NCBI GenBank assembly: GCA_965221205.1
Contig: OZ244870.1
Span: 2,852,001-2,916,000 of the forward strand
Direction: 5' to 3'
Source of the DNA: CBDFMG01 sp965221205 [NCBI: bacterium]
Lineage (GTDB): Bacteria; SM23-31
DNA: 64,000 nt
The notes below the pieces were generated by a model, which had not been told where the DNA came from, made no database searches, and worked only from the letters and a program-made list of their open reading frames with translations. Both the position numbers and the translations under genes were made by a program. Shown one piece after another: positions 1-64,000 of the stretch. The first letter of the stretch is position 1. Each line of letters starts with the position of its first letter.

Positions 1-268
1 GAACTGCCTTGCTGAATTCTATTGTTGTTGCCTCATTGGCTCCTGCCCTCCATGGCTCACCATAAGGCACCAAATCTCCAAAAATTACTCTGTCCCGTTT
101 TGCCGGGCTGTGGTATTCAACCGTGACATCTGTTGTACCTATAGTCTGCATTACCATCGACTTCGTACTGGGTTTCACCTCCTCACTAACAGCTATGCCT
201 CCTGCATCTCCCGAACATGAAATCACAAGCAAACAGAATATAAGAAATCCTGATAGTAATTTATACAT
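1..268 (-). CDS. DUF2911 family lipoprotein (3' end outside window)
   Basis: The minus strand from ATG at 268 reads an open frame to the window edge (89 codons). It begins with a lipoprotein signal peptide: a hydrophobic stretch, then a lipobox ending LVISC at about residue 18. The rest matches the start of the DUF2911 domain, with the segments YHSPAKRDR, VPYGEPWRAG and ANEATTIEF. A strong Shine-Dalgarno sequence, GGAGG, lies 271-275, six bases upstream of the ATG, and fixes the start. DUF2911 proteins are periplasmic or outer-membrane lipoproteins of unknown function, common in FCB-group bacteria. The C-terminal part is not visible. Recognition rests on the conserved N-terminal core only. 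Confidence 0.8.
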   Translation of the reverse strand, partial: MYKLLSGFLIFCLLVISCSGDAGGIAVSEEVKPSTKSMVMQTIGTTDVTVEYHSPAKRDRVIFGDLVPYGEPWRAGANEATTIEFSKAV

Positions 269-611
269 AATCAAACCTCCAATTACTTTAAGTTTGTTAC
301 TATTATATTGATCAATAGTTTTTATTAATCGTCAGAAATATCTAATAAATAGATGTTCAAAAATGTGCCTTGGTGTGAATCTGTAAATTTAATGAGATGA
401 TATAGATTTGCGGATACCAAAATAATGTTATTCTGAGTAGTATGCAACAAAAAATTTAACTATCTACAAAGTCAATTATAGATGATTGATGAAGAAAGAA
501 GTGAATTGTACGAGAGTTTACACAAATTTAGGATTACCGAGGCAATCAGGAGAAGTAAGGGGAAATGCAGAAGATATCACCTGTGGAACTTAGGCGATTT
601 CATGAATAGTA
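269..611. other. Intergenic stretch with a possible small-gene remnant
   Basis: AT-rich and mostly featureless. On the plus strand, 482-606 encodes a short peptide beginning MIDEERSELYESLHKFR. After a frame change near 566 it continues as SPVELRRFHE and stops at the TAG ending at 606. This could be a frameshifted small gene, but I see no ribosome binding site and do not recognise it. Confidence 0.3.
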
Positions 612-806
612 TTAATTATGATAAAACGGTATGGAAGCAAAATCAAGCGCATTGCTAAGAACAGCCATTTCTACATCAATAATTTTTCTCTCACCGAAAT
701 TATTCACTAATATAATAGTTACAACCTGATCTTCAATACTGATATACTCTATATTCTTAACATGATCTTTTGAAAGCGATTTTGTTGAAGTAAAGTGCGC
801 AGTCAT
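612..806 (-). CDS. Small CooT-like protein
   Basis: A 64-residue protein. The start is placed at 806 because GGAGAGG sits eight bases upstream. A longer frame beginning at 884 has no such signal. The core, around residues 17-45, reads as a beta-rich segment with LVNNFGERKIID. This resembles the LxNxFGExK signature of CooT/DUF-type small nickel- or RNA-associated proteins. The second-position cysteine that binds metal in CooT is absent here, and the N-terminus is 10 or so residues longer. It stands alone, between the DUF2911 gene and the 608-residue conserved gene. The family assignment is tentative and rests on one motif. Confidence 0.4.
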   Translation of the reverse strand: MTAHFTSTKSLSKDHVKNIEYISIEDQVVTIILVNNFGERKIIDVEMAVLSNALDFASIPFYHN

Positions 807-1027
807 TTTGATTTCCTCTCCATATTTATACGTAGTGTTTAATGGGTAAAAAGGCAAACGCCGTGCCATTGTAACGTATGACACAATACAATCTTATCTT
901 TCTAACTCAATAATCTCGAAAATGGTTAGTGGCCATTATATTGAAAGTGATAATAACTAATAATTATGTACAGATTTTTGTACAGTTGTCTAAATCGAGT
1001 CAATTGTGGAGTAAAATGTGATGGATA

Positions 1028-2854
1028 TTAATTTACAAATTCTACCTCTGAAACATTTTCCAATTTGGCAGAGATTGATTTGAGGCGGGTTTTCTGAAGA
1101 AGAACTGTATCTGCGATTGAATCCAGATTTTCACCGGGGAACGCCCTCTTTTTTGATAGCTCGAGACAATAATCCATTCCTTCTTCGAGATTGCTTTTGA
1201 ATTGATGCAGGGTTTCGATCTCTTTTGGAGCGTTACCGCAACTATTTACTTTTTTTTCAAAAAAATCAACATACATTTCAATTTCGCTAGCAAACATATG
1301 GGGCCGCTCGGGCGGTACTAATGATTTGCCTCTCCCGTATATATGGTCAACCATTTCCATCAATGAATACGTTTCATTAAACCATGCAATATTCGGACCG
1401 GGGCAAATTGACGGAGGTGTACTCTTATTTCCATTTGATATTCCAAGTTTTATCAATGCACCATTGCCCAAATGATCACATATGCAGGTTTTTTCTACGA
1501 TCTCCGTAAACCGATTTTCATACTCACCATTTAGATCAGGCATTCTGTTTAATTCATCTAATTTCAATGTCTGATACTCTTTAGAGGCAAGACAAATCGG
1601 CACATCGGTGAACTCGGTATTGGAAACAAGAAATCCTTTCGGACATGGTGAACCAGGTGTACTTTTATTTATTCTATCCTTTGTCCATAATTCCGAGCCA
1701 GAATTTTTTACGTTATTAAACGGAACACCTATGGGAGATACATTGCTCAAATACAACTCATCTTTTCCAGCTTTTTTTAACAAATCAACAGTTGGATCAT
1801 CTACACAGGTAGCTTCCGGAACCAGTAAAAAAGGAGAGGCTAAGCCGGTACGGTCCAATTTGAAATCCTCCAGAAGTCTGCAGATTTCACCGTTGTTCCC
1901 AATTCCACCTTGAACAGTAATGAGCGATCTTTCTTTCAGGTTGCTATCAGGAAACTCCTTATCCATTTTTTTATAATACACCTGCACCTGCTGCTGAAAT
2001 TCCGTAACTAATTGGTCCTTTTTCTCTTTAAACTTCTGGAGAATACTCGACAGGAGATTTCCGTTTGAAGGGAATGCATGACCACCACAATTCAATCCCG
2101 ACTCAATCCGGAATTCCGAGACTTCCAGCCCTTTACGTGCAAGAAATTTACCTTGGATAAGCGCTGAGCGGTAATCACTCACCTTAAGCACTATCTTTTT
2201 CTTAATATCTCCAGTTTCATTGCGGTAAAAGTCACTGAATTTGGCCATATAGCTAAACAAACTCTGATTAATACCGGCTGAAAAGACGATGCTCGAATTA
2301 AGTTTACTCTCGGCATATCCTTTCAATGCCAATTTTGCGTCGCTTAACATATCTACAATGGAACCATTATTCCTGAGCTGTTTAGTCCGGTCGAGTTTGA
2401 CCATAATATTGACATCAATTGAACCGGGAATAATTTCCTGTGTCAGTTCGCATGCAAGGCCTTCGCGTACATGACCATCTTTCATTGAAATAAGTTTATT
2501 ATATTCCTTCTTCAGGATGCTGGTATCTGGCAAAAGATCAAAATATTTCTTTTTATCGTTGTTTTTGAAAAACGGCATATTTCTGATGGTTGCAATCTTG
2601 ATATCGACAATATCGTACACCATATCGAGATATGCAGTTATCCGTTGTGCTCTACTGTCAACATCCTGTGGTGATATTGTAGAAAAAGGTAGATTATACT
2701 CTTCGCTGTAATATTTCCGTATCTTATCTAGGAGAATATCATCCACCAGCGATATAACGGAAGAAATTCCAAAAGGAGCAACACGAATCGGGGAATCAAC
2801 CGAATGCCCCGTACCCATTACCGGTATGAAGAAATCGTGATGATAATTACTCAT
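1028..2854 (-). CDS. Conserved protein of unknown function, 608 aa
   Basis: A full-length soluble-looking protein with no signal peptide or membrane span. It opens FFIPVMGTGHSVDSP and continues with a conserved-looking block around GISSVISLVDD. Later blocks include GSIDVNIMVK (about 145-155), KVSDYRSALIQGKFLARKG (about 225-243), ESGLNCGGHAF (about 250-260) and ITVQGGIGNNGE (about 313-324). Cysteine-bearing motifs follow: GSPCPKGFLVSNTEF, KTCICDHLGNGA and SICPGPNIAW. Beta-strand/glycine signatures such as VQGGIG are reminiscent of FMN-dependent TIM-barrel enzymes, and the clustered cysteines could bind an Fe-S cluster. Both are inferences. I recall close relatives in Bacteroidetes and allied phyla, without an assigned function. 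It is transcribed alone. Confidence 0.75.
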   Translation of the reverse strand: MSNYHHDFFIPVMGTGHSVDSPIRVAPFGISSVISLVDDILLDKIRKYYSEEYNLPFSTISPQDVDSRAQRITAYLDMVYDIVDIKIATIRNMPFFKNNDKKKYFDLLPDTSILKKEYNKLISMKDGHVREGLACELTQEIIPGSIDVNIMVKLDRTKQLRNNGSIVDMLSDAKLALKGYAESKLNSSIVFSAGINQSLFSYMAKFSDFYRNETGDIKKKIVLKVSDYRSALIQGKFLARKGLEVSEFRIESGLNCGGHAFPSNGNLLSSILQKFKEKKDQLVTEFQQQVQVYYKKMDKEFPDSNLKERSLITVQGGIGNNGEICRLLEDFKLDRTGLASPFLLVPEATCVDDPTVDLLKKAGKDELYLSNVSPIGVPFNNVKNSGSELWTKDRINKSTPGSPCPKGFLVSNTEFTDVPICLASKEYQTLKLDELNRMPDLNGEYENRFTEIVEKTCICDHLGNGALIKLGISNGNKSTPPSICPGPNIAWFNETYSLMEMVDHIYGRGKSLVPPERPHMFASEIEMYVDFFEKKVNSCGNAPKEIETLHQFKSNLEEGMDYCLELSKKRAFPGENLDSIADTVLLQKTRLKSISAKLENVSEVEFVN

Positions 2855-3339
2855 TTTTGTTCCTGCACATGACTGATTTCATTTTAATTGAGAGTTCTGG
2901 TAATTTTTAGTTCAATAGTCCACCAGTCCTTCATCATTTTCGGAATTACTGCTTCAGATACTACAAAACTTGAAAATTATTGAAATAAAAGGTTAATATA
3001 AATATTTTTTGCCAAAATGCAAAGTTATTATTCAGTTATTACTTGTTGTAGTGCATAATAATGGATTACTTTTAGAAATTATATGGAGATGATTTTTGAA
3101 CAAAGAGGGCTATCATAATGATTTTATTTTCTAATTAAAGTGGATTTTAGTTACTATTCTATTTTGTTTGAATGTTACATTATAAGATGATGGAGTTACC
3201 ATTCGTCTTATGAGTACGAACTTCACCATTACTTCCTAAAATTTATTCTTGATTATTAAACTTCACTTTTCCGGTATGAAGCAAATCTTCCGACTAAAAT
3301 AACATCTGGTATAAAAATATGCTTTTTATGTTGCGGGTC
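2855..3339. other. Intergenic, nothing recognised
   Basis: 485 bases of AT-rich sequence between two minus-strand genes. It probably contains the promoter of the 608-residue gene. No RNA gene, repeat or open frame that I can support. Confidence 0.4.
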
Positions 3340-5028
3340 TCATTGTATGATCCAGACAAATACACCGATTAATAACCCTACAGCCACCCAGGATGCAAGA
3401 AAACCCACTATACTAACACGGGACGGCTTCATAATCTCAAAATCCGGATGATCGATCACAACCGAGCGTGGAGTTGGTTTTGTACCTTCTGGAAGGGTAA
3501 GCGGTTCGGCTTCGGGTTCACCCGGCAGGACCGGAGTACGAAGACATTCATAAACACGATCCAGCATCTCTTTATCCTGTGGTTTTGTAAACAGACTCAC
3601 AACCACCATGACAACCAGTCCTACTGTCAAATAGAAAATCATTTGCCAGGGAAGAGAAATGTTACCGTCGTACAACATGAAATCGGGAAGGAAACGGGCA
3701 AAATGTGCATTAAAGTCCCAGCCGATGAGATCGATCCTGCTGGTGAAAAACCAGGCCGCAAAACTACTCATCGTTGAGACCCAGGCACCAGCGGATGTCG
3801 CTTTTCTCCAGAAAAAGCTTGCCCATATAGCGATTCCCATCATGGCATACACTTTCCAGATAACTTCTAAACCCTGCACTACACCCGAAATTGCGAACGC
3901 TACGATAATGCCAAAGATAACAACAACTACAGAGGCAATTCTCCCTATCAGAATATAATGCTTATCATCCTGGTCAGGCTTGATCAAAGGTTTATAAATA
4001 TTTTCCGTGAACAGTGCGGCTGAGGAAACCATAAAGCAATCACAGGAACTCATGACCGCTGCCAGCATGGAAGCGACAAAAACACCGATGAGACCCGGCG
4101 CTATATTTGGCAGGAAATCACGTCCGAGGAAACCCCAAACAAAGTCGGAATTGACAGATGTGCCTGTATATAAGCCAATACCACATAGACCTGTCAGAAC
4201 CCATGCGATCGTGCATATTCGTTTGAGAAACATCCCACCGACGAGTCCTACTCTCGAGTCATACTCGCTTTTGCCAGCACCGCACATTGCCATGACATGA
4301 GGAGACGTAACCCAGCCAATAAGTGCATTAAGGGTAATTACTATGATATACAGTGTCGTGATCTCACCGGGAGTTACAATCTCAAACATTGACGGATCAT
4401 TGACAATTATTTTTAATCCTCCCAAACCTCCCACTGCACTGAGAACAAACGGCAAAACCATAAATGAGAGCACGAAGGTTAAAATGCCCTGAATGAAATC
4501 GGTGATTATCACTGCTTTCAATCCACCAAGCACACCATAAAATACGAACAGACCTGTCAGTGCAAATATGGCAAGAGCAGTGCTGATTGCACCACCGGTT
4601 ACCGCTGTAATGAGGGCGCTCGATGCTCTGAGCGTTACACCAATATTGACTGATAATTGTGCCATGCCGACCAGAGCGAAAAGGACGGCTACACTCCGAC
4701 CATAACGCTTGAATAAATAATCTGCTGTTGTTACCGCTCTCATACGCCTGAACAGCGGAGCCAGTAACCAGTAAAACGGCGTGGCAAACAACCATAACCA
4801 CTGATACCAGATCCCTGAAGCCCCGGACACATAAGTCTTCGACACTACGGTGACCGCCTGATCCGTATTTGTCCCCGTTCCGAAGTTAAAAAACGTCATC
4901 ATGGTCTTTCCGAAGTTACGCTCAGTGATAAAAAAGCTTGACGCTGTTTTTATCTTTCTGGCACTCCAGACTCCTATCACCACTAAACTGCTTAGATATA
5001 CAATAATGACGAGCCAATCAATAAGCAT
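3340..5028 (-). CDS. Sodium:solute symporter (SSS family)
   Basis: A 562-residue polytopic membrane protein of the solute:sodium symporter family. The N-terminus MLIDWLVIIVYLSSLVVIG is TM1 and is followed by the typical FFITERNFGKT loop. GTGTNTDQAVT, near residue 50, lies in the region that holds the sodium site. About 13 membrane segments are visible. The family is usually 480-550 aa. Here a hydrophilic stretch of about 70 residues (RVYECLRTPVLPGEPEAEP onward) sits before a last TM helix near 535-560, as in many FCB-group symporters. The substrate cannot be read from sequence. Neighbours are conserved-unknown genes and pseudogenes, so context does not help. Confidence 0.88.
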   Translation of the reverse strand: MLIDWLVIIVYLSSLVVIGVWSARKIKTASSFFITERNFGKTMMTFFNFGTGTNTDQAVTVVSKTYVSGASGIWYQWLWLFATPFYWLLAPLFRRMRAVTTADYLFKRYGRSVAVLFALVGMAQLSVNIGVTLRASSALITAVTGGAISTALAIFALTGLFVFYGVLGGLKAVIITDFIQGILTFVLSFMVLPFVLSAVGGLGGLKIIVNDPSMFEIVTPGEITTLYIIVITLNALIGWVTSPHVMAMCGAGKSEYDSRVGLVGGMFLKRICTIAWVLTGLCGIGLYTGTSVNSDFVWGFLGRDFLPNIAPGLIGVFVASMLAAVMSSCDCFMVSSAALFTENIYKPLIKPDQDDKHYILIGRIASVVVVIFGIIVAFAISGVVQGLEVIWKVYAMMGIAIWASFFWRKATSAGAWVSTMSSFAAWFFTSRIDLIGWDFNAHFARFLPDFMLYDGNISLPWQMIFYLTVGLVVMVVVSLFTKPQDKEMLDRVYECLRTPVLPGEPEAEPLTLPEGTKPTPRSVVIDHPDFEIMKPSRVSIVGFLASWVAVGLLIGVFVWIIQ

Positions 5029-5231
5029 AATCCGATTTCTCCTCTACCAATATTCTGAAATTGATTAATTGGTTTTTGTTGAACTGTGATGTCAATTTGA
5101 TATAAGAGCCTGAATAACACAAATGAAATAAAATATATTGGAATTTGAAAGGATAATAAAAAAAAGCAAGACTATAAGTATCTCTTTATTTCTAACACAG
5201 AGTATCCAAAAAATTACTCTGACGAGGCACA

Positions 5232-5460
5232 TTAATAACCTGTAATCTGCTTCAGAAAGTAGTTCTCGCAGCTTCCTTCACGATACACGTCCAATATGGT
5301 AAAGTGCAAGGCTCCACTAAACGGTATCACGTGTTCGTACGGAATCAGTACAACCCTTACCCATGCCGAGTTTGTCAAGCTGCTCCATATAGGCAGTATC
5401 ATGTGCCTCGACACAGATCATCTTCGAATCGATCGAGAAGTCGTTCACAGAGATTCAGGA
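5232..5460 (-). pseudogene. Fragment of an amidinotransferase/arginine deiminase-like gene
   Basis: The minus strand encodes MICVEAHDTAYMEQLDKLG in one frame, near 5428-5372. In a second frame it continues VLIPYEHVIPFSGALHF, then ILDVYREGSCENYF, and stops at 5232. These match the C-terminal part of the ADI/glycine amidinotransferase superfamily, whose consensus is roughly VPYxxxxPFGGxLHC and TxDVYREG. The catalytic cysteine after LH is replaced by phenylalanine, and the two parts are out of frame. No N-terminal half is recognisable upstream. It is therefore a decayed C-terminal remnant. The superfamily call is an inference from one conserved stretch. Confidence 0.45.
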
Positions 5461-5995
5461 AAATCATCTCTTTGCTTTTAAATATGAAGTCCACATAAAC
5501 CTGCCTGAACGCCCGGTTTTCCAACCTCCAATAATATTTCAATTATTCACATTATTTCAAGCCGGGAAGTTGAATAACTTCAACCGTCAAATGAGGAAAT
5601 TTTCCTGATTCGCTGAATCCAAAACTATTGAAAATAATAAGTTGCTCTTAGTGTTTCTTGAGCAATTTGTGTCGGAACTGCTCTTATGGCTTGATACAGA
5701 ACGGTCAGGATGCAGAATATTTAAGCTTATTTCAAGATCTTTTAGGCTGATTTGTATAAGTCAGCCTTTTTATATGAAATTACCACGATTAATTTCAAGA
5801 AAGCACGAAGATCGTTCTACCCGAGAATTAAAAAGTCCTTGGAGAAACAAATTACACTCCTTATAAAATTATTCCAAAGTGTCAAAGATGTTTTGGCAAC
5901 GCGCATCACAATTCTACAAAGCATCACATTCCAACTTAAATTAAATAAATATTTTTTAAAATTAATTGATAATAATATCAAAATATACTTTATAC
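5461..5995. other. Intergenic, one terminator-like hairpin
   Basis: Low-complexity AT-rich sequence between two pseudogenes. The only structure I can support is the hairpin listed at 5744-5771. The short open frames here do not resemble proteins. Confidence 0.35.
5744..5771 (+). terminator. Rho-independent terminator-like hairpin
   Basis: AGGCTGA (5744-5750) pairs perfectly with TCAGCCT (5761-5767) across a 10-base loop and runs into a T-tract on the plus strand. No plus-strand gene lies upstream, so it may be left over from a lost gene or end an unseen RNA. Confidence 0.5.
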
Positions 5996-7446
5996 ATGAG
6001 GTGTATTACGAAAACTATGCAGGTATATATATTCAGTTTACTTTTACTGCTTATAGCAGTGTTTTCCGTATCTGCACAGGAAAAGGCCAACAAACCGGGC
6101 TTTGAACCGGTTTACTACGATGTTGTGCAGAAGCTCATGGAGTTTGAATTTGAAAATTCTGATGTTATGGAAACTGCCAACATGCTGACCAATATTTTTG
6201 GTGGACGGAATTGGAAAACACCTGCATATCGTGCAGCAGCAGAATGGGCTCGAGGCCGGCTCACCGATTTGATGAAATTACCTCAGCAGGGGATCTTGAA
6301 CAATATCGTGGAAAATTACAAGGTAGTATCATATTCAGAATGCCGATACAGGAGATCTCGCCCTATTTTGGTGTCCAAATGATGGACCGGCCAGGCACCT
6401 TTCGCCATGAAAACGGCTATCCCGTGGAGTGGCCCGGCGAACGGCTCGATGAGATGGCGAAAGTCCCCATTACTCCTCCGGTCCCGAGAGAACGTCGCAG
6501 CCGCTGTTCCAATGAATTGAGACAGCAAATTGTTGATTTTGTATTTGCCGAGGGTGCCGTGGCAATTGCAAAAACGGATCCTGTTCGTTATTTCGGATCC
6601 GTTGCCGGAACAGGCAGATACAATAAAGTAGAGAATCCATGGGATGTGGTTGCGCCCCCTCAACCCTTAGAGCTGGTTTTTGCAGTGGAACATTATAACC
6701 GAATATTGTATATTCTTGAAGAGGATATGCCAGTCGAAATGGAGATCGATGTCAAAACAACCGTTTACAGAGGTGACCCGAATGATTTTAACGTCATTGC
6801 CGAGATTCCGGGTACAGACTTGGCGCATGAAAATAGTTATAGTAGGCGGTCATCTTCAGTCTTTACCTCACGGAACCGGTGCCATAGATAACGCTGCCGG
6901 ATCAACGACTTCCATGGAGGCGGTACGCATTCTCAAGGCGATAGGTGCCAGGCCGCGACGTACTATTCGCGTTGGCCTCTGGGGTGGGCATGATGGAGGT
7001 GGATTAGCAGGCAGCCGGGCTCATGTTCGAAAACACTTTGCCGACCCGGTAACAAAGGAGTACAAAAAGGATTATGATAATCTTGTTGCGTATTTTAATC
7101 AGGATATCGGTCCCGGCATTATAAGGACTGTTTCTATCATGGGGAACGAAGAACTCCGGGGGCGATACTTACAGAATGGATAAAGCCCTTGCATAGCATT
7201 GGGATGTCACATCTTTCCACTACTGGACCGACACATGAGGCATACACTGAAGTCGGTTTGATTGGTTTTTATTTTAATCATGATGGATATGATATGCTTG
7301 ACTATATTGCCCACGTCAATATGGACACGTATGAACGCCTCTTTCCGGAAGGCATGATGCAGGCTTCGGTGGTCGTGGCAACTTTAGCGTATCATGCTGC
7401 CATGCGTGATGAAAAACTTCCCCGTGTTTGGCCTTTGCCATGGTAA
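5996..7446 (+). pseudogene. Broken M28-family zinc peptidase
   Basis: The N-terminus has a signal peptide (MRCITKTMQVYIFSLLLLL...SVSAQ; a second possible ATG is at 6017). Mature sequence then matches secreted M28 peptidases: YYDVVQKLMEFEFENSDV, PITPPVPRERRSR, DFNVIAEIPGTDL, GTGAIDNAAGSTTSMEAVR and the C-terminal THEAYTEVGLIGFYF. The reading frame changes near 6330, at an A-run near 6831 and at a G-run near 7158. A stretch after residue 110 does not match the family. Active-site positions are also lost: the usual HLDS reads HLQS (Asp to Gln), and the EE of the WGGEE motif reads HD. Lost catalysis plus three frame changes indicates a real pseudogene. Confidence 0.8.
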
Positions 7447-7645
7447 TGTGGAGATTAAGCTATTGAAGAGTAGTAAAGTAACCGTAAAGGTTCACAAATA
7501 ACGTTCCTCTTACCGGACATTTCCTGACTCGTTATGAATTCACGAGATAACAGAAAAGCCTCACGAATGATTTTGCGAGGATTTAATAAATCTGTTTGCA
7601 TCAAATGTCAGGAAAGGAATGCGAATGTACCACTTGCACTACATC

Positions 7646-8344
7646 TTATTTCAGGATTAATAAACGGTCGAGAATATTGTACATAATATCGTTAATCTGA
7701 TGAAAGGTTTCGCTTTGTGCCGATAAAATCTGATCTTCACTTTGGACATAATCCGATTGATCTATTTCGTCTTTACAGTTTTGTACAAGCTGCCGGACGC
7801 TCGTTGCTGTTGATTCAAGGTGAAACTGAAGGCCTAGAATGCGCTCGTTGTAAAGAAACGCTTGATTTTCGCATCCATCGCTCCGTGCAAGGTGGACTGC
7901 CCCTTCTGGCAAATCAAATGTGTCGCTATGCCAATGGAATGCATTGAACTTTTTCGGCAGAAGGTCAGACAATGTAGAAAACCTTGAATTGTCAGTAAGA
8001 TTGACAGGATACCAACCTATCTCTTTATGCTTATTCCGGTAAACGGTTGAACCAAGTGCATTCGCAATAAGCTGTGCTCCCAAACAGATACCTATAATCG
8101 GTTTTCCCAATTTGACCATACTTCGAATGAACGATTTTTCCTTAACAAGCCAGGGATACTTTTCTTCCTCACAAATAAACATTGGCCCGCCCATAACGAC
8201 AAGCATGTCAATATCTTCGGGGTTTGGTACGAGATCGGATCTATAAAGTTGAGTACCTGTGAGAGTATGACCTTTAGAAGTTGACCAATGTTCAACACCT
8301 GCTGGCCCTTCAAATGGAACATGCTGGAAATAATGTATCCGCAT
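7646..8344 (-). CDS. Class I glutamine amidotransferase (GMP-synthase-like)
   Basis: A 232-residue stand-alone GATase1 domain. The nucleophile Cys is at residue 87 in GICLGAQLIA. The catalytic His and Glu lie in LGLQFHLEST, near 171-173. The oxyanion-side VVMGGPM is near residue 50. The open frame runs upstream to 8464, but family alignment begins at MRIHYFQHVP, so the start is set at 8344. Such proteins hydrolyse glutamine or gamma-glutamyl compounds to release ammonia or amine. The gene is divergent from the methylamine operon about 660 bases away. A role with gamma-glutamylmethylamide is conceivable but unproven. Confidence 0.82.
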   Translation of the reverse strand: MRIHYFQHVPFEGPAGVEHWSTSKGHTLTGTQLYRSDLVPNPEDIDMLVVMGGPMFICEEEKYPWLVKEKSFIRSMVKLGKPIIGICLGAQLIANALGSTVYRNKHKEIGWYPVNLTDNSRFSTLSDLLPKKFNAFHWHSDTFDLPEGAVHLARSDGCENQAFLYNERILGLQFHLESTATSVRQLVQNCKDEIDQSDYVQSEDQILSAQSETFHQINDIMYNILDRLLILK

Positions 8345-9001
8345 TCGCTCAGTCTCGATTATAAAAACGTTCTGTCTATACAAGGTTTTACTTTTACGAT
8401 CAGTCCATTGAGGTATATTGTGAAAAGAAAGCAATAGTCCCCTGCAATACATCTGATTGCACATCGTCAGAATATGTTAGACAATTTAGGTTAAAAACTA
8501 AGAGATTGTTTTAGTATTTCCAAGTCTTTTTTTTCATTTCCTTTTTTATAAGGGTTCAGAACAATTTGGACAGATCTGCATCAAATATTAATGTAGATGT
8601 TGGTATGTTAATTCCTAAAAAGCCGTTTTTTGCTTGAAAAAGGAAGACCCAATTGTTAAGTTGCTATTATAATTAATAAAATCCCTGTTATTCTCTTTCA
8701 GAAAATTGATATGGGAAATATCAGACCTATATATGATTTGCATTTTAAATAAGACTTTCTTATTATAAATTTACAATGTACTTATGATGATTTTGTTCAA
8801 TAGATAAAAGAACGACAATTTCTTGTATTCTTTCCTTTACAAAGAAATGGTCTCCAAATTGAATAGAACAAATTGCCTCAATAAACGAATGAAGCTCTCT
8901 TCCATTCGACAAGCAAGCTAATCTATGACCGATAGTGAATGGTACCGCTATCGCCTGACAATCAGGTTTACTCAACATAAATAAAAGGAAACTTCATTAT
9001 T
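8345..9001. other. Divergent intergenic region upstream of the mgs-mgd-gmaS operon
   Basis: 657 bases of AT-rich DNA. It must carry the promoter of the plus-strand methylamine operon and probably that of the divergent amidotransferase, but no clear -35/-10 pair or operator stands out. A minus-strand open frame at 8763-8978 (71 codons) has no ribosome binding site and no recognisable similarity. I do not call it a gene. Confidence 0.4.
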
Positions 9002-9898
9002 ATGTGCGGAATTGCCGGCTTTCTTACGAAAACGAAAAACAACTTTACACCGGTAGGAAATACAATTCTTCAGATGCTGATACCTTTAGCTGTGCGGGGT
9101 CCCGATTCTGCCGGGGTTGCACTGTATGGTCCCAAGGTGAACGAGGGAATTGTTGTGCAGATTAAACTCGGGGGGGGAAAAGAAGAAAATTTTATAGTAG
9201 ATCAGATAAAAAAAATGGGACCTGTCGGTGAGGTAAAGACAACGGCTGAATACCTCCGTATTGTGATAGATATTAAAGAAAATATTGAGTCGTTTCTAAA
9301 CCTTGTCGAATCGTTGGACGAAGGCATAGAAATTGTCAGTTTAGGCACTCAGCTTGAAGTCATAAAGCAAATAGGTTCGCCACAAAATTTGGATTCTACG
9401 TACAATATCTCCGATTTTACCGGCACACATGGTTTGGGGCATACCCGGCTTTCGACGGAGAGTCTTGTTGATCTCAGCCATTCACAGCCTTTCTGGGCAT
9501 ACGGATATCCCGATCTTGCAATTGCCCACAACGGGCATATAACGAATTATCACAAAATGCGTCAGCTTTACGAACAAAAAGGCGCCAAGTTTTACACCAA
9601 AAACGATTCCGAAGTTATCGGTATCTATCTTGCCGATAAATTGTCAAAGGGAATAGCGCTTGAAGACGTGTTGGAATCCTCACTTGGTGACTTTGACGGC
9701 TCGTTCAGCTACCTTGTATCAACGTCCAACAGTATTGGATTTGCCAAGGACCCCTTTGCGTTTAAACCTCTGCTCTTTGCCGAAACCGATGATTTTGTCG
9801 CAATTGCTACTGAAGAGGTTGCAATTCGTTCTGCTTTCCCCGGCAGTTATACAGTGCGGGAAGCTCTATCAAAGGAGACACGTATATGGCAGAGATAA
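9002..9898 (+). CDS. mgsA: N-methylglutamate synthase subunit A (class II glutamine amidotransferase; GlxB-like)
   Basis: A 298-residue Ntn-type amidotransferase. Cys2 after the initiator Met (MCGIAGF) is the N-terminal nucleophile. RGPDSAG, GHTRLSTES and AHNGHITNY are the substrate and oxyanion segments of the glutamate-synthase GATase domain. It is homologous to GlxB and to the first third of GltB. In the N-methylglutamate pathway it is thought to release the amine from gamma-glutamylmethylamide and feed it to MgsC. AAGGA lies upstream of the ATG. The end overlaps mgsB by 13 bases, so the two are translationally coupled. First gene of an eight-gene operon. Confidence 0.88.
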   Translation: MCGIAGFLTKTKNNFTPVGNTILQMLIPLAVRGPDSAGVALYGPKVNEGIVVQIKLGGGKEENFIVDQIKKMGPVGEVKTTAEYLRIVIDIKENIESFLNLVESLDEGIEIVSLGTQLEVIKQIGSPQNLDSTYNISDFTGTHGLGHTRLSTESLVDLSHSQPFWAYGYPDLAIAHNGHITNYHKMRQLYEQKGAKFYTKNDSEVIGIYLADKLSKGIALEDVLESSLGDFDGSFSYLVSTSNSIGFAKDPFAFKPLLFAETDDFVAIATEEVAIRSAFPGSYTVREALSKETRIWQR

Positions 9899-10596
9899 TC
9901 TGCAACGGTCAAAATACCCGTGACATAAATAATCATATCAAGCAGCTTATCGACCGGGGAGAAACGGACATCATTGTTAAAGGGGCTTGGGCTAAACACA
10001 ACCTTGGCGTGGCGATTATGAAGCCTGTTTCTATCACTTTTGACAGCAGTGTGGGTTATTATTGTGCCGGGATGATCGATGGGGCAACCGTAAAGATTCA
10101 TGGAAGCGCCGGATGGGGATTAGCGGAATCCATGATGAGCGGTGCGGTCATTGTCGACGGCTGTGCCGGCAATGGCGCCGCAGCAGCAATGCGCGGAGGA
10201 ACAGTCGTTATTCACAACGACACAGCAGCCCGTTTAGGTGTCTCCATGAAGAGAGGACTCGTTCTCGTTGCCGGTAACTGTGGATATATGGCCGGTTTTA
10301 TGGCGCAGAAAGGAACCATCATCGTTTGTGGCGACACAGGCGAAGCATTTGGGGATTCAATGTACGAGACCATCTGTTATGTAGGGGGGGAAATCGACCA
10401 ACTTGGAATTGATGCTGTCATTGAAGAACCGACAGATGAAGATTTTAGTTTTCTCAAATCAACCATTTCTGAGCATCTTTCTGAGAAGAGCCAACAAATA
10501 ACAGACAAAATTCAAAAATTTAAAAAAATCGTTTCCGGACGCAAACTTTGGCATTTTGATAAAAATGAGCGGAATGTCTGGCGGAAAGCGCTCTAA
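9886..10596 (+). CDS. mgsB: N-methylglutamate synthase subunit B (GltB C-terminal GXGXG domain; GlxC-like)
   Basis: A 236-residue protein consisting of the right-handed beta-helix (GXGXG) domain found at the C-terminus of glutamate synthase. Repeats are visible: HGSAGWGLAESM, VDGCAGNGAAAAMRGG, VLVAGNCGYMAGFMAQKG and GDTGEAFGDSMYE. In glutamate synthase this domain is structural and holds the other domains together. Here it is a separate subunit, as in mgsABC and glxBCD. A charged helical tail of about 45 residues follows the helix. The gene overlaps mgsA by 13 bases and is followed by a 102-base gap to mgsC. Confidence 0.87.
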   Translation: MAEIICNGQNTRDINNHIKQLIDRGETDIIVKGAWAKHNLGVAIMKPVSITFDSSVGYYCAGMIDGATVKIHGSAGWGLAESMMSGAVIVDGCAGNGAAAAMRGGTVVIHNDTAARLGVSMKRGLVLVAGNCGYMAGFMAQKGTIIVCGDTGEAFGDSMYETICYVGGEIDQLGIDAVIEEPTDEDFSFLKSTISEHLSEKSQQITDKIQKFKKIVSGRKLWHFDKNERNVWRKAL

Positions 10597-10698
10597 CGGA
10601 CACATAATCGAAGATCGTATAAAATATGAATTTTATTGCCTTGAAATCGACCGTGAGCTGTAGGGTCATTGTAATAACGTCACAAGGAGAAATCAATT

Positions 10699-12057
10699 TT
10701 GTCTAATAAAACCACCTCGAGTTATCCACCGCTCCGACAGAGTAACACCTTTCCCCCTGATGTAATGGAAGATATACAGGTCAAGTCTGAACTGGGACGA
10801 TATCGTATCCGCGGTTTTGGAACTCTCCGTCAAAGGCGATGGTCGACATTTGACGACCTTACCTTTATTCCCTGCTCTCTCACTCGCATACCCTTGGAGG
10901 GTTATCGTGAGCGTTGCGAATCAAAAACCGTTCTCGGCACCAGATTTGCAAAGAAACCGATCGAACTTGATATTCCAATAATGATCACCGGTATGAGCTG
11001 GGGGGCCCTGTCCTATAACGCGAAAGTCGCCCTCGCGAAGGGTGCCAATATTGTCGGATCTTCAAACACGACTGGTGACGGGGGAATGTTAAAATCTGAA
11101 CGGGAGCATAGTAATATCCTGATCTACGAAGTGTTGCCGTCCCGATACGGTTTCAGCACTCACGACTTGAAAGTAGCGGACGGGATCGAATTAACGATCG
11201 GACAAGGTGCTAAACCGGGGACCGGAGGGTTATTGCTTGAAACAAAAGTTCTCGAATCAATTGCCGAACAGCGGGACTTACCCGTTGGCGTCGATCAGCG
11301 CAGTCCTGCACGACATCCCGATTTTCTCGGTCCTGATGATATGATCACAAAGATCGAAGAACTGCGGGAAGCCACCGACTGGCAGGTTCCGATCTTTGTG
11401 AAAATGGGGGCGACCCGCGTATTTGACGACGTTAGATTAGCCGCAAAAGCGGGGGCGGACGTGGTTGTCGTTGATGGAATGGAGGCTGGAACCGCTGCCT
11501 CGGCCGAAATTTGTCAGGAGTATACCGGCATTCCCACGCTGGCTGCCGTCTGTGAGGCACGGGCCGCACTCGAAGATATCGGGTTATATAACGAGGTCCA
11601 AATAATTATAGCCGGCGGGATACGGAACGGTGCCGATGCGGCAAAAGCCATGGCACTCGGTGCAGATGCGATCTATATAGGTACTGCAGCGCTTATCGGG
11701 CTTAATTGTAATAAACCGATTTATGTTGAAGACTACCACAAACTTGGTACCGAGCCGTACCACTGTCATCACTGTCACACAGGTCTTTGTCCCGTCGGTA
11801 TAACAACGCAAGATCCCGAACTTATGAAACGCCTTGACATAGACGAAGGCACAGAACGTACAGCAAATCTTTTACAGGCAATGACATCTGAAATCCAGAT
11901 ATTGGCCCGGGCCTGCGGAAAAGCCGACGTGCATGATCTCGATCCCGAAGATCTTCGGGCCTTGAATGTAGAAGCATCGATGATTTGCGGCATTCCACTG
12001 GTGGGTACTAACCGGATTTTTGGTGGTGGCCCTGGATGGAAAAAGCGGGAATCATAG
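10699..12057 (+). CDS. mgsC: N-methylglutamate synthase subunit C (FMN-binding glutamate synthase domain; GlxD-like)
   Basis: A 452-residue protein with the FMN-binding TIM barrel of glutamate synthase. Motifs include ITGMSWGALSYNAK, NTTGDGGML, GQGAKPGTGG, VVVVDGMEAGTAAS, IIIAGGIRNGADAAKAMALG and the Cys cluster HCHHCHTGLCPVGI for the 3Fe-4S centre. It performs the synthase half-reaction, joining methylamine from gamma-glutamylmethylamide with 2-oxoglutarate to give N-methylglutamate. The start is TTG at 10699, preceded by AAGGAG. Length and motif order match GlxD/MgsC. The closest alternative is an ordinary ferredoxin-type glutamate synthase, but the neighbours argue against it. Confidence 0.88.
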   Translation: MSNKTTSSYPPLRQSNTFPPDVMEDIQVKSELGRYRIRGFGTLRQRRWSTFDDLTFIPCSLTRIPLEGYRERCESKTVLGTRFAKKPIELDIPIMITGMSWGALSYNAKVALAKGANIVGSSNTTGDGGMLKSEREHSNILIYEVLPSRYGFSTHDLKVADGIELTIGQGAKPGTGGLLLETKVLESIAEQRDLPVGVDQRSPARHPDFLGPDDMITKIEELREATDWQVPIFVKMGATRVFDDVRLAAKAGADVVVVDGMEAGTAASAEICQEYTGIPTLAAVCEARAALEDIGLYNEVQIIIAGGIRNGADAAKAMALGADAIYIGTAALIGLNCNKPIYVEDYHKLGTEPYHCHHCHTGLCPVGITTQDPELMKRLDIDEGTERTANLLQAMTSEIQILARACGKADVHDLDPEDLRALNVEASMICGIPLVGTNRIFGGGPGWKKRES

Positions 12058-12108
12058 CCAATAGGGCCTTATGCTCCCTGCCTGACAACAACTAAATTAT
12101 TAAATTTC

Positions 12109-13347
12109 ATGTCTCTGAAACTCTTACTTCAAGCTTTCACCAATCACAAATCTTTGCCAAAAATGTGGCATTCTCATGCGCTGAAGGATAGTTATGACGT
12201 CGTGATTAGCGGCGGAGGTGTTCATGGGCTTGCGTGTGCATATTACCTCGCAACTGAACACGGCATAACGAACGTTGCAGTCCTCGAGAAGAACTATATC
12301 GGCTCAGGCGGCAGCGGACGGAATACCGCCATTGTCCGCAGTAACTATCTTACACCTGAAGGCGCAAATTTTTACAATGAGAGTTTAAAGCTGTTTGAGA
12401 AGATGTCCGTTGATCTGGACTTTAACGTGATGTTCAGCAGGCGGGGACATATGACGCTTGCTCATAGCGATGGCGCTGTTAATACCATGAGTCGTCGAGC
12501 TCATGTCAATCAAATCGAGGGTATAGACTCGCGGCTTATCCGGCCGGATGAAATTTCCCGTCTTTGTCCTTATCTTGATATGAGCGATGAACCCCGCTAC
12601 CCTATTTTAGCCGCACTCTATCATCCACCGGGGGGAATTATCCGGCACGATGCAGTTGTCTGGGGATATGCCCACCAGGCGGACCGGCACGGTATTCACA
12701 TTCATCAAAAAACCAAGGTAACCGGCATCAATACGCTCAATGGCAAGATTACAGGAGTACAAACGAATCGCGGTGAAATTAAAACAGGGATTGTCCTCAA
12801 TGCTACCGCTGGTTGGGCATCAACAATCACAGCAATGGTTGGGATCAACCTCCCTTTGGTTACTATCCCCCTGCAAGCGTGTGTGACCGAACCGCTTAAG
12901 CCTTTCCTCGACGTGGTAATCGTGTCCGGTAGTTTACATGTTTACATTAGTCAATCGGACCGCGGAGAACTTGTGATGGGGGCAAGCGTGGACCCATTTT
13001 CTTCCTATTCGATGGCAGGTTCACTTTTATTTCTTGAAAATATAGCGGGTCACGTACTGGAACTTTTCCCGTCTTTTAGCAAAGTGCGTGTTCAGCGCCA
13101 GTGGGCCGGGATTTGCGAAATGCCTCCCGACTTTAGCCCGATCATGGGGAAGACTCCTGTGGAAGGATTTTTGGTGGATGTCGGATGGGGAACATATGGG
13201 TTCAAATCAGCTCCTATTTCAGGCAAAATGATAGCAGAACTGATCGCTACTGATAAGACTCCGGAACTGATCGCTCCTTTTCGCTTGTCACGGTTTGTTG
13301 AGAATGAACTTGTCGGAGAAAAAGGAGCGGCGTCGGTGGGTAATTAA
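12109..13347 (+). CDS. mgdA: N-methylglutamate dehydrogenase subunit A (sarcosine oxidase beta-like, SoxB)
   Basis: A 412-residue FAD-dependent oxidoreductase of the DAO/SoxB family. The dinucleotide fold VVISGGGVHGLACAYYLA is near residue 30, then YIGSGGSGRNTAIVRSNYL, the region that contacts the flavins in heterotetrameric sarcosine oxidase. The C-terminus carries PDFSPIMGKTPVEGF and VDVGWGTYGFKSAP. In the N-methylglutamate pathway this subunit oxidises N-methylglutamate. The gene lies 51 bases after mgsC and 124 bases before mgdB. Order B-D-A-G downstream is that of sox and mgd operons. Confidence 0.88.
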   Translation: MSLKLLLQAFTNHKSLPKMWHSHALKDSYDVVISGGGVHGLACAYYLATEHGITNVAVLEKNYIGSGGSGRNTAIVRSNYLTPEGANFYNESLKLFEKMSVDLDFNVMFSRRGHMTLAHSDGAVNTMSRRAHVNQIEGIDSRLIRPDEISRLCPYLDMSDEPRYPILAALYHPPGGIIRHDAVVWGYAHQADRHGIHIHQKTKVTGINTLNGKITGVQTNRGEIKTGIVLNATAGWASTITAMVGINLPLVTIPLQACVTEPLKPFLDVVIVSGSLHVYISQSDRGELVMGASVDPFSSYSMAGSLLFLENIAGHVLELFPSFSKVRVQRQWAGICEMPPDFSPIMGKTPVEGFLVDVGWGTYGFKSAPISGKMIAELIATDKTPELIAPFRLSRFVENELVGEKGAASVGN

Positions 13348-13471
13348 GTGTTTTTTTAATTTAAACACACAATTTGAGTATACAAACAATTTTAATTTGG
13401 AGATTTTTTGGCTGAATGTTTTGGCAATCATTTTATTTTCTACTAATTCAATAGTCAGCAAGGAGTAATGC

Positions 13472-13750
13472 ATGTTAATTCTAACATGTCCCAATTGCGG
13501 GGACCGGAACGTCAGTGAATTCCGTTTTGACGGTGAATATATTCCGCGCCCGGAAGACCCTTCTGCATGCAGCTATTCAGATTGGACCGATTATCTCTAT
13601 ATCCGTACCAACAGCATGAACATTCAAATTGAATGGTGGTATCATAATGCCGGTTGTGAGCTATGGTTTCTTGCTGAAAGAAACACACTGACCAACCGGG
13701 TTGTCAAGACCTATCTCTGGCAACCAAATTTCACTGTAGGAGAAGCATAA
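13472..13750 (+). CDS. mgdB: N-methylglutamate dehydrogenase subunit B (sarcosine oxidase delta-like, SoxD)
   Basis: A 92-residue SoxD protein. Zinc ligands are visible: Cys-x2-Cys in LTCPNCGDR near the N-terminus and His-x3-Cys in WWYHNAGCELWF near residue 55-60. Other family marks are SEFRFDGEY and the DWTDYLYIRTN segment. SoxD is a small structural zinc subunit of heterotetrameric sarcosine oxidase. AAGGAG precedes the ATG. The stop codon is directly followed by the TTG start of mgdC. Confidence 0.87.
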   Translation: MLILTCPNCGDRNVSEFRFDGEYIPRPEDPSACSYSDWTDYLYIRTNSMNIQIEWWYHNAGCELWFLAERNTLTNRVVKTYLWQPNFTVGEA

Positions 13751-16648
13751 TTGCAGACGGCTCTACCGGTAAAATCTCATCGTATTCCTCTGCAGCAACA
13801 AGGTGATGTTATAGATCGTTCCTCCGTGATCGCCTTTCGTTTCAACGGTAAAGATTATACCGGCTATCAAGGAGACACTATTGCTTCAGCGCTCACGGCT
13901 GCCGGGGTTCAAACTTTAAGCCGTTCCTTTAAATATCACCGGCCGCGCGGATTGCTTTGCTGTTCCGGCGATTGTCCAAATTGTCTGGTACAGGTTGACG
14001 ACGAACCGAACATTCGTGCATGCACACGGAAGATAATTCACGGAATGGATGTCCGGCCACAAAACGCATGGCCGTCACTCAAGTATGACTTCCTTTCATT
14101 GACGCAGCTTGGATCACGGCTGATGCCGGTCGGTTTTTACTATAAAACCTTTATAAAGCCCTCGTTATTATGGCCTCTTTTCGAACGAATATTACGTAAG
14201 TCTGCCGGCCTGGGAAAGGTCGACCCCAACACTCCACCAGGTGAATATGATAAACAGTATCTGCATGCCGATGTTACGGTAGTAGGCGGCGGACCGGCCG
14301 GAATAAGCGCAGCGGTATCAGCCGCAAAACAAGGAGCAAGAGTGAAAGTGTTCGACGGCGAACCGGCCCTTGGGGGTCACGCACGGTTTAAATCGAATTC
14401 GGTTTTGCATGAGCTCACAGAACCCCTGGGCCACTACGAGAATATCGATATATTTACAGAGACAACTGTCCAAGGAGTATATGAAGACAATTGGCTGTCT
14501 GCTTCCCGTGGGAATCGCCTCTTCAAAATCAGATCAAAATCTTTGGTGTTGGCTACCGGAGCAAATGAAATTCCGCTCGTCTTTGAAAATAACGATCTGC
14601 CGGGGGTGATGTTAGGGAGCGCCGTACAACGACTTCTACTCCTTTTTGGTGTCTGTCCCGGAAAAAACATCCTGATTGTAACAGCTAACGAAGGTGGATG
14701 GCGATTAGCCGGTGATCTCCAAACAGCAGGAATTACTGTGTCTGCCATTGTGGACGAACGATCCCAAGACATCTGTAATAGTTTGCTCTTAAACGAATTG
14801 GTTGCTGATACTACACCGGTCTTTTACGAGCATACAATTTTAAAAGCGGTTGGTTTGAAATCTGTGAAGAAAGCACACATAGTACGAATTGACTCCAATG
14901 GTACTATCGATTCATCGATCAATCGGTCGTTGGAATGCGATGTAATCGCCATGAGTGCCGGCTGGACTCCTGCGCTGGGATTATTTTATATGGCAGGTGG
15001 AAAAACAGAATACAACAAAGAACTATCGGAAATAGTGCCGGTATCGTGCCCGCCTCATCTTTCTATAGCAGGAAGGGCAGCAGGGATACATTCGATGGAT
15101 AAACAAATCATCCAGGGTGAGCAGGCAGGTTTGTTCGCGTTTAACTCCATAGGAGCTGAAAAAAGAGACCTTGTGTGGACAGTGCCTGACATCACCGGTG
15201 AAACGTATCGTACTTCTGCGCGCCTCAGTATACCGGGTAACAAAAAGGGGTTTGTCTGTTTCTGTGAAGATGTCAGCGACCGGGATATTGAAACGGCAAT
15301 TGCGGAGGGTTACAACAGTATTGAACTCCTCAAACGGTACAGCACCATTTCAATGGGACCATGCCAGGGGAAAATGTGTTCAATGAATACTATTCATCTT
15401 TGTGCACGAAGTAATAATCGGACCGTTGGGGAAACAGGCAAAACAACGGCGCGGCCTCCTACGGAACCCATAGCACTGGGCACTCTTGCCGGACAAAAGA
15501 TGGAACCGGTACAGGTGACCCCGCTGCATACCTGGCATGTGAACCGGGGCGCCAAAATGATGGTAGCCGGTCAATGGTTGCGTCCCGAACACTATGTTGA
15601 CCCTAAAGACGAAGTCCTTGCCGTTAATGAACGGGTTGGCCTCATTGATGTCGGTACGTTAGGTAAATTGAAACTGACAGGACCGGGTGTACCGGATTTT
15701 CTTGAACGTATTTATTTGAATAAATGGCGTAAACTCTCTGTAGGACGTGTTCGTTACGGTATGATGTGTAATGATGAAGGTATAATACTCGACGATGGTG
15801 TCTGTGCTCATATAAGTGATGAAGAATGGTATATGAGTACAACTTCATCAGGGGCATCAGGAATCTATGATTGGTTGCAATTGTGGTTACAATCAGGTTG
15901 GGGAGATGGTGTCCATCTAACAGATTTAACCGATGTATATTCTTCAATAAATATTGCCGGACCCCGGGCACGGGAAGTGCTGAAAAAGCTAACAACGTGC
16001 AATTTAGATAAAGATGAATTTCCCTACATGTCTGTTCGCTCTGCTGAAGTAGCAGGTGTCATGTCCCGAATACTGCGAATCGGATTCACCGGTGAACTCT
16101 CCTACGAGATTCACTGTCCGTCCGGTTATGCGCTGCATATCTGGGAATCATTGATGCATACCGGGGAGGAATTCGACATAATTCCTTTTGGCGTCGAAGC
16201 ACAACGAATACTGAGATTACAGAAAATATTTGTTCTTGTCGGACAGGATACCGATGCTTTGTCCGATCCGCTTTCAGCCAATATGGAATGGATCGTAAAG
16301 ATGGATAAACCTGACTTTCTCGGAAGACGTTCTTTTACACGGATACTGGATGAAGGCAGGAAACAATTACTGGTTGGATTTAAAATGGATAATCCGGGCA
16401 TTGTTCCGGACGAAGGCAGCCAGGTTGTGAGCAAAAATTCTGGTAGAAAAATGAAGATTATCGGTTGGATAAGCTCCAGTCGATTCAGTCCGTCTTTGAA
16501 TGAAGCAATCGGACTCTGTTGGCTGCCGCCGGATATAGGCGGAAAAAATGGAGCTTCCTTTACGATAAAAGTGAGTGGGAAATTAGAAACGGCACATGTT
16601 TTCCATGGCGCATTTTATGATCCGGAAGGCACAAGACAGAAGATGTAA
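13751..16648 (+). CDS. mgdC: N-methylglutamate dehydrogenase subunit C (sarcosine oxidase alpha-like, SoxA)
   Basis: A 965-residue alpha subunit. Domains in order: an N-terminal 2Fe-2S-ferredoxin-like region with RGLLCCSGDCPNCLVQV (about 75-90); an NAD-binding pyridine-nucleotide oxidoreductase fold, VTVVGGGPAGISAAVSA (about 176-192); a BFD-like cysteine site, GFVCFCEDV with GPCQGKMC; and, from about residue 590, a GcvT-like tetrahydrofolate-binding aminomethyltransferase domain. The last domain would capture the C1 unit as methylene-tetrahydrofolate. The start is TTG, directly after the mgdB stop, with GGAG inside the end of mgdB. The size matches SoxA (about 960-1000 aa). Confidence 0.9.
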   Translation: MQTALPVKSHRIPLQQQGDVIDRSSVIAFRFNGKDYTGYQGDTIASALTAAGVQTLSRSFKYHRPRGLLCCSGDCPNCLVQVDDEPNIRACTRKIIHGMDVRPQNAWPSLKYDFLSLTQLGSRLMPVGFYYKTFIKPSLLWPLFERILRKSAGLGKVDPNTPPGEYDKQYLHADVTVVGGGPAGISAAVSAAKQGARVKVFDGEPALGGHARFKSNSVLHELTEPLGHYENIDIFTETTVQGVYEDNWLSASRGNRLFKIRSKSLVLATGANEIPLVFENNDLPGVMLGSAVQRLLLLFGVCPGKNILIVTANEGGWRLAGDLQTAGITVSAIVDERSQDICNSLLLNELVADTTPVFYEHTILKAVGLKSVKKAHIVRIDSNGTIDSSINRSLECDVIAMSAGWTPALGLFYMAGGKTEYNKELSEIVPVSCPPHLSIAGRAAGIHSMDKQIIQGEQAGLFAFNSIGAEKRDLVWTVPDITGETYRTSARLSIPGNKKGFVCFCEDVSDRDIETAIAEGYNSIELLKRYSTISMGPCQGKMCSMNTIHLCARSNNRTVGETGKTTARPPTEPIALGTLAGQKMEPVQVTPLHTWHVNRGAKMMVAGQWLRPEHYVDPKDEVLAVNERVGLIDVGTLGKLKLTGPGVPDFLERIYLNKWRKLSVGRVRYGMMCNDEGIILDDGVCAHISDEEWYMSTTSSGASGIYDWLQLWLQSGWGDGVHLTDLTDVYSSINIAGPRAREVLKKLTTCNLDKDEFPYMSVRSAEVAGVMSRILRIGFTGELSYEIHCPSGYALHIWESLMHTGEEFDIIPFGVEAQRILRLQKIFVLVGQDTDALSDPLSANMEWIVKMDKPDFLGRRSFTRILDEGRKQLLVGFKMDNPGIVPDEGSQVVSKNSGRKMKIIGWISSSRFSPSLNEAIGLCWLPPDIGGKNGASFTIKVSGKLETAHVFHGAFYDPEGTRQKM

Positions 16649-16651
16649 TCT

Positions 16652-17341
16652 ATGCCCAATACACTGATAAAATCAACACCGCTTCATGCGATTTCCCGGC
16701 AATTCAATCCACACTATACTGAGCAACAGGGCTGGGAAATCCCCAAAGTTTACACCACCGTAGATGCAGAATTGAGCGCTGCCAGGCACAGAGTTGCAGT
16801 CGCCGATGCAACGCCAAACGGTAAACTAATGGTCCGGGGCAGCCAGGCTCAAGAATTCCTTAACAAGGTTATTGGTCTGCCGCTCATTGCCGTTAATACC
16901 GGAAGAGAAATCATGGGGATGAGAGTTTACCGTCTGCGAAACGATCTCTATTATATCAGCACACTACCCGGTAATGAAGCGGATATCAATAAAAAGTTAC
17001 AGGAAAAAGCGAACGAGACAGATAAATTTATTACAATTACCGATGTAACGCACGGTAGATCAGAAATTCTGATAGTAGGACCGAACAGTCAGGAACTCAT
17101 GAGCAAATTGTGTGGATTGGATTTTCACCCTTATGCTTTTCCAAATGAAACTGCAAAACAAAGCAGTTTGGCTAAAACAACTCAGTTAATCATCCGTCGG
17201 GATAATAAAAAATTACCAGCATTTTTTATTATTGGAGCGACATCTTTAGGGGAATACCTTTGGAATATTATCATCGAGGCCGGCCGTGAATGGGACCTGA
17301 TACCGATCGGCTTCGATGCATTAAACACACTGCAAGAATAA
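16652..17341 (+). CDS. mgdD: N-methylglutamate dehydrogenase subunit D (sarcosine oxidase gamma-like, SoxG)
   Basis: A 229-residue SoxG-like protein in the GcvT/SoxG fold. Recognisable parts are TPNGKLMVRGSQAQEFL, TDVTHGRSEILIVGP and the closing GREWDLIPIGFDAL. The subunit is the most divergent of the four and its assignment is helped by position, three bases after mgdC. It contributes to the folate channel of the heterotetramer. Twenty-two bases separate it from gmaS, and these include a strong AAAGGAGG. Confidence 0.83.
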   Translation: MPNTLIKSTPLHAISRQFNPHYTEQQGWEIPKVYTTVDAELSAARHRVAVADATPNGKLMVRGSQAQEFLNKVIGLPLIAVNTGREIMGMRVYRLRNDLYYISTLPGNEADINKKLQEKANETDKFITITDVTHGRSEILIVGPNSQELMSKLCGLDFHPYAFPNETAKQSSLAKTTQLIIRRDNKKLPAFFIIGATSLGEYLWNIIIEAGREWDLIPIGFDALNTLQE

Positions 17342-17363
17342 ACTGCTAAAAAAGGAGGCTAAT

Positions 17364-18697
17364 TTGACTTTAGATCAAGTTAAAGCACTTATAAAAGAGA
17401 AAGGGATTGAATATTTCCTGTGCTCTTTTGTGGAAATGAGCGGTGCTCCAAAAGCAAAAGTGGTTCCAGTGACGAATTTAGATGAAATAGCAGCGGAAGG
17501 CGCAGGTTTTGCCGGTTTCGCTGCTGGATATATGGGGCAGGGGCCACATGATCCGGACATGGCAAGCATTCCAGATTTTAAATCTTTATCAATTGTTCCT
17601 TGGCGCAAGAACATGGCATGGGTCTCCGGCAACATTCGTGTAAACGATCAATCATGGCCTTATTGTCCCCGAACCATTTTACAACAACAGTTGGAAAGAG
17701 CTAAACAGAAAGGTTATGTTTTCAACGTGGGAGTCGAGGCAGAATTTATGCTGCTGAAGCGCAATGAAGACGGCCGCTATGAGCCATGGGATTCTCTCGA
17801 TACCTTACATAAACCGTGTTATGATTTGCGAGCTTTGCACCGTAATCTCGATATCATGACGACACTGATCAAAATATGCAGGAATTGGGTTGGTCTCCTT
17901 ATGCCAATGACCACGAAGACGCCAACTGCCAGTTTGAAATTAACTGGGTCTATTCCGACGCTTTAACATCTGCAGACCGGCTTTCTTTTTATAAGTGGAT
18001 GGTGAAAACCGTTGCTGAAGAACATGGCCTGTTGGCAACCTTTATGCCGAAACCATTTTCCAACCTGACCGGAAATGGCCTTCATCTGCATATGAGCCTC
18101 TGGGACATTCAAAATCAAGAAAATCTTTTTCTCAATGAGGAAGATGAAAATGGTTTGTCACAGCTTGCTTATTCTTTTATGGGAGGCATTCTTAAGCATG
18201 CTAAAGCATCGGCCGCAGTGACAAACCCCCTTGTCAACAGTTATAAACGTCTGGTCAGGGGCGCTCCAAAATCGGGAGCAACGTGGGCTCCGGTTTATGT
18301 CACGTATGGCGGTAGTAATCGAACGCAGATGATACGTATTCCTTCGCCGGGCCGGATTGAAAACAGATCTGTAGACGGTGCTGCGAATCCTTATCTCGTG
18401 ATGGCAGTGGTGCTTGCCGCCGGATTGGATGGCATCGAAAACAAAATCAATCCGGGGAATCGTAATGACGACAATCTCTATGAAGTCTCAGAAGATGAAC
18501 TTCGACGGCGCGGTATAAACTTTTTACCCAGATCTCTTAAAGAAGCGATAGATTATTTAGAAGCCGATGAGCTTATTATTCAGGCGCTTGGACCCGAATA
18601 TGAAAAATATTACGTTGAAGTCAAAAATGACGAGTGGCGCGAATACCACAATACGGTGAGTGAATGGGAAGTGGATAATTACCTCGGAAATTACTAA
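17364..18697 (+). CDS. gmaS: Gamma-glutamylmethylamide synthetase (GlnT-type glutamine synthetase), one frameshift
   Basis: A type-III-like glutamine synthetase, about 444 residues when repaired. It starts at TTG after AAAGGAGG. Motifs: EMSGAPKAKVVP near the N-terminus, NVGVEAEFMLLKR, NDHEDANCQFEIN, NGLHLHMSLWD, and PSPGRIENRSVDGAANPYL. GmaS makes gamma-glutamylmethylamide from glutamate, methylamine and ATP. It begins the pathway and closes this operon. The frame changes near 17870 at ATCAAAATATG. One more A would restore a single 445-codon frame, and homology continues across the break. I therefore suspect a homopolymer error rather than a dead gene. It could also be read as a glutamine synthetase paralogue, but the operon favours GmaS. 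Confidence 0.85.
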
Positions 18698-19131
18698 TAC
18701 CAGGTGCGATCTGATCCACGACTATAGGGACGTACTTATATGCTTTTATTGCAAACACTACTAAGAATCCGACCGGCACAACAAATGATAAGACAAATCG
18801 GTATTTCACGATAAAACTCCCATCAGCAGCTTCTCGTTCACCGGGATAGAAAGACAACGGATCGGTACATTACGCGAAACTAAGCTGCAGTTGCCGGAGT
18901 CATTCTTCTTGTTCCACAGATCAGAAAACGGTCGGATGAGACTGGTAAGCTCATTCTCTTGACAGACTAGTAGTAAAATGTCGGCAAAAATTGGTAAGAT
19001 TGTGCCGTTTCCCTTGTGTTGTTCTTACCAGGAATGCCAAAGCATAGTCAAAATTAATAATCTTAATTCCTTATAATATAATACTTTAGCATTTTTCGAA
19101 TATCAAAATAAGCAGCACTGCATTTAGGAAA
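18698..19131. other. Convergent intergenic region with interspersed repeat copy A
   Basis: Lies between the converging ends of gmaS and an amidohydrolase gene. The right half holds the repeat listed at 18928-19097. In the left half the minus strand can read a peptide with one hydrophobic helix (FVLSFVVPVGFLVVFAIKAY, near 18800), perhaps the tail of a lost transporter. The evidence is too thin to call a gene. Confidence 0.35.
18928..19097 (+). repeat. Interspersed hairpin repeat, copy A
   Basis: One of three related copies in the window. It contains a 9-bp stem, TTGGTAAGA (18991-18999) with TCTTACCA(G) (19023-19031), around a 23-nt loop. The same stem in copy C reads TTGGCAAGA/TCTTGCCAA, a compensatory C-G to T-A change. 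Upstream, 18928-18990 aligns with the corresponding part of copy B. Downstream, 19053-19097 is a decayed version of the terminator-like 3' module seen in copy C. Confidence 0.6.
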
Positions 19132-20583
19132 TTATTTTGGGGATTCTGCCAGACCTCTTCTAAAACCGGCAACGTTTTCGGCATCGCCCAGGTACCCTTT
19201 TCTTGGAAATTCAACATCAAAATAATCCCAATAATTGGCTGTTCCCTGAGTCTGTTTCAAGTCAACTGAGGTTCCATCTTTGAAGACCATCTTCACTTTC
19301 CTGATATTTGAGATGTTCTCCAGAGGATTCTCTGCAACAACCACAAGGTCGGCGAGTTTACCTTCCTCCACAGTCCCGAGTATGTCCAGCACACCACACA
19401 TTTCTGCACCATTACGCGTGGCAGCAATGAGCGTTTCCATCTCGCTGACACCGGAAAGAACAAATTGTTCCATCTCCAGGATTCCGATTTCACCAATAGG
19501 GTTGGAGTCAGAACCTATGAGGAGTTTCACACCAGCTTTGTTTGCCTTCTGCAACGCCTGCCTTTGATGCAGAGCATGTTCCGGAGATCTTTCGTCTCCA
19601 TAGGCGATAAGAGTGCGCCATTTAACGATCTGTTCATCTTCTGAATAACCCAGTTTTGCCAGCCGGCTTTCTCTCTCTTTAATGTACTGGTCACTCAGAT
19701 TACAATTGATGGTCGGGCAGTAAAATGTGCCTTTTTCGGCCATGAGCGCAATAGTCTCATCAGTAATTCCATATCCATGTTCGATACAATCTACACCAGC
19801 AGCAACAGATTGGTAGGTTACAGGTTCTCTTGAGTGGCTGAGAACATGGATTCCAAAACTATGGGCGGTTTCTGTAAGGGCTTCGATTTCGTCGGAAAAC
19901 ATTTCTACATCTACAATCTTAATTACATTAACACCGCGTTGGATACTTGAACGTACTGCCTTCCTAATTTCAAATGGCCCATCAGGCCCGGCGGGGTTGT
20001 TACCACGCCCGCCGGCAGTAACCATTACGATCTCTCCGGCGGCAAAAATGCGGGGACCCATGTAAAATCCATAATCAAAAACATCTCTCCAGGAAGTGTC
20101 AAAATAATCTTGTTCGAAGCCTGGAAGTACATTTCCCTTCACAGGATCAAACATACTGTCATTCTCTCCGGCCGTACGAATAGCTGTGAACCCGTTTCGA
20201 AGACCATTCATGGCATTCAAACCGGCCCTGATGACTGCTGAAGGAAGCGATTCGCCGGATAAATTAGGATTCCCAGGGAATGTACTTGCCATATGCACGT
20301 GCATGTTCCAGAAGCCGGGAAGTACATATGCTCCTTCCAGGTCGATCACACGAACATTATTATCTTGTCTGGATTGTTGATACCTCCCCTCCTTTATTGA
20401 CTCAATTATGTTCCCCGATAAAGTTACCGTCATATTCTCCATCACAGGGCTTCCGGTACAATCAATCACATTACAGTTCGTAAGAACAGTTTTATAATCA
20501 TCCACATCCTGAGAATACACCTGCCCCGGAAACAGTAACGTTGCTACTAGGTTAACGAGCGTTAACGTTTTTAATACTTTCAT
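19132..20583 (-). CDS. Secreted amidohydrolase
   Basis: A 483-residue metal-dependent amidohydrolase with an N-terminal signal peptide ending near TLLFPGQVYSQ. Metal-site residues can be followed: HxH in NMHVHMAS, Lys in GVNVIKIVDVEMF (carboxylated in related enzymes), His in VLSHSRE, His in IEHGYGI and Asp in LIGSDSNP. The closing block GTVEEGKLADLVVVAENPL is the usual C-terminal beta-sandwich strand. Relatives act as imidazolonepropionase-like or Xaa-Pro-type hydrolases on cyclic amides or peptides. The substrate cannot be told here. Transcribed alone, convergent with gmaS. Confidence 0.85.
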   Translation of the reverse strand: MKVLKTLTLVNLVATLLFPGQVYSQDVDDYKTVLTNCNVIDCTGSPVMENMTVTLSGNIIESIKEGRYQQSRQDNNVRVIDLEGAYVLPGFWNMHVHMASTFPGNPNLSGESLPSAVIRAGLNAMNGLRNGFTAIRTAGENDSMFDPVKGNVLPGFEQDYFDTSWRDVFDYGFYMGPRIFAAGEIVMVTAGGRGNNPAGPDGPFEIRKAVRSSIQRGVNVIKIVDVEMFSDEIEALTETAHSFGIHVLSHSREPVTYQSVAAGVDCIEHGYGITDETIALMAEKGTFYCPTINCNLSDQYIKERESRLAKLGYSEDEQIVKWRTLIAYGDERSPEHALHQRQALQKANKAGVKLLIGSDSNPIGEIGILEMEQFVLSGVSEMETLIAATRNGAEMCGVLDILGTVEEGKLADLVVVAENPLENISNIRKVKMVFKDGTSVDLKQTQGTANYWDYFDVEFPRKGYLGDAENVAGFRRGLAESPK

Positions 20584-21278
20584 GGCATCTCACCTCATAA
20601 GATTTGTTTGTTCTATAAATAAAGGAATACTATAATGTTTAAAATTTGGAGATACATAAGAATTGAGATTTGAAATTACAAAACATTATGCAAATACATG
20701 ACTAAATTTTTATCCTCTAACAACGAGTAACAACGAGATTTTTCTATTATTAAGTTGGAAACTATTTGCACTACGAAAAACAATTCGCATTCTCTATTTT
20801 TTGAATTTATTTGTAATAATTAGTTTACATGATCGCAAATCGTATTGCCCAGTGTACATCAATTCATATGATCCAAAGTAAATAGATTATTCAAGATAAG
20901 ATTTTTCGACGTACACTTTTAGTTGGTTGGATTTTTACTCAAAAGTAAATAGGAAGTTTCAAACTGCACCAGCTTCTTCAGCTATACAGCACCAACGAAT
21001 AACATTCTACTGGTTTTTCTCTATCATATGATTGTCCTTCATAATAATTTCAAGATGACAGTCCTTTACAAATATTCATCGTTTGACTGGCAAATGATGT
21101 TTGAGTTTAATCAGGCATTAATATCATGCTTTTCTATGAAAATTTGTATAATGTCTTAGTTTGTCATTAATTTAACTATGATTGCCCACCGCTTAAAGAG
21201 CACTTTGTTTTTTCAACGTTATTTATATCTATTTGGGTTAATTTTTTCTACTATTAATAAATAGCATACAAATATTCT
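20584..21278. other. Intergenic, nothing recognised
   Basis: 695 bases, AT-rich, between two minus-strand genes. A short direct repeat of CAACGAG occurs near 20720-20737. I see no open frame with protein character, no terminator and no RNA gene. It may be eroded coding DNA. Confidence 0.35.
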
Positions 21279-23596
21279 TTAAAGCTTTAAGATATCTGAA
21301 ACTCTTATATCCATGGAAGAACTCCCTATCATGATGTTGAAATCACCGGGTTCAACAACCCAATCTGAAGCAGATTCATCGTAAAATGCAAATGTACTTT
21401 TATCGAGGAAAAATGTTACTGTTTTTGTCTCTCCTGGCGCAAGGGTGATCCTTCCGAAACTCTTGAGCTCTTTTATTGGACGAACAACTGAAGAATATTC
21501 ATCGTGAATGTACACTTGTACAACTTCATCCCCTTCTCTGTTACCAGTATTTGTAATATCAACCGTCACTTCAGCTGATGTAGGAGAAATCGCACTAATC
21601 TTTAAATTTGAATATTCAAAGGTTGTATAACTTAAACCGTGTCCGAACGGGAATAACGGACCAGCCTGATTATCACGGTAATTCCAAATAAAATCCCTCA
21701 TGTTCTGTCCTCTTGCTCCGCCTGGAGTTTTATAGTAATATGCTGGTATCTGTCCGGTGTTTCTCGGAATCGATACCGGGAGTTTCCCTCCGGGATTTAT
21801 TTCTCCGAATATCGCTTCTGCAACTGCTGTACCGGTTTCCTGGCCAAGATACCATCCATCAAGTATTGCAGGAATATTATCTGCTATCCATGGGATGGCA
21901 AGCGGCCGTCCATGAAGGAGCATTACAACAACCGGAGTGCCGGTTGCGTACACTGCTTTGACAAGATCCTGTTGATATCCCGTAAGATGAATAGTGTCCG
22001 AATCTTCTCCTTCTTTCGCTGTCAGTTCGTTGCCGCCTATCACCAGTATCGCAACATCCGAACTGTTGGCAAGCTCGACTGCATCATCAATGTTTTCTCG
22101 GGACATGTCTGTCAGACTGCATCCTTCCTTATAGAGGACTTCAGCGTCATTTCCAACATAGTCTTTAATGCCATCAAGTACAGTGACAAAATGGCGAGTT
22201 TTTGGTGTGGAATATGCTCCGAGTATTTCGACATCTGCGTTCGGTCCGATGACAGCTATTTTTTAAGCCTGTTTTTATCAAGCGGTAGCAAATCACCCTC
22301 ATTTTTCAAAAGTGTAATCGCCTTTTTTGCTACTTCGAGTGCCAGTTGATCATGCTCTTTATTAAATAAAACATCCCTCCAGTTTTCGCGCGGGACGGCA
22401 AGACGGTGTAGTGTATTGAACCATTCATTCAATACCACATCAAGACCACGTACTGCTTTCGTATTTTCGACCTCCTGATACTCCGGATAACCCTCGATTG
22501 GACCAAATCCTTCGTCACCAGATACCCAGTGGTCCTGCCAAGGGTAAATAGTTTCATTGTTGTCTAATAAGCCGATCTTGAATTTAGTCCTCAAGACATT
22601 TCTTACCGCTCTATCGAGAATTTCGACAGGGATAGACCCGTTTTCTATTCCTTCTAACAGTGGAGCACCATAAACCCGATCATCCCACGGCCGGTCAATC
22701 GCCATTTCCTGGTCCACACCAGCCTCAAGTGCCAGTCGGGCTGCATCAATAAAGTTCTCGGCAACGAGCTTATTCGTATACAGCCTGCTAATATCCATAT
22801 TGTCGCTGATGACGTGTCCGTCAAAACCATACGTATCTCTGAGAACGGTCTGAAGAATGTATTTATTTGCGTGGCATGGGATACCATTCAAACTATGATG
22901 AGCGGCCATAATACAACCAACACCGGCTTCTTCAACAACCGCTTTATAAGGCGGCAGGAAAACTTCATGAAGCCTCCGAATAGACACATCCATGGCAGTT
23001 GCATTAATTCCCCCAATTGGCTGCCCATCAGCCACAAAATGCTTGGCTGTCGCAATAATATGGTTCTCGTCAAACCGTTCTTCACCCCGGCCCTGCAGAC
23101 CATGCACAAAACCGACAGAGATTCTTGAGACATGATACGGATCTTCACCAAAACACTCTTCCGATCTCCCCCATCTTGGATCAATCAACACACTTACCAT
23201 TGGCTCATAACCATGCTGAACACCCAGTGCACGGGATTCCTTTGCAACTACGGTTCCCATTCTTTCGATCAGATCGGGATCCCACGTACTCCCCATTGCA
23301 AGCGGAACAGGAAAACTCGTTGCATACGCTAACGTGACTCCATGGATCATCGATGATCCCTTGAGATTCGGGATTCCCAATCTTATATTAGCATTGGGAT
23401 ATTGATCGGCAAGTTGAACAAGCTTTTCCTTGATTGTCATTCGAGACATAAGATCATTTATTCGAGCTTCAACAGGTAAATCAGGATTTTTATAGGGGGG
23501 AATTACCTGAGCAAGAACAATATTTATAAATGATAGAACGAATCCTGTAATGGCGCACAAAAAAGCGGTAATAACTACACGTTTCCTAAATCCCAT
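21279..23596 (-). CDS. Secreted glycoside hydrolase family 3 (beta-glucosidase type), one frameshift
   Basis: Repaired length is about 770 residues. The N-terminal signal peptide (GFRKRVVITAFLCAITGF...) supports a start at 23596, though the frame runs up to 23644. The GH3 N-domain includes GSTWDPDLIERMG, ATAKHFVADG and the nucleophile Asp in GHVISDNMDIS. The C-domain includes KIAVIGPNAD, ILVIGGNELT and FPFGHGLSYTTF. The C-terminus is a fibronectin-III-like domain (NREGDEVVQVYI). The frame breaks near 22260 at CTTAAAAAATAG. One extra A gives an uninterrupted frame through 22107-22255. It probably cleaves terminal beta-glucosides or xylosides in the periplasm. Confidence 0.87.
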
Positions 23597-23873
23597 GATT
23601 AAAATTCTTTCATTCTTGTCAGGTATAGACTTTTGAATCTCCAATGTAAATAAAGAATCGATTAAGAACTAAGCATATTCCCTATTGTTCGGTCTAACAA
23701 TTGGGAAACTCGTTTAGTCTTTTAGAAATAAATCCATTGACAGTAATAGCTAAAAAATAATTTTTATTCTACTATTGGAATCGGAAATTAAAATATGTAA
23801 TCAAGACAAAAAAGGTTTTAGTGGAATTAAAAGGTGAGTTTTTGATATCAATCGGCAGTAATACAATAGATGA

Positions 23874-25601
23874 TCAATGTGAATGTCTCGGAACAGCAGC
23901 ACCACGCTTTCCTACAAGAAAATCGAAATCACAACCCTGATCAGCTTGGTTTACATGCTCAATATATAGTTTTTGATACCCACCCTTAAAATCCATTTGA
24001 GGTGTTTTCCATTGTTTACGTCTCATTTTAAGTTCATTAGCGCTGACTTTCAAATTAAGCTGCCGTTTATTAACATCTAGTTCAATTATATCACCGTTTT
24101 TTACTATCGCAAGCGTCCCACCCACAGCGGCTTCGGGAGAAACATGAACAATAATAGTACCGAAGGCAGTCCCACTGATGCGTGCATCAGAGATTCGTAC
24201 CATATCTCGAATGCCTTTTTTTAGAATTTTTGGAGGTAATCCCAGATTACCGACTTCCGCCATACCGGGATACCCTTTTGGTCCACAATTTTTCAGGACC
24301 ATTATACAACTTTCGTCAATATCGAGTCCTGGATCATTAATTTTTGTATTGTAATCTTCGATGTTTTTAAAAACGACCGCCTTTCCAGTATGTTTCATCA
24401 ACCGGATAGACGCCGCCGAGGGTTTGATCACCGCTCCATCGGGCGCGAGATTCCCTCGGAGAACCGCAATACCACCGTTACGCACAAGCGGTTTGTCTAA
24501 AGGACGAATAACATCCTGGTTATAATTCGCAGCTTGCTTACAGTTTTCCCAGATAGTTTTTCCATTGACTGTTTCAGCATTTTTATTGATGAGATCCGAC
24601 TCTCCTAGTGCCCGCACAACAACCGGGAGACCTCCTGCATAATAAAAGTCTTCCATAAGGAATTTTCCTGACGGCATCAGATCAACAATTGTCGGGATAT
24701 ATTTCCCCCAGCGGTCCCAGTCATCAAGTGCGAACTCAACCTCCATTCGTTTTGCTAATGCAATCAAATGGATAACAGCATTGGTCGATCCTCCAACCGC
24801 GCCATTTACTTTAACTGCATTTTCGAATGCATCTCTGGTAAGAATTCTTGACATTCGGATATCCTGTTTAACCATATCAACAATGCGCCTGCCGGCTTCC
24901 TGCGCAAGCGCATACCTCCTGGCATCCGTTGCCGGAATCGCCGCATTATTCGGCAATCCCATACCGAGAGCTTCAACCATATTAGCCAAAGTCGAAGCAG
25001 TACCCATTGTCATGCAATGTCCCGAAGACCGGTTCATACATGCTTCCGCCATATAGTAGTCTTCTTTGCTCATTTGGCCTATCCGAATGTCTTCGTCAAA
25101 TTTCCAAAGGTCGGTTGCAGAACCAATAGGTTTCCCCTTAAAATTGCCGCTGAGCATCGGTCCACCCGATACTACCAAGGTAGGCAAATCACAGCTTGCA
25201 GCACCCATCATGGTTGAAGGTGTAGTTTTATCACACCCCACAAGCAGAACTACGCCGTCAATGGGGTTGCCCCGTATGGATTCTTCCACATCCATACTAA
25301 CGAGGTTCCTGTAGAGCATGGCTGTCGGACGTAAATTAGATTCTCCCAAAGACATAACCGGGAATTCTAAAGGAAATCCTCCTGCTTCATAAACACCGAA
25401 TTTCACTTTTTCGGCAATGGCTCTAAGGTGTGAATTACAAGGGGTTAATTCAGAATACGTGTTGCATATGCCTATAACCGGCCTTCCATCGAAGAGATCT
25501 TCAGGATATCCCTGATTTTTCATCCATCCACGGTGGAGAAATGTATTTTTACTAATGCCGCCAAACCAATTGCCTGATCTAAATTTGTTTTTTTTCGCCA
25601 T
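23874..25601 (-). CDS. Sugar-acid dehydratase (IlvD/Edd family; arabinonate/xylonate dehydratase-like)
   Basis: A 575-residue protein of the IlvD/Edd family. The opening FRSGNWFGGISKNTFLHRG and KNQGYPEDLF is typical of L-arabinonate/D-xylonate dehydratases, not of dihydroxyacid dehydratase. Fe-S and metal ligands are visible in ICNTYSELTPCNSH, VGCDKTTPSTMMG and SSGHCMTMGTAS. Further blocks are GAVGGSTNAVIH and ISDARISGTAFGTI. It dehydrates an aldonic acid to a 2-keto-3-deoxy sugar acid in the non-phosphorylating pathway. It is the last gene of a five-gene minus-strand run with a lactonase and a dehydrogenase, which supports this role. Confidence 0.87.
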   Translation of the reverse strand: MAKKNKFRSGNWFGGISKNTFLHRGWMKNQGYPEDLFDGRPVIGICNTYSELTPCNSHLRAIAEKVKFGVYEAGGFPLEFPVMSLGESNLRPTAMLYRNLVSMDVEESIRGNPIDGVVLLVGCDKTTPSTMMGAASCDLPTLVVSGGPMLSGNFKGKPIGSATDLWKFDEDIRIGQMSKEDYYMAEACMNRSSGHCMTMGTASTLANMVEALGMGLPNNAAIPATDARRYALAQEAGRRIVDMVKQDIRMSRILTRDAFENAVKVNGAVGGSTNAVIHLIALAKRMEVEFALDDWDRWGKYIPTIVDLMPSGKFLMEDFYYAGGLPVVVRALGESDLINKNAETVNGKTIWENCKQAANYNQDVIRPLDKPLVRNGGIAVLRGNLAPDGAVIKPSAASIRLMKHTGKAVVFKNIEDYNTKINDPGLDIDESCIMVLKNCGPKGYPGMAEVGNLGLPPKILKKGIRDMVRISDARISGTAFGTIIVHVSPEAAVGGTLAIVKNGDIIELDVNKRQLNLKVSANELKMRRKQWKTPQMDFKGGYQKLYIEHVNQADQGCDFDFLVGKRGAAVPRHSH

Positions 25602-25622
25602 TTATATACGTGAACTTTCGCG

Positions 25623-26273
25623 TTACAGTACCCAGTGCTTTTCCCATGCGGCCCGCAGTGAATTTCCATTCTTGATATCATTTCGCATAGTATTTTCTTT
25701 AGACGCGATTTTCAGGGCTTTCTCAAACACTTCTTCAACAATTTCATATGGAATTACAAGAGATCCATCAACCTCAGCAAAAATAAAATCACCTTTACGT
25801 ACACTAACACCACCGCACTGTATGGGTTTGTCGTATTGTATGACTGTTAGTCTCCCTTTGGAATTTACCGGATGCATTCCTCTTGAAAATACAGGAAAAT
25901 CAATTTTTTTTACCTTCCGAACGTCACGTATATATCCGTCGGTTACTATTCCCAGAGCACCTTTAGCATGAGCAGCTGTACTAAAAAGTTCTCCCCAAAA
26001 AGCAGAATTTTGAACATTCGATGTATGAGCTACGATTACATCACCTGGATTGAGCAGATCGGTAGCATCAATTTGCATGTCATATGGTTTTACCGGAATG
26101 GAAAATTCGGCCACTGCGAGTAAAGTTCGTGCAGGCCCGACCAGTACATTATCCTCCTGGAGAGGCCTGATGGTTATATCCATGATCTGTTCGGTATATC
26201 CCATATCATCAAGAACATCTGAAATAACCGCACTATATAATTTTTGCCGTATTTTATCTAAACTGACATCCAT
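25623..26273 (-). CDS. RraA-like / HMG-type aldolase family protein
   Basis: A 216-residue member of the RraA/dimethylmenaquinone methyltransferase-like fold. The family motif is in GIVTDGYIRDVRKV (metal Asp and Arg). Other marks are SDVLDDMGY near the N-terminus, NPGDVIVAHTSN, and GGVSVRKGDFIFAEVDGSLVIP. Some members are 4-hydroxy-4-methyl-2-oxoglutarate or oxaloacetate-type aldolases/decarboxylases, others regulate RNase E. In this sugar-acid operon an aldolase acting on a 2-keto acid is more likely. The gene is 21 bases ahead of the dehydratase. Confidence 0.8.
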   Translation of the reverse strand: MDVSLDKIRQKLYSAVISDVLDDMGYTEQIMDITIRPLQEDNVLVGPARTLLAVAEFSIPVKPYDMQIDATDLLNPGDVIVAHTSNVQNSAFWGELFSTAAHAKGALGIVTDGYIRDVRKVKKIDFPVFSRGMHPVNSKGRLTVIQYDKPIQCGGVSVRKGDFIFAEVDGSLVIPYEIVEEVFEKALKIASKENTMRNDIKNGNSLRAAWEKHWVL

Positions 26274-26310
26274 AATTCTGCTTAATATTATGATTGGAGT
26301 GAAAAACTTT

Positions 26311-27123
26311 TCACTTCAATTTCGAAGAAAAATTGGGTTCTCGTGGATGGGCTTGTGGTAATGGACTCTGTAAGGCCCAGCCACCATCGACTAACATCGT
26401 TTGCCCGGTAAATTGTTTTGTTTCCGGCGATGCCAGATAAAATGCTGCTACAACTATGTCTTCAACCATGATACTATTTTGTGTTGGTGTTACTCCTGAC
26501 CAGTTTTTGTCGAAATCAGGATCATCTTTTACGGTACGCTCTGTCCTTGTTGCACCCGGGCTGATAGCATTAACCGTAATATTATAAGACCCCAGTTCCA
26601 ATCCAAGATTTTTAGCCATCATTCTTATTCCGGACTTTGTCATGCCATAAATGGAAAGATTTTCTATAACACGATGGCCATTTATTGAAGACATTAGAAT
26701 GATTCGTCCCCCTTTATTATATTTAATCATTTCTTTTGCTGCATACTGAGCGGAAAAGTATGATCCTCTTAAGTTGACCGCTACTTGTCGGTCAAATGAT
26801 TCAATTGTGGACGACAAAAATGAACAATAATGAGTAATACCTGCATTAGCAATCATAATGTCTAATCCGGAGTTTTTTTTGGAAAGTTTTTTGATATTTT
26901 TTTCAAGAACACTGCAATCGGCAACATCAAACACATATGGGGTGACTTTTTTTGCACCCACAAGTGAATTTATCTTTTCAGTTGAATTATTAGCAAGGTC
27001 TTCATCTAAATCATTTAATGCGACATTTGCTCCTTCTTTCGCAAAAGCTTCACAGAGCGCATAACCGATACCTATTCCTGCACCGGTTACCATTACAGAT
27101 TTATTTTTGAATTTATCTGGCAA
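26311..27123 (-). CDS. Short-chain dehydrogenase/reductase
   Basis: A 270-residue classical SDR. The cofactor motif TGAGIGIG lies near residue 13-20. NAG (ANAGITHY), the catalytic Ser in LMSSINGH and Tyr-x3-Lys in YGMTKSG follow, and the C-terminus has FTGQTMLVDGGWAL. NLDD-like LNDLDEDL after strand 2 suggests NAD preference. The apparent start is TTG at 27123. It most likely oxidises the sugar to a lactone or acts on a downstream intermediate. It sits between the lactonase and the RraA-like gene, with short gaps. Confidence 0.85.
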   Translation of the reverse strand: MPDKFKNKSVMVTGAGIGIGYALCEAFAKEGANVALNDLDEDLANNSTEKINSLVGAKKVTPYVFDVADCSVLEKNIKKLSKKNSGLDIMIANAGITHYCSFLSSTIESFDRQVAVNLRGSYFSAQYAAKEMIKYNKGGRIILMSSINGHRVIENLSIYGMTKSGIRMMAKNLGLELGSYNITVNAISPGATRTERTVKDDPDFDKNWSGVTPTQNSIMVEDIVVAAFYLASPETKQFTGQTMLVDGGWALQSPLPQAHPREPNFSSKLK

Positions 27124-27141
27124 ATTAATCTTTCGGTCGGT

Positions 27142-28029
27142 TTATTCTGTTATAAAACGATTCCCGACTACACCCGTAAATGGAACACTCGCCTTAAATA
27201 AAGAACCTGCTTGAGGATACTTTTCAATATCCTCTTCGGTCATTGACGCAGAAGCTGTTGTAATATATAATTCATTTAACATGTGACCTCCGAAAGCACA
27301 GGAGGTAACGTTTGGAGCTGGAATTTCAACTTCGTATACGATTTCGCCGTTTTCGGGATTGATTCTGATAACTTTGTGACCCCAATATAGTGCAATCCAT
27401 AAATGATCTTCCGAATCAATTGCCATTCCATCCGGTAAGCCGTCGCTCTTTGGGAATTGTCGCACTATTTCTTTATTGCTAATATCTGACGTCTCAGGAT
27501 TATAATCATAGGAATGGAGTTCATAGGTTAAAGAATCGATAAAATAGAACTTGGTTTCATCACTACTCCAAACCAATCCATTGGATATTGAAACATCGCC
27601 AAGCTTCGTCTCATAATTACCTTTTCCATCAAAACAATACAAAGCACCAGCAGCTTCTGTAAGATCATAAGCCATTGTCCCCGCCCAAAATCTTCCTCTT
27701 GGATCACACTTTCCGTCATTGAATCGATTACCGGGCTTATTTACTTCAGGCATTATTCCTTTGGTAAGCAGTCCTGTTTCTGGATCTAATTTTGCTATAC
27801 CATCGACAAGAGCAAGATGAAAAATGCCACTGTTATCCAAAACGACCGTTCCGACATGTTCGCCTACATCGTAACCACGATTCGATCTATCTTTTGGATT
27901 ATAACAGTACACCTTACAATCCATGATGTCAACCCACATTAATACTTGTCTTTTTTCATCCCATAGACTCCCCTCACCAAGAATCGTTTTTATAGGATAT
28001 ACAACTTCGGCTTCAATTTTTTCAATCAT
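27142..28029 (-). CDS. SMP-30/gluconolactonase family lactonase
   Basis: A 295-residue six-bladed beta-propeller. Metal ligands: Glu in LGEGSLWDE, Asn in RFNDGKCDPRGRFWAG, Asn in VSISNGLVWS and Asp in GLPDGMAID. These are the four ligands of SMP-30 and arabinolactonases. It would open an aldonolactone to the acid used by the dehydratase downstream. The gene is one of five in a row on the minus strand, 37 bases after the aminotransferase gene. Confidence 0.87.
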   Translation of the reverse strand: MIEKIEAEVVYPIKTILGEGSLWDEKRQVLMWVDIMDCKVYCYNPKDRSNRGYDVGEHVGTVVLDNSGIFHLALVDGIAKLDPETGLLTKGIMPEVNKPGNRFNDGKCDPRGRFWAGTMAYDLTEAAGALYCFDGKGNYETKLGDVSISNGLVWSSDETKFYFIDSLTYELHSYDYNPETSDISNKEIVRQFPKSDGLPDGMAIDSEDHLWIALYWGHKVIRINPENGEIVYEVEIPAPNVTSCAFGGHMLNELYITTASASMTEEDIEKYPQAGSLFKASVPFTGVVGNRFITE

Positions 28030-28066
28030 ACCATTGATTTTACTATGTTGTCACTATAAATTACGC

Positions 28067-29176
28067 TTATGTTTTTGCTTCTTCCAACGAATTCCCGATA
28101 CATTCTAAGCCGGCTCGCAGATTCTCAATTTCCGGTGTACCGAATCCGATCCTGAAATGTCGTCTGTCCATTTCAAACCAGTGTCCAGGCCCAACATATG
28201 TTTTATATTTATCACGTAAAGTAGTGTAAAAAGCGTCCAAATCAGTAACAATCTCTTTTTTGATTCTGGGAAAACATACTACACCACCGGTCGGAGGAAT
28301 CCACTCCAAAATATTTTGTTCATTCATCCATTCAGATACGACGTTAAATCTTTCTTCGATTCTTATTTTGAATTTTTTTAAAAAAGAATCTTTTTGTTTC
28401 ATTACATAACATGCGATTTCTTCGTCAATTGAAGGACCGCAAATGGCGATTTGCTCTTTCGCTCCAAAAAATATATCCATAAGGTCATTGTTAGTTGTCA
28501 TTATCCAACCAGTGCGGATACCAGAAAAACCATAACTCTTCGACATGCTTGACACACTGATTACATGATCACTTAGAGTGGCACCAAGCGGCAGTAAAGA
28601 ACCGAATGTCATATCACGATATGTTTCGTCAAGAAGAAGAAAACAGTTGTGCTCTTCCACTAAAGTAGTAATCTTTTGCAAATCATCAATTGAGATATTC
28701 GAACCGGTCGGATTGTTTGGTAGTGTAATACTTACCAGTTTTGTACTAGGGCAAAATTTTGCTGCCAATTCATCTATATTTAATTGCCATTTGTCATCGA
28801 AATTTAATTCGAAAAATTCCACTTCAGCGCCAATTGCTCTCGGTGTTTCAATGTTTGTAACATAATTCGGGTGCATTACGATCATATGATCGCCAGGTGA
28901 AAGTAATGCGGTGTTAACAATAAATAAGGCCATTACTGCACCAGCAGTGATTAATACATCATTGGTATCCAGTCCTTCACCTTCCTGGGCGATCAAATTT
29001 CTGAGTTCAGGATTACCTCTATGATCACCATAGCACAATTTCATGTTGGAAAAATCAATAGAAACATCTTTAAATGATGCATCGTAAACAGTACTGTCAG
29101 CAAGATGATATTTAATTTTCTCGTAACCAAATTCGGCAGGAGACTCAATTTCAATTGGCATTCTTCGATATTTCAT
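28067..29176 (-). CDS. PLP-dependent aminotransferase (class I/II)
   Basis: About 369 residues, fold type I. The PLP lysine is in SSMSKSYGFSGIRTGW. LPNNPTG marks the substrate/PLP segment and LLLDETYRDM carries the conserved Asp and Tyr. The start is set at the second ATG (29176) because AAGGA is eight bases upstream of it and too close to the first one (29182). It heads the sugar-acid run. Its substrate is not evident. It may transaminate a keto acid produced by the pathway or be an unrelated passenger. Confidence 0.85.
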   Translation of the reverse strand: MKYRRMPIEIESPAEFGYEKIKYHLADSTVYDASFKDVSIDFSNMKLCYGDHRGNPELRNLIAQEGEGLDTNDVLITAGAVMALFIVNTALLSPGDHMIVMHPNYVTNIETPRAIGAEVEFFELNFDDKWQLNIDELAAKFCPSTKLVSITLPNNPTGSNISIDDLQKITTLVEEHNCFLLLDETYRDMTFGSLLPLGATLSDHVISVSSMSKSYGFSGIRTGWIMTTNNDLMDIFFGAKEQIAICGPSIDEEIACYVMKQKDSFLKKFKIRIEERFNVVSEWMNEQNILEWIPPTGGVVCFPRIKKEIVTDLDAFYTTLRDKYKTYVGPGHWFEMDRRHFRIGFGTPEIENLRAGLECIGNSLEEAKT

Positions 29177-29277
29177 GAGCATATTCCTTTAAGCAATGTT
29201 GACATGGGTATTATCGATTGCATCGTATTTATTTCTAAATCCTTTTAGAATAGTAACCTCCCTCTAAGATTACAATT

Positions 29278-29801
29278 TTACCACTGACCTTTTGCAGCCA
29301 TTACAATCATATTATAGAAAAGCATATCTGAAAAAGCGTTATCGTCATCGACATGGTAGCTTGGGTTGAGGATGATTTTTCCCTTGCCATAATCGATAAT
29401 TCCCAGCAGGACCAGTAACGTTGGTTCCAGCTCGAGCATGCGATGTCCTGTTGCCGGTTGTTTACTTAACCAGTAAGTACAGAGACATCCTTACCTACGT
29501 TACCTAAAGTCTCCCAGCTCCCTTTAGGCTCATTGACAGGCAGTATCGCTAACATGTCTTTTATTTCTGAATGTAGATATAGGGTGTCATTTTCTCATTG
29601 GGCATTTTTGTCAAGCCACGCTTTCCATCCGCTACCTGCCAGATCTATATCATTAGCAAAAACAGGAGATATACCTAATAAAAATATAGAAATGGTTGTC
29701 AGTAATGCTATTTCGCACTTACAGGATATTTGAATAAACCGAATTATCATTTTATAAAAGTAAACAATTGATTCGTTCATAGAATTCAGTACAATCTTCA
29801 T
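29278..29801 (-). pseudogene. Two-ended remnant of a large secreted glycosidase-like gene
   Basis: The first part encodes a signal peptide and DIDLAGSGWKAWLDKNAQ, then an in-frame TGA where the family has Trp, then ENDTLYL and LAILPVNEPKGSWETLG. That is the kind of N-terminus found in large GH2-like glycosidases. After a short gap the sequence jumps to a C-terminal end: IDYGKGKIILNPSYHVDDD, then AFSDMLFYNMIVMAAKGQW and a natural TAA at 29278. The catalytic middle, probably well over 500 codons, is gone. The family name is an inference. The two-ended structure and the nonsense codon are seen directly. Confidence 0.55.
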
Positions 29802-30387
29802 TTAAGCAGGCCGGAGTTTCATGAAGTTGATAGAAGAGAGGACTATATAATATTGCGAGAAACTATTTAAAAATAAACAATTGATTTAAAGATAGCAAGT
29901 TTAAAGAAGACTATACTTTCTCACAGGATTTTTCAAATTTAGTCTTTTCTTTCTATTCTTTGAACTTAATAATTTCAATATCCGACAGTTAATACGATCG
30001 AATGAAGCTGGCAAGATCACTCTTTTGACAGGCTAACATAAAGATGATGGCAAGAATTGGCAGGGTTGTGCTGTTTTTCTCGTATTGTTCTTGCTAATAA
30101 TGTTAAAATTCTCTTTACCTTGACCCCCAAGCAATAGCTGCAGGTCAATATAAAAAACAAGAAGTACCGTGGAGCAATATTATTTCAAATGACGGGTACT
30201 TAAGATTCCTCAAAGTTGTTGATAAAAAATCTTACGCAATGCTACACTTTAGGATTTGACAGTTATATTTTTACATAGTATGTTATATCAAAAATATTGA
30301 TAAATTTATAAGGGCAAAGCCAGTGAATAGTATAAATATTATTGAAAAGTTTGTCAATAATGATGATGCATGTACAGAACAATGAGC
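29802..30387. other. Intergenic region with repeat copy B
   Basis: 586 bases, AT-rich. The middle carries the repeat listed at 29994-30260. The remainder shows no open frame or RNA gene I can support. Confidence 0.35.
29994..30260 (+). repeat. Interspersed hairpin repeat, copy B (with internal insertion)
   Basis: The 5' part (29994-30100) aligns with copy A. Its stem is TTGGCAGGG (30057-30065) with TCTTGCTAA (30089-30097), which still pairs over nine positions with three G-U pairs. The loop is again 23 nt. About 120 bases of unrelated sequence separate this from the 3' module ending CTTTAGGATTTGAC at about 30245-30259. Confidence 0.55.
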
Positions 30388-31902
30388 TTAATAATTATTT
30401 ACGGAGTTCGTGAATAACCCGGTGAGCGTCTTCTTCGAGATTTTGCCTAGTATGTCTCGCGGTAATTCATCTATTATTTTTATTTGATTTGGGATTTTAT
30501 ATGCGGCGAGATGTCCTTTTCCCCAGGAACGGAGAGAAGCGAGAGGGAGTTTTGTTCCTTTTTTGAGCACCAATGCGGCACTGACTCTTTCCCCCCATTC
30601 AAGGTCGTTTATGCCGACAATTGCACATTCGGCGACATTTGGGTGTGTACGAATTACATTTTCAACTTCCAAGGCTGAAACTTTGTAACCGCCCGTTTTT
30701 ATTATATCTAATGATTTCCTACCGAGAATGCGATATATCCCATTTTCTATTACTGCAATGTCGCCGGTTGAAAACCAATCACCACTGAAAGCATTTTTTG
30801 TGGATATCCGGTCATTCCAGTATTCGTGAAAAACGCTGGGTCCTCTTACTTGAATTTCTCCCTTGGTACCTGGTTTTGCTGTCTTTCCATTTTCATCAAC
30901 CAGTCGAACTTCTATGTTCGGTAGAGGAGTCCCCACGAATCCCGGGCATCGTTGACCATGGAGAGGGTTCGATAAAGCCATACCGACTTCAGTCATACCA
31001 TACCGTTCCAACAAAATGTGCCCACTAATTTCCTTCCATTTGTCAAATGTATCTACGGATAATGCCGCTGAACCAGATACCATAAGACGCAGCATTGTGC
31101 AGGAAGCAGACATTTCTTTTTGACGTCGTTCGGTTACGGACTCCCAGTATGCGATCAGTTTTACATAGATGGTCGGAACCGCCATAAACAAAGTCAGGTC
31201 ACCCTTCAAAAAGTGTCTCCATACTTTTTCTGCATCAAATTCTTGCAGCATTTCACATTTGGCGCCTGACCACAATGCACAAGTCACCACATTCGTGATC
31301 CCGTGCACATGATGTAACGGCAGTACATTTAGAATATGATCATCAGGAGACCAACCCCATGCACTTACTAATGACTGCACTCGAGATTCTATATTTTTGT
31401 GAGTTATTACAACTCCCTTTGGCTTTCCGGTTGTGCCGCTCGTGTACAGAATCATAGCTCGTCGACTCTTATCAATATCAGGGAGTTTCGAATGTTCGGT
31501 TTTTATAATTGCCGTCGATAATAAGAAGCGCCTGTCAAGAGCCTGAATAATGGGGCGAAGTACTACTTCGAAATCAGGATGTCCAAAGATTATTGTCGAA
31601 TCTGAATTTTCAATAACATATTCAAGTTCAGGTCGCGAATGGTAGACACAAAGAGGTACAGCTATACCACCTGCACGCCAAATCCCCCACTGAACCGCCA
31701 CGTTTTGAAATCCAGCCGGTATTAGATATGCAACACGTGCTTCACTTAATTCAACACCTTCTTCAATTAAGGATGCAGCCACATTACCGGACGCTTCAAG
31801 TAGGTCACCGTAGGAAAACACTCCCTCTTGGGAGATAATCGCAGTTCGTTCTTGATTCTTTTTTGCTCGTTTGATTAAAGAAATTTCCGATTTTACCTTC
31901 AT
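30388..31902 (-). CDS. Acyl-CoA synthetase (MatB/ACSF3-like AMP-forming ligase)
   Basis: A 504-residue ANL-superfamily enzyme. The P-loop is ILYTSGTTGKPKGVV. The A5 motif is ERYGMTEVG, A7/A8 are in WFSTGDIAVIENGIYRILGR, and the catalytic lysine is in RDILGKISKKTL. Length and motif spacing fit malonyl-CoA synthetase (MatB/ACSF3) and related short-chain ligases. It activates a carboxylic acid to its CoA thioester. The neighbouring symporter gene lies 52 bases upstream on the same strand, so uptake and activation of the same acid is a reasonable guess. Confidence 0.83.
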   Translation of the reverse strand: MKVKSEISLIKRAKKNQERTAIISQEGVFSYGDLLEASGNVAASLIEEGVELSEARVAYLIPAGFQNVAVQWGIWRAGGIAVPLCVYHSRPELEYVIENSDSTIIFGHPDFEVVLRPIIQALDRRFLLSTAIIKTEHSKLPDIDKSRRAMILYTSGTTGKPKGVVITHKNIESRVQSLVSAWGWSPDDHILNVLPLHHVHGITNVVTCALWSGAKCEMLQEFDAEKVWRHFLKGDLTLFMAVPTIYVKLIAYWESVTERRQKEMSASCTMLRLMVSGSAALSVDTFDKWKEISGHILLERYGMTEVGMALSNPLHGQRCPGFVGTPLPNIEVRLVDENGKTAKPGTKGEIQVRGPSVFHEYWNDRISTKNAFSGDWFSTGDIAVIENGIYRILGRKSLDIIKTGGYKVSALEVENVIRTHPNVAECAIVGINDLEWGERVSAALVLKKGTKLPLASLRSWGKGHLAAYKIPNQIKIIDELPRDILGKISKKTLTGLFTNSVNNY

Positions 31903-31954
31903 GATTATGCTATCCGGAATCGATATTTTTTAGGTCGCTACCTACCAATAAAAT

Positions 31955-33406
31955 TTATTTGAACAAATTTTCAACTGTAGGCGAATTGTTATTTCCTGTG
32001 AAGAGTGTGACAATTACATACGTAAGAGTAGAGAAGAATATTGCAGGAAAAATCTGGTGAATAACAGATCCTACAGGTAAAAACCCCCAAAAGATTAAGC
32101 ATATGATTCCTGCGGCAAAAGAGGCTAATACTGATATACCGTTTCCGCGTCGCCAATAAAGTCCAAAAATAATTGCAGGAAAAAAACAAGCTGCATAAAT
32201 TGCACCGGAAAGAGCTGTAAGCATTACGATTCCACCAGGGGGATTCAATGCTATTAAAGCGGTGACTATGCAAAAAATAGCCACATAAATACGTGTTGCA
32301 TTTATCGAGCTGATTTCAGATTCTTTCTTTCTATGGAGGCCTACAATATCTCGTTCACAGGTTGATGCCATTACAAGAAGAACGCTGTCTAATGATGACA
32401 TTGCTGCTGCAACCATTGCTACTAGGAGAAAAGCACTCACCGACGGATGAAATATAGTATTATCACTCAGGAGGGCTGGAACCACAAAATCAGAATCAGC
32501 AATACCTTCTGGAAAAATATTTCGTGCAAATATCCCTATAGGTAATAAAAGTGTATAGACAAAAACAAATGTCAGCACTGAAACCCACATTCCTGCTTGC
32601 ACAGCTTTCCTGTTTTCGAGAGCATAGAACCGTGAAAGTTGTCTTGGTTCGACCATGAATTTCATGGTCGATGCTACCAGGATACCCAGAAGAAAGGGAA
32701 AAGGCATTGCTGCATTCCACGAAAAAAGTGTCGAACCCTGCACGTGATCTCGGACGGCATAGAACGTATCCAATCCACCTGAGGCATTTACTGTGCCTAC
32801 GAAGAGGAAAACGGCAGCAAAAACTAATATTATTGCCTGTACTGCATCTGTTTTGACGACCGAGATAAAACCTCCAACTGCCGTATACAGCGTTACGACA
32901 AAAAATACAAGAATTATTGCTAAGGTATATGGGATTCCGAGGAACATCACAAGAAGATTACCAATCCCCTTAAAAATTGCGGTCATATAGAAAAAACTTG
33001 CAAAAAGTATAATCACAGCCGCCATAGTTCTCGCCGCCTGGCTTTCAAAGCGAAATCCTATGAAATCGGGAATAGTAAGTGAATCCAGCGATTTAGTAAT
33101 TACGCTGAGCCGTGGAGCTATCAACTTCCATGCAAGAAATGAGAATATGACTACAAAGGGAACCAATAATAGCCAGGGAAGACCGTACAAGTAAGCCTGT
33201 CCGGAAAAACCAACAAACGAGTTTGTACTGGAGTATGTCGCGAAAAAGGAGAGCCCGATAAGTGCACCACCCATGGACCGCCCGCCAATATAGTAATCTG
33301 CGAGGTTGTGAGTTTTTCGTTTACCCTGATATGCATGATATGCTAAGATCGTGGTGTAAATAATAAGAAATAGACTAATAAATCTGTGTTCCAAAATCCA
33401 GGTCAT
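31955..33406 (-). CDS. Sodium:solute symporter (SSS family)
   Basis: A 483-residue membrane protein with about 13 TM segments. The N-terminus has the ADYYIGGRSMGG loop and FFATYSSTNSFVGFSGQAY. LYTAVGGFISVVKTDAVQ is the TM5-6 signature of the family, and VAAAMSSLDSVLLVMAS near residue 350 is the TM8/TM9 sodium-site region. It is distinct from the other symporter at 3340-5028 and resembles the pantothenate/proline/monocarboxylate branch. It is upstream of the acyl-CoA synthetase and probably in one transcript with it. Confidence 0.87.
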   Translation of the reverse strand: MTWILEHRFISLFLIIYTTILAYHAYQGKRKTHNLADYYIGGRSMGGALIGLSFFATYSSTNSFVGFSGQAYLYGLPWLLLVPFVVIFSFLAWKLIAPRLSVITKSLDSLTIPDFIGFRFESQAARTMAAVIILFASFFYMTAIFKGIGNLLVMFLGIPYTLAIILVFFVVTLYTAVGGFISVVKTDAVQAIILVFAAVFLFVGTVNASGGLDTFYAVRDHVQGSTLFSWNAAMPFPFLLGILVASTMKFMVEPRQLSRFYALENRKAVQAGMWVSVLTFVFVYTLLLPIGIFARNIFPEGIADSDFVVPALLSDNTIFHPSVSAFLLVAMVAAAMSSLDSVLLVMASTCERDIVGLHRKKESEISSINATRIYVAIFCIVTALIALNPPGGIVMLTALSGAIYAACFFPAIIFGLYWRRGNGISVLASFAAGIICLIFWGFLPVGSVIHQIFPAIFFSTLTYVIVTLFTGNNNSPTVENLFK

Positions 33407-33560
33407 ATCATATGACTCACATTTATGGAAAAGCGAATATATCTTGCGGAATTTAAAGTAACCGTTTTTGAATTACAAGAATATTCTTTTAATATTTACA
33501 TGTGTACGTCGTCAGAAAGTATATTTAGTCTATGCAAATGATTTTTATTATTCTCATTTT

Positions 33561-34492
33561 TCAGTTATCTGCGCTATCTATTTCTTTTGACAGACCACTT
33601 CGAACTTCAGGAAGAGATAAAATTATATCTGATACTGATATTTGACCGGACTTGGTTTTAAGTGTCTCTGGTGATGTAACTGTCAAATCATCTCTAATTC
33701 CAAAAAATATCACACGATGCCTTGCCTGAGGAATTCCATACCTTTCGCATTGAATTGTATAGTCAATATGATTAAATATTGGTTTTCCAAATAGATTTTT
33801 TCCCGGATTCTTGACAAAAGAGTGGATAGTATAATTATCGCCCCGTAAAGACTGTCTCTGTTTCCCATTTAATCTTGAAATTGCAGCCTCTGGATTTTTT
33901 AGGTCATCAAGAATCTTTTCAAATATTGACTGACCATTGATTTTTGATGAGAGCATTCCTTTTACATTTTCTAGAACAAATACAGGAGGGGCATGAATAT
34001 TCAAAATACGTAAAAATTCTCTGTACAGATAAATACGAGGATCATCAGTTTTTATCCCACCACGGCGGGACCGCCCAACAAGCGAAAAAACTTGACAAGG
34101 TGGTCCTCCAGTCAGCACCCAGACAGATGAGTTTCTGACTGCATTCTTGATTTTTTCATCAACTATTTCCGGAGAAACTTCACCAAGAGTTACATTCTAG
34201 GCTTCATTCTCAGCTCTTCCAGCTTCTTTTTCAAATTTAGAATACAGCTCTTTCGGTAAAATATCTCCCCTGAGGAGCGAATAATACTCTGCCGGAATAT
34301 TATCACGGTTAAACTGACTGAAAAACTGCGAAGTTTCAGTGTTTTATGAGCCATCGGATCCTTCTCTACGGCAAGATACACTTTAAAGCATGAATTTTTA
34401 TCACTGCATTCAGCCATGTTAAAACCTTCTCCAAGGCCTCCTGGCCCGGCAAAAAGGTCTATGACTGGAATAGTTATTGCCTTATTCATCAT
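33561..34492 (-). pseudogene. Dead DNA (cytosine-5) methyltransferase
   Basis: The N-terminal part reads IPVIDLFAGPGGLGEGFN (SAM-binding motif I) and VYLAVEKDPMAHKTLKLR. The frame then shifts near 34336. The next segment (NRDNIPAEYYSLLRGDILP) contains an in-frame TAG at the Trp of ENEAWN, near 34200. From about 34130 it continues VWVLTGGPPCQVFSLVGRS, with the catalytic Cys of PPCQ intact, then VFVLENVKGML and YGIPQARHRVIFFGIR. A TGA ends it at about 310 residues, where homologues continue with Trp. One frameshift, an internal stop and a missing target-recognition and C-terminal part make this a pseudogene. No restriction endonuclease is nearby. Confidence 0.82.
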
Positions 34493-34689
34493 TGATTTAC
34501 AATTTGCAGTTTTAGATTAGTATTATAACATAATGAATTCTGAAGTCAAGGTTCAGTGATTCATGAATCTTGATTAATTGAAGAGAATTTAAAAATTATT
34601 TAGTAGTTGATTCTATATTGTGATCTTTTACATATCAAATTATCTCCAATGTTAAAGTTTTCCTCATATGTTGTATGGATCAATTCTCT

Positions 34690-34817
34690 TCAATTGAGAT
34701 TGGCATTTTTTAATTGGCAAGATTGTCCTGTTTTCCTCGTGCTGTTCTTGCCAAATGAATTAAAGTAAACCCATAATAAAAAATCCTAAAGAATTATATT
34801 ACAATACTTTAGGATTT
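34690..34817 (+). repeat. Interspersed hairpin repeat, copy C
   Basis: Best preserved copy. The stem TTGGCAAGA (34714-34722) pairs perfectly with TCTTGCCAA (34746-34754) around a 23-nt loop that closely matches the loops of copies A and B. Its 3' module is the perfect inverted repeat AATCCTAAAG/CTTTAGGATT (34782-34815), which also serves as the terminator downstream of tRNA-Pro on the other strand. Confidence 0.6.
34778..34817 (-). terminator. Terminator of the pcm-dedA-tRNA-Pro transcript
   Basis: On the minus strand, AAATCCTAAAG pairs with CTTTAGGATTT across a loop of about 14 bases and runs into a T-tract. It begins two bases after the tRNA 3' end, a usual position for a tRNA terminator. 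Confidence 0.75.
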
Positions 34818-34818
34818 G

Positions 34819-34893
34819 TCGGGGCGAAAGGATTTGAACCTTCGACCTCGTGCTCCCGAAGCACGCGCGCTAACCGGGCTGCGCTACGCCCCG
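34819..34893 (-). tRNA. tRNA-Pro (anticodon CGG)
   Basis: A 75-nt cloverleaf on the minus strand. The acceptor stem CGGGGCG/CGCCCCG is perfect and is followed by discriminator A. The D arm is GCGC/GCGC, the anticodon stem is CGTGC/GCACG with loop TTCGGGA (anticodon CGG, reading CCG), and the T arm is GAAGG/CCTTT with loop TTCAAAT. CCA is not encoded. Its 5' end is three bases after the dedA-like stop codon, so it is very likely processed from the same transcript. Confidence 0.95.
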
Positions 34894-34896
34894 ACT

Positions 34897-35520
34897 TTAA
34901 ACAATCAATAATTTACTGATTAAAAATCCCCCAATCAATAGTATTGTAAATATAATTGCTATAATATTGAAATATTTGCCAATAAATGTTTTTATTTTCG
35001 AACCAAAAAAGTATATAAGCCCCGCAATTGCAAAAAACCGAGCACCTCTGCTCACAACAGATGCGAGAATAAAGGTCAAAATGTTGACATGAAATACCCC
35101 CGCAGAAATGGTAGCAACTTTATAGGGCACTGGAGTAAATCCTGCTATAAAGACTGCGATTGCATCATATTGATTGAATAGAGAGCCGAGCTGTTCGAAT
35201 TCATCAACTAACCCATACATCTCAAGAATCCGAACACCAATAAGATCCATAAAATGCCAACCAATATAATAACCGGCAAGTCCTCCGAGAACTGAACCTG
35301 CAGTACAGACTGCCGCAAAATAAAAGGTACGTTTTGGTTTGCCGAGCGAAAGAGCCATTAACAATATATCGGGCGGTATAAGAAAAAACGAAGACTCGGT
35401 AAATGCCAGAATTGCAAGCGCCGGTGTGCCATACCGTGTATCGGCCCAACTCAAAACCCAATCATATAACCGCTTAACAATGTTTTTCTTTTCTACTGTA
35501 GTACGGTCTGTGTCACTCAT
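34897..35520 (-). CDS. DedA-like membrane protein (YqaA subfamily)
   Basis: A 207-residue SNARE-associated/VTT-domain protein. Typical segments are FTESSFFLIPPDILLMAL (re-entrant helix with acidic residue), GSVLGGLAGYYIGWHF, and FIAGFTPVPYKVATISAG (second re-entrant motif). About four to five membrane spans follow a hydrophilic N-terminus. DedA proteins act in membrane lipid flipping and proton-coupled homeostasis, and for the YqaA branch the substrate is not settled. The gene is 45 bases after pcm and only three bases before tRNA-Pro. Confidence 0.85.
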   Translation of the reverse strand: MSDTDRTTVEKKNIVKRLYDWVLSWADTRYGTPALAILAFTESSFFLIPPDILLMALSLGKPKRTFYFAAVCTAGSVLGGLAGYYIGWHFMDLIGVRILEMYGLVDEFEQLGSLFNQYDAIAVFIAGFTPVPYKVATISAGVFHVNILTFILASVVSRGARFFAIAGLIYFFGSKIKTFIGKYFNIIAIIFTILLIGGFLISKLLIV

Positions 35521-35565
35521 TTTGCTTAATATCTCAATAGCAATTAATTTAAGATAAAATCTCGT

Positions 35566-36225
35566 TTAATTTAGATTGTTATTCCAACCTTCTTTGCCAA
35601 TTAGTGGTACAAATGAACAAGGGCAAAGGGCTTCTTTTGTGTGGCTTTCACCGGTACGAGTAAATACATACAGTGTCTGTTTCTTTTCACTTCCAATCGG
35701 GATTACCATTCTGCCGCCTTCACACAATTGATTGAAAAGTGATTTCGGTAGTTGTGGTGATGCAGCAGTTACGATAATTCCATTATATGGGGCATAATCC
35801 TTCCACCCTATTGTACCGTCTCCGATCCGTATCGCAATGTTATGGACATTTGCAGATTCAAAAATTGCTCTTGCACGTCGGGCTAAATCGTGATGCCGCT
35901 CAATTGAAAATACCTGCCGGACCAGATTTGCAAGAATAAGTGTCTGGTAGCCAGAACCGGTTCCTATTTCAAGTACTCGTTCATCTCCTTTCAATGCGAG
36001 CGCTTGTGACATAAGTGCAACAATATAAGGTTGAGATATCGTTTGATTTTTGCCGATCGGCAATGGCGAATCGTCATACGCTCTACCTATTAAACTTTCT
36101 TCTACGAAGCGGTGTCGCTCAACAGAAGTAAAAACGTCAAGAACGCGTTTATCAGTTATTCCCCGTTTGCGGAGTTGAGTCTCCACCATTTTTTCACGCT
36201 GGTGACGGTAATTCCTCATCCTCAT
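35566..36225 (-). CDS. pcm: Protein-L-isoaspartate O-methyltransferase
   Basis: A 219-residue PCMT. SAM-binding motif I is VLEIGTGSGYQTLILANL near residue 80. The family substrate motif is KNQTISQPYIVALMSQAL, and ApYNGIIVTAASPQLP and GGRMVIPIG follow. It methylates isoaspartyl residues in damaged proteins to start their repair. It leads the pcm-dedA-tRNA-Pro unit. It is separated from mpl upstream by a terminator, so it should have its own promoter in 36226-36285. Confidence 0.92.
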   Translation of the reverse strand: MRMRNYRHQREKMVETQLRKRGITDKRVLDVFTSVERHRFVEESLIGRAYDDSPLPIGKNQTISQPYIVALMSQALALKGDERVLEIGTGSGYQTLILANLVRQVFSIERHHDLARRARAIFESANVHNIAIRIGDGTIGWKDYAPYNGIIVTAASPQLPKSLFNQLCEGGRMVIPIGSEKKQTLYVFTRTGESHTKEALCPCSFVPLIGKEGWNNNLN

Positions 36226-36285
36226 AAAACCGTACCATTACCTTTTCTACTCACACGTTCTGCAATCACTAATTGTAATTAAACT

Positions 36286-36315
36286 CAAAAAAAAGAGCTG
36301 TCTCTCGCAGCTCTT
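36286..36315 (-). terminator. Rho-independent terminator after mpl
   Basis: AAGAGCTG and CAGCTCTT (36293-36315) form a perfect 8-bp stem around TCTCTCG. On the minus strand the stem ends in a run of eight T residues. It ends the mpl transcript. Confidence 0.85.
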
Positions 36316-36436
36316 AACCGATAAATATAATTATTTTTATATCAAATATCTATCATTTTGTAAAATTTGTTCTACGATCAATATGAAAATGGAGTAATTA
36401 AACACAGCATTATCAGCAAGATCAAACAATCTGATG

Positions 36437-37885
36437 CTATTGAAAGGCCTTAATCAACTTTTCATGTATATTATCAAAATTCCCATTACTCATTGTAATA
36501 ATAATGTCTCCCTGAACAGCATTTTTTTTAATATGGGAAACTATATCTTCCATATTCGGGATATATTCTGCATCTGAGCCTGACGATGTGAGTTCTTTAA
36601 CTATTTTTTCAGGCTGCAGTCGTTCATTTTCTTTGATTTTCTCAGGTGTATTGATACGCGCTATTATGGCAGTATCTGCCCTTGACAATGCTTCTACTAA
36701 TTGCGATTGAAATACAGTTTTGCGCATCGAATTTGACCGTGGTTCTACAACAGCCCATATTTTTCTGTTTTGATAACCGGCCCGTACCGCACTAATCACC
36801 TCCCTCATTGCCGAAGGATGATGCGCAAAATCGTCGATTACTACAATTCCAGCTGCTGTTTCTCTGCAATCCATTCTCCGCTTCAAACCTTGAAATGTCT
36901 GAACCGACTTCTGAATCAACGGAACCTCTATCCCCGCATTGATTGCTGTGGCTACGGCGGCAGTTATATTATATGTCTGATATTTCCCTATCGCTGGCGA
37001 TTGTATGGTAAGTGAGTTATGTATTTGATCTGTCAGAGTAAATTTGAGCATGCGGTTTTTGTGGTGCACATCTGATATCTGCCAATCATTATGCTCATCA
37101 TATCCGAATTGTATTACCCTGACTAGTTTTTTCCGCACAACTGGATGATTTTCTAACAACTTATGCACATTTTTATCGTCACCATTTGCAATGATCAGAC
37201 CGTTAGGCGACACTATATTTATAACATTATAGAACGATTTTTTCATATCAGCAAATTCTGGGAAAATGTCAACATGATCGTACTCTAAATTGTTGATAAT
37301 GAGTCTATTCGGTTTATAATGTATAAATTTCGACCGTTTATCAAAGAATGCTGTATCATATTCATCGCCTTCAATAATAAAATCATCACCATCCGTAAGA
37401 GCACATGCTGACGGTAAATCATTCGGGACTCCGCCAATCATATATCCTGGATTTTTTCCTGCATTTGTCATGATCAAGGCTAAGAGCGTCGTTGTTGTTG
37501 ATTTTCCATGAGTACCGGATATCACATATGATGTTTTGTCCTGGATGCCGTAATCACAAATAAGTTCGGCAAGTGAGCAATAGTGTATTTTGTGCTGTAG
37601 AATATATTCAAGTTCCGTATTACCTCGTGAAATAGCATTGCCAATCACAGTTAATTCTGGTACGGGGTCAAAATTGTGTACATCAAAATCGGTGTTGAAC
37701 TCTATTTCTTCATCTTTGAGGACATTACTCATCGGAGGATAAACGTTGTGGTCTGAACCTGTTACCTGGAATCCACTCCTCTTCATGGCAATTGCAACAG
37801 AACCCATTGCAGTTCCTGCAATCCCAACAAAATGAATATGAGCAGACGGACCAGACTTCGTATGCAGGTTTTCCAGATCAGACAT
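36437..37885 (-). CDS. mpl: UDP-N-acetylmuramate:L-alanyl-gamma-D-glutamyl-meso-DAP ligase
   Basis: A 482-residue Mur ligase of the Mpl type. The N-domain begins IHFVGIAGTAMGSVA. The ATP-binding P-loop is ISGTHGKSTTTTLLAL near residue 120. EGDEYDTAFFDKRSKF and INNLEYDHVDIF are Mpl/MurC features. The C-domain has VIDDFAHHPSAMREV and VVEPRSNSMRKTVF. It joins recycled murein tripeptide to UDP-MurNAc. The open frame reaches 37903, but the ATG at 37885 has GTGAGG upstream and is preferred. The gene shows that the cell has a DAP-type peptidoglycan. Confidence 0.92.
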   Translation of the reverse strand: MSDLENLHTKSGPSAHIHFVGIAGTAMGSVAIAMKRSGFQVTGSDHNVYPPMSNVLKDEEIEFNTDFDVHNFDPVPELTVIGNAISRGNTELEYILQHKIHYCSLAELICDYGIQDKTSYVISGTHGKSTTTTLLALIMTNAGKNPGYMIGGVPNDLPSACALTDGDDFIIEGDEYDTAFFDKRSKFIHYKPNRLIINNLEYDHVDIFPEFADMKKSFYNVINIVSPNGLIIANGDDKNVHKLLENHPVVRKKLVRVIQFGYDEHNDWQISDVHHKNRMLKFTLTDQIHNSLTIQSPAIGKYQTYNITAAVATAINAGIEVPLIQKSVQTFQGLKRRMDCRETAAGIVVIDDFAHHPSAMREVISAVRAGYQNRKIWAVVEPRSNSMRKTVFQSQLVEALSRADTAIIARINTPEKIKENERLQPEKIVKELTSSGSDAEYIPNMEDIVSHIKKNAVQGDIIITMSNGNFDNIHEKLIKAFQ

Positions 37886-38026
37886 TACTAACAACCTCAC
37901 CAATGAAAAAACGAAGATTTTAATTAGTAATTAAAGGGCAAAATGTACAATGAATCAAAGCGAATAACAAGAGTAAAACTTCTTACTTTTAAGAACTAAT
38001 GCTTGGGTGAGTGACTGCACAAAATG

Positions 38027-38053
38027 AAAAAAAGGCGGTGAGAAACCACCTTG
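38027..38053 (-). terminator. Rho-independent terminator after the moxR-DUF58 pair
   Basis: AAGGTGGT and ACCGCCTT form a stem (one G-U or mismatch) with a short loop. On the minus strand it runs into seven T residues. It lies about 90 bases after the DUF58 stop codon. Confidence 0.75.
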
Positions 38054-38143
38054 TAATAAAGGAAACACCAATAACTACACTCACATAAGTAATCGGAGTT
38101 TGCTATATGTCCCTTTAATTTTTAGAACATATTATTTTTGCGT

Positions 38144-39037
38144 TTAGTAAAGACGCTTTCGCTTCATAAGATAATCCAGCAGGGCTTTATCAAGTTCCGT
38201 CTTCGTGTTAAGCAAAACATAATCAATGCCGCTTTCTCGGCATGTCTTCTTGTAAAACTGCAGAAGATTTCTCAATTGTTCTTTATAATCTCCTTTTATA
38301 TGCCATGGAAGCGTAAAGATTTCATCATTTGTTTCCATGTCATAAAAAACTGCTTCTTTCTCAAAGGCAAACGAATACTCCATCGGATCAAGAATGTGGA
38401 ATACTAGTACTTCATGATTTTTATGACGAAAATGTTTCAGACCCGAAATAACTTTTTCCGGATCGTCAAAGAGGTCGGAAATAATTATGACGAGGCCTCT
38501 CCGTTTCATCCGTTCGGCTAGTACATGAAATGCGGGGCTAACATTGGTCGTGCCTTGCGGCCTAAGATGTTCCAGGGCTTTCAGGATGTGAATCAAGTAA
38601 GACTGAATTGAACGCGGTGGAATATAATTTAAGATGGTTTCCGCAAAAACAGCGAGACTGACTGCATCGCGCTGTTTTAGCATGAGAAAAGCGAGCGACG
38701 CAGCAAGATACGATGCATACTGCATTTTACTGACACTGCCCGAGGTGTAACCCATCGATTTGCTGACATCGAGTAATATATAGCTTTTCAGATTCGTCTC
38801 TTCCTCATGCTGTTTTACGTAATACCGGTCAGTTTTTGCAAGCACTTTCCAATCGATATGTTTTAACTCATCACCCGGCATATACTGCTTGTGTTCCGCA
38901 AACTCTACGCTGAATCCGTGATATGGGCTTTTATGTAAGCCCGTAATAAATCCTTCAACCACTAAACGGGCACAGATTTCGAGATTCTCCAGTTGTGACA
39001 ACGTTTCCGGAGTAAGCTTAAAGGTTGATTGGTCCAT
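38144..39037 (-). CDS. DUF58 domain protein
   Basis: A 297-residue cytoplasmic DUF58 protein with a von Willebrand A-like core. The family block HKQYMPGDELKHIDWK, then YYVKQHEEETN, is near residues 52-80. LLDVSKSMG (MIDAS-like DxSxS) lies near residue 90. No membrane span. It is encoded directly after moxR, 30 bases apart. This pairing recurs widely and is thought to form an ATPase/adaptor system for maturation of other proteins. The Bat or membrane vWA genes that often follow are not present here. Confidence 0.9.
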   Translation of the reverse strand: MDQSTFKLTPETLSQLENLEICARLVVEGFITGLHKSPYHGFSVEFAEHKQYMPGDELKHIDWKVLAKTDRYYVKQHEEETNLKSYILLDVSKSMGYTSGSVSKMQYASYLAASLAFLMLKQRDAVSLAVFAETILNYIPPRSIQSYLIHILKALEHLRPQGTTNVSPAFHVLAERMKRRGLVIIISDLFDDPEKVISGLKHFRHKNHEVLVFHILDPMEYSFAFEKEAVFYDMETNDEIFTLPWHIKGDYKEQLRNLLQFYKKTCRESGIDYVLLNTKTELDKALLDYLMKRKRLY

Positions 39038-39067
39038 AAACTATTCGGCAAGTGTATGTGAAGAAAA

Positions 39068-40075
39068 TTATGATTGTTTCAACTCATCAAAAAGCTTTTC
39101 AATTATGGTTACCGAGTCTATGCCTTCTGCTTCAGCGGCAAAACTGGTAACGAGGCGGTGACGCAAAACAGGTTTAGCGATCGCTTTGACATCCTCAATG
39201 TCAGGTGTCGGACGTCCGTTCATAATTGCTCTGGTTTTTGCGCCCAGTATCAAATATTGGGAAGCCCGGGGACCAGCACCCCAGCTGATCCAATCGCGGA
39301 TAAAATTCAGTGCATTATTGACGTTGGGGCGAGTCATGGTGACGAGCTCAACGGCATAAGAAACAACATTGTCAGCAACAGGTACACGCCTAATCAGATC
39401 CTGATACTCGATAATATCTTGAGCATTCAAAATCGGATTAAGATCAGGTTTATAGGCACTTGTGGTAGTTTTAACGATCTCTTTTTCCTCGTCCAGAGTC
39501 GGATAATCAATCCAGAGATTAAACATAAAGCGGTCGAGCTGTGCTTCGGGGAGAGGATACGTCCCCTCCTGCTCAATGGGATTTTGTGTTGCGAGGGCAA
39601 AAAACGGCTCTGAAAGTACATTTGTTTCGCCTGCTACTGTCACTTTGTGCTCTTGCATAGCCTCAAGAAGAGCTGCCTGAGTTTTCGGAGGAGTCCTGTT
39701 AATTTCATCAGCTAAAATGATATTGGCAAATACCGGGCCTTTTATAAATTTAAAAGCCTTATGACCAGTGGAAACATCCTCTTCAAGAATTTCGGTTCCT
39801 GTTATATCTGAGGGCATGAGGTCAGGAGTAAATTGAATACGGCTGAATTGAAGATCGAGAACTTCGGCAAGCGTATGGATGAGCATCGTTTTTGCAAGTC
39901 CCGGTACTCCTACTATCAGACCATGCCCCCGTGAAAGCATACAGATCAATAAGTGCTCAACAATATCTTGCTGCCCAATAATCTGTTTTCCAATCTCCGA
40001 TTTAATACGCTCACAATCCAACTGCAGTTGCTTTACTTTTTCCCGGTCATCTATAATATCTTTCTGTTTTACCAT
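39068..40075 (-). CDS. MoxR family AAA+ ATPase
   Basis: A 335-residue MoxR ATPase. Walker A is GVPGLAKTMLI, Walker B is ILADEINRTPPKTQAALLE, sensor 1 is ATQNPIEQEGTYPLPEAQLDRF, given here in shorter form as ATQNPIEQEGTY. The C-terminal lid domain follows from about residue 220. The start is placed at ATG 40075 with AGAGGA just upstream. An in-frame GTG lies at 40096. It heads the moxR-DUF58 operon. MoxR proteins act as chaperone-like ATPases with vWA partners. Confidence 0.9.
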   Translation of the reverse strand: MVKQKDIIDDREKVKQLQLDCERIKSEIGKQIIGQQDIVEHLLICMLSRGHGLIVGVPGLAKTMLIHTLAEVLDLQFSRIQFTPDLMPSDITGTEILEEDVSTGHKAFKFIKGPVFANIILADEINRTPPKTQAALLEAMQEHKVTVAGETNVLSEPFFALATQNPIEQEGTYPLPEAQLDRFMFNLWIDYPTLDEEKEIVKTTTSAYKPDLNPILNAQDIIEYQDLIRRVPVADNVVSYAVELVTMTRPNVNNALNFIRDWISWGAGPRASQYLILGAKTRAIMNGRPTPDIEDVKAIAKPVLRHRLVTSFAAEAEGIDSVTIIEKLFDELKQS

Positions 40076-40221
40076 ATTGTCCTCTTTAAACTTCACATTC
40101 AGATCAAGATAGTTATCGTCATTACACTTTCAATATACGAACTTATACAAATATTTTCTATTGAAAATTCAAATCAAAAAACATACTTTGATATAAAAGC
40201 TCCAAACTATTTTCATTATAA

Positions 40222-41028
40222 TATTAGGTACTTAGGTTATTTTCGGGTCACGTGTTACAGTATACTTGGAATGGAAGAAAAAGTCACTATATTGATTGTT
40301 GGTACATCATGTTTCTTTTGTTCTGGGGATCGTCTGTACCGTTTGCGTGATAATCGTTTTACAGGTAATGGATGTTCTTGTAAAGAGAGCCCGAAGCGGT
40401 TGTTCAAGGACGATCTTGCTCTACTGCATTATGTTTCTTTGGAGATACCTGCCAATAAAGCTGCCAGGGGTCTTGGTTTTGGCGCCACGACGGTGCGAAG
40501 CAAATAGATGCTTTATCGACAGGAGATTTATAATTTTTTGTGTCAGGAAGTGAGAAGACTTTCCGGCAAGATAGAATGTGATGCAAGCTGCTTTGGTGGG
40601 AAACGTACGGGAACCAGCGGTTGCAGCAGAACCGGTACAATAAAGGTTTTCGGCATGGTGGAACGTCACGGGAAGCTATTGACTACGATGTGACTGCCGC
40701 TTGATGAACGAGATCAGGGACACCGCTGAGAGAGTGAGCGTCTTCTACACTGTTACGTTCCGTTCGTATACATCGCTGAAGTTTTTTGGTAAACAGCGTA
40801 CGGTCGATCATAACATATAGTGCATCACGGGACGTCGTCATAGTAACGGCCTTGAAGGGTTCTGGTCATGTGCACAAGAAAGACGCTTACAGTACCATGG
40901 TGATAGCAAAAGTCATTGCCTGGTATACCGCAAGGAAATGGAATGGAGATACAATTACAGAAACCAAAATCTATACCATCCTTTAATCAAAATTCACGTT
41001 AGGCCGCTTTTGACCTAATGACCTAATA
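40222..41028 (+). mobile_element. Degraded IS1595-family insertion sequence
   Basis: Bounded by imperfect terminal inverted repeats. The left end (40222-40254) starts TATTAGGTACTTAGGTTA. The right end (40995-41028), read on the other strand, starts TATTAGGTCATTAGGTCA. Both finish in CGTG toward the inside. The interior encodes a broken transposase, listed separately. Total length about 807 bp, small for the group. No clear target-site duplication is visible in the AT-rich flanks. Confidence 0.72.
40271..40990 (+). pseudogene. IS1595-family transposase, broken
   Basis: Starts at ATG 40271. The first frame reads an N-terminal zinc-finger-like part and DDLALLHYVSLEIPANKAAR, then stops at TAG 40505, where homologues have Tyr. 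The same frame resumes LYRQEIYNFLCQEVRRLSGK, IECDASCFGGKRTG and IKVFGMVERHGKL before another stop at 40691. The usual CDESYFGG is CDASCFGG. After frame changes, the last part reads RHSNGLEGFWSCAQERRLQY and EMEWRYNYRNQNLY, which contains the third catalytic Asn. At least two stops and frame changes mean it is inactive. Confidence 0.78.
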
Positions 41029-41088
41029 TAATTATTTATTCAGAATGCCCAACAACGAATCAAATTAAACAAATAGATATTGACTAAC

Positions 41089-42157
41089 ATGAATGTTAAC
41101 ACAGCACACACTTCCGTTAATACCGCTGATGTAACCCATGTCACCGGCCTTACTTTAGAGGAACTAACCGCCTATATTGCAGATTACGGAGAGCGCCCTT
41201 ACCGTGCCCACCAAATTTTTGATTGGCTCCATAAACATAATGCCAAATTCTTCTCTGACATGACGACGATTTCGCATGATTTTCAAAATAGATTAGCAAT
41301 TTCTGCCGATATTTCACAGCTTACCCTGGTCAAATGTCTTGAATCGGAGGATGGTGTTAAAAAGCTGCTTTTTGAGTTCTCTGACGGCAATCAAATTGAA
41401 ACAGTGTTATTACCAGACGGATCACGACGCACTGTTTGCGTTTCGTCCCAGGTTGGCTGTGCATTTCAGTGTTCATTTTGTGCAACAGGTAAAATGGGAC
41501 TTGTCCGGAACCTGACCGTTGGTGAAATCATCGAACAACTTATTCAAGTTGAACGGATATCAGGTGAATCTATAACAAATGTTGTCTTCATGGGGATGGG
41601 TGAGCCGTTGCATAACTATGAGAACGTTTTAAAAGCTGCTTCCATACTCAAGGATGAAAGAGGCAAGGGAATCGTGGCACGCCATATTACTATTTCAACA
41701 GTCGGACTTGCTCATAAGATTGAACATTTCTTTAAGGAAAAACATAATTTCAAACTGGCAATCTCTCTCAATACCGGCACAGAAGAGCTAAGACGTTCCT
41801 TAATGCCTGTTTCGAAAAAATATCCCTTACTAAAACTGATTGAAACATTAAAATCGATTGACCGTCCAAATTCGAGACTTATCACGTTTGAGTATGTGTT
41901 ATTGCAGGGGATTAATGACACTGAAAGCGAAATTCAAGCACTCCTTACATTGATAAAATCTCTTCCAATAAAGGTAAATTTAATACCGTATAATGCAGTT
42001 GATTCTACCTATAAATCTTCCGATCCAGAAAGAATTCAAGAAATATATAAACACTTCAAAGCTCATAACATACAGGTTAACGTCAGGAAAGAGTCTGGGA
42101 AAAGATATACGGGGAGCATGTGGTCAACTCATTACCAAATCGGGCAAAAAAAATTGA
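41089..42157 (+). CDS. rlmN: 23S rRNA (adenine-2503-C2)-methyltransferase, with frameshift near the 3' end
   Basis: A radical SAM methyltransferase that methylates A2503 of 23S rRNA and A37 of some tRNAs. The Fe-S motif is CAFQCSFC in VGCAFQCSFCATGKMG. The first catalytic Cys is in TVCVSSQVGC, and FMGMGEPLHNYENV and ITISTVGLAHKI follow. As printed, the frame runs to 42267 and loses the second catalytic Cys. Removing one A from the A-run at about 42103-42106 restores KDIRGACGQLITKSGKKN and a TGA at 42155-42157, giving 355 residues, the normal size with the Cys present. I place the true end there. The start is ATG 41089 (a TTG at 41080 is also in frame). Confidence 0.88.
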
Positions 42158-42267
42158 AGTTTGAGCAAAGCAGCTTTATACATCAGTTCATTATCCCTAA
42201 TAAGCTCATTTTCGTACTTAAGAATTTGTTGCTGCAATTTTTGCAGTCGTTGAAGATTCGGAAATAA

Positions 42268-42951
42268 ATGCAAGATTATTGTATCATAGCTCTCTTAGGA
42301 GCACTTGTTGTTCTCGATACAACCGCTGCCGGGCAATTTATGATATCCCAGCCGATTGTATCGGCTGCTTTAGCAGGATTTTTGTTAGGAGAATTGGAAT
42401 CCGCAGTTTATGTTGGTGCAATTATGCAGGTAATGTGGCTCAAATTGGTTCCGGCGGGCGGCACAATATTTTTAAACGGTAATCTTGGAACTATAATCGC
42501 AGTTTCTGTTCTTGCTTTATGTTCACCTGTATTCCCTTATTCGACAGAAGGATTACAATTTACTGTTATTCTATATGGCATTGTCACCAGCTATGTATTC
42601 GGATATTTTACGTATAGAAAACGGTTATTTAATCAGATTCTTATTACATATGCACATAAGGCTCTTGAAGAGAACAGCTTGGTGAGATTCCAACTTTGTC
42701 ATTTTGCCGGTGTTGTGATTACCGGAATTGCCGGATCGATCCTTGTTCTTGGCTTTTCTCTTGTGGGAACATGGATTGTTCAGAACCTCCCAAATCTCTA
42801 TTTCACTGCAATGGAATCGTATTTTACTTACGGATTATTTGCGTTTTTGGGCATAGGACTGGGAACTACCTTTTCAATGGTCTGGCAAAAAGAATTTTGG
42901 TATTATACAGTTATCGGTGTTTTTGCAGGAATCATAATTCTATTTCTTTAA
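42268..42951 (+). CDS. PTS mannose/sorbose-family IIC component
   Basis: A 227-residue membrane protein of the Man-type EIIC family. It has about six hydrophobic segments. ALLGALVVLDTTAAGQFMIS and SQPIVSAALAGFLLGELESA are the N-terminal family signature, and AIMQVMWLKLVPAGG follows. EIIC forms the sugar channel with EIID. It starts a PTS run IIC-IID-HPr-EI. No IIA or IIB gene is present in the window, so these must be elsewhere or missing. It is slightly shorter than the typical 250-265 residues. Confidence 0.82.
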   Translation: MQDYCIIALLGALVVLDTTAAGQFMISQPIVSAALAGFLLGELESAVYVGAIMQVMWLKLVPAGGTIFLNGNLGTIIAVSVLALCSPVFPYSTEGLQFTVILYGIVTSYVFGYFTYRKRLFNQILITYAHKALEENSLVRFQLCHFAGVVITGIAGSILVLGFSLVGTWIVQNLPNLYFTAMESYFTYGLFAFLGIGLGTTFSMVWQKEFWYYTVIGVFAGIIILFL

Positions 42952-42978
42952 TTGCGTAAACACTGTCTAAGGATATTC

Positions 42979-43767
42979 ATGGATAATCGAAGTAAAACAC
43001 AATACTCTATCGGAAAATTGAAGCTCCTTTCGATTGTTATCCGTAGCCTGTTTATACAAGCATCGTTTACTCTGACCGAAAAACTTGGTGTTGGATTCGC
43101 TTTTTCATTAATACCTGGAATAAAACGGTTGTCTCAAGATAACGAGACGGTGCATACCATTGTAAAACGCCATTCCGGTTATTTCAATACACATCCATAT
43201 CTTGCGTCATTTGTTTTGGGTTCTGTGCTTCGATGCGAAGAGTTAGAACTCCAGAATTCCGAGTGTGACGTAAAGAATATCGATAACTTCAAAAACCGTT
43301 TTTCAGGGGCACTCGGCTCACTCGGAGACAGGCTTTTTTGGAAATACCTCAAACCGTTTGCTTCCTCCACTGCTCTTGTCATGCTGTTTTTGAATAGGGA
43401 TCATTTCCCCGGCAACATTTTTATAAGTGTATTGGGATTTCTTATAATTTTTAATATATTTCATTTTTTTTATAGATGGCAGGGCATCAAAGAAGGCTAT
43501 TCGCTGGGGCTGTCGGTGACCAGATCGAAATGTATTCTGAGAATTGAGAAAATCAATGCCAGTCTGACAGGACTAACCTTGCTTTTTTTAGGTGTGCTTA
43601 TTCCACTTGAATCCAAGATAACATTTCAACAGGGTTACACTGGTTTTTATGTGTTTGGTGCCTCAGCAGTCGTTGCATTTCTTCTTAATTTCAGAAAAAT
43701 TTCCCCGGCATTTGGAATAATTGCAGGATTAGGGGTGTCGATCATAATTTTTGCGCTTGCATACTAA
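42979..43767 (+). CDS. PTS mannose/sorbose-family IID component
   Basis: A 262-residue EIID protein. The soluble N-terminal two thirds has the family pattern: FIQASFTLTEKLGVGFAFSL, FNTHPYLASFVLGSVLRCEE and GALGSLGDRLFWKYLKP (residues that normally read GDxxFW). Hydrophobic segments follow at the C-terminus. The start is set at ATG 42979, which has AAGGA six bases upstream; an upstream TTG (42952) is in frame. It pairs with the IIC gene, 27 bases before. Confidence 0.84.
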   Translation: MDNRSKTQYSIGKLKLLSIVIRSLFIQASFTLTEKLGVGFAFSLIPGIKRLSQDNETVHTIVKRHSGYFNTHPYLASFVLGSVLRCEELELQNSECDVKNIDNFKNRFSGALGSLGDRLFWKYLKPFASSTALVMLFLNRDHFPGNIFISVLGFLIIFNIFHFFYRWQGIKEGYSLGLSVTRSKCILRIEKINASLTGLTLLFLGVLIPLESKITFQQGYTGFYVFGASAVVAFLLNFRKISPAFGIIAGLGVSIIIFALAY

Positions 43768-43782
43768 CATTCAACACCAAAT

Positions 43783-44052
43783 ATGACACAAAAGAATATA
43801 ATGATTCAAAATATACTTGGTCTCCATGCCAGACCGGCAGCGCGATTTGTGCAATTGGCGTCAACGTATCCCTGTAATATCGAACTTGTTAAAGAGACGT
43901 TTGCAGTAAATGGAAAAAGTATTCTCGGCGTCATGTCCCTTGCTGCTGAAAAAGGAAGTGTGATTACAATTCGGGCTGATGGCGATAAAGAAACGGAAGC
44001 TGTCGCAAAGCTCATATATCTTATGAATCAAATTTTCGAGGAAGAAGAGTAA
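43783..44052 (+). CDS. ptsH: HPr phosphocarrier
   Basis: An 89-residue HPr. The phosphorylated His is in ILGLHARPAARFV near residue 16. The regulatory serine region is NGKSILGVMSLAAEKGS near 46, so it could be a target of HPr kinase. The gene is 15 bases after IID and directly ahead of the EI gene. Confidence 0.92.
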   Translation: MTQKNIMIQNILGLHARPAARFVQLASTYPCNIELVKETFAVNGKSILGVMSLAAEKGSVITIRADGDKETEAVAKLIYLMNQIFEEEE

Positions 44053-44059
44053 ATTGTTT

Positions 44060-45841
44060 ATGGCTACGAAATCCAAAGAAATAATTCTGAATGGCGATCC
44101 GATTTCACCCGGAATCGCCATCGGCAAAGTTTTTATCCTTGATGATGATTATATTGAAACAAAGCAGAGAAAGATTCAGGAAAGCGATATTCAGAAGGAG
44201 ATTGATAAGCTTAAACTTGCCATTCATGACACTATTCTTGATTTTCATTTGATAATCGATCAGGTTGGTACTCGTATCAGCGCCTACAAACGTGAGATTT
44301 TCAAGACTATATTATTGATTCTTGAAGACCCGAATATTATCGAAAGTTCCATAGCAGAGATCAAGAGGAAAAAGATAAATGCTGACTATGCATACTACAG
44401 CGTCATGATTAATTATCAACGGTCTCTCGATGCATCAAGCAGCAGATATTTTCAGGAACGCTCACTTGATGTTCGGGATGTGAAGCGCCGAGTTATCAAT
44501 AAAATTCTGGGATTGCAGAAGGAGCGGTCCGACGATCTGAGCGGAATGTTAGTCGTTACAAATGAGTTGAACATTTTCGACGCCATAGCGCTTTCTCACG
44601 CGAATGTTGAAGGTATAATTCAAGAAGGCGGTGGGAAAACAACACATACTACTATCATGATCCGGGCATTGGAACTTCCGGGGATAATCAGTGTTCCTTA
44701 TATTCTTCAAAAAGTAAAAAACAATGATATTATTACGGTAAACGGATTGACCGGTGAAGTCATTCTGAATCCGAAGCAGGCAACTCTCAAGCAGTATATC
44801 AGAAAAAGTAATACATTTAAAAAGTTTGAACATCGTTATCTAAGTCTTTCATCACTTCCCTCTGTTACACGTGACAACGTACCGTTTACCGTAAACGCCA
44901 ACATTGAACTCGATGACGAAGTTGACTCTGTAGTAGCACACGGTGGTTTCGGAATCGGATTGTTTAGAACAGAATATGTTTTTATGGCTGACGACCGGCT
45001 TCCTACCGAAGAAGAACAATATGAGAAATACTCGAATGTGATTAAAAAGATCAATCCTCACCCTGTCACCATTAGAACACTCGATCTCGGAGGTGACAAG
45101 GTAGTTCCGTTTTTAGATACGGAACTCGAACACAATCCGTTTCTCGGTTGGCGGGCAATTCGAATATGCCTTGATATGCCTGATATTTTGAGAAAGCAAT
45201 TACGAGCTATTTACCGTGCAAGTGTGTGGGGAAAAGTGAAACTTCTGTTCCCTCTCATTACATCACTTGAGGAAATTCACAAGATCAAATTCCGGATGGA
45301 GGAAGTCAAGACCGCACTTACTGATCAGAGAATTGATTTTGATGAAAACATACCAGTCGGTATAATGATTGAAGTCCCTTCAGCAGTAATGCTCGCAGAT
45401 CAGTTCGCGAAAAAAGTGGATTATTTTTCTATTGGGACGAATGATCTAATACAGTTTACTCTAGCAGTAGACAGAGGTAATGCTCGAGTGGCTAATCTTT
45501 ATAATTCGTTCCATCCTGCAGTACTCAGGATGATAAAAACCACGGTACAGGCATGCAATAAGAACTCTATTCCGGTGGGATTGTGCGGTGAGATGGCCGG
45601 TGATCCATTCGCCACTATTCTTCTTTTCGGTCTGGGGATAACAGAATTTAGTGCCAGTCCGATTATGCTTTCTAAAATCAAGCAAATTCTTAAATCAATT
45701 AAGTTGAAAGACGCTAAAAAAGTCAGTAACCGCTGTCTCCGGTTCCAAACTACAAAGGAAGTGGAGACTTATATGCAAGATGTGATGAGAGATATCTTTC
45801 CACGGATGGATGAGGATGATTTTTTTCAGACAAAATCATAA
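44060..45841 (+). CDS. ptsI: PTS enzyme I (phosphoenolpyruvate-protein phosphotransferase)
   Basis: A 593-residue EI. The phosphohistidine is in GGGKTTHTTIMIRAL near residue 196. The PEP-binding barrel contains GFGIGLFRTEYVFM, TIRTLDLGGDK, NPFLGWRAIR, and the catalytic Cys in VGLCGEMAGDP. The start is ATG 44060. A TTG two codons upstream is also open. It starts eight bases after HPr. It transfers phosphate from PEP to HPr for transport or regulation. Confidence 0.92.
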   Translation: MATKSKEIILNGDPISPGIAIGKVFILDDDYIETKQRKIQESDIQKEIDKLKLAIHDTILDFHLIIDQVGTRISAYKREIFKTILLILEDPNIIESSIAEIKRKKINADYAYYSVMINYQRSLDASSSRYFQERSLDVRDVKRRVINKILGLQKERSDDLSGMLVVTNELNIFDAIALSHANVEGIIQEGGGKTTHTTIMIRALELPGIISVPYILQKVKNNDIITVNGLTGEVILNPKQATLKQYIRKSNTFKKFEHRYLSLSSLPSVTRDNVPFTVNANIELDDEVDSVVAHGGFGIGLFRTEYVFMADDRLPTEEEQYEKYSNVIKKINPHPVTIRTLDLGGDKVVPFLDTELEHNPFLGWRAIRICLDMPDILRKQLRAIYRASVWGKVKLLFPLITSLEEIHKIKFRMEEVKTALTDQRIDFDENIPVGIMIEVPSAVMLADQFAKKVDYFSIGTNDLIQFTLAVDRGNARVANLYNSFHPAVLRMIKTTVQACNKNSIPVGLCGEMAGDPFATILLFGLGITEFSASPIMLSKIKQILKSIKLKDAKKVSNRCLRFQTTKEVETYMQDVMRDIFPRMDEDDFFQTKS

Positions 45842-45914
45842 TAAAATTCTTTTGCAAAATATAACGTTCCTAATTTCTTAAGTGAAAACTAATTAGAATT
45901 CAGAACACATATCA

Positions 45915-46982
45915 ATGAGAACCGAGATGACCGAAAAAAATGTCGATATCAGTATACTAATTCAACGATACGATAAGAGCAATTACTTACGATTTATAGA
46001 AGAATTTCCAATGCAGGTCCGAGATGCCTATGCTTTGGAAATTCCAAACCTGCCGAATGCACGCAAGTCAATTAATTCCATAGCTGTTGCAGGTATGGGC
46101 GGATCAGCTATCGGCGGAGAACTAATTCAATCAATATATGAACATAAACTTTCAGTACCGTTACACGTTGTTCGAAATTATGAGCTCCCCGCTTATCTTC
46201 AAAACAGATCGCTCGTATGTATTTCCAGCTACTCCGGCAACACTGAAGAAACACTCTCTGCTTATGCACAAGCACGGGAGCGAAACGCTCAAACAGTATG
46301 TATAACTACTGGTGGTACCTTAGCCGAAACAGCACGGCAACATGGAGATCCCATCATCACTGTTCCGACGGGTTTCCAGCCGAGAGCAGCGCTTGGGTAT
46401 TCTGTATTTCCATTAATGAAAATACTCAACTACTACAACATAATTTCAATTCAGAAGCCTGAAATTGATGAAACGATAGAAATATTAAAAGATATCAATG
46501 TCGAATATGGCACGCAAAATTACAAGTCATCACCACCTTTTCGTCTTGCAGAAGATATGGTTGGAAAAATTCCATTGATTTATACGGGGTGCGCCCCCTT
46601 TAACGCTCTTGGTACACGATGGAAATGTCAATTGAATGAAAATGCCAAGGTACCTTCTTACTGCCAAATCCTACCCGAGCTGAACCATAATGAGATTGTG
46701 GGCTGGAACAAAGAAGTAACCGACCATACCGGATATCATGTCGTTTTTCTTCGGGATATTGATGAACATACCCAAATCAAAAAGAGAATTGAAGTCACGC
46801 AGGAAATTCTAGTAAATCAGAATTGCAGTTTTTCTGATGTCTGGTCATCCGGAACTGGAATTCTTGCCCGTACTTTCTCGTTGGTGTATTATGGTGACTA
46901 TATAAGTTTCTATCTTGCACTCCTGAATAAACAGGATCCTTCCCGTATTGATAATATCAATTACCTCAAAAGCAAGCTATAA
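45915..46982 (+). CDS. Bifunctional phosphoglucose/phosphomannose isomerase (SIS family)
   Basis: A 355-residue SIS-domain isomerase of the PGI/PMI type known from archaea and FCB bacteria. Key segments: VAGMGGSAIGGELIQ near residue 55, CISSYSGNTEETLSAY near 100, FQPRAALGYSVFPLM near 160, and the catalytic region PELNHNEIVGW near 255. It interconverts fructose-6-phosphate with glucose- or mannose-6-phosphate. The start could be 45915 or the Met at 45927. Its position between PTS and nucleotide-sugar genes fits sugar-phosphate metabolism. Confidence 0.88.
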   Translation: MRTEMTEKNVDISILIQRYDKSNYLRFIEEFPMQVRDAYALEIPNLPNARKSINSIAVAGMGGSAIGGELIQSIYEHKLSVPLHVVRNYELPAYLQNRSLVCISSYSGNTEETLSAYAQARERNAQTVCITTGGTLAETARQHGDPIITVPTGFQPRAALGYSVFPLMKILNYYNIISIQKPEIDETIEILKDINVEYGTQNYKSSPPFRLAEDMVGKIPLIYTGCAPFNALGTRWKCQLNENAKVPSYCQILPELNHNEIVGWNKEVTDHTGYHVVFLRDIDEHTQIKKRIEVTQEILVNQNCSFSDVWSSGTGILARTFSLVYYGDYISFYLALLNKQDPSRIDNINYLKSKL

Positions 46983-47065
46983 ATTAGTAATTGTTTCTTT
47001 TTCTAAAAATCTTTACCTTAATTAGTTTCGTAGTTTCGCAAAAATTAATTAATCTGGCGTGTACA

Positions 47066-48040
47066 ATGAAAGCTATTATTCCAGTTGCGGGTGTAGGCTC
47101 CCGTCTTCGTCCACATACGTTAGCGATGCCTAAAGTGCTTCTGAATGTCGGTGGAAAACCAATTCTGAGCCACATAATCGATAAATCTTTGGAGTCGGGA
47201 ATCGATGAATTTGCGTTTGTAGTTGGGTATCGAGGAAATCAGATTAAAGATTTTATCAAGGATAATTACGATTTAAAACACGATTTTTATGACCAAGATG
47301 AGATGCTCGGTCTTGCATATGCAGTGGGATTAGCTCAGGATTATCTTATTAATGAACCTGTTGTGATTATTCTCGGTGATACGGTATTTGATGTTGATCT
47401 TGTACCGGTTTTTGAAGGTGAACATTCATCATTGGGAGTAAAATCGGTAGAAGACCCGAGACGATTTGGCACAATTGAATTAAATAAAAATGGTTTTATT
47501 AAGCATCTTGTCGAAAAAGATCCTAACCCAAAATCCAATCTTGTGCTTGTCGGACTGTATTATCTTACCCAAGGATACGTACTGAAATCTGCAATCGAAG
47601 AGCTAATTGGAAATAATCACAAAACGAGCGGTGAATACCAGATAACTGATGCACTCCAAATCATGGTTAATAATAACCATAAATTCACTACCTTTGATGT
47701 TGACGGCTGGTATGATTGTGGCAAACCAGAAACAATTCTTTCAACTAATCAATTTCTTTTATCGAGACATAAACAGGGTTACCAAATAAACGGTTCGCAG
47801 ATTTGCCCACCTGTGTATATTGATAAAAGTGCAATACTTGAGAACTCTATCATTGGGCCAAATTCAACAATTGCCAATAATGCAAATATTCAAAATTCGA
47901 TTCTGGTCAATTGTATTATCGGTGAAGGCGCTTTTGTTAAAGACGTGAAACTTAAAGACTCTTTAATCGGAAGCCACGCAACCGTTACGGGCACCTTTAA
48001 CACCTTAAATATCAGCGATTTTTCTGAAATCATTCTTTAA
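47066..48040 (+). CDS. Sugar-1-phosphate nucleotidyltransferase
   Basis: A 324-residue enzyme. The nucleotide-binding signature is AGVGSRLRPHTLAMPKVLL near the N-terminus. The metal and sugar region is VVIILGDTVFDVDL, and VDGWYDCGKPETIL follows. From about residue 245 the sequence becomes a left-handed beta-helix (SAILENSIIGPNSTIANNAN). This architecture is that of RfbA/GlmU-like NDP-sugar pyrophosphorylases. The start is ATG 47066, where the fold begins. An in-frame upstream start at 46991 would add 25 unrelated residues. Sugar and nucleotide cannot be fixed from sequence. Confidence 0.86.
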   Translation: MKAIIPVAGVGSRLRPHTLAMPKVLLNVGGKPILSHIIDKSLESGIDEFAFVVGYRGNQIKDFIKDNYDLKHDFYDQDEMLGLAYAVGLAQDYLINEPVVIILGDTVFDVDLVPVFEGEHSSLGVKSVEDPRRFGTIELNKNGFIKHLVEKDPNPKSNLVLVGLYYLTQGYVLKSAIEELIGNNHKTSGEYQITDALQIMVNNNHKFTTFDVDGWYDCGKPETILSTNQFLLSRHKQGYQINGSQICPPVYIDKSAILENSIIGPNSTIANNANIQNSILVNCIIGEGAFVKDVKLKDSLIGSHATVTGTFNTLNISDFSEIIL

Positions 48041-48144
48041 ATTTTAGTTTATCAAGGAAAAATACCGATAACATAGATAATGTAATTTACAAACATATCC
48101 CACTGGTTAAATAAGCGTACTATACATTCATGTGAGGTTAATTC

Positions 48145-50557
<2,413 letters not shown>

Positions 50558-50588
50558 AGCTTTATAACAGCAAATGAACCAAAATTTT

Positions 50589-50621
50589 AAGGGGCGGCAT
50601 ATTTTGTTCTGCCCTTTTTTT
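50589..50621 (+). terminator. Rho-independent terminator after ahcY
   Basis: AAGGGGCGGCA (from 50589) pairs with TCTGCCCTT around a short loop, with a small bulge, and is followed by a T-tract. It separates ahcY from a convergent minus-strand gene. Confidence 0.8.
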
Positions 50622-50636
50622 ATAGTCAACCATATT

Positions 50637-51297
50637 TCAGATATACTCAAGATTCACACCAATAATATGTAATAATTTTTTAAAGAGCTGATACAGTACA
50701 TAGCACTCAACGGCGAACAGTGGAAAACCAAGAAAACCGACAACCGGCATTTCAAATAGTTTGAATTGTGGAAAGTACGGTACAGTATAAATCCATTTCG
50801 CAACAGCCCAGTAATTCCAGAACTCCCACAGCAGTCCGCAGACCAGACCGGCAAGAAGCAGTTGGAGAAGCGTGCCCGGTTTTCCTTCTCTTAAATCCCC
50901 AAGTATCGATCTTCCTTTTAAAAGGTATACTATCGGATCAACCAGAAAGATAAAGCTGCACCAAACAAGTGGGAAAAGATACTTATTAGGGAACACCAAT
51001 GGGTAGATACTGAGCAGTAAACTGGTACCAATTATTACAGATAGTGACTTTTTTGAAAAGCGAAGTTGAGAACATCGTGTATGTTTAAACATACCAAACG
51101 ATATCAGTACATCCTTTGTTACCAGTATCCCCGGTGTAATAGTGGAAAATGACCACGCATATTCGAGAAAACGGATTGCTCTATTCTCCGGAAGATTGAT
51201 GTAATACCAGAAATGTATTTCCGGAGAAGAGAAGTACTTCTCCGGAAATGATGATTATAACACCAATCCATCCATATAGTGTGAAATACTTTCCCAT
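50637..51297 (-). pseudogene. Truncated/frameshifted membrane protein of unknown function
   Basis: A start at 51297 reads MGKYFTLYGWIGVIIIISG, one membrane helix. Near 51212 the frame changes and continues FWYYINLPENRAIRFLEYA. The intact tail (151 codons from 51092) has several TM segments with LWEFWNYWAVAKWIYTVP and FEMPVVGFLGFPLFAVEC. These tail motifs recur in uncharacterised membrane proteins of about 280-300 residues. The middle of the N-terminal half is missing, so I read this as a deletion plus frameshift. It is not known what the family does. Confidence 0.5.
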
Positions 51298-51366
51298 AGT
51301 TATGAATAGTATATGAATGAAACTGTCCAGAGAATAGTCTTATGGAGATGATATTATAAAAGCATG

Positions 51367-52002
51367 TCACACACCCGTTACTTCAGGACCCCAGATATAT
51401 TTGTGCATTTGCAATTGCATACGCACGTTTTTTTTGTCACTCAAAATCCAGTTTGCCAGAGTTTCAGGCTCTATTTTATCGAATACGGGAGACATGAGAA
51501 TCGACAGTTTATTATTAAGATTGTATTTTTCTACAATACTCATTGACCAGTCATAGTCTTCTCTATTCTCGATAACGAATTTGATCTCGTCTTGCGGAGT
51601 CAGCTTTTCTATATTTGTATAATCGTTTTTAGATTCCATACCGCTCGATGGACATTTCATATCCATAATTCTCACAGCACGTCTATCAATTATATCAATA
51701 TTGAGACTTCCCGATGTCTCAATGAGAACTTCATAATTATTTTTAAGCAATACTTTAACTAAATCATTTATATCTTTTTGTATTAATGGTTCTCCTCCTG
51801 TTATTTCGACCAGACGGACACCGCTTTTTCTCACAACAGAGCACAGTTCATCAATTGACATATCTTTGCCGTCATAAAAGGCATATTCGGTATCACAATA
51901 GGTACATCTGAGGTTGCACCCGGTTGTTCTGATAAACAAGCAGGGGCGCCCGGCATAGGTTGATTCACCCTGAATGCTTAAAAATATTTCATTGATTTTC
52001 AT
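51367..52002 (-). CDS. queE: 7-carboxy-7-deazaguanine synthase
   Basis: A 211-residue radical SAM enzyme. The Fe-S motif is CNLRCTYC in TTGCNLRCTYCDTEYAFY. FLSIQGESTYAGRPC precedes it and VEITGGEPLIQ binds SAM. It converts 6-carboxy-tetrahydropterin to CDG in preQ0/queuosine synthesis. The start is ATG 52002, where homology begins. A longer frame goes to 52044. It overlaps the end of queD by 14 bases. Confidence 0.9.
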   Translation of the reverse strand: MKINEIFLSIQGESTYAGRPCLFIRTTGCNLRCTYCDTEYAFYDGKDMSIDELCSVVRKSGVRLVEITGGEPLIQKDINDLVKVLLKNNYEVLIETSGSLNIDIIDRRAVRIMDMKCPSSGMESKNDYTNIEKLTPQDEIKFVIENREDYDWSMSIVEKYNLNNKLSILMSPVFDKIEPETLANWILSDKKNVRMQLQMHKYIWGPEVTGV

Positions 52003-52372
52003 ATGACTTTTCAAAATAGGTAATAACACACCCCTCTGATTCAATCACTTCTATTTCATCAAGTTTAACATACGGAGGAAGTTGTTCATTGATTTTATTA
52101 AAAACAAATCGTGCAATATTTTCAGAAGAAGGATTCTGATAGGAGAAATAATCGAGATCATTTAAATTTTTGTGATCAAGCAGTTCCAACACATTATGCG
52201 TTATCGATTTCAAATCATGGAAATCGATTGCAATTCCAATATCATCCAGTTTTTCTGCAAGAACATTCACTCGTACTTTCCAGTTGTGACCATGCAGGTC
52301 TGCACATTTTCCTTTATATTCATGCAGCTGATGTGCTGCAGAAAATTTACCCTCAACAGATATTTTAAACAT
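51989..52372 (-). CDS. queD: 6-carboxy-5,6,7,8-tetrahydropterin synthase
   Basis: A 127-residue QueD/PTPS-family enzyme. Zinc ligands: His in FSAAHQL and the two His in DLHGHNW. The catalytic Cys precedes the latter in GKCADLHGH. The C-terminal acid is in EVIESEGCVITYFE. With queE it carries out the first two dedicated steps from GTP-derived pterin to CDG. queC and queF are not in the window. Confidence 0.9.
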   Translation of the reverse strand: MFKISVEGKFSAAHQLHEYKGKCADLHGHNWKVRVNVLAEKLDDIGIAIDFHDLKSITHNVLELLDHKNLNDLDYFSYQNPSSENIARFVFNKINEQLPPYVKLDEIEVIESEGCVITYFEKSYENQ

Positions 52373-52461
52373 GAATACACCCCAAATACTAATTTTTAAT
52401 TTATTACTTAAATGGTATTATCATTTTCAATAGCATTGCGCTTGAATAATCATGGCGATCT

Positions 52462-53749
52462 TTATTTTTCACCTGTTTCCATATAGCGCGCGTGCATCAA
52501 ATATTCTTTCGGCTCGGCACTGTAATACATTTTTCCGAGAACAATTTTCCAACCGGAATCTTCCGGACAAAGCTTTACTGCTTTTTCCATAAATTTTATG
52601 GATCTATTTCTCTCTCCAGTCAGTTCTGCACTTACAACTCCCAGAAACAATGAATTCCCATCGCCACTAGAAAAGCGCTCGGATAAATCATGAAAATAGG
52701 GCGCAACCTGTGCATCCGAATTAACGGGTAATGCGAACATTTCAATTCCTGATCACGGGCATTGAAAAACTCGGCTGATTCATTCGGTATAGAAGTATTA
52801 TTTGTTAAATAATATCCTAAACCAGCTACTCCGATAGTAATTATAACAACTGCAGCACGGGTTGCTGCACGTAAAACTGTTTGTTTTTTCTCAACTATGG
52901 TTATGTGTTTCTTCCGAAAATACGTATTCAAAACAGCAGTCAATTCCTGTTTCAATTCCTCGGCTGAATTGTAACGCAGATCCGGGTCCTGATTCGTCGA
53001 TTTTTGAAGAATATGGAGAATTCTATCATGCGATTTCTTGGTTCTAAACTTCTCTGGCAGACTTTTGACAGACTTGTTTATCTTCGGCAGTTTGCCTGTT
53101 AACATAGTATAGAGCGTCTTCCAAGCGGCATATAGATCCGATGAATATGAAAGTGCTCTGAATTTTATCAATTTGCTCGTGAGGGTGCGTATACAGGCGC
53201 CCCGATTACCGACGGTACCGTATCGTTATTATCAATAAATTTAGCAATTCCAAAATCTGTTATTTTAACGAGAGAATCGTGCTGAACCAGTATATTATCA
53301 GGTTTAATATCTCGGTGAATAATATTTTTTGAATAGAGGTATTCAAGACCTCCTAATATCTGAAGAAACAACAGTAATCGTTTTTTGAGCGAATACTTGT
53401 CCTTGAGCAGCAAAGCGTCCTCAATGTATTCCATAATCAGATAAAAACTCGGCACACCATCTCTGTCTTGTAAAGTTCCATAGTTGTCAATTGAAATAAT
53501 GTTTTTGTGTCGCACCTCCATCAATACGCGGATTTCATCCTGAAAATCATCGACCGACCACTTATGTTTTGCAATTATATCGGGACGCAGACCTTAAGAG
53601 CATACTTTTTTCGTACCTTGGATTTTTTTCACCAGGTATACTTCGGAGAACGTATTGTTCACTCCATCGCTGATAGGCTGACGGCGAATGATTTGATATT
53701 CGCCATGCTCACCAATCCTGTATCCCTGTGGAAAATTAAAGTCAACCAT
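52462..53749 (-). pseudogene. Broken Ser/Thr protein kinase with TM and TPR-like C-terminus
   Basis: The start at 53749 reads MVDFNFPQGYRIGEHGEYQI and continues to a stop after about 50 codons. A partial frame in between gives KYALKVC, the region of the ATP lysine. The next frame carries EVRHKNIISIDNYG, LIMEYIED, NIIHRDIKPDNILV and VKITDFGIAKFID, then stops at 53168. Another gives SSDLYAAWKTLYTMLTGKLP, then a TM helix near VVIITIGVAGLGYYL, and the last has FMEKAVKLCPEDSGWK, like a TPR unit. At least four frame changes make this a pseudogene. The architecture kinase-TM-repeat is typical of Hanks-type receptor kinases. Confidence 0.8.
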
Positions 53750-53770
53750 AGTATTCTTTTACAATTTATT

Positions 53771-54640
53771 CTATTTAACTAAAAAAGCAACCCGAGACTC
53801 TCTTAAAAGACGACCCCGTTTATCAATTTTTGCGAGTTGTTCAACAGTATCTTTATCGAGGACAATATGTGCCGCATTGTCTTCATGCAGCGTAAAAGCT
53901 TTCAGAAGAAGCGGATTTTCACCTATTCGCTCAAGAACATTTGCAGCATCTTTCGTGTAGCCGACAATCCCGTATCTTTCAATATAATCTCTACTGACAT
54001 GCTCAGGCCCATATATGAGATCTCCATTTTCAGAATAAATTTTCGGTGTCATAGAGGGTTTAATGGGCAAATCACGCACATCAAACACAAGACCTGTTAT
54101 CGACTTTGCCGAATACCTGATAACGCTATTTTCTGTCAATAGATTAGCATTTGGTTCCTCAAGTGGAAATAGTTCACTAAACAGCAATGCATTTAATCCC
54201 CTATTTCCGTCGAAATCAATGACTAATGTAATTTCGGCCGCAAAAGAGCCATCACTCAACGTTTCTGTTTTTTCTTCGAATGCATGCAAACCCTGTACAT
54301 ATTCTCCGATCTGCATTGAAAAATCAGTTCCAACCAGAGAGCCTGCTTCCATAAATGTTGTACTTTCAACATGCAATTTACCGATTGCAACGGCAGCTTG
54401 TGTTATGCAATTTTTCCGCGCTTCTGTAAGCGCCCAAAGTTTTTTCTGAGCGATCGATGTTTGAGATTTGGTAGATGCTCCTCTCCCCGTAACAACAATA
54501 GATCTCTTAATATAATCTGTGACAGATTCAGCGGCATTATCCGAAAATATTATATTGAAATCCTGCGAAGGCGCAGGGCAATACAAGAAAAAAACAGATA
54601 ACACAAGCACGATATATTTTAGTTTACGATGTGGATTCAT
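53771..54640 (-). CDS. Secreted protein, LPP20-like
   Basis: A 289-residue intact frame with a signal peptide (YIVLVLSVFFLYCPAPSQ). The mature start has ITVTGRG-like IVVTGRGASTK, then KKLWALTEARKNCITQAAVA, as in LPP20/FlgP-like periplasmic domains whose helix follows a GRG motif. The later part (SITGLVFDVRDLPIKPSMTP) resembles the C-terminal half of similar two-domain proteins. It lies 21 bases ahead of the broken kinase and directly after a related broken gene. It may be the only intact member of a decaying cluster. Function unknown. Confidence 0.55.
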   Translation of the reverse strand: MNPHRKLKYIVLVLSVFFLYCPAPSQDFNIIFSDNAAESVTDYIKRSIVVTGRGASTKSQTSIAQKKLWALTEARKNCITQAAVAIGKLHVESTTFMEAGSLVGTDFSMQIGEYVQGLHAFEEKTETLSDGSFAAEITLVIDFDGNRGLNALLFSELFPLEEPNANLLTENSVIRYSAKSITGLVFDVRDLPIKPSMTPKIYSENGDLIYGPEHVSRDYIERYGIVGYTKDAANVLERIGENPLLLKAFTLHEDNAAHIVLDKDTVEQLAKIDKRGRLLRESRVAFLVK

Positions 54641-54648
54641 ATCATTTT

Positions 54649-55495
54649 CTATATAATAAGCGCTAATTTGCCGGTTTTTATTGCTTTTTCCACAAGATTA
54701 TTTGTCTCAAATATACGCGCATCTCTCTCTGCGAGGATCAGCAATCCAGTGTTTGCTTTAAAATCCACCGGAACAATTTTTAAGGGAGTCTGCCCGACAT
54801 CTCCAAGCCGCACTGCATCTGAAATGGTCGCGAAAACAGGAACGCCATATGTTTCTATCAGCGTGTAGGAGTCAAATATCTCTGACCGAAAATAATACCG
54901 ATCCGTTGCGAGCGACTTTTGGTGTTAAAAATGTATTAAATCCCGATACACACCTCACATTAAGTATAATATCGGAATAGTCTCTGTTTTGCCGCAGTAC
55001 AGTATTATCTGTATTCAATGTTAATTCGTCATACTCTCCTGAAGCGATTGCATCCGCAATTTTTCAAGAGCGTTCTCTTTCTGATAAATGATTGTGGATG
55101 CGGCTATCCACGATCCATCCTCTTGGCGTATTTGTTCAAGGCTTATCTTCATATACTGAGAAAGCTCGCCTTCCTGTATTGCAAGGTCGCGAAGCCGTAT
55201 TTCCCCTGTACTGCTATTCCCTGTATCGCTTCAGCAAGAATTTCCACAGCTTGAATATAAGCGCAATCGATTCTGCATTCCGCCTGGCTTCTGCAACGGT
55301 AGTACCATCATCAACAGCGGCAGCACCGAGTCCAGTCACTTCGAAATACATGTCTGTTTCATCAATTCGCGCAGAAAGTGGAGATAAATCAAAATTAACA
55401 GATTCTGAACAGAACATAACAATTGGCAGAAGAAGCACGAAAAGGTTATTCCACTGAAGACGGGCAGAAATTTTTATATATATTACACATTTCAT
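54649..55495 (-). pseudogene. Broken secreted protein, LPP20-like
   Basis: Starts at 55495 with a signal-peptide-like segment and FEVTGLGAAAVDDGTTVAEA, then ARRNAESIAL. Three frame changes follow. The pieces read IQAVEILAEAIQGIAV, RLRDLAIQEGELSQYM, EYDELTLNTDNTVLRQNRDY, and finally SYTLIETYGVPVFATISDAV and NNLVEKAIKTGKLALII. These form one continuous protein when the frames are joined, of about 280 residues, similar in outline to the intact neighbour. The ATG lies five bases past the end of the broken channel gene, so the genes were once one operon. Confidence 0.65.
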
Positions 55496-55499
55496 GACC

Positions 55500-56500
55500 T
55501 CACCGAGACATCAGGTTTTTTGAGACAGTTATAACAAATAATGCCACAAGAAACGGTCCAAGGAACGCCTCAATACCTGCCAATGCCTTGCTGATAGCAG
55601 AAGCAGGTGCATAATTCCCCATAACCGAGTGTAGTAAAGGTCACAGTACTATAATACAGCATCAGAAAATATGTTTTTATGTTTCCCCAGATTCCTGCTG
55701 CCATAGAAAATCTGTAAACCGAATCACCACTGAGAGATTGAGAAAAAGCCGAAGAGAAAAGCATTTATGAAGACAACAGTCACTGAGAAAAATAATATAT
55801 TTGGTATTTTTTCTCCGTATCCGCACGAAACATCAGCCATCTTTGTAAATAATCTTTTTGCAGAATAAAGGGGTGCCTGTTTTCTTTGAGCAATCATCTC
55901 TCTGTAGAAAAACTTTCCGACAAGCTGCGAATTGCCCATCGAATTAAAGTGATTTTTCAATGTCAGATACACCTCTTCAGCGTCTTTGTATTTACTGCGA
56001 GCGACTTCATTTAATTTCTGCTTAATCGCAATTTTCGCCTGAATTTCATGTAAAATAACATATTCACTGCCCCATTCGATATTATCAATTTTTGAATTCT
56101 CAATATTGATACCAAGCAAGTTTGCTTCTCGTAAATCAGCATGCCGTAGATTTGCACCCGATAAATTCGCTTTGAGCCAATCAGCACCCTTGAGAGATAT
56201 ACCAAATAGATGACCTTTGGTTAATTTCGATCGGCGAAAATCGGCATCATTAAAATTTGTTTCAGTCAACCATGCATCGTGTAAATCTGTTTTTGTCAAT
56301 TTGTACCCTTCACAATTCGGATCAATTTTCACTTTTGCTTCTAACCGTTCCTTGAGGTCATGTCCATCTCTCGGTGCTTTCGGATTATGCCAAAAACAAA
56401 AGAGCGACTCATCCATTCGCACTTCAGGACAATAAGAGGAATCCCTTCTTTGATATCTGCACTGTGAATGGATAAACTTCATCAAGACCTTTTTGTTCAA
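55500..56500 (-). pseudogene. Broken pentapeptide-repeat ion channel protein
   Basis: The first 258 codons carry a pentapeptide-repeat region (DLHDAWLTETNFNDADFRRS and ANLSGANLRHADLREANLLG), a helical linker, then a TM helix FFSVTVVFINAFLFGFF. The frame breaks near 55740. The next part reads MLYYSTVTFTTLGYG, the K+ channel selectivity filter region. It breaks again near 55620 and ends APASAISKALAGIEAFLGPF, then VALFVITVSKNLMSR and TGA at 55500. Domain order is that of pentapeptide/Ion_trans_2 proteins. Two frame changes. The joined protein is full length, so recent decay or sequence errors are both possible. Confidence 0.75.
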
Positions 56501-56520
56501 GCATAGTATTCCACTGCATT

Positions 56521-57447
56521 TTAGTTGTTTAGCTGTGGTAATGGCGGCTTTGATCTGACTTCAAACTCTCCAATCAGGAGATATCGTCCATTCTCTTCAT
56601 TATACTCTTCATGAATCATACGTACTAACTTAATCGATTTTTCTTCAACATCAATTCTTTGTTGTGTTTTTATTAAATTCAGATTATTCAGAATTGTTTC
56701 CGAAGTAAAGGTAAACCCGCTCTCACGTGCTGCGTTTTCGACCGCTGACTGAAACGCCTCATCATAATCGGCTGCTCTCTCCTCAGTTTCATCATCAGAA
56801 TATCCTTTGGCGATAATAAGTACGAAATTATCTTTAGGGAACGCTGTAATGCTGTGGATTGCTTTTTGATCTGCTCCAGCCGCAATCAATTCCGAACTTC
56901 CTGAAAATGGAGTCAATACAACCTCTTCTCTCACAGGAGGAAAACTAAGTCCTTCACTCAGATAAATTCCCTCTATTTTCTTCTCCACAGTACGGCCGGA
57001 AGGAATTTCCATCTAACCATCACCTGCAGTAATAATAACACTTTGAAGATGAGATGAATTGACATTTGCGATTTCAAGAATTCTACCCTTTTCTAGAAAT
57101 AACCGCTTTCATTCATCTGATCTGTTGGTAACAATTATCGACATTGAAAAATCGGTTCAGTACATCGAAACCATGCCCGACAAACTGAAAAGCATGTATA
57201 TTAATACCACTGCTATCTTTTGAGTAATTTGCATCATTATGGGAGCCTATCTCACGACAACACTGTTGACTTTGATTGATATTTCAAGATCAGGATCTAC
57301 ATTGTTAAAACTGCTGCAAACCCATCGAAACAGGATTGGGAAACAGTAGAAGTTCACTCTCTGTTTCCATATCCATCAGATCAATTATTTTCTGTGTTTT
57401 AGATGTTCCAAAATTCATATGCCGCCAAAAAGCACCGATAGTATTCA
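56521..57447 (-). pseudogene. Broken protein of unknown function, LPP20-like C-terminus
   Basis: The last 163 codons (start 57012) are open and include DETEERAADYDEAFQSAVEN, a helix like that of LPP20 domains, and YLLIGEFEVRSKPPLPQ. The same frame extends upstream beyond a TAG at 57013-57015 as GRILEIANVNSSHLQSVIIT. Further upstream, other frames give SKDSSGINIHAFQFVGHGF and NNVDPDLEISIKVNSVVV. So the short frame is the tail of a longer decayed gene with a probable Trp-to-TAG change. The left boundary is uncertain. Confidence 0.5.
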
Positions 57448-58052
57448 TCCCGCGGTTTCAGTGCCAAGAATATTTCCATAGACACGCTCAAATAGCTCAC
57501 CGTAAGTATCACCCTGCATGCTGCGGAGCTCTAATGTCATTGGAAAGCAACTTGCCGGATCAAGATACATCGCTTTAAATTTATTAACTGCATCGATCCG
57601 CTCCTTGATCATCAGTGCAATCGCCTGACTGCCGGGTGATTCCGGAATTTGTCTATCTATTCCCTGTTCACTAACGAAAAGAGTCCTGCAATCAACACTT
57701 TTTTTGAAATGAGGGTTGATTTTTCTATATTTTGAATCACTGGCAAATTTGACTTTTGGCTCGGAAGTTCGGGATTCAGTCTGAGTTGGAACTTCCTGAA
57801 CAGTCGGTTGAATTGTTTGCCTGTTATCTTCTGTTTCTTCAAAATTAAAGCTATTTATATGGTAGCAATTCTGACGTTTGCTTCCGGGTCTTTTTTACTC
57901 AAATCCTCGATTTCTTGACTAAATTCAAGTCCCCCTAACACGCCGGCAATTTTGATTGTCACCTCACGGGCTCCCGCATCAGCAACATGCACATTATCCC
58001 ATAACATTTTGAGTATATCCTTTTTTCTGCTCTGGCATATGTGATACAGCAA
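57445..58052 (-). pseudogene. Fragment with HEAT-like repeat and unknown C-terminus
   Basis: The part from about 58040 reads ILKMLWDNVHVADAGAREVT and IKIAGVLGGLEFSQEIEDLS, like HEAT/PBS helical repeats. It stops near 57856. Deleting two bases of a short AT repeat there joins it to a 135-codon frame that contains KFKAMYLDPASCFPMTLELR and ends at TGA 57445-57447. The N-terminus is fused out of frame to the FtsW-like fragment. I do not recognise the C-terminal part. Confidence 0.45.
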
Positions 58053-58470
58053 TAATAAATCCTATCATAATGGAAAATGTAATAAAAGCAAACTCACCTT
58101 TACTTAAAAATGGCAGCACTACTCCAATTAACGGTATAATATTCAAGACACCTCCAATATTAATAAATATCTGGCAGCAGAACATGATCGCAAGAGCAGA
58201 AACAGCAAGAAATTCAAATCTGTTAGAACAGGAAAATGCGATGCGAACGCCCGTTAAAATTATGTTCAAATATAGTAAAAAAATACCCAAAGTACCAATA
58301 AAACCTAACTCTTCTGCGGTAGCAGCAAACACAAAGTCCGATTGTACAAGTGGAACCAAGTTGGGATTACCGAGTCCAAGTCCCGTTCCTCCGAGTCCTC
58401 CTGCATTAAGAGCAAAGAATGCATTGGCTGTCTGGGAACTTCTGTCCCACCACTCGGCAGATGGAAATCC
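57994..58470 (-). pseudogene. C-terminal fragment of an FtsW/RodA/SpoVE family protein
   Basis: Reading from about 58465, WWDRSSQTANAFFALNAGGL is followed, after a frame change, by VPLVQSDFVFAATAEELGF and three hydrophobic helices, then NIGGVLNIIPLIGVVLPFLS. These are the conserved extracellular loop and last TM segments of SEDS glycosyltransferases. The conserved FLSYGGSS reads FLSKGEFAF, so the end is degraded. The N-terminal two thirds is missing: at about 58470-58495 the sequence passes into GC-rich foreign DNA. Confidence 0.65.
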
Positions 58471-58634
58471 TGTTATGCGTGTTCACTGTATCGATCATTG
58501 CTGGGCCGGTCACCCCGCGCAGTGCTAAAGCGTGGCTCGCCGGACAGAAATTCCGGCTGACGACCGGGGCCACGTGATCGTCTACCCATCCGTGCCTCTC
58601 CGAGAGTCTCAAGAAAAGGGGATTACATACATGA

Positions 58635-58985
58635 CTAGACGTGCTCGAGCGCGGCCTTGAGTGCTTCTGGTTCGGGGCATGCGTTCTTGACTGCGCGCTT
58701 AAGGTCTGCGATGCGACACGGAGAGACGATTGCTTTGAGTCTTGTCAACCCAATGTGCTTTCGGTTCATGGGTAGATCTTGTTCTGCCACGACGAAGAAT
58801 AGCCATTGGTTGGCATCGCGGTGATCGGCGTATCCGTCTCGGCTCTCACCATGCCACGCGAAAACATAAAGATCCGCCGGACGCCCCGGAGAGTTCACCC
58901 ATCGACTCCCATCCTGTGTCCAGTAGCCGGTGCGGTGCGCGATGTCGAAGCGGGGAGTGCGACGCCGTGCGAGTGTCTCACGGTC
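58635..58985 (-). pseudogene. C-terminal fragment of an uncharacterised protein
   Basis: The minus strand is open from about 58985 and reads RRRTPRFDIAHRTGYWTQDG, then RPADLYVFAWHGESRDGYAD, HRDANQWLFFVVAEQDLP, and IGLTRLKAIVSPCRIADLKR, to TAG at 58635. This looks like a genuine conserved C-terminal domain of about 115 residues. No start codon or N-terminus is visible because the sequence switches to a plus-strand gene. Function unknown. Confidence 0.45.
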
Positions 58986-58987
58986 CC

Positions 58988-59574
58988 ATGATTGCCTCGC
59001 CGCGGCCTGGCAAAGGGTGGCAGGGTGTCCCCATCACCAAGGAATGGCTTGAAGACTGTGCCGTTCTACGCGACGGCTGGGCAGCGATTGGTGCTAACGA
59101 GACACAATTCAGGCGGGTCGTTCGTGGCCTGAATGTACTGTTCAAAGGCCTGCAGGAAAAAGTGGGCCAGCATCGTATCCACCAGTTTGTGCGATCGCTG
59201 GAGGCACTCATCTTTCCGGATATCGGCAGGACCAAGAAACAGTTTGTGCACCGCTGCCAAATCTTTGCCAGTCCGGGCACAACGACACGTGTGACCTTCT
59301 TGAAGAGGCCTTCGATATGCGCAGCGACACAGAACACCTAAACCCATTGGATGGAGCTTTGCAAAGCCATCGGCCGAACCAGCATGTGGGCTGGGGGAGG
59401 ACGCGGCAAATGGAGCATCTGGCTTGCGATGCATATTCACGGCTGATGCGTGACCCTGCTCTTTGTGACCACTTTCGGACGGACGACGCGATCGCCGCGT
59501 TCTGGAAGTTCCGGGACGACTACCAACAGGCGCTGTGGGGAACTCCCCTCGACATTCGCATAGCGGAGCTTTAG
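58988..59574 (+). pseudogene. Frameshifted uncharacterised protein
   Basis: The plus strand reads KEWLEDCAVLRDGWAAIGAN, QFRRVVRGLNVLFKGLQEK and FVRSLEALIFPDIGRTKKQF. Near 59285 the frame must change to continue DTCDLLEEAFDMRSDTEHL, ACDAYSRLMRDPALCDHFRT and ALWGTPLDIRIAEL to the stop at 59574. Both parts look like one protein of about 195 residues in GC-rich genomes. No function known. The start is uncertain. Confidence 0.45.
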
Positions 59575-59601
59575 CGCATCCGATTTCTCTGTACAGTAGA
59601 T

Positions 59602-60255
59602 TTATTGGTGCGCCGGACCAGGACCTCGAATGAACGGGCCGGCCGGTGTGGACGGATGGTCTCTTGCATCCAGCATGGCCTGCGGCCATTGCGATTCGAA
59701 GTGGCCGTCGAGATCCAAATCGAACCAGACGAACTGCGGGGGATCCAGTACGCAAAACGCGAAGCTCAAGGAATGGCTGGCCGCATCCACGTGCTGCCGC
59801 TCGGTCTCGAATGCGCTCCGCATTTTCTCCTCGAGGGTCGACCACGTGTGAGAGCTTGCTTTCTCAAGCGTATGGAACCACAACCCGTCGATTCGTTCGC
59901 GGAGCAGTTTCTCGAAGTCCTTTCGAAACGATTCGACGCGCGGCGTACCCTTCTTGAGTTCCACATTCAAAATCCGGTCGTCGTCGGGCTTCCGGCTGCC
60001 GATAGACGGTCACGTCGATACGTGCGCTCAACGGCGACTGGCCTTTCTGTTGGTAGGTATCCACTGTCGGCGTCTCGACGGAGTACGGGACACCTTCCCG
60101 TTCAAGCCAGTGCGACAGCAATATTTTCGACTCCTGTTCGCTTACACGAATAGCGCGGTTCCGCTTCTTCGGCAGGATCAATAACGGCGCGTCGGCGCGG
60201 CAATGGTATATAGCCCAGAGCGACTCCGCGACGCTCTTGGCCATCGCACGGACAT
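59602..60255 (-). pseudogene. Frameshifted PD-(D/E)XK-like protein
   Basis: From the right edge it reads FDVRAMAKSVAESLWAIYHC, LLILPKKRNRAIRVSEQESK, then LSARIDVTVYR. After a frame change near 59975 come RILNVELKKGTPRVESFRKD, IDGLWFHTLEKASSHTW and CVLDPPQFVWFDLDLDG. The pairing of D in ARIDVTVY with ExK in NVELKKG is the spacing seen in PD-(D/E)XK nuclease-fold proteins. That is an inference from the motif. The GC-rich coding starts just inside the junction with the AT-rich HTH fragment. Confidence 0.45.
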
Positions 60256-60409
60256 CAAAGTCATGCCGTTTCTTTTCGATAATAATTTTTCGAATTTCGT
60301 TCACATTATCATCTGAGAATACACGCCATCCTCGCCAATCCTTGTCGATTTTTTTAAGTTTTCCCTCTTTTTCCCATTTAAAAAGTGTCGTTTTAGTCAC
60401 ATCAAACAT
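60256..60409 (-). pseudogene. N-terminal HTH fragment, cut by the GC-rich patch
   Basis: From ATG 60409 the sequence reads MFDVTKTTLFKWEKEGKLKK, then WRGWRVFSDDNVNEIRKIII. This is a MerR-like winged HTH. Homology seems to extend some residues upstream (RRSFQKICE), but no start codon with a ribosome site is seen. Native AT-rich coding stops at about 60260, where the frame runs on by chance into foreign GC-rich sequence. It follows exbD on the same strand, so was probably the last gene of that operon. Confidence 0.55.
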
Positions 60410-60510
60410 TTCACAGATTTTCTGAAATGAACGCCTGTCAAGGGATTGTTCAAAATTAAAAATATTATTATATGTATTAAATTAACAAAGAGAAGAAATG
60501 GTAATGCTCA

Positions 60511-60924
60511 TTACCGGGGACGGCCTTGCTCGGTGGTAGTAGCCACGATAAGCTTCTCGAGGCCGGTTTGCTTTGCGAAATCCATAATGCGGACAACACT
60601 TCCATGCCTGACATTTTTGTCAGCCTTTAGAATAAGTGCACCCGCAGGATTCATGACATGTTCCTTTTTCAGTGCATCTTGTAGATTACTCCAATCGACC
60701 GGAATACTATTAAGGAACATTATGTCATCAGCCTGAATCTGCAAAACGAGATCTTTTGTTTCCTGTACTGTACTCGATTCTGATTCGGGAAGTTCAAGGT
60801 CCATACCTGGATTTTCAACAAATGTCGAAGAAACCATGAAAAATATGAGCAGAAGAAAGAGCACATCAATGAGAGAAGTGATATTGATGAGAATTTTCCG
60901 AGGTTTTCTGAGACTAAGTTTCAT
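60511..60924 (-). CDS. Biopolymer transport protein ExbD/TolR
   Basis: A 137-residue ExbD/TolR. The single TM helix near residues 15-35, INITSLIDVLFLLLIFFMVS, carries the essential Asp (D20). A periplasmic domain follows (DLVLQIQADDIMFLNS and ALILKADKNVRHGSVVRIMD). With ExbB it forms the proton-driven motor that energises TonB. It lies 41 bases after exbB. Confidence 0.9.
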   Translation of the reverse strand: MKLSLRKPRKILINITSLIDVLFLLLIFFMVSSTFVENPGMDLELPESESSTVQETKDLVLQIQADDIMFLNSIPVDWSNLQDALKKEHVMNPAGALILKADKNVRHGSVVRIMDFAKQTGLEKLIVATTTEQGRPR

Positions 60925-60965
60925 TATGATTGCATCAAGTTGACGGTTTTCGAATTGTCGACGTG

Positions 60966-61568
60966 CTATATGTTTTGTAATTTTTTGATAAGTCGTGCCG
61001 AATAGTGCTCAATTTCTAGTACAAAGTCTTCAGCTTTATTCGTAAAATAATTATAAAACACCAATGCAAATATTCCGATTGATAAACCGGCTACCGTTGT
61101 TATTAATGCCTCGGATATACCACTGGACAGTGATGCAGTCCGTGTGATTCCTTCAATAGAAATTCCATCAAATACTTCTATCATTCCGAGCACCGTGCCG
61201 AGCAATCCGAGAAGTGGGGCTATCCCGGCAATAGTTTCAAGAATAACGAGTCTTTTTTCCAGCCTGCGGACTTCTATTCTCCCCTGTTCCTCAACATATT
61301 CTTTTATGTCATGGGGATTATCAACAAAAGAAGTCAGAGTTGCATTAATAATATTAGAGAATGCATCATTGCAATTTCTACATTGTGAAAGTGCTTTGTT
61401 TATATCGTCTTTTCCGCTAACGTTTTCGACAACCCACACGGTTTCCGATTTTATAACTTTTTTTCTCCGTAGTGAAAATCCCCGCTCAAAGGCGATTGTA
61501 ACTACAAGGATCGAACACAAAAACAGAGGAATCATCATGATCCCTCCTTCGTAAATCATATCCAGCAT
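60966..61568 (-). CDS. MotA/TolQ/ExbB proton channel protein
   Basis: A 200-residue ExbB/TolQ. TM1 is MIPLFLCSILVVTIAFE at the N-terminus. TM2 and TM3 flank the family motif, with IAGIAPLLGLLGTVLGMIEV and ISEALITTVAGLSIGIFALV, including the conserved Thr. It is shorter than ExbB of E. coli, as usual for FCB forms. It is 24 bases after the tonB gene and forms the motor with ExbD. Confidence 0.9.
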   Translation of the reverse strand: MLDMIYEGGIMMIPLFLCSILVVTIAFERGFSLRRKKVIKSETVWVVENVSGKDDINKALSQCRNCNDAFSNIINATLTSFVDNPHDIKEYVEEQGRIEVRRLEKRLVILETIAGIAPLLGLLGTVLGMIEVFDGISIEGITRTASLSSGISEALITTVAGLSIGIFALVFYNYFTNKAEDFVLEIEHYSARLIKKLQNI

Positions 61569-61592
61569 AGTAGACTATCCTCTCTATTCATA

Positions 61593-62459
61593 TCAACGGA
61601 CATAGTAATAAAATGTGCCTGTTACAATGAGAACATCCTCTGGAAAATGGTCGGGCAATGGATCGAACGGTTTTGAAAAGTTAATTGCATCAGTACTTGT
61701 TCGTGCTAATGCTTCCGCCCCGCTTGAATCAAGCAGTTGAAGGCTTTTTAGTTCTCCCCTTCGGGTAATTACAAACTGAACAATGTATTTTCCGTCGATG
61801 ATTCCTAGCTGTGTAAATGCCGGCGGTGGATGAATGTTCATGTTAATTTTTTGCTTGAGCCGCAATAGATATGGTGCATAATCCCATGCATAGGTGCTGA
61901 GAGACAGTCCTCCAACTTCTCGTTCACTGACAGTACGATTGTCGGGTAAGACAGGTTGTAAATAGCTTGACTGTTCCTCCTGCGCAACCTTTTCACTCAT
62001 CTCTTCCCCAGCAGCAGACTGCTGTTTAAGCTCGGATAAATTGAATGTTTTTGGAATCAAAAAACTTTGCGCCGGCGGAGCACTCATAGGATTGATAGTC
62101 GGGGATGGCAGCTCTTCAGTTTCGGCAAATCCTTCAACGTGCGGTACGTTTTCGTCGATATCCACTGTGGGATTAGGATCAGATGCCTCGGTATTCCGAT
62201 CGGAGGCAAATACAGCATTATCAGGCGGAACAGCAACAATATTGTCTGGGTTGGATTCAACCAGTTCAAACATGAGCCGCGTTTCTTCCTCTTCAGACGC
62301 TACATTAGATAATGGAATTATCGGCACTAATCCTGTCTTAAACAAAAAAAACAAAGACAAATGCAGCAGTAGAGACACAGCGAGAGACCACCAGAGCTGC
62401 TTACTTCCGGCATCAAGATCAAACACACCTTGTTGTAATGGTTTTCCGATTGTTTCCAT
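61593..62459 (-). CDS. TonB family protein
   Basis: A 288-residue protein. A hydrophilic N-terminus of about 25 residues precedes one TM helix (WWSLAVSLLLHLSLFFLF). A long, proline- and acid-rich periplasmic linker spans about 50-190. The C-terminal TonB domain is INMNIHPPPAFTQLGIIDGK and VQFVITRRGELKSLQLLDSS. It transmits energy from ExbBD to outer-membrane receptors. First gene of tonB-exbB-exbD. Upstream is a terminator that ends clpC. Confidence 0.86.
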   Translation of the reverse strand: METIGKPLQQGVFDLDAGSKQLWWSLAVSLLLHLSLFFLFKTGLVPIIPLSNVASEEEETRLMFELVESNPDNIVAVPPDNAVFASDRNTEASDPNPTVDIDENVPHVEGFAETEELPSPTINPMSAPPAQSFLIPKTFNLSELKQQSAAGEEMSEKVAQEEQSSYLQPVLPDNRTVSEREVGGLSLSTYAWDYAPYLLRLKQKINMNIHPPPAFTQLGIIDGKYIVQFVITRRGELKSLQLLDSSGAEALARTSTDAINFSKPFDPLPDHFPEDVLIVTGTFYYYVR

Positions 62460-62550
62460 TGATTTTTAAATTTTACAGAATGTCTTACTATATTATACAA
62501 TAATCAGAGGAAAAATACTCAATTAAAGTTGCAGATTTTTTGTATGGTCA

Positions 62551-62588
62551 GAAATAACAAAGCCCCGGCATATTAAGTCGAGGCTTTG
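62551..62588 (-). terminator. Terminator after clpC
   Basis: CAAAGCCCCGGC (62558-62569) pairs with GTCGAGGCTTTG (62577-62588) with one mismatch and a G-U pair. On the minus strand it is followed by TTATTTC, a modest T-tract. Lies 36 bases after the clpC stop codon. Confidence 0.65.
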
Positions 62589-62623
62589 AAAAATTGTTGT
62601 GCTCTTTTAAAAATCACTTTTGA

Positions 62624-64000
62624 TTAATTGTCATCGAGTTTAAGTGGAGTTTTTATGGAGCCTGAAAATGAGAGTTTATCACCACGCACTACGATTTTAA
62701 TCTTTCTTCCATCTCCGAATTTTCCTTTTAGAATTTCTTCTGCCAAGGGATCTTCCACATATCTTTGAATTGCTCTTTTTAACGGCCGTGCACCAAGAAC
62801 AGCATCATGCCCTTTTTCTGCTAAAAATTTTCGGGCACCTGCAGAAAGGTTCACCGATATTTTCCGCTCTGATAGTTTTTCAAGAATAGCCTTAAATTCC
62901 AGATCGACTATTTTGAGTATATTGTCGAAATCCAGTGCTTTAAACACAACTGTCTCATCAATCCTGTTCAAAAACTCGGGATTAAATATCCGTTTTACAT
63001 TATCCATAATTTTTATTTTCATGGAGTTGTAGTCCGCTTCTTTGGACCCGGAGCTGAATCCAAACGAAGCATTTCGTTTTATCTCACGAGCACCGACATT
63101 TGACGTCATAATGAGGATTGTGTTTTTGAAATCAACTTTTCTGCCGAACCCATCTGTCAAGCTGCCGTCATCCAAGACTTGTAGAAGAACATTAAAAACA
63201 TCCGGATGCGCCTTTTCAATCTCATCCAGCAACACGACTGAGTAGGGTTTTCTTCTGACCCGCTCAGTAAGCTGGCCGCCTTCTTCATAGCCGACATAGC
63301 CTGGAGGGGCACCAGTTAATCGGGAACCGGTGAATTTTTCCATGTACTCCGACATATCGATCCGAATCAGAGCGCTTTCGTCTTCAAACAGATATTTTGC
63401 AAGCACTTTTGCGAGCAGTGTCTTACCAACGCCCGAAGGGCCAAGAAATATGAACGACCCGATCGGCTTATTAGGATCTTTCAATCCTGCACGTGTACGC
63501 TGGATTGCACGAGCAAGTGATTCAATTGCTTCATCCTGTCCGATGATACATTTTTTTACTTCGTCTTCAATCTTGAAGAGTTTCTCAGATTCGGTCTGTG
63601 CAACCCGTTTTACGGGAATTCCGGTCATCATTGCAACAACGTCCGCAATATCTTCTTCTGTAACAACTACCCTGTTGAATTCCTCGTTTTCTTCCCATTC
63701 ATCTCTAACCGACTTGAGATTCTCTTTAGCCCGCCGCTCTTCATCACGGAGCCGGGCAGCTTCCTCAAATGCTTGATTCTGAACTGCCGATTCTTTTTTT
63801 GATTTGATATCTTCTACATTTTTTTCAGCTTCGAGAAGTTCCTCCGGCACAACAAGATTTGTCAACCGTACGCGGGAACCGGTTTCATCGAGAACATCAA
63901 TAGCCTTGTCCGGTAGAAATTTATCGGTAATATACCGGTCACTCAGTTTGACTGCGGCATCCAATGCCTCTTCAGTGTAGGTTACTCTGTGGTGATCTTC
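62624..64000 (-). CDS. clpC: ATP-dependent Clp protease ATP-binding subunit ClpC (5' part outside window)
   Basis: The frame is open from the window edge; at least 458 residues are visible. They cover the end of D1, the middle domain and D2. A UVR motif (AFEEAARLRDEERRAKE) in the middle domain identifies ClpC over ClpA/ClpB. D2 has Walker A GPSGVGKTLLAK, Walker B VVLLDEIEKAHPDVF, GAPPGYVGYEEGG (pore loop) and sensor ILIMTSNVGA. The C-terminus ends RGDKLSFSGSIKTPLKLDDN. It unfolds substrates for ClpP. The upstream half, including N-domain and D1 Walker A, lies outside. Confidence 0.93.
   Translation of the reverse strand, partial: EDHHRVTYTEEALDAAVKLSDRYITDKFLPDKAIDVLDETGSRVRLTNLVVPEELLEAEKNVEDIKSKKESAVQNQAFEEAARLRDEERRAKENLKSVRDEWEENEEFNRVVVTEEDIADVVAMMTGIPVKRVAQTESEKLFKIEDEVKKCIIGQDEAIESLARAIQRTRAGLKDPNKPIGSFIFLGPSGVGKTLLAKVLAKYLFEDESALIRIDMSEYMEKFTGSRLTGAPPGYVGYEEGGQLTERVRRKPYSVVLLDEIEKAHPDVFNVLLQVLDDGSLTDGFGRKVDFKNTILIMTSNVGAREIKRNASFGFSSGSKEADYNSMKIKIMDNVKRIFNPEFLNRIDETVVFKALDFDNILKIVDLEFKAILEKLSERKISVNLSAGARKFLAEKGHDAVLGARPLKRAIQRYVEDPLAEEILKGKFGDGRKIKIVVRGDKLSFSGSIKTPLKLDDN

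What the first reader, a model, noticed from the sequence alone, without database searches (positions are those of the whole stretch)
9002..18697. Complete N-methylglutamate (methylamine) pathway operon outside Proteobacteria
Eight genes in one direction, mgsABC-mgdABCD-gmaS, give every enzyme of the indirect methylamine pathway, in a genome whose other genes point to the FCB superphylum. Seen: motifs and gene order (GlxBCD-like, SoxBDAG-like, GlnT-like). Known: this set defines the NMG pathway in methylotrophs and in bacteria using methylamine as nitrogen source. Inference: this organism uses methylated amines for nitrogen or carbon. No methanol or formaldehyde oxidation genes are in the window, so nitrogen use is more likely.
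Basis: partly seen in the sequence, partly recalled or inferred. Interest (0 to 1): 0.72.

Follow-up and report, generated by a model that had tools for sequence, protein, structure and literature searches.

The report
Methylamine-use operon from uncultured bacterium
An uncultured bacterium carries the known gene set for using methylamine; the set seems to have passed between distant phyla, and one of its enzymes keeps likely iron-sulfur binding sites that some well-known versions have lost.

Summary
Eight co-directional genes, mgsABC-mgdABCD-gmaS (9002-18697, +), encode the N-methylglutamate (NMG) pathway, but gmaS is split by a frameshift near 17871-17876; 11 of 11 relatives inspected are open there. 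Two other genes in the window are broken too, so sequence error is at least as likely as decay. Being outside Proteobacteria is not new: Mycobacterium and Binatota are in print. What the tools added: (1) the nearest operon, same order, 62-85% identical, lies in a genome of the Poribacteria phylum, while MetK puts the window outside that phylum, so the operon probably crossed phyla; (2) it is a mosaic: MgsC/GmaS and MgdA/MgdC have conflicting trees; (3) its MgsC keeps the three cysteines aligned with the [3Fe-4S] ligands of glutamate synthase, plus a fourth. All four are present in 70 of 97 MgsC examined; 24 of the other 27 form one, mainly proteobacterial, clade that includes Aminobacter. This bears on an open question in print: what reduces NMG synthase. 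The 'FCB' label could not be tested, and nitrogen versus carbon use stays open.

The parts
9002..9898 (+). mgsA, class-II glutamine amidotransferase subunit of N-methylglutamate synthase; starts MCGI
   Evidence: PF13522 2.9e-17
9886..10596 (+). mgsB, GXGXG (GltB C-terminal-like) subunit
   Evidence: PF01493 4.8e-13
10699..12057 (+). mgsC, FMN-binding glutamate synthase-like subunit, TTG start
   Evidence: PF01645 1.1e-92
11707..11790 (+). codons of C337 (11707), C356 (11764), C359 (11773) and C364 (11788) of MgsC, proposed Fe-S ligands
12109..13347 (+). mgdA (SoxB-like), FAD subunit of N-methylglutamate dehydrogenase
   Evidence: TIGR01373 1.8e-149
13472..13750 (+). mgdB (SoxD-like)
   Evidence: PF04267 3.5e-28
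13751..16648 (+). mgdC (SoxA-like) with 2Fe-2S, FAD, A3 and folate-binding domains, TTG start
16652..17341 (+). mgdD (SoxG-like)
   Evidence: PF01571 1.3e-21, PF04268 3.1e-6
17364..18697 (+). gmaS, gamma-glutamylmethylamide synthetase, TTG start, broken by a frameshift
   Evidence: (C part: best solved match 9qur, glutamate--methylamine ligase, 3.9e-87)
17871..17876 (+). site of the gmaS frameshift
   Evidence: 11 of 11 relatives open at this place

Best explanation
A full N-methylglutamate pathway operon, acquired by transfer between phyla. GmaS joins methylamine to glutamate at the cost of ATP; MgsABC, a three-piece relative of glutamate synthase, makes N-methylglutamate from the product; MgdABCD oxidises N-methylglutamate back to glutamate and passes the methyl carbon to tetrahydrofolate. 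These steps are inferred from family knowledge and from published Methyloversatilis and Methylobacterium genetics; none was measured here. Shown here: gene content, conservation of the operon, its sister relation to an operon in a Poribacteria-phylum genome, the conflicting trees of its mgs/gmaS and mgd parts, and the cluster-type cysteines of MgsC. In this sequence gmaS carries a frameshift: either a sequence error, or a recent lesion of the first step.
For: Eight expected families in order. Same order and set in L119/G031, 62-85% identical. GmaS C part matches glutamate--methylamine ligase 9qur best among solved chains. The window pairs with G031 in MgsC (94), MgdA (97*) and MgdC (100*) trees and lies with it and Poribacteria rows in the GmaS tree (six rows, 98*). 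MetK rejects pairing the window with G031 (p-AU 0.00018) and, less strongly, the window inside the Poribacteria group (p 0.029). mgsC in a Methyloversatilis strain is essential for growth on methylamine (PMC5023235, passages).
Against: gmaS is broken as sequenced. No NCBIfam model reaches its cut-off. Sox-type trees mix functions: Aminobacter Mgd (NMG operon) sits in the same clade as sets next to betaine or sarcosine genes, and Mesorhizobium L133 (beside serine dehydratase and purU) sits on the window's side. Transfer rests on one marker, with groups named after the NMG trees were seen. No activity was measured and the host genome is not held.
Confidence: 0.82

Rival explanations
1. The sox-like block is a catabolic sarcosine oxidase and gmaS a glutamine synthetase, so the cluster is not a methylamine pathway.
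For: Library names are 'sarcosine oxidase' and 'type III glutamate-ammonia ligase'; MgdA aligns over its length with sarcosine oxidase beta 1vrq; one likely sarcosine set (L133) falls on the same side of the MgdC tree.
Against: Nearest MgdA and MgdC rows come from genomes that also carry mgsC; mgsABC, mgd and gmaS are kept together in two gene orders in several phyla; no glyA, serine dehydratase or purU beside the operon among the flanking window ORFs annotated.
Confidence: 0.08
2. The host belongs to the Poribacteria and inherited the operon vertically.
For: The nearest operon is in that phylum, with the same order; only MetK was tested, and p 0.029 for the whole group is not strong.
Against: Pairing the window with G031 on MetK is rejected (p 0.00018); 11 of 11 sampled MetK of that phylum form a clade without the window (95/90); only 9 of 84 genomes of the phylum have mgsC at E <= 1e-100, many of them incomplete assemblies.
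Confidence: 0.12
3. The operon is decaying: gmaS is a real pseudogene, and at most MgsABC and MgdABCD still act, perhaps for nitrogen only.
For: Frameshift in gmaS; a GH3 gene split between two frames and an M28 gene present only as a fragment. In Methylobacterium extorquens DM4 GmaS is needed for carbon but not for nitrogen use of methylamine (PMC6237917, passage citing Gruffaz 2014).
Against: Codon positions of both gmaS parts show the same pattern of constraint as the other seven genes; the breaks elsewhere could equally be sequence errors.
Confidence: 0.3

Closest known systems
NMG operon mgsABC-gmaS-mgdABCD of Aminobacter (plasmids pMET1, L003; pAA01, L157)
   Same: Same eight genes, all in one direction; MgsC 54% identical
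   Different: gmaS lies between mgsC and mgdA there and at the end here; Aminobacter MgsC lacks the cluster cysteines (YDDWHEGKDPAG); its Mgd falls in the sarcosine-oxidase-type clade
Operon in Poribacteria-phylum genome G031 (L119)
   Same: Identical gene order, 62-85% protein identity, cluster cysteines
   Different: A gene that reads like a sulfotransferase lies between mgdA and mgdB, and gmaS is one open frame
NMG genes of Methyloversatilis (L083; strain FAM5 in print)
   Same: Cysteine-type MgsC; mgsC and mgdD needed for growth on methylamine in FAM5 (PMC5023235, passages)
   Different: Order mgdABC-gmaS-mgsABC in L083; MgsC 55% identical
Glutamate synthase alpha subunit, GltB (1ea0, 7mfm)
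   Same: Fold of the FMN domain (Foldseek 1.3e-19 for 7mfm and 1.6e-16 for 1ea0, TMq 0.72 and 0.68); three cysteines aligned with Cys1102, 1108, 1113 (their role as [3Fe-4S] ligands is recalled)
   Different: Amidotransferase, FMN and GXGXG parts are separate proteins; longer spacing after the first cysteine and a fourth cysteine; no GltD-like gene in the operon
Heterotetrameric sarcosine oxidase SoxBDAG (1vrq, 2gag)
   Same: All four subunits and domains
   Different: Sits inside an mgs-gmaS operon rather than beside glycine or serine genes

Membership tests
N-methylglutamate pathway operon | mgsABC: amidotransferase + GXGXG + FMN glutamate synthase domains as three genes | tested here: met
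N-methylglutamate pathway operon | four-subunit mgdABCD next to mgs genes | tested here: met
N-methylglutamate pathway operon | gmaS of the glutamate-methylamine ligase type, in one open frame | tested here: inconclusive
   family and best solved match agree, tree with operon-borne GmaS; but the frame is broken
N-methylglutamate pathway operon | growth on methylamine, or enzyme activities | not testable with these tools
   no experiment possible
Catabolic sarcosine oxidase | groups with SoxBDAG sets that lie beside glycine, serine or betaine genes | tested here: inconclusive
   L131, L132, L134, L135 are in another clade (100*), but L133 is on the window's side and Aminobacter Mgd is in the other clade
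Iron-sulfur flavoenzyme of glutamate synthase type (MgsC) | three cysteines aligned with the [3Fe-4S] ligands of GltB | tested here: met
Iron-sulfur flavoenzyme of glutamate synthase type (MgsC) | a bound cluster and an electron donor | not testable with these tools
   no coordinates from the model; no classical 4Fe-4S ferredoxin pattern within 6 kb before and 8 kb after the start of mgsC in 97 locus rows, where the locus held that much
FCB superphylum host | marker genes group with FCB genomes | not testable with these tools
   no FCB genome reached; MetK speaks only against Poribacteria

The most novel reading that the evidence does not exclude
N-methylglutamate synthase is in origin an iron-sulfur flavoenzyme that works as a 'methylamine GOGAT': outside electrons pass through a [3Fe-4S] or [4Fe-4S] cluster in MgsC to FMN and reduce 2-oxoglutarate plus methylamine to N-methylglutamate. 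One mainly proteobacterial clade, Aminobacter included, lost the cluster, so that form would be the derived one and may run redox-neutrally (glutamate + methylamine to N-methylglutamate + ammonia) or take electrons in another way. Five marine alphaproteobacterial genomes carry both classes side by side.
Probability: 0.45. Interest if true: 0.6.

Novelty: new variant of a known kind. Interest (0 to 1): 0.42.

Why it matters
A 2018 paper says that the redox cofactor of N-methylglutamate synthase is unknown and names NADH, NADPH or reduced ferredoxin as candidates (PMC6237917, passages). The cysteine pattern sorts the enzyme into two classes and makes that question directly testable. The spread of a distinct operon type over Poribacteria, Acidobacteriota, Planctomycetota, Chloroflexota and an unnamed marine phylum, with transfer and mixing of its parts, also widens the list of organisms that may use methylamine.

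Tried and rejected
Own-genome searches for other glutamine synthetases and C1 genes: no genome held. Programmed frameshifting in gmaS: thought unlikely, as I saw no slippery heptamer and 11 of 11 relatives are open at the place (L124 has a break of its own near the start of gmaS and another in mgsC). Host in Poribacteria: MetK disagrees. Electron-donor gene near mgsC: no classical 4Fe-4S ferredoxin pattern in 97 locus rows (a regular expression only, [2Fe-2S] ferredoxins and reductases were not sought, and some loci are short). Formaldehyde-activating enzyme: 1 of 17 genomes with related operons, the planctomycete G003 (control rang in 2 of 14 named genomes). TMAO demethylase NF053776: 0 of 17 over its cut-off, but 0 of 14 controls were over it either, so the test shows little. 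The MgsC model gave no coordinates for cysteine distances.

Limits. Tree rows are not independent. Fragments and duplicates L086-L118 were left out. The paralogue L027_15349p is but was dropped before the cysteine counts. Alignment A3 was cut to 37 rows, mostly of the cysteine class. The tests used 36 chosen loci plus the window (30-32 rows a tree), identity cut-offs of 45% (30% for MgdC), quick trees without the mixture model, and groups named after the full trees were seen; the DAGB set had support 63 for MgdC there, against 100* for that set plus L043. The MetK fork of the 11 Poribacteria-phylum rows has support 95/90 in the drawn tree (the group table prints 100/99 because it leaves ungrouped rows out).
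Full report
OBSERVATION. The window holds eight genes on the + strand from 9002 to 18697 in the order mgsA, mgsB, mgsC, mgdA (soxB-like), mgdB (soxD), mgdC (soxA), mgdD (soxG), gmaS. NCBIfam gives the expected best names for the sox-like genes and gmaS, but no match reaches its curated cut-off. MgsA starts MCGI. MgdA keeps the His (180, my count) that aligns with His172 of 1vrq chain B (its role in covalent FMN binding is recalled). gmaS is two frames, 17364-17966 and 17876-18697, matching positions 2-165 and 167-434 of TIGR03105. The shift lies near 17871-17876; 11 of 11 relatives inspected are open there.

IS THE BREAK REAL? A GH3 glycosidase is split between two frames (N domain to position 315 of 316, C domain from position 60 of 200; 21279-23644) and an M28 peptidase is left as a fragment among overlapping frames (5966-7183). 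Such breaks suggest sequence error, but decay cannot be excluded without reads. All eight genes, both gmaS parts included, differ from the nearest operon mainly at third codon positions (48-61% identity, against 76-95% at the first two), so all were under selection for most of their history.

RELATIVES. Nearest by MgsC: two Poribacteria 87 and 84%, a groundwater Planctomycetota genome 82%, three Acidobacteriota 78-79%, a marine bin of unnamed phylum 75%, two Chloroflexota 71-72%. In the phylum of the first Poribacteria genome 9 of 84 genomes match mgsC at E <= 1e-100; in the phylum of the marine bin 3 of 16. Four Poribacteria-phylum loci inspected (L006, L007, L123, L124) have mgsABC and gmaS together without mgd, and in six genomes (G001, G002, G025-G028) mgdC lies on another contig or far away. 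One genome, G031, has the window's exact order at 62-85% identity. The planctomycete L008, three Acidobacteriota, two genomes of the marine phylum and two Chloroflexota have mgsABC, then mgdB-C-D-A ('DAGB' in sox letters), then gmaS; MgdD was not detected in L013.

PHYLOGENY. In MgsC, MgdA and MgdC trees the window is sister to G031 (94, 97*, 100*); in the GmaS tree it lies in a six-row set with G031 and four other Poribacteria-phylum rows (98*), G031 being nearest by path. MetK tells another story: 11 sampled genomes of that phylum form a clade without the window (95/90); holding the window with them costs 11.1 log units (p-AU 0.029), pairing it with G031 costs 56 (p 0.00018). MetK identity to the 80 of 84 genomes of the phylum with a match is 58-66%, much as to the other groups tried (56-65%). 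I read this as transfer of the operon between phyla, direction unknown. It rests on one marker, and no FCB genome was in the tree.

MOSAIC. For MgsC and GmaS, window and Poribacteria rows go with Acidobacteriota and L008 (98*, 99*), and a DAGB clade without them is rejected (p 0.0002 and 8e-69; the second is inflated because the Chloroflexota L013 and L014 carry another GmaS type). For MgdA and MgdC the reverse holds: window and Poribacteria rows with Acidobacteriota and L008 are rejected (p 6e-5 and 1e-8). With the two gene orders and the separate mgd of most Poribacteria genomes inspected, this says that the mgd block and the mgs-gmaS block had separate histories before they met. Groups were chosen after the trees were seen.

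THE MgsC CYSTEINES. The HMMER alignment puts C337, C359 and C364 on Cys1102, 1108 and 1113 of 1ea0, recalled as the [3Fe-4S] ligands; C356 is extra. Of 97 MgsC rows, 70 have all four, window included; in 19 none of C356/C359/C364 is Cys, though 6 of these keep C337; 8 are partial. On a tree built without these columns, 24 of the 27 non-complete rows form one clade (99*): proteobacterial rows and plasmids plus one genome titled Exiguobacterium; the other three are Actinomycetota with C-M-C. Aminobacter aminovorans pAA01 is of the cysteine-less class. Methyloversatilis L083 is of the cysteine class; in FAM5, of that genus, deleting mgsC abolishes growth on methylamine (PMC5023235, passages). If FAM5 has the L083 type, which I did not check, cysteine-type MgsC serves this pathway. 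Five loci (L028, L032, L035, L036, L070) hold one mgsC of each class. The AlphaFold model (mean pLDDT 76; blocks 331-370 at 82-93) matches glutamate synthases in the first seven places.

WHAT IS KNOWN. The NMG pathway outside Proteobacteria is in print for Mycobacterium (PMC5023230, passages) and Binatota (PMC8262859, one passage); PMC5023228 (passages) treats methylotrophic Proteobacteria. Two readings of the synthase reaction are in print: glutamate plus methylamine with release of ammonia (PMC8292978, passages; [quoted passage not shown] PMC8097209 (passages) describes the [3Fe-4S] cluster of glutamate synthase as a link in its electron chain and does not mention methylglutamate. A search for N-methylglutamate with 3Fe-4S gave 0 papers; two searches listed 15 of 405 and 8 of 2,575 papers, and I looked into three of these. 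The library is open-access only, so this is a weak negative. N-methylglutamate with Marinimicrobia gave 0 papers; Poribacteria with methylamine gave 11 (listing), of which I saw passages of PMC9999580, with no mention of glutamate.

FUNCTION AND USE. Best reading: methylamine is caught by GmaS, carried by MgsABC and oxidised by MgdABCD, giving usable nitrogen and a C1 unit on tetrahydrofolate. Carbon or nitrogen use is open: the larger window ORFs that I annotated hold no methanol, formaldehyde, formate or folate C1 gene (not every ORF was scanned), and Fae is absent from 16 of 17 genomes with related operons.

Noticed in passing
window 21279-23644, -: Beta-glucosidase-like GH3 gene split between two frames.
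   Followed up: partly
window 5966-7183, +: M28 peptidase present only as a fragment among overlapping frames.
   Followed up: partly
window 33561-34118, -: Fragment of a DNA cytosine methyltransferase, matching positions 63-130 of 329.
   Followed up: no
window 10699, 13751, 17364: TTG starts are frequent in the operon: mgsC, mgdC and gmaS as listed.
   Followed up: no
window 7646-8464, -: Class-I glutamine amidotransferase-like gene next to the operon on the other strand; could act on gamma-glutamyl compounds, untested. No match to it appeared in the 15 related loci scanned.
   Followed up: partly
window 58001-60000: G+C rises to 53% against about 36-49% in the rest of the window.
   Followed up: no
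L028, L032, L035, L036, L070, L071: Marine alphaproteobacterial loci with two mgsABC sets; in five of the six one MgsC has the four cysteines and the other lacks them.
   Followed up: partly
L017, L019, L020: Cysteine-type mgsABC of two Cyanobacteria and a Bacillota genome with no gmaS and no close mgd found in the DNA held; a related but different use is possible.
   Followed up: no
L119 9436-10044, -: A gene that reads like a sulfotransferase sits inside the G031 operon between mgdA and mgdB (name is mine, no family search).
   Followed up: no
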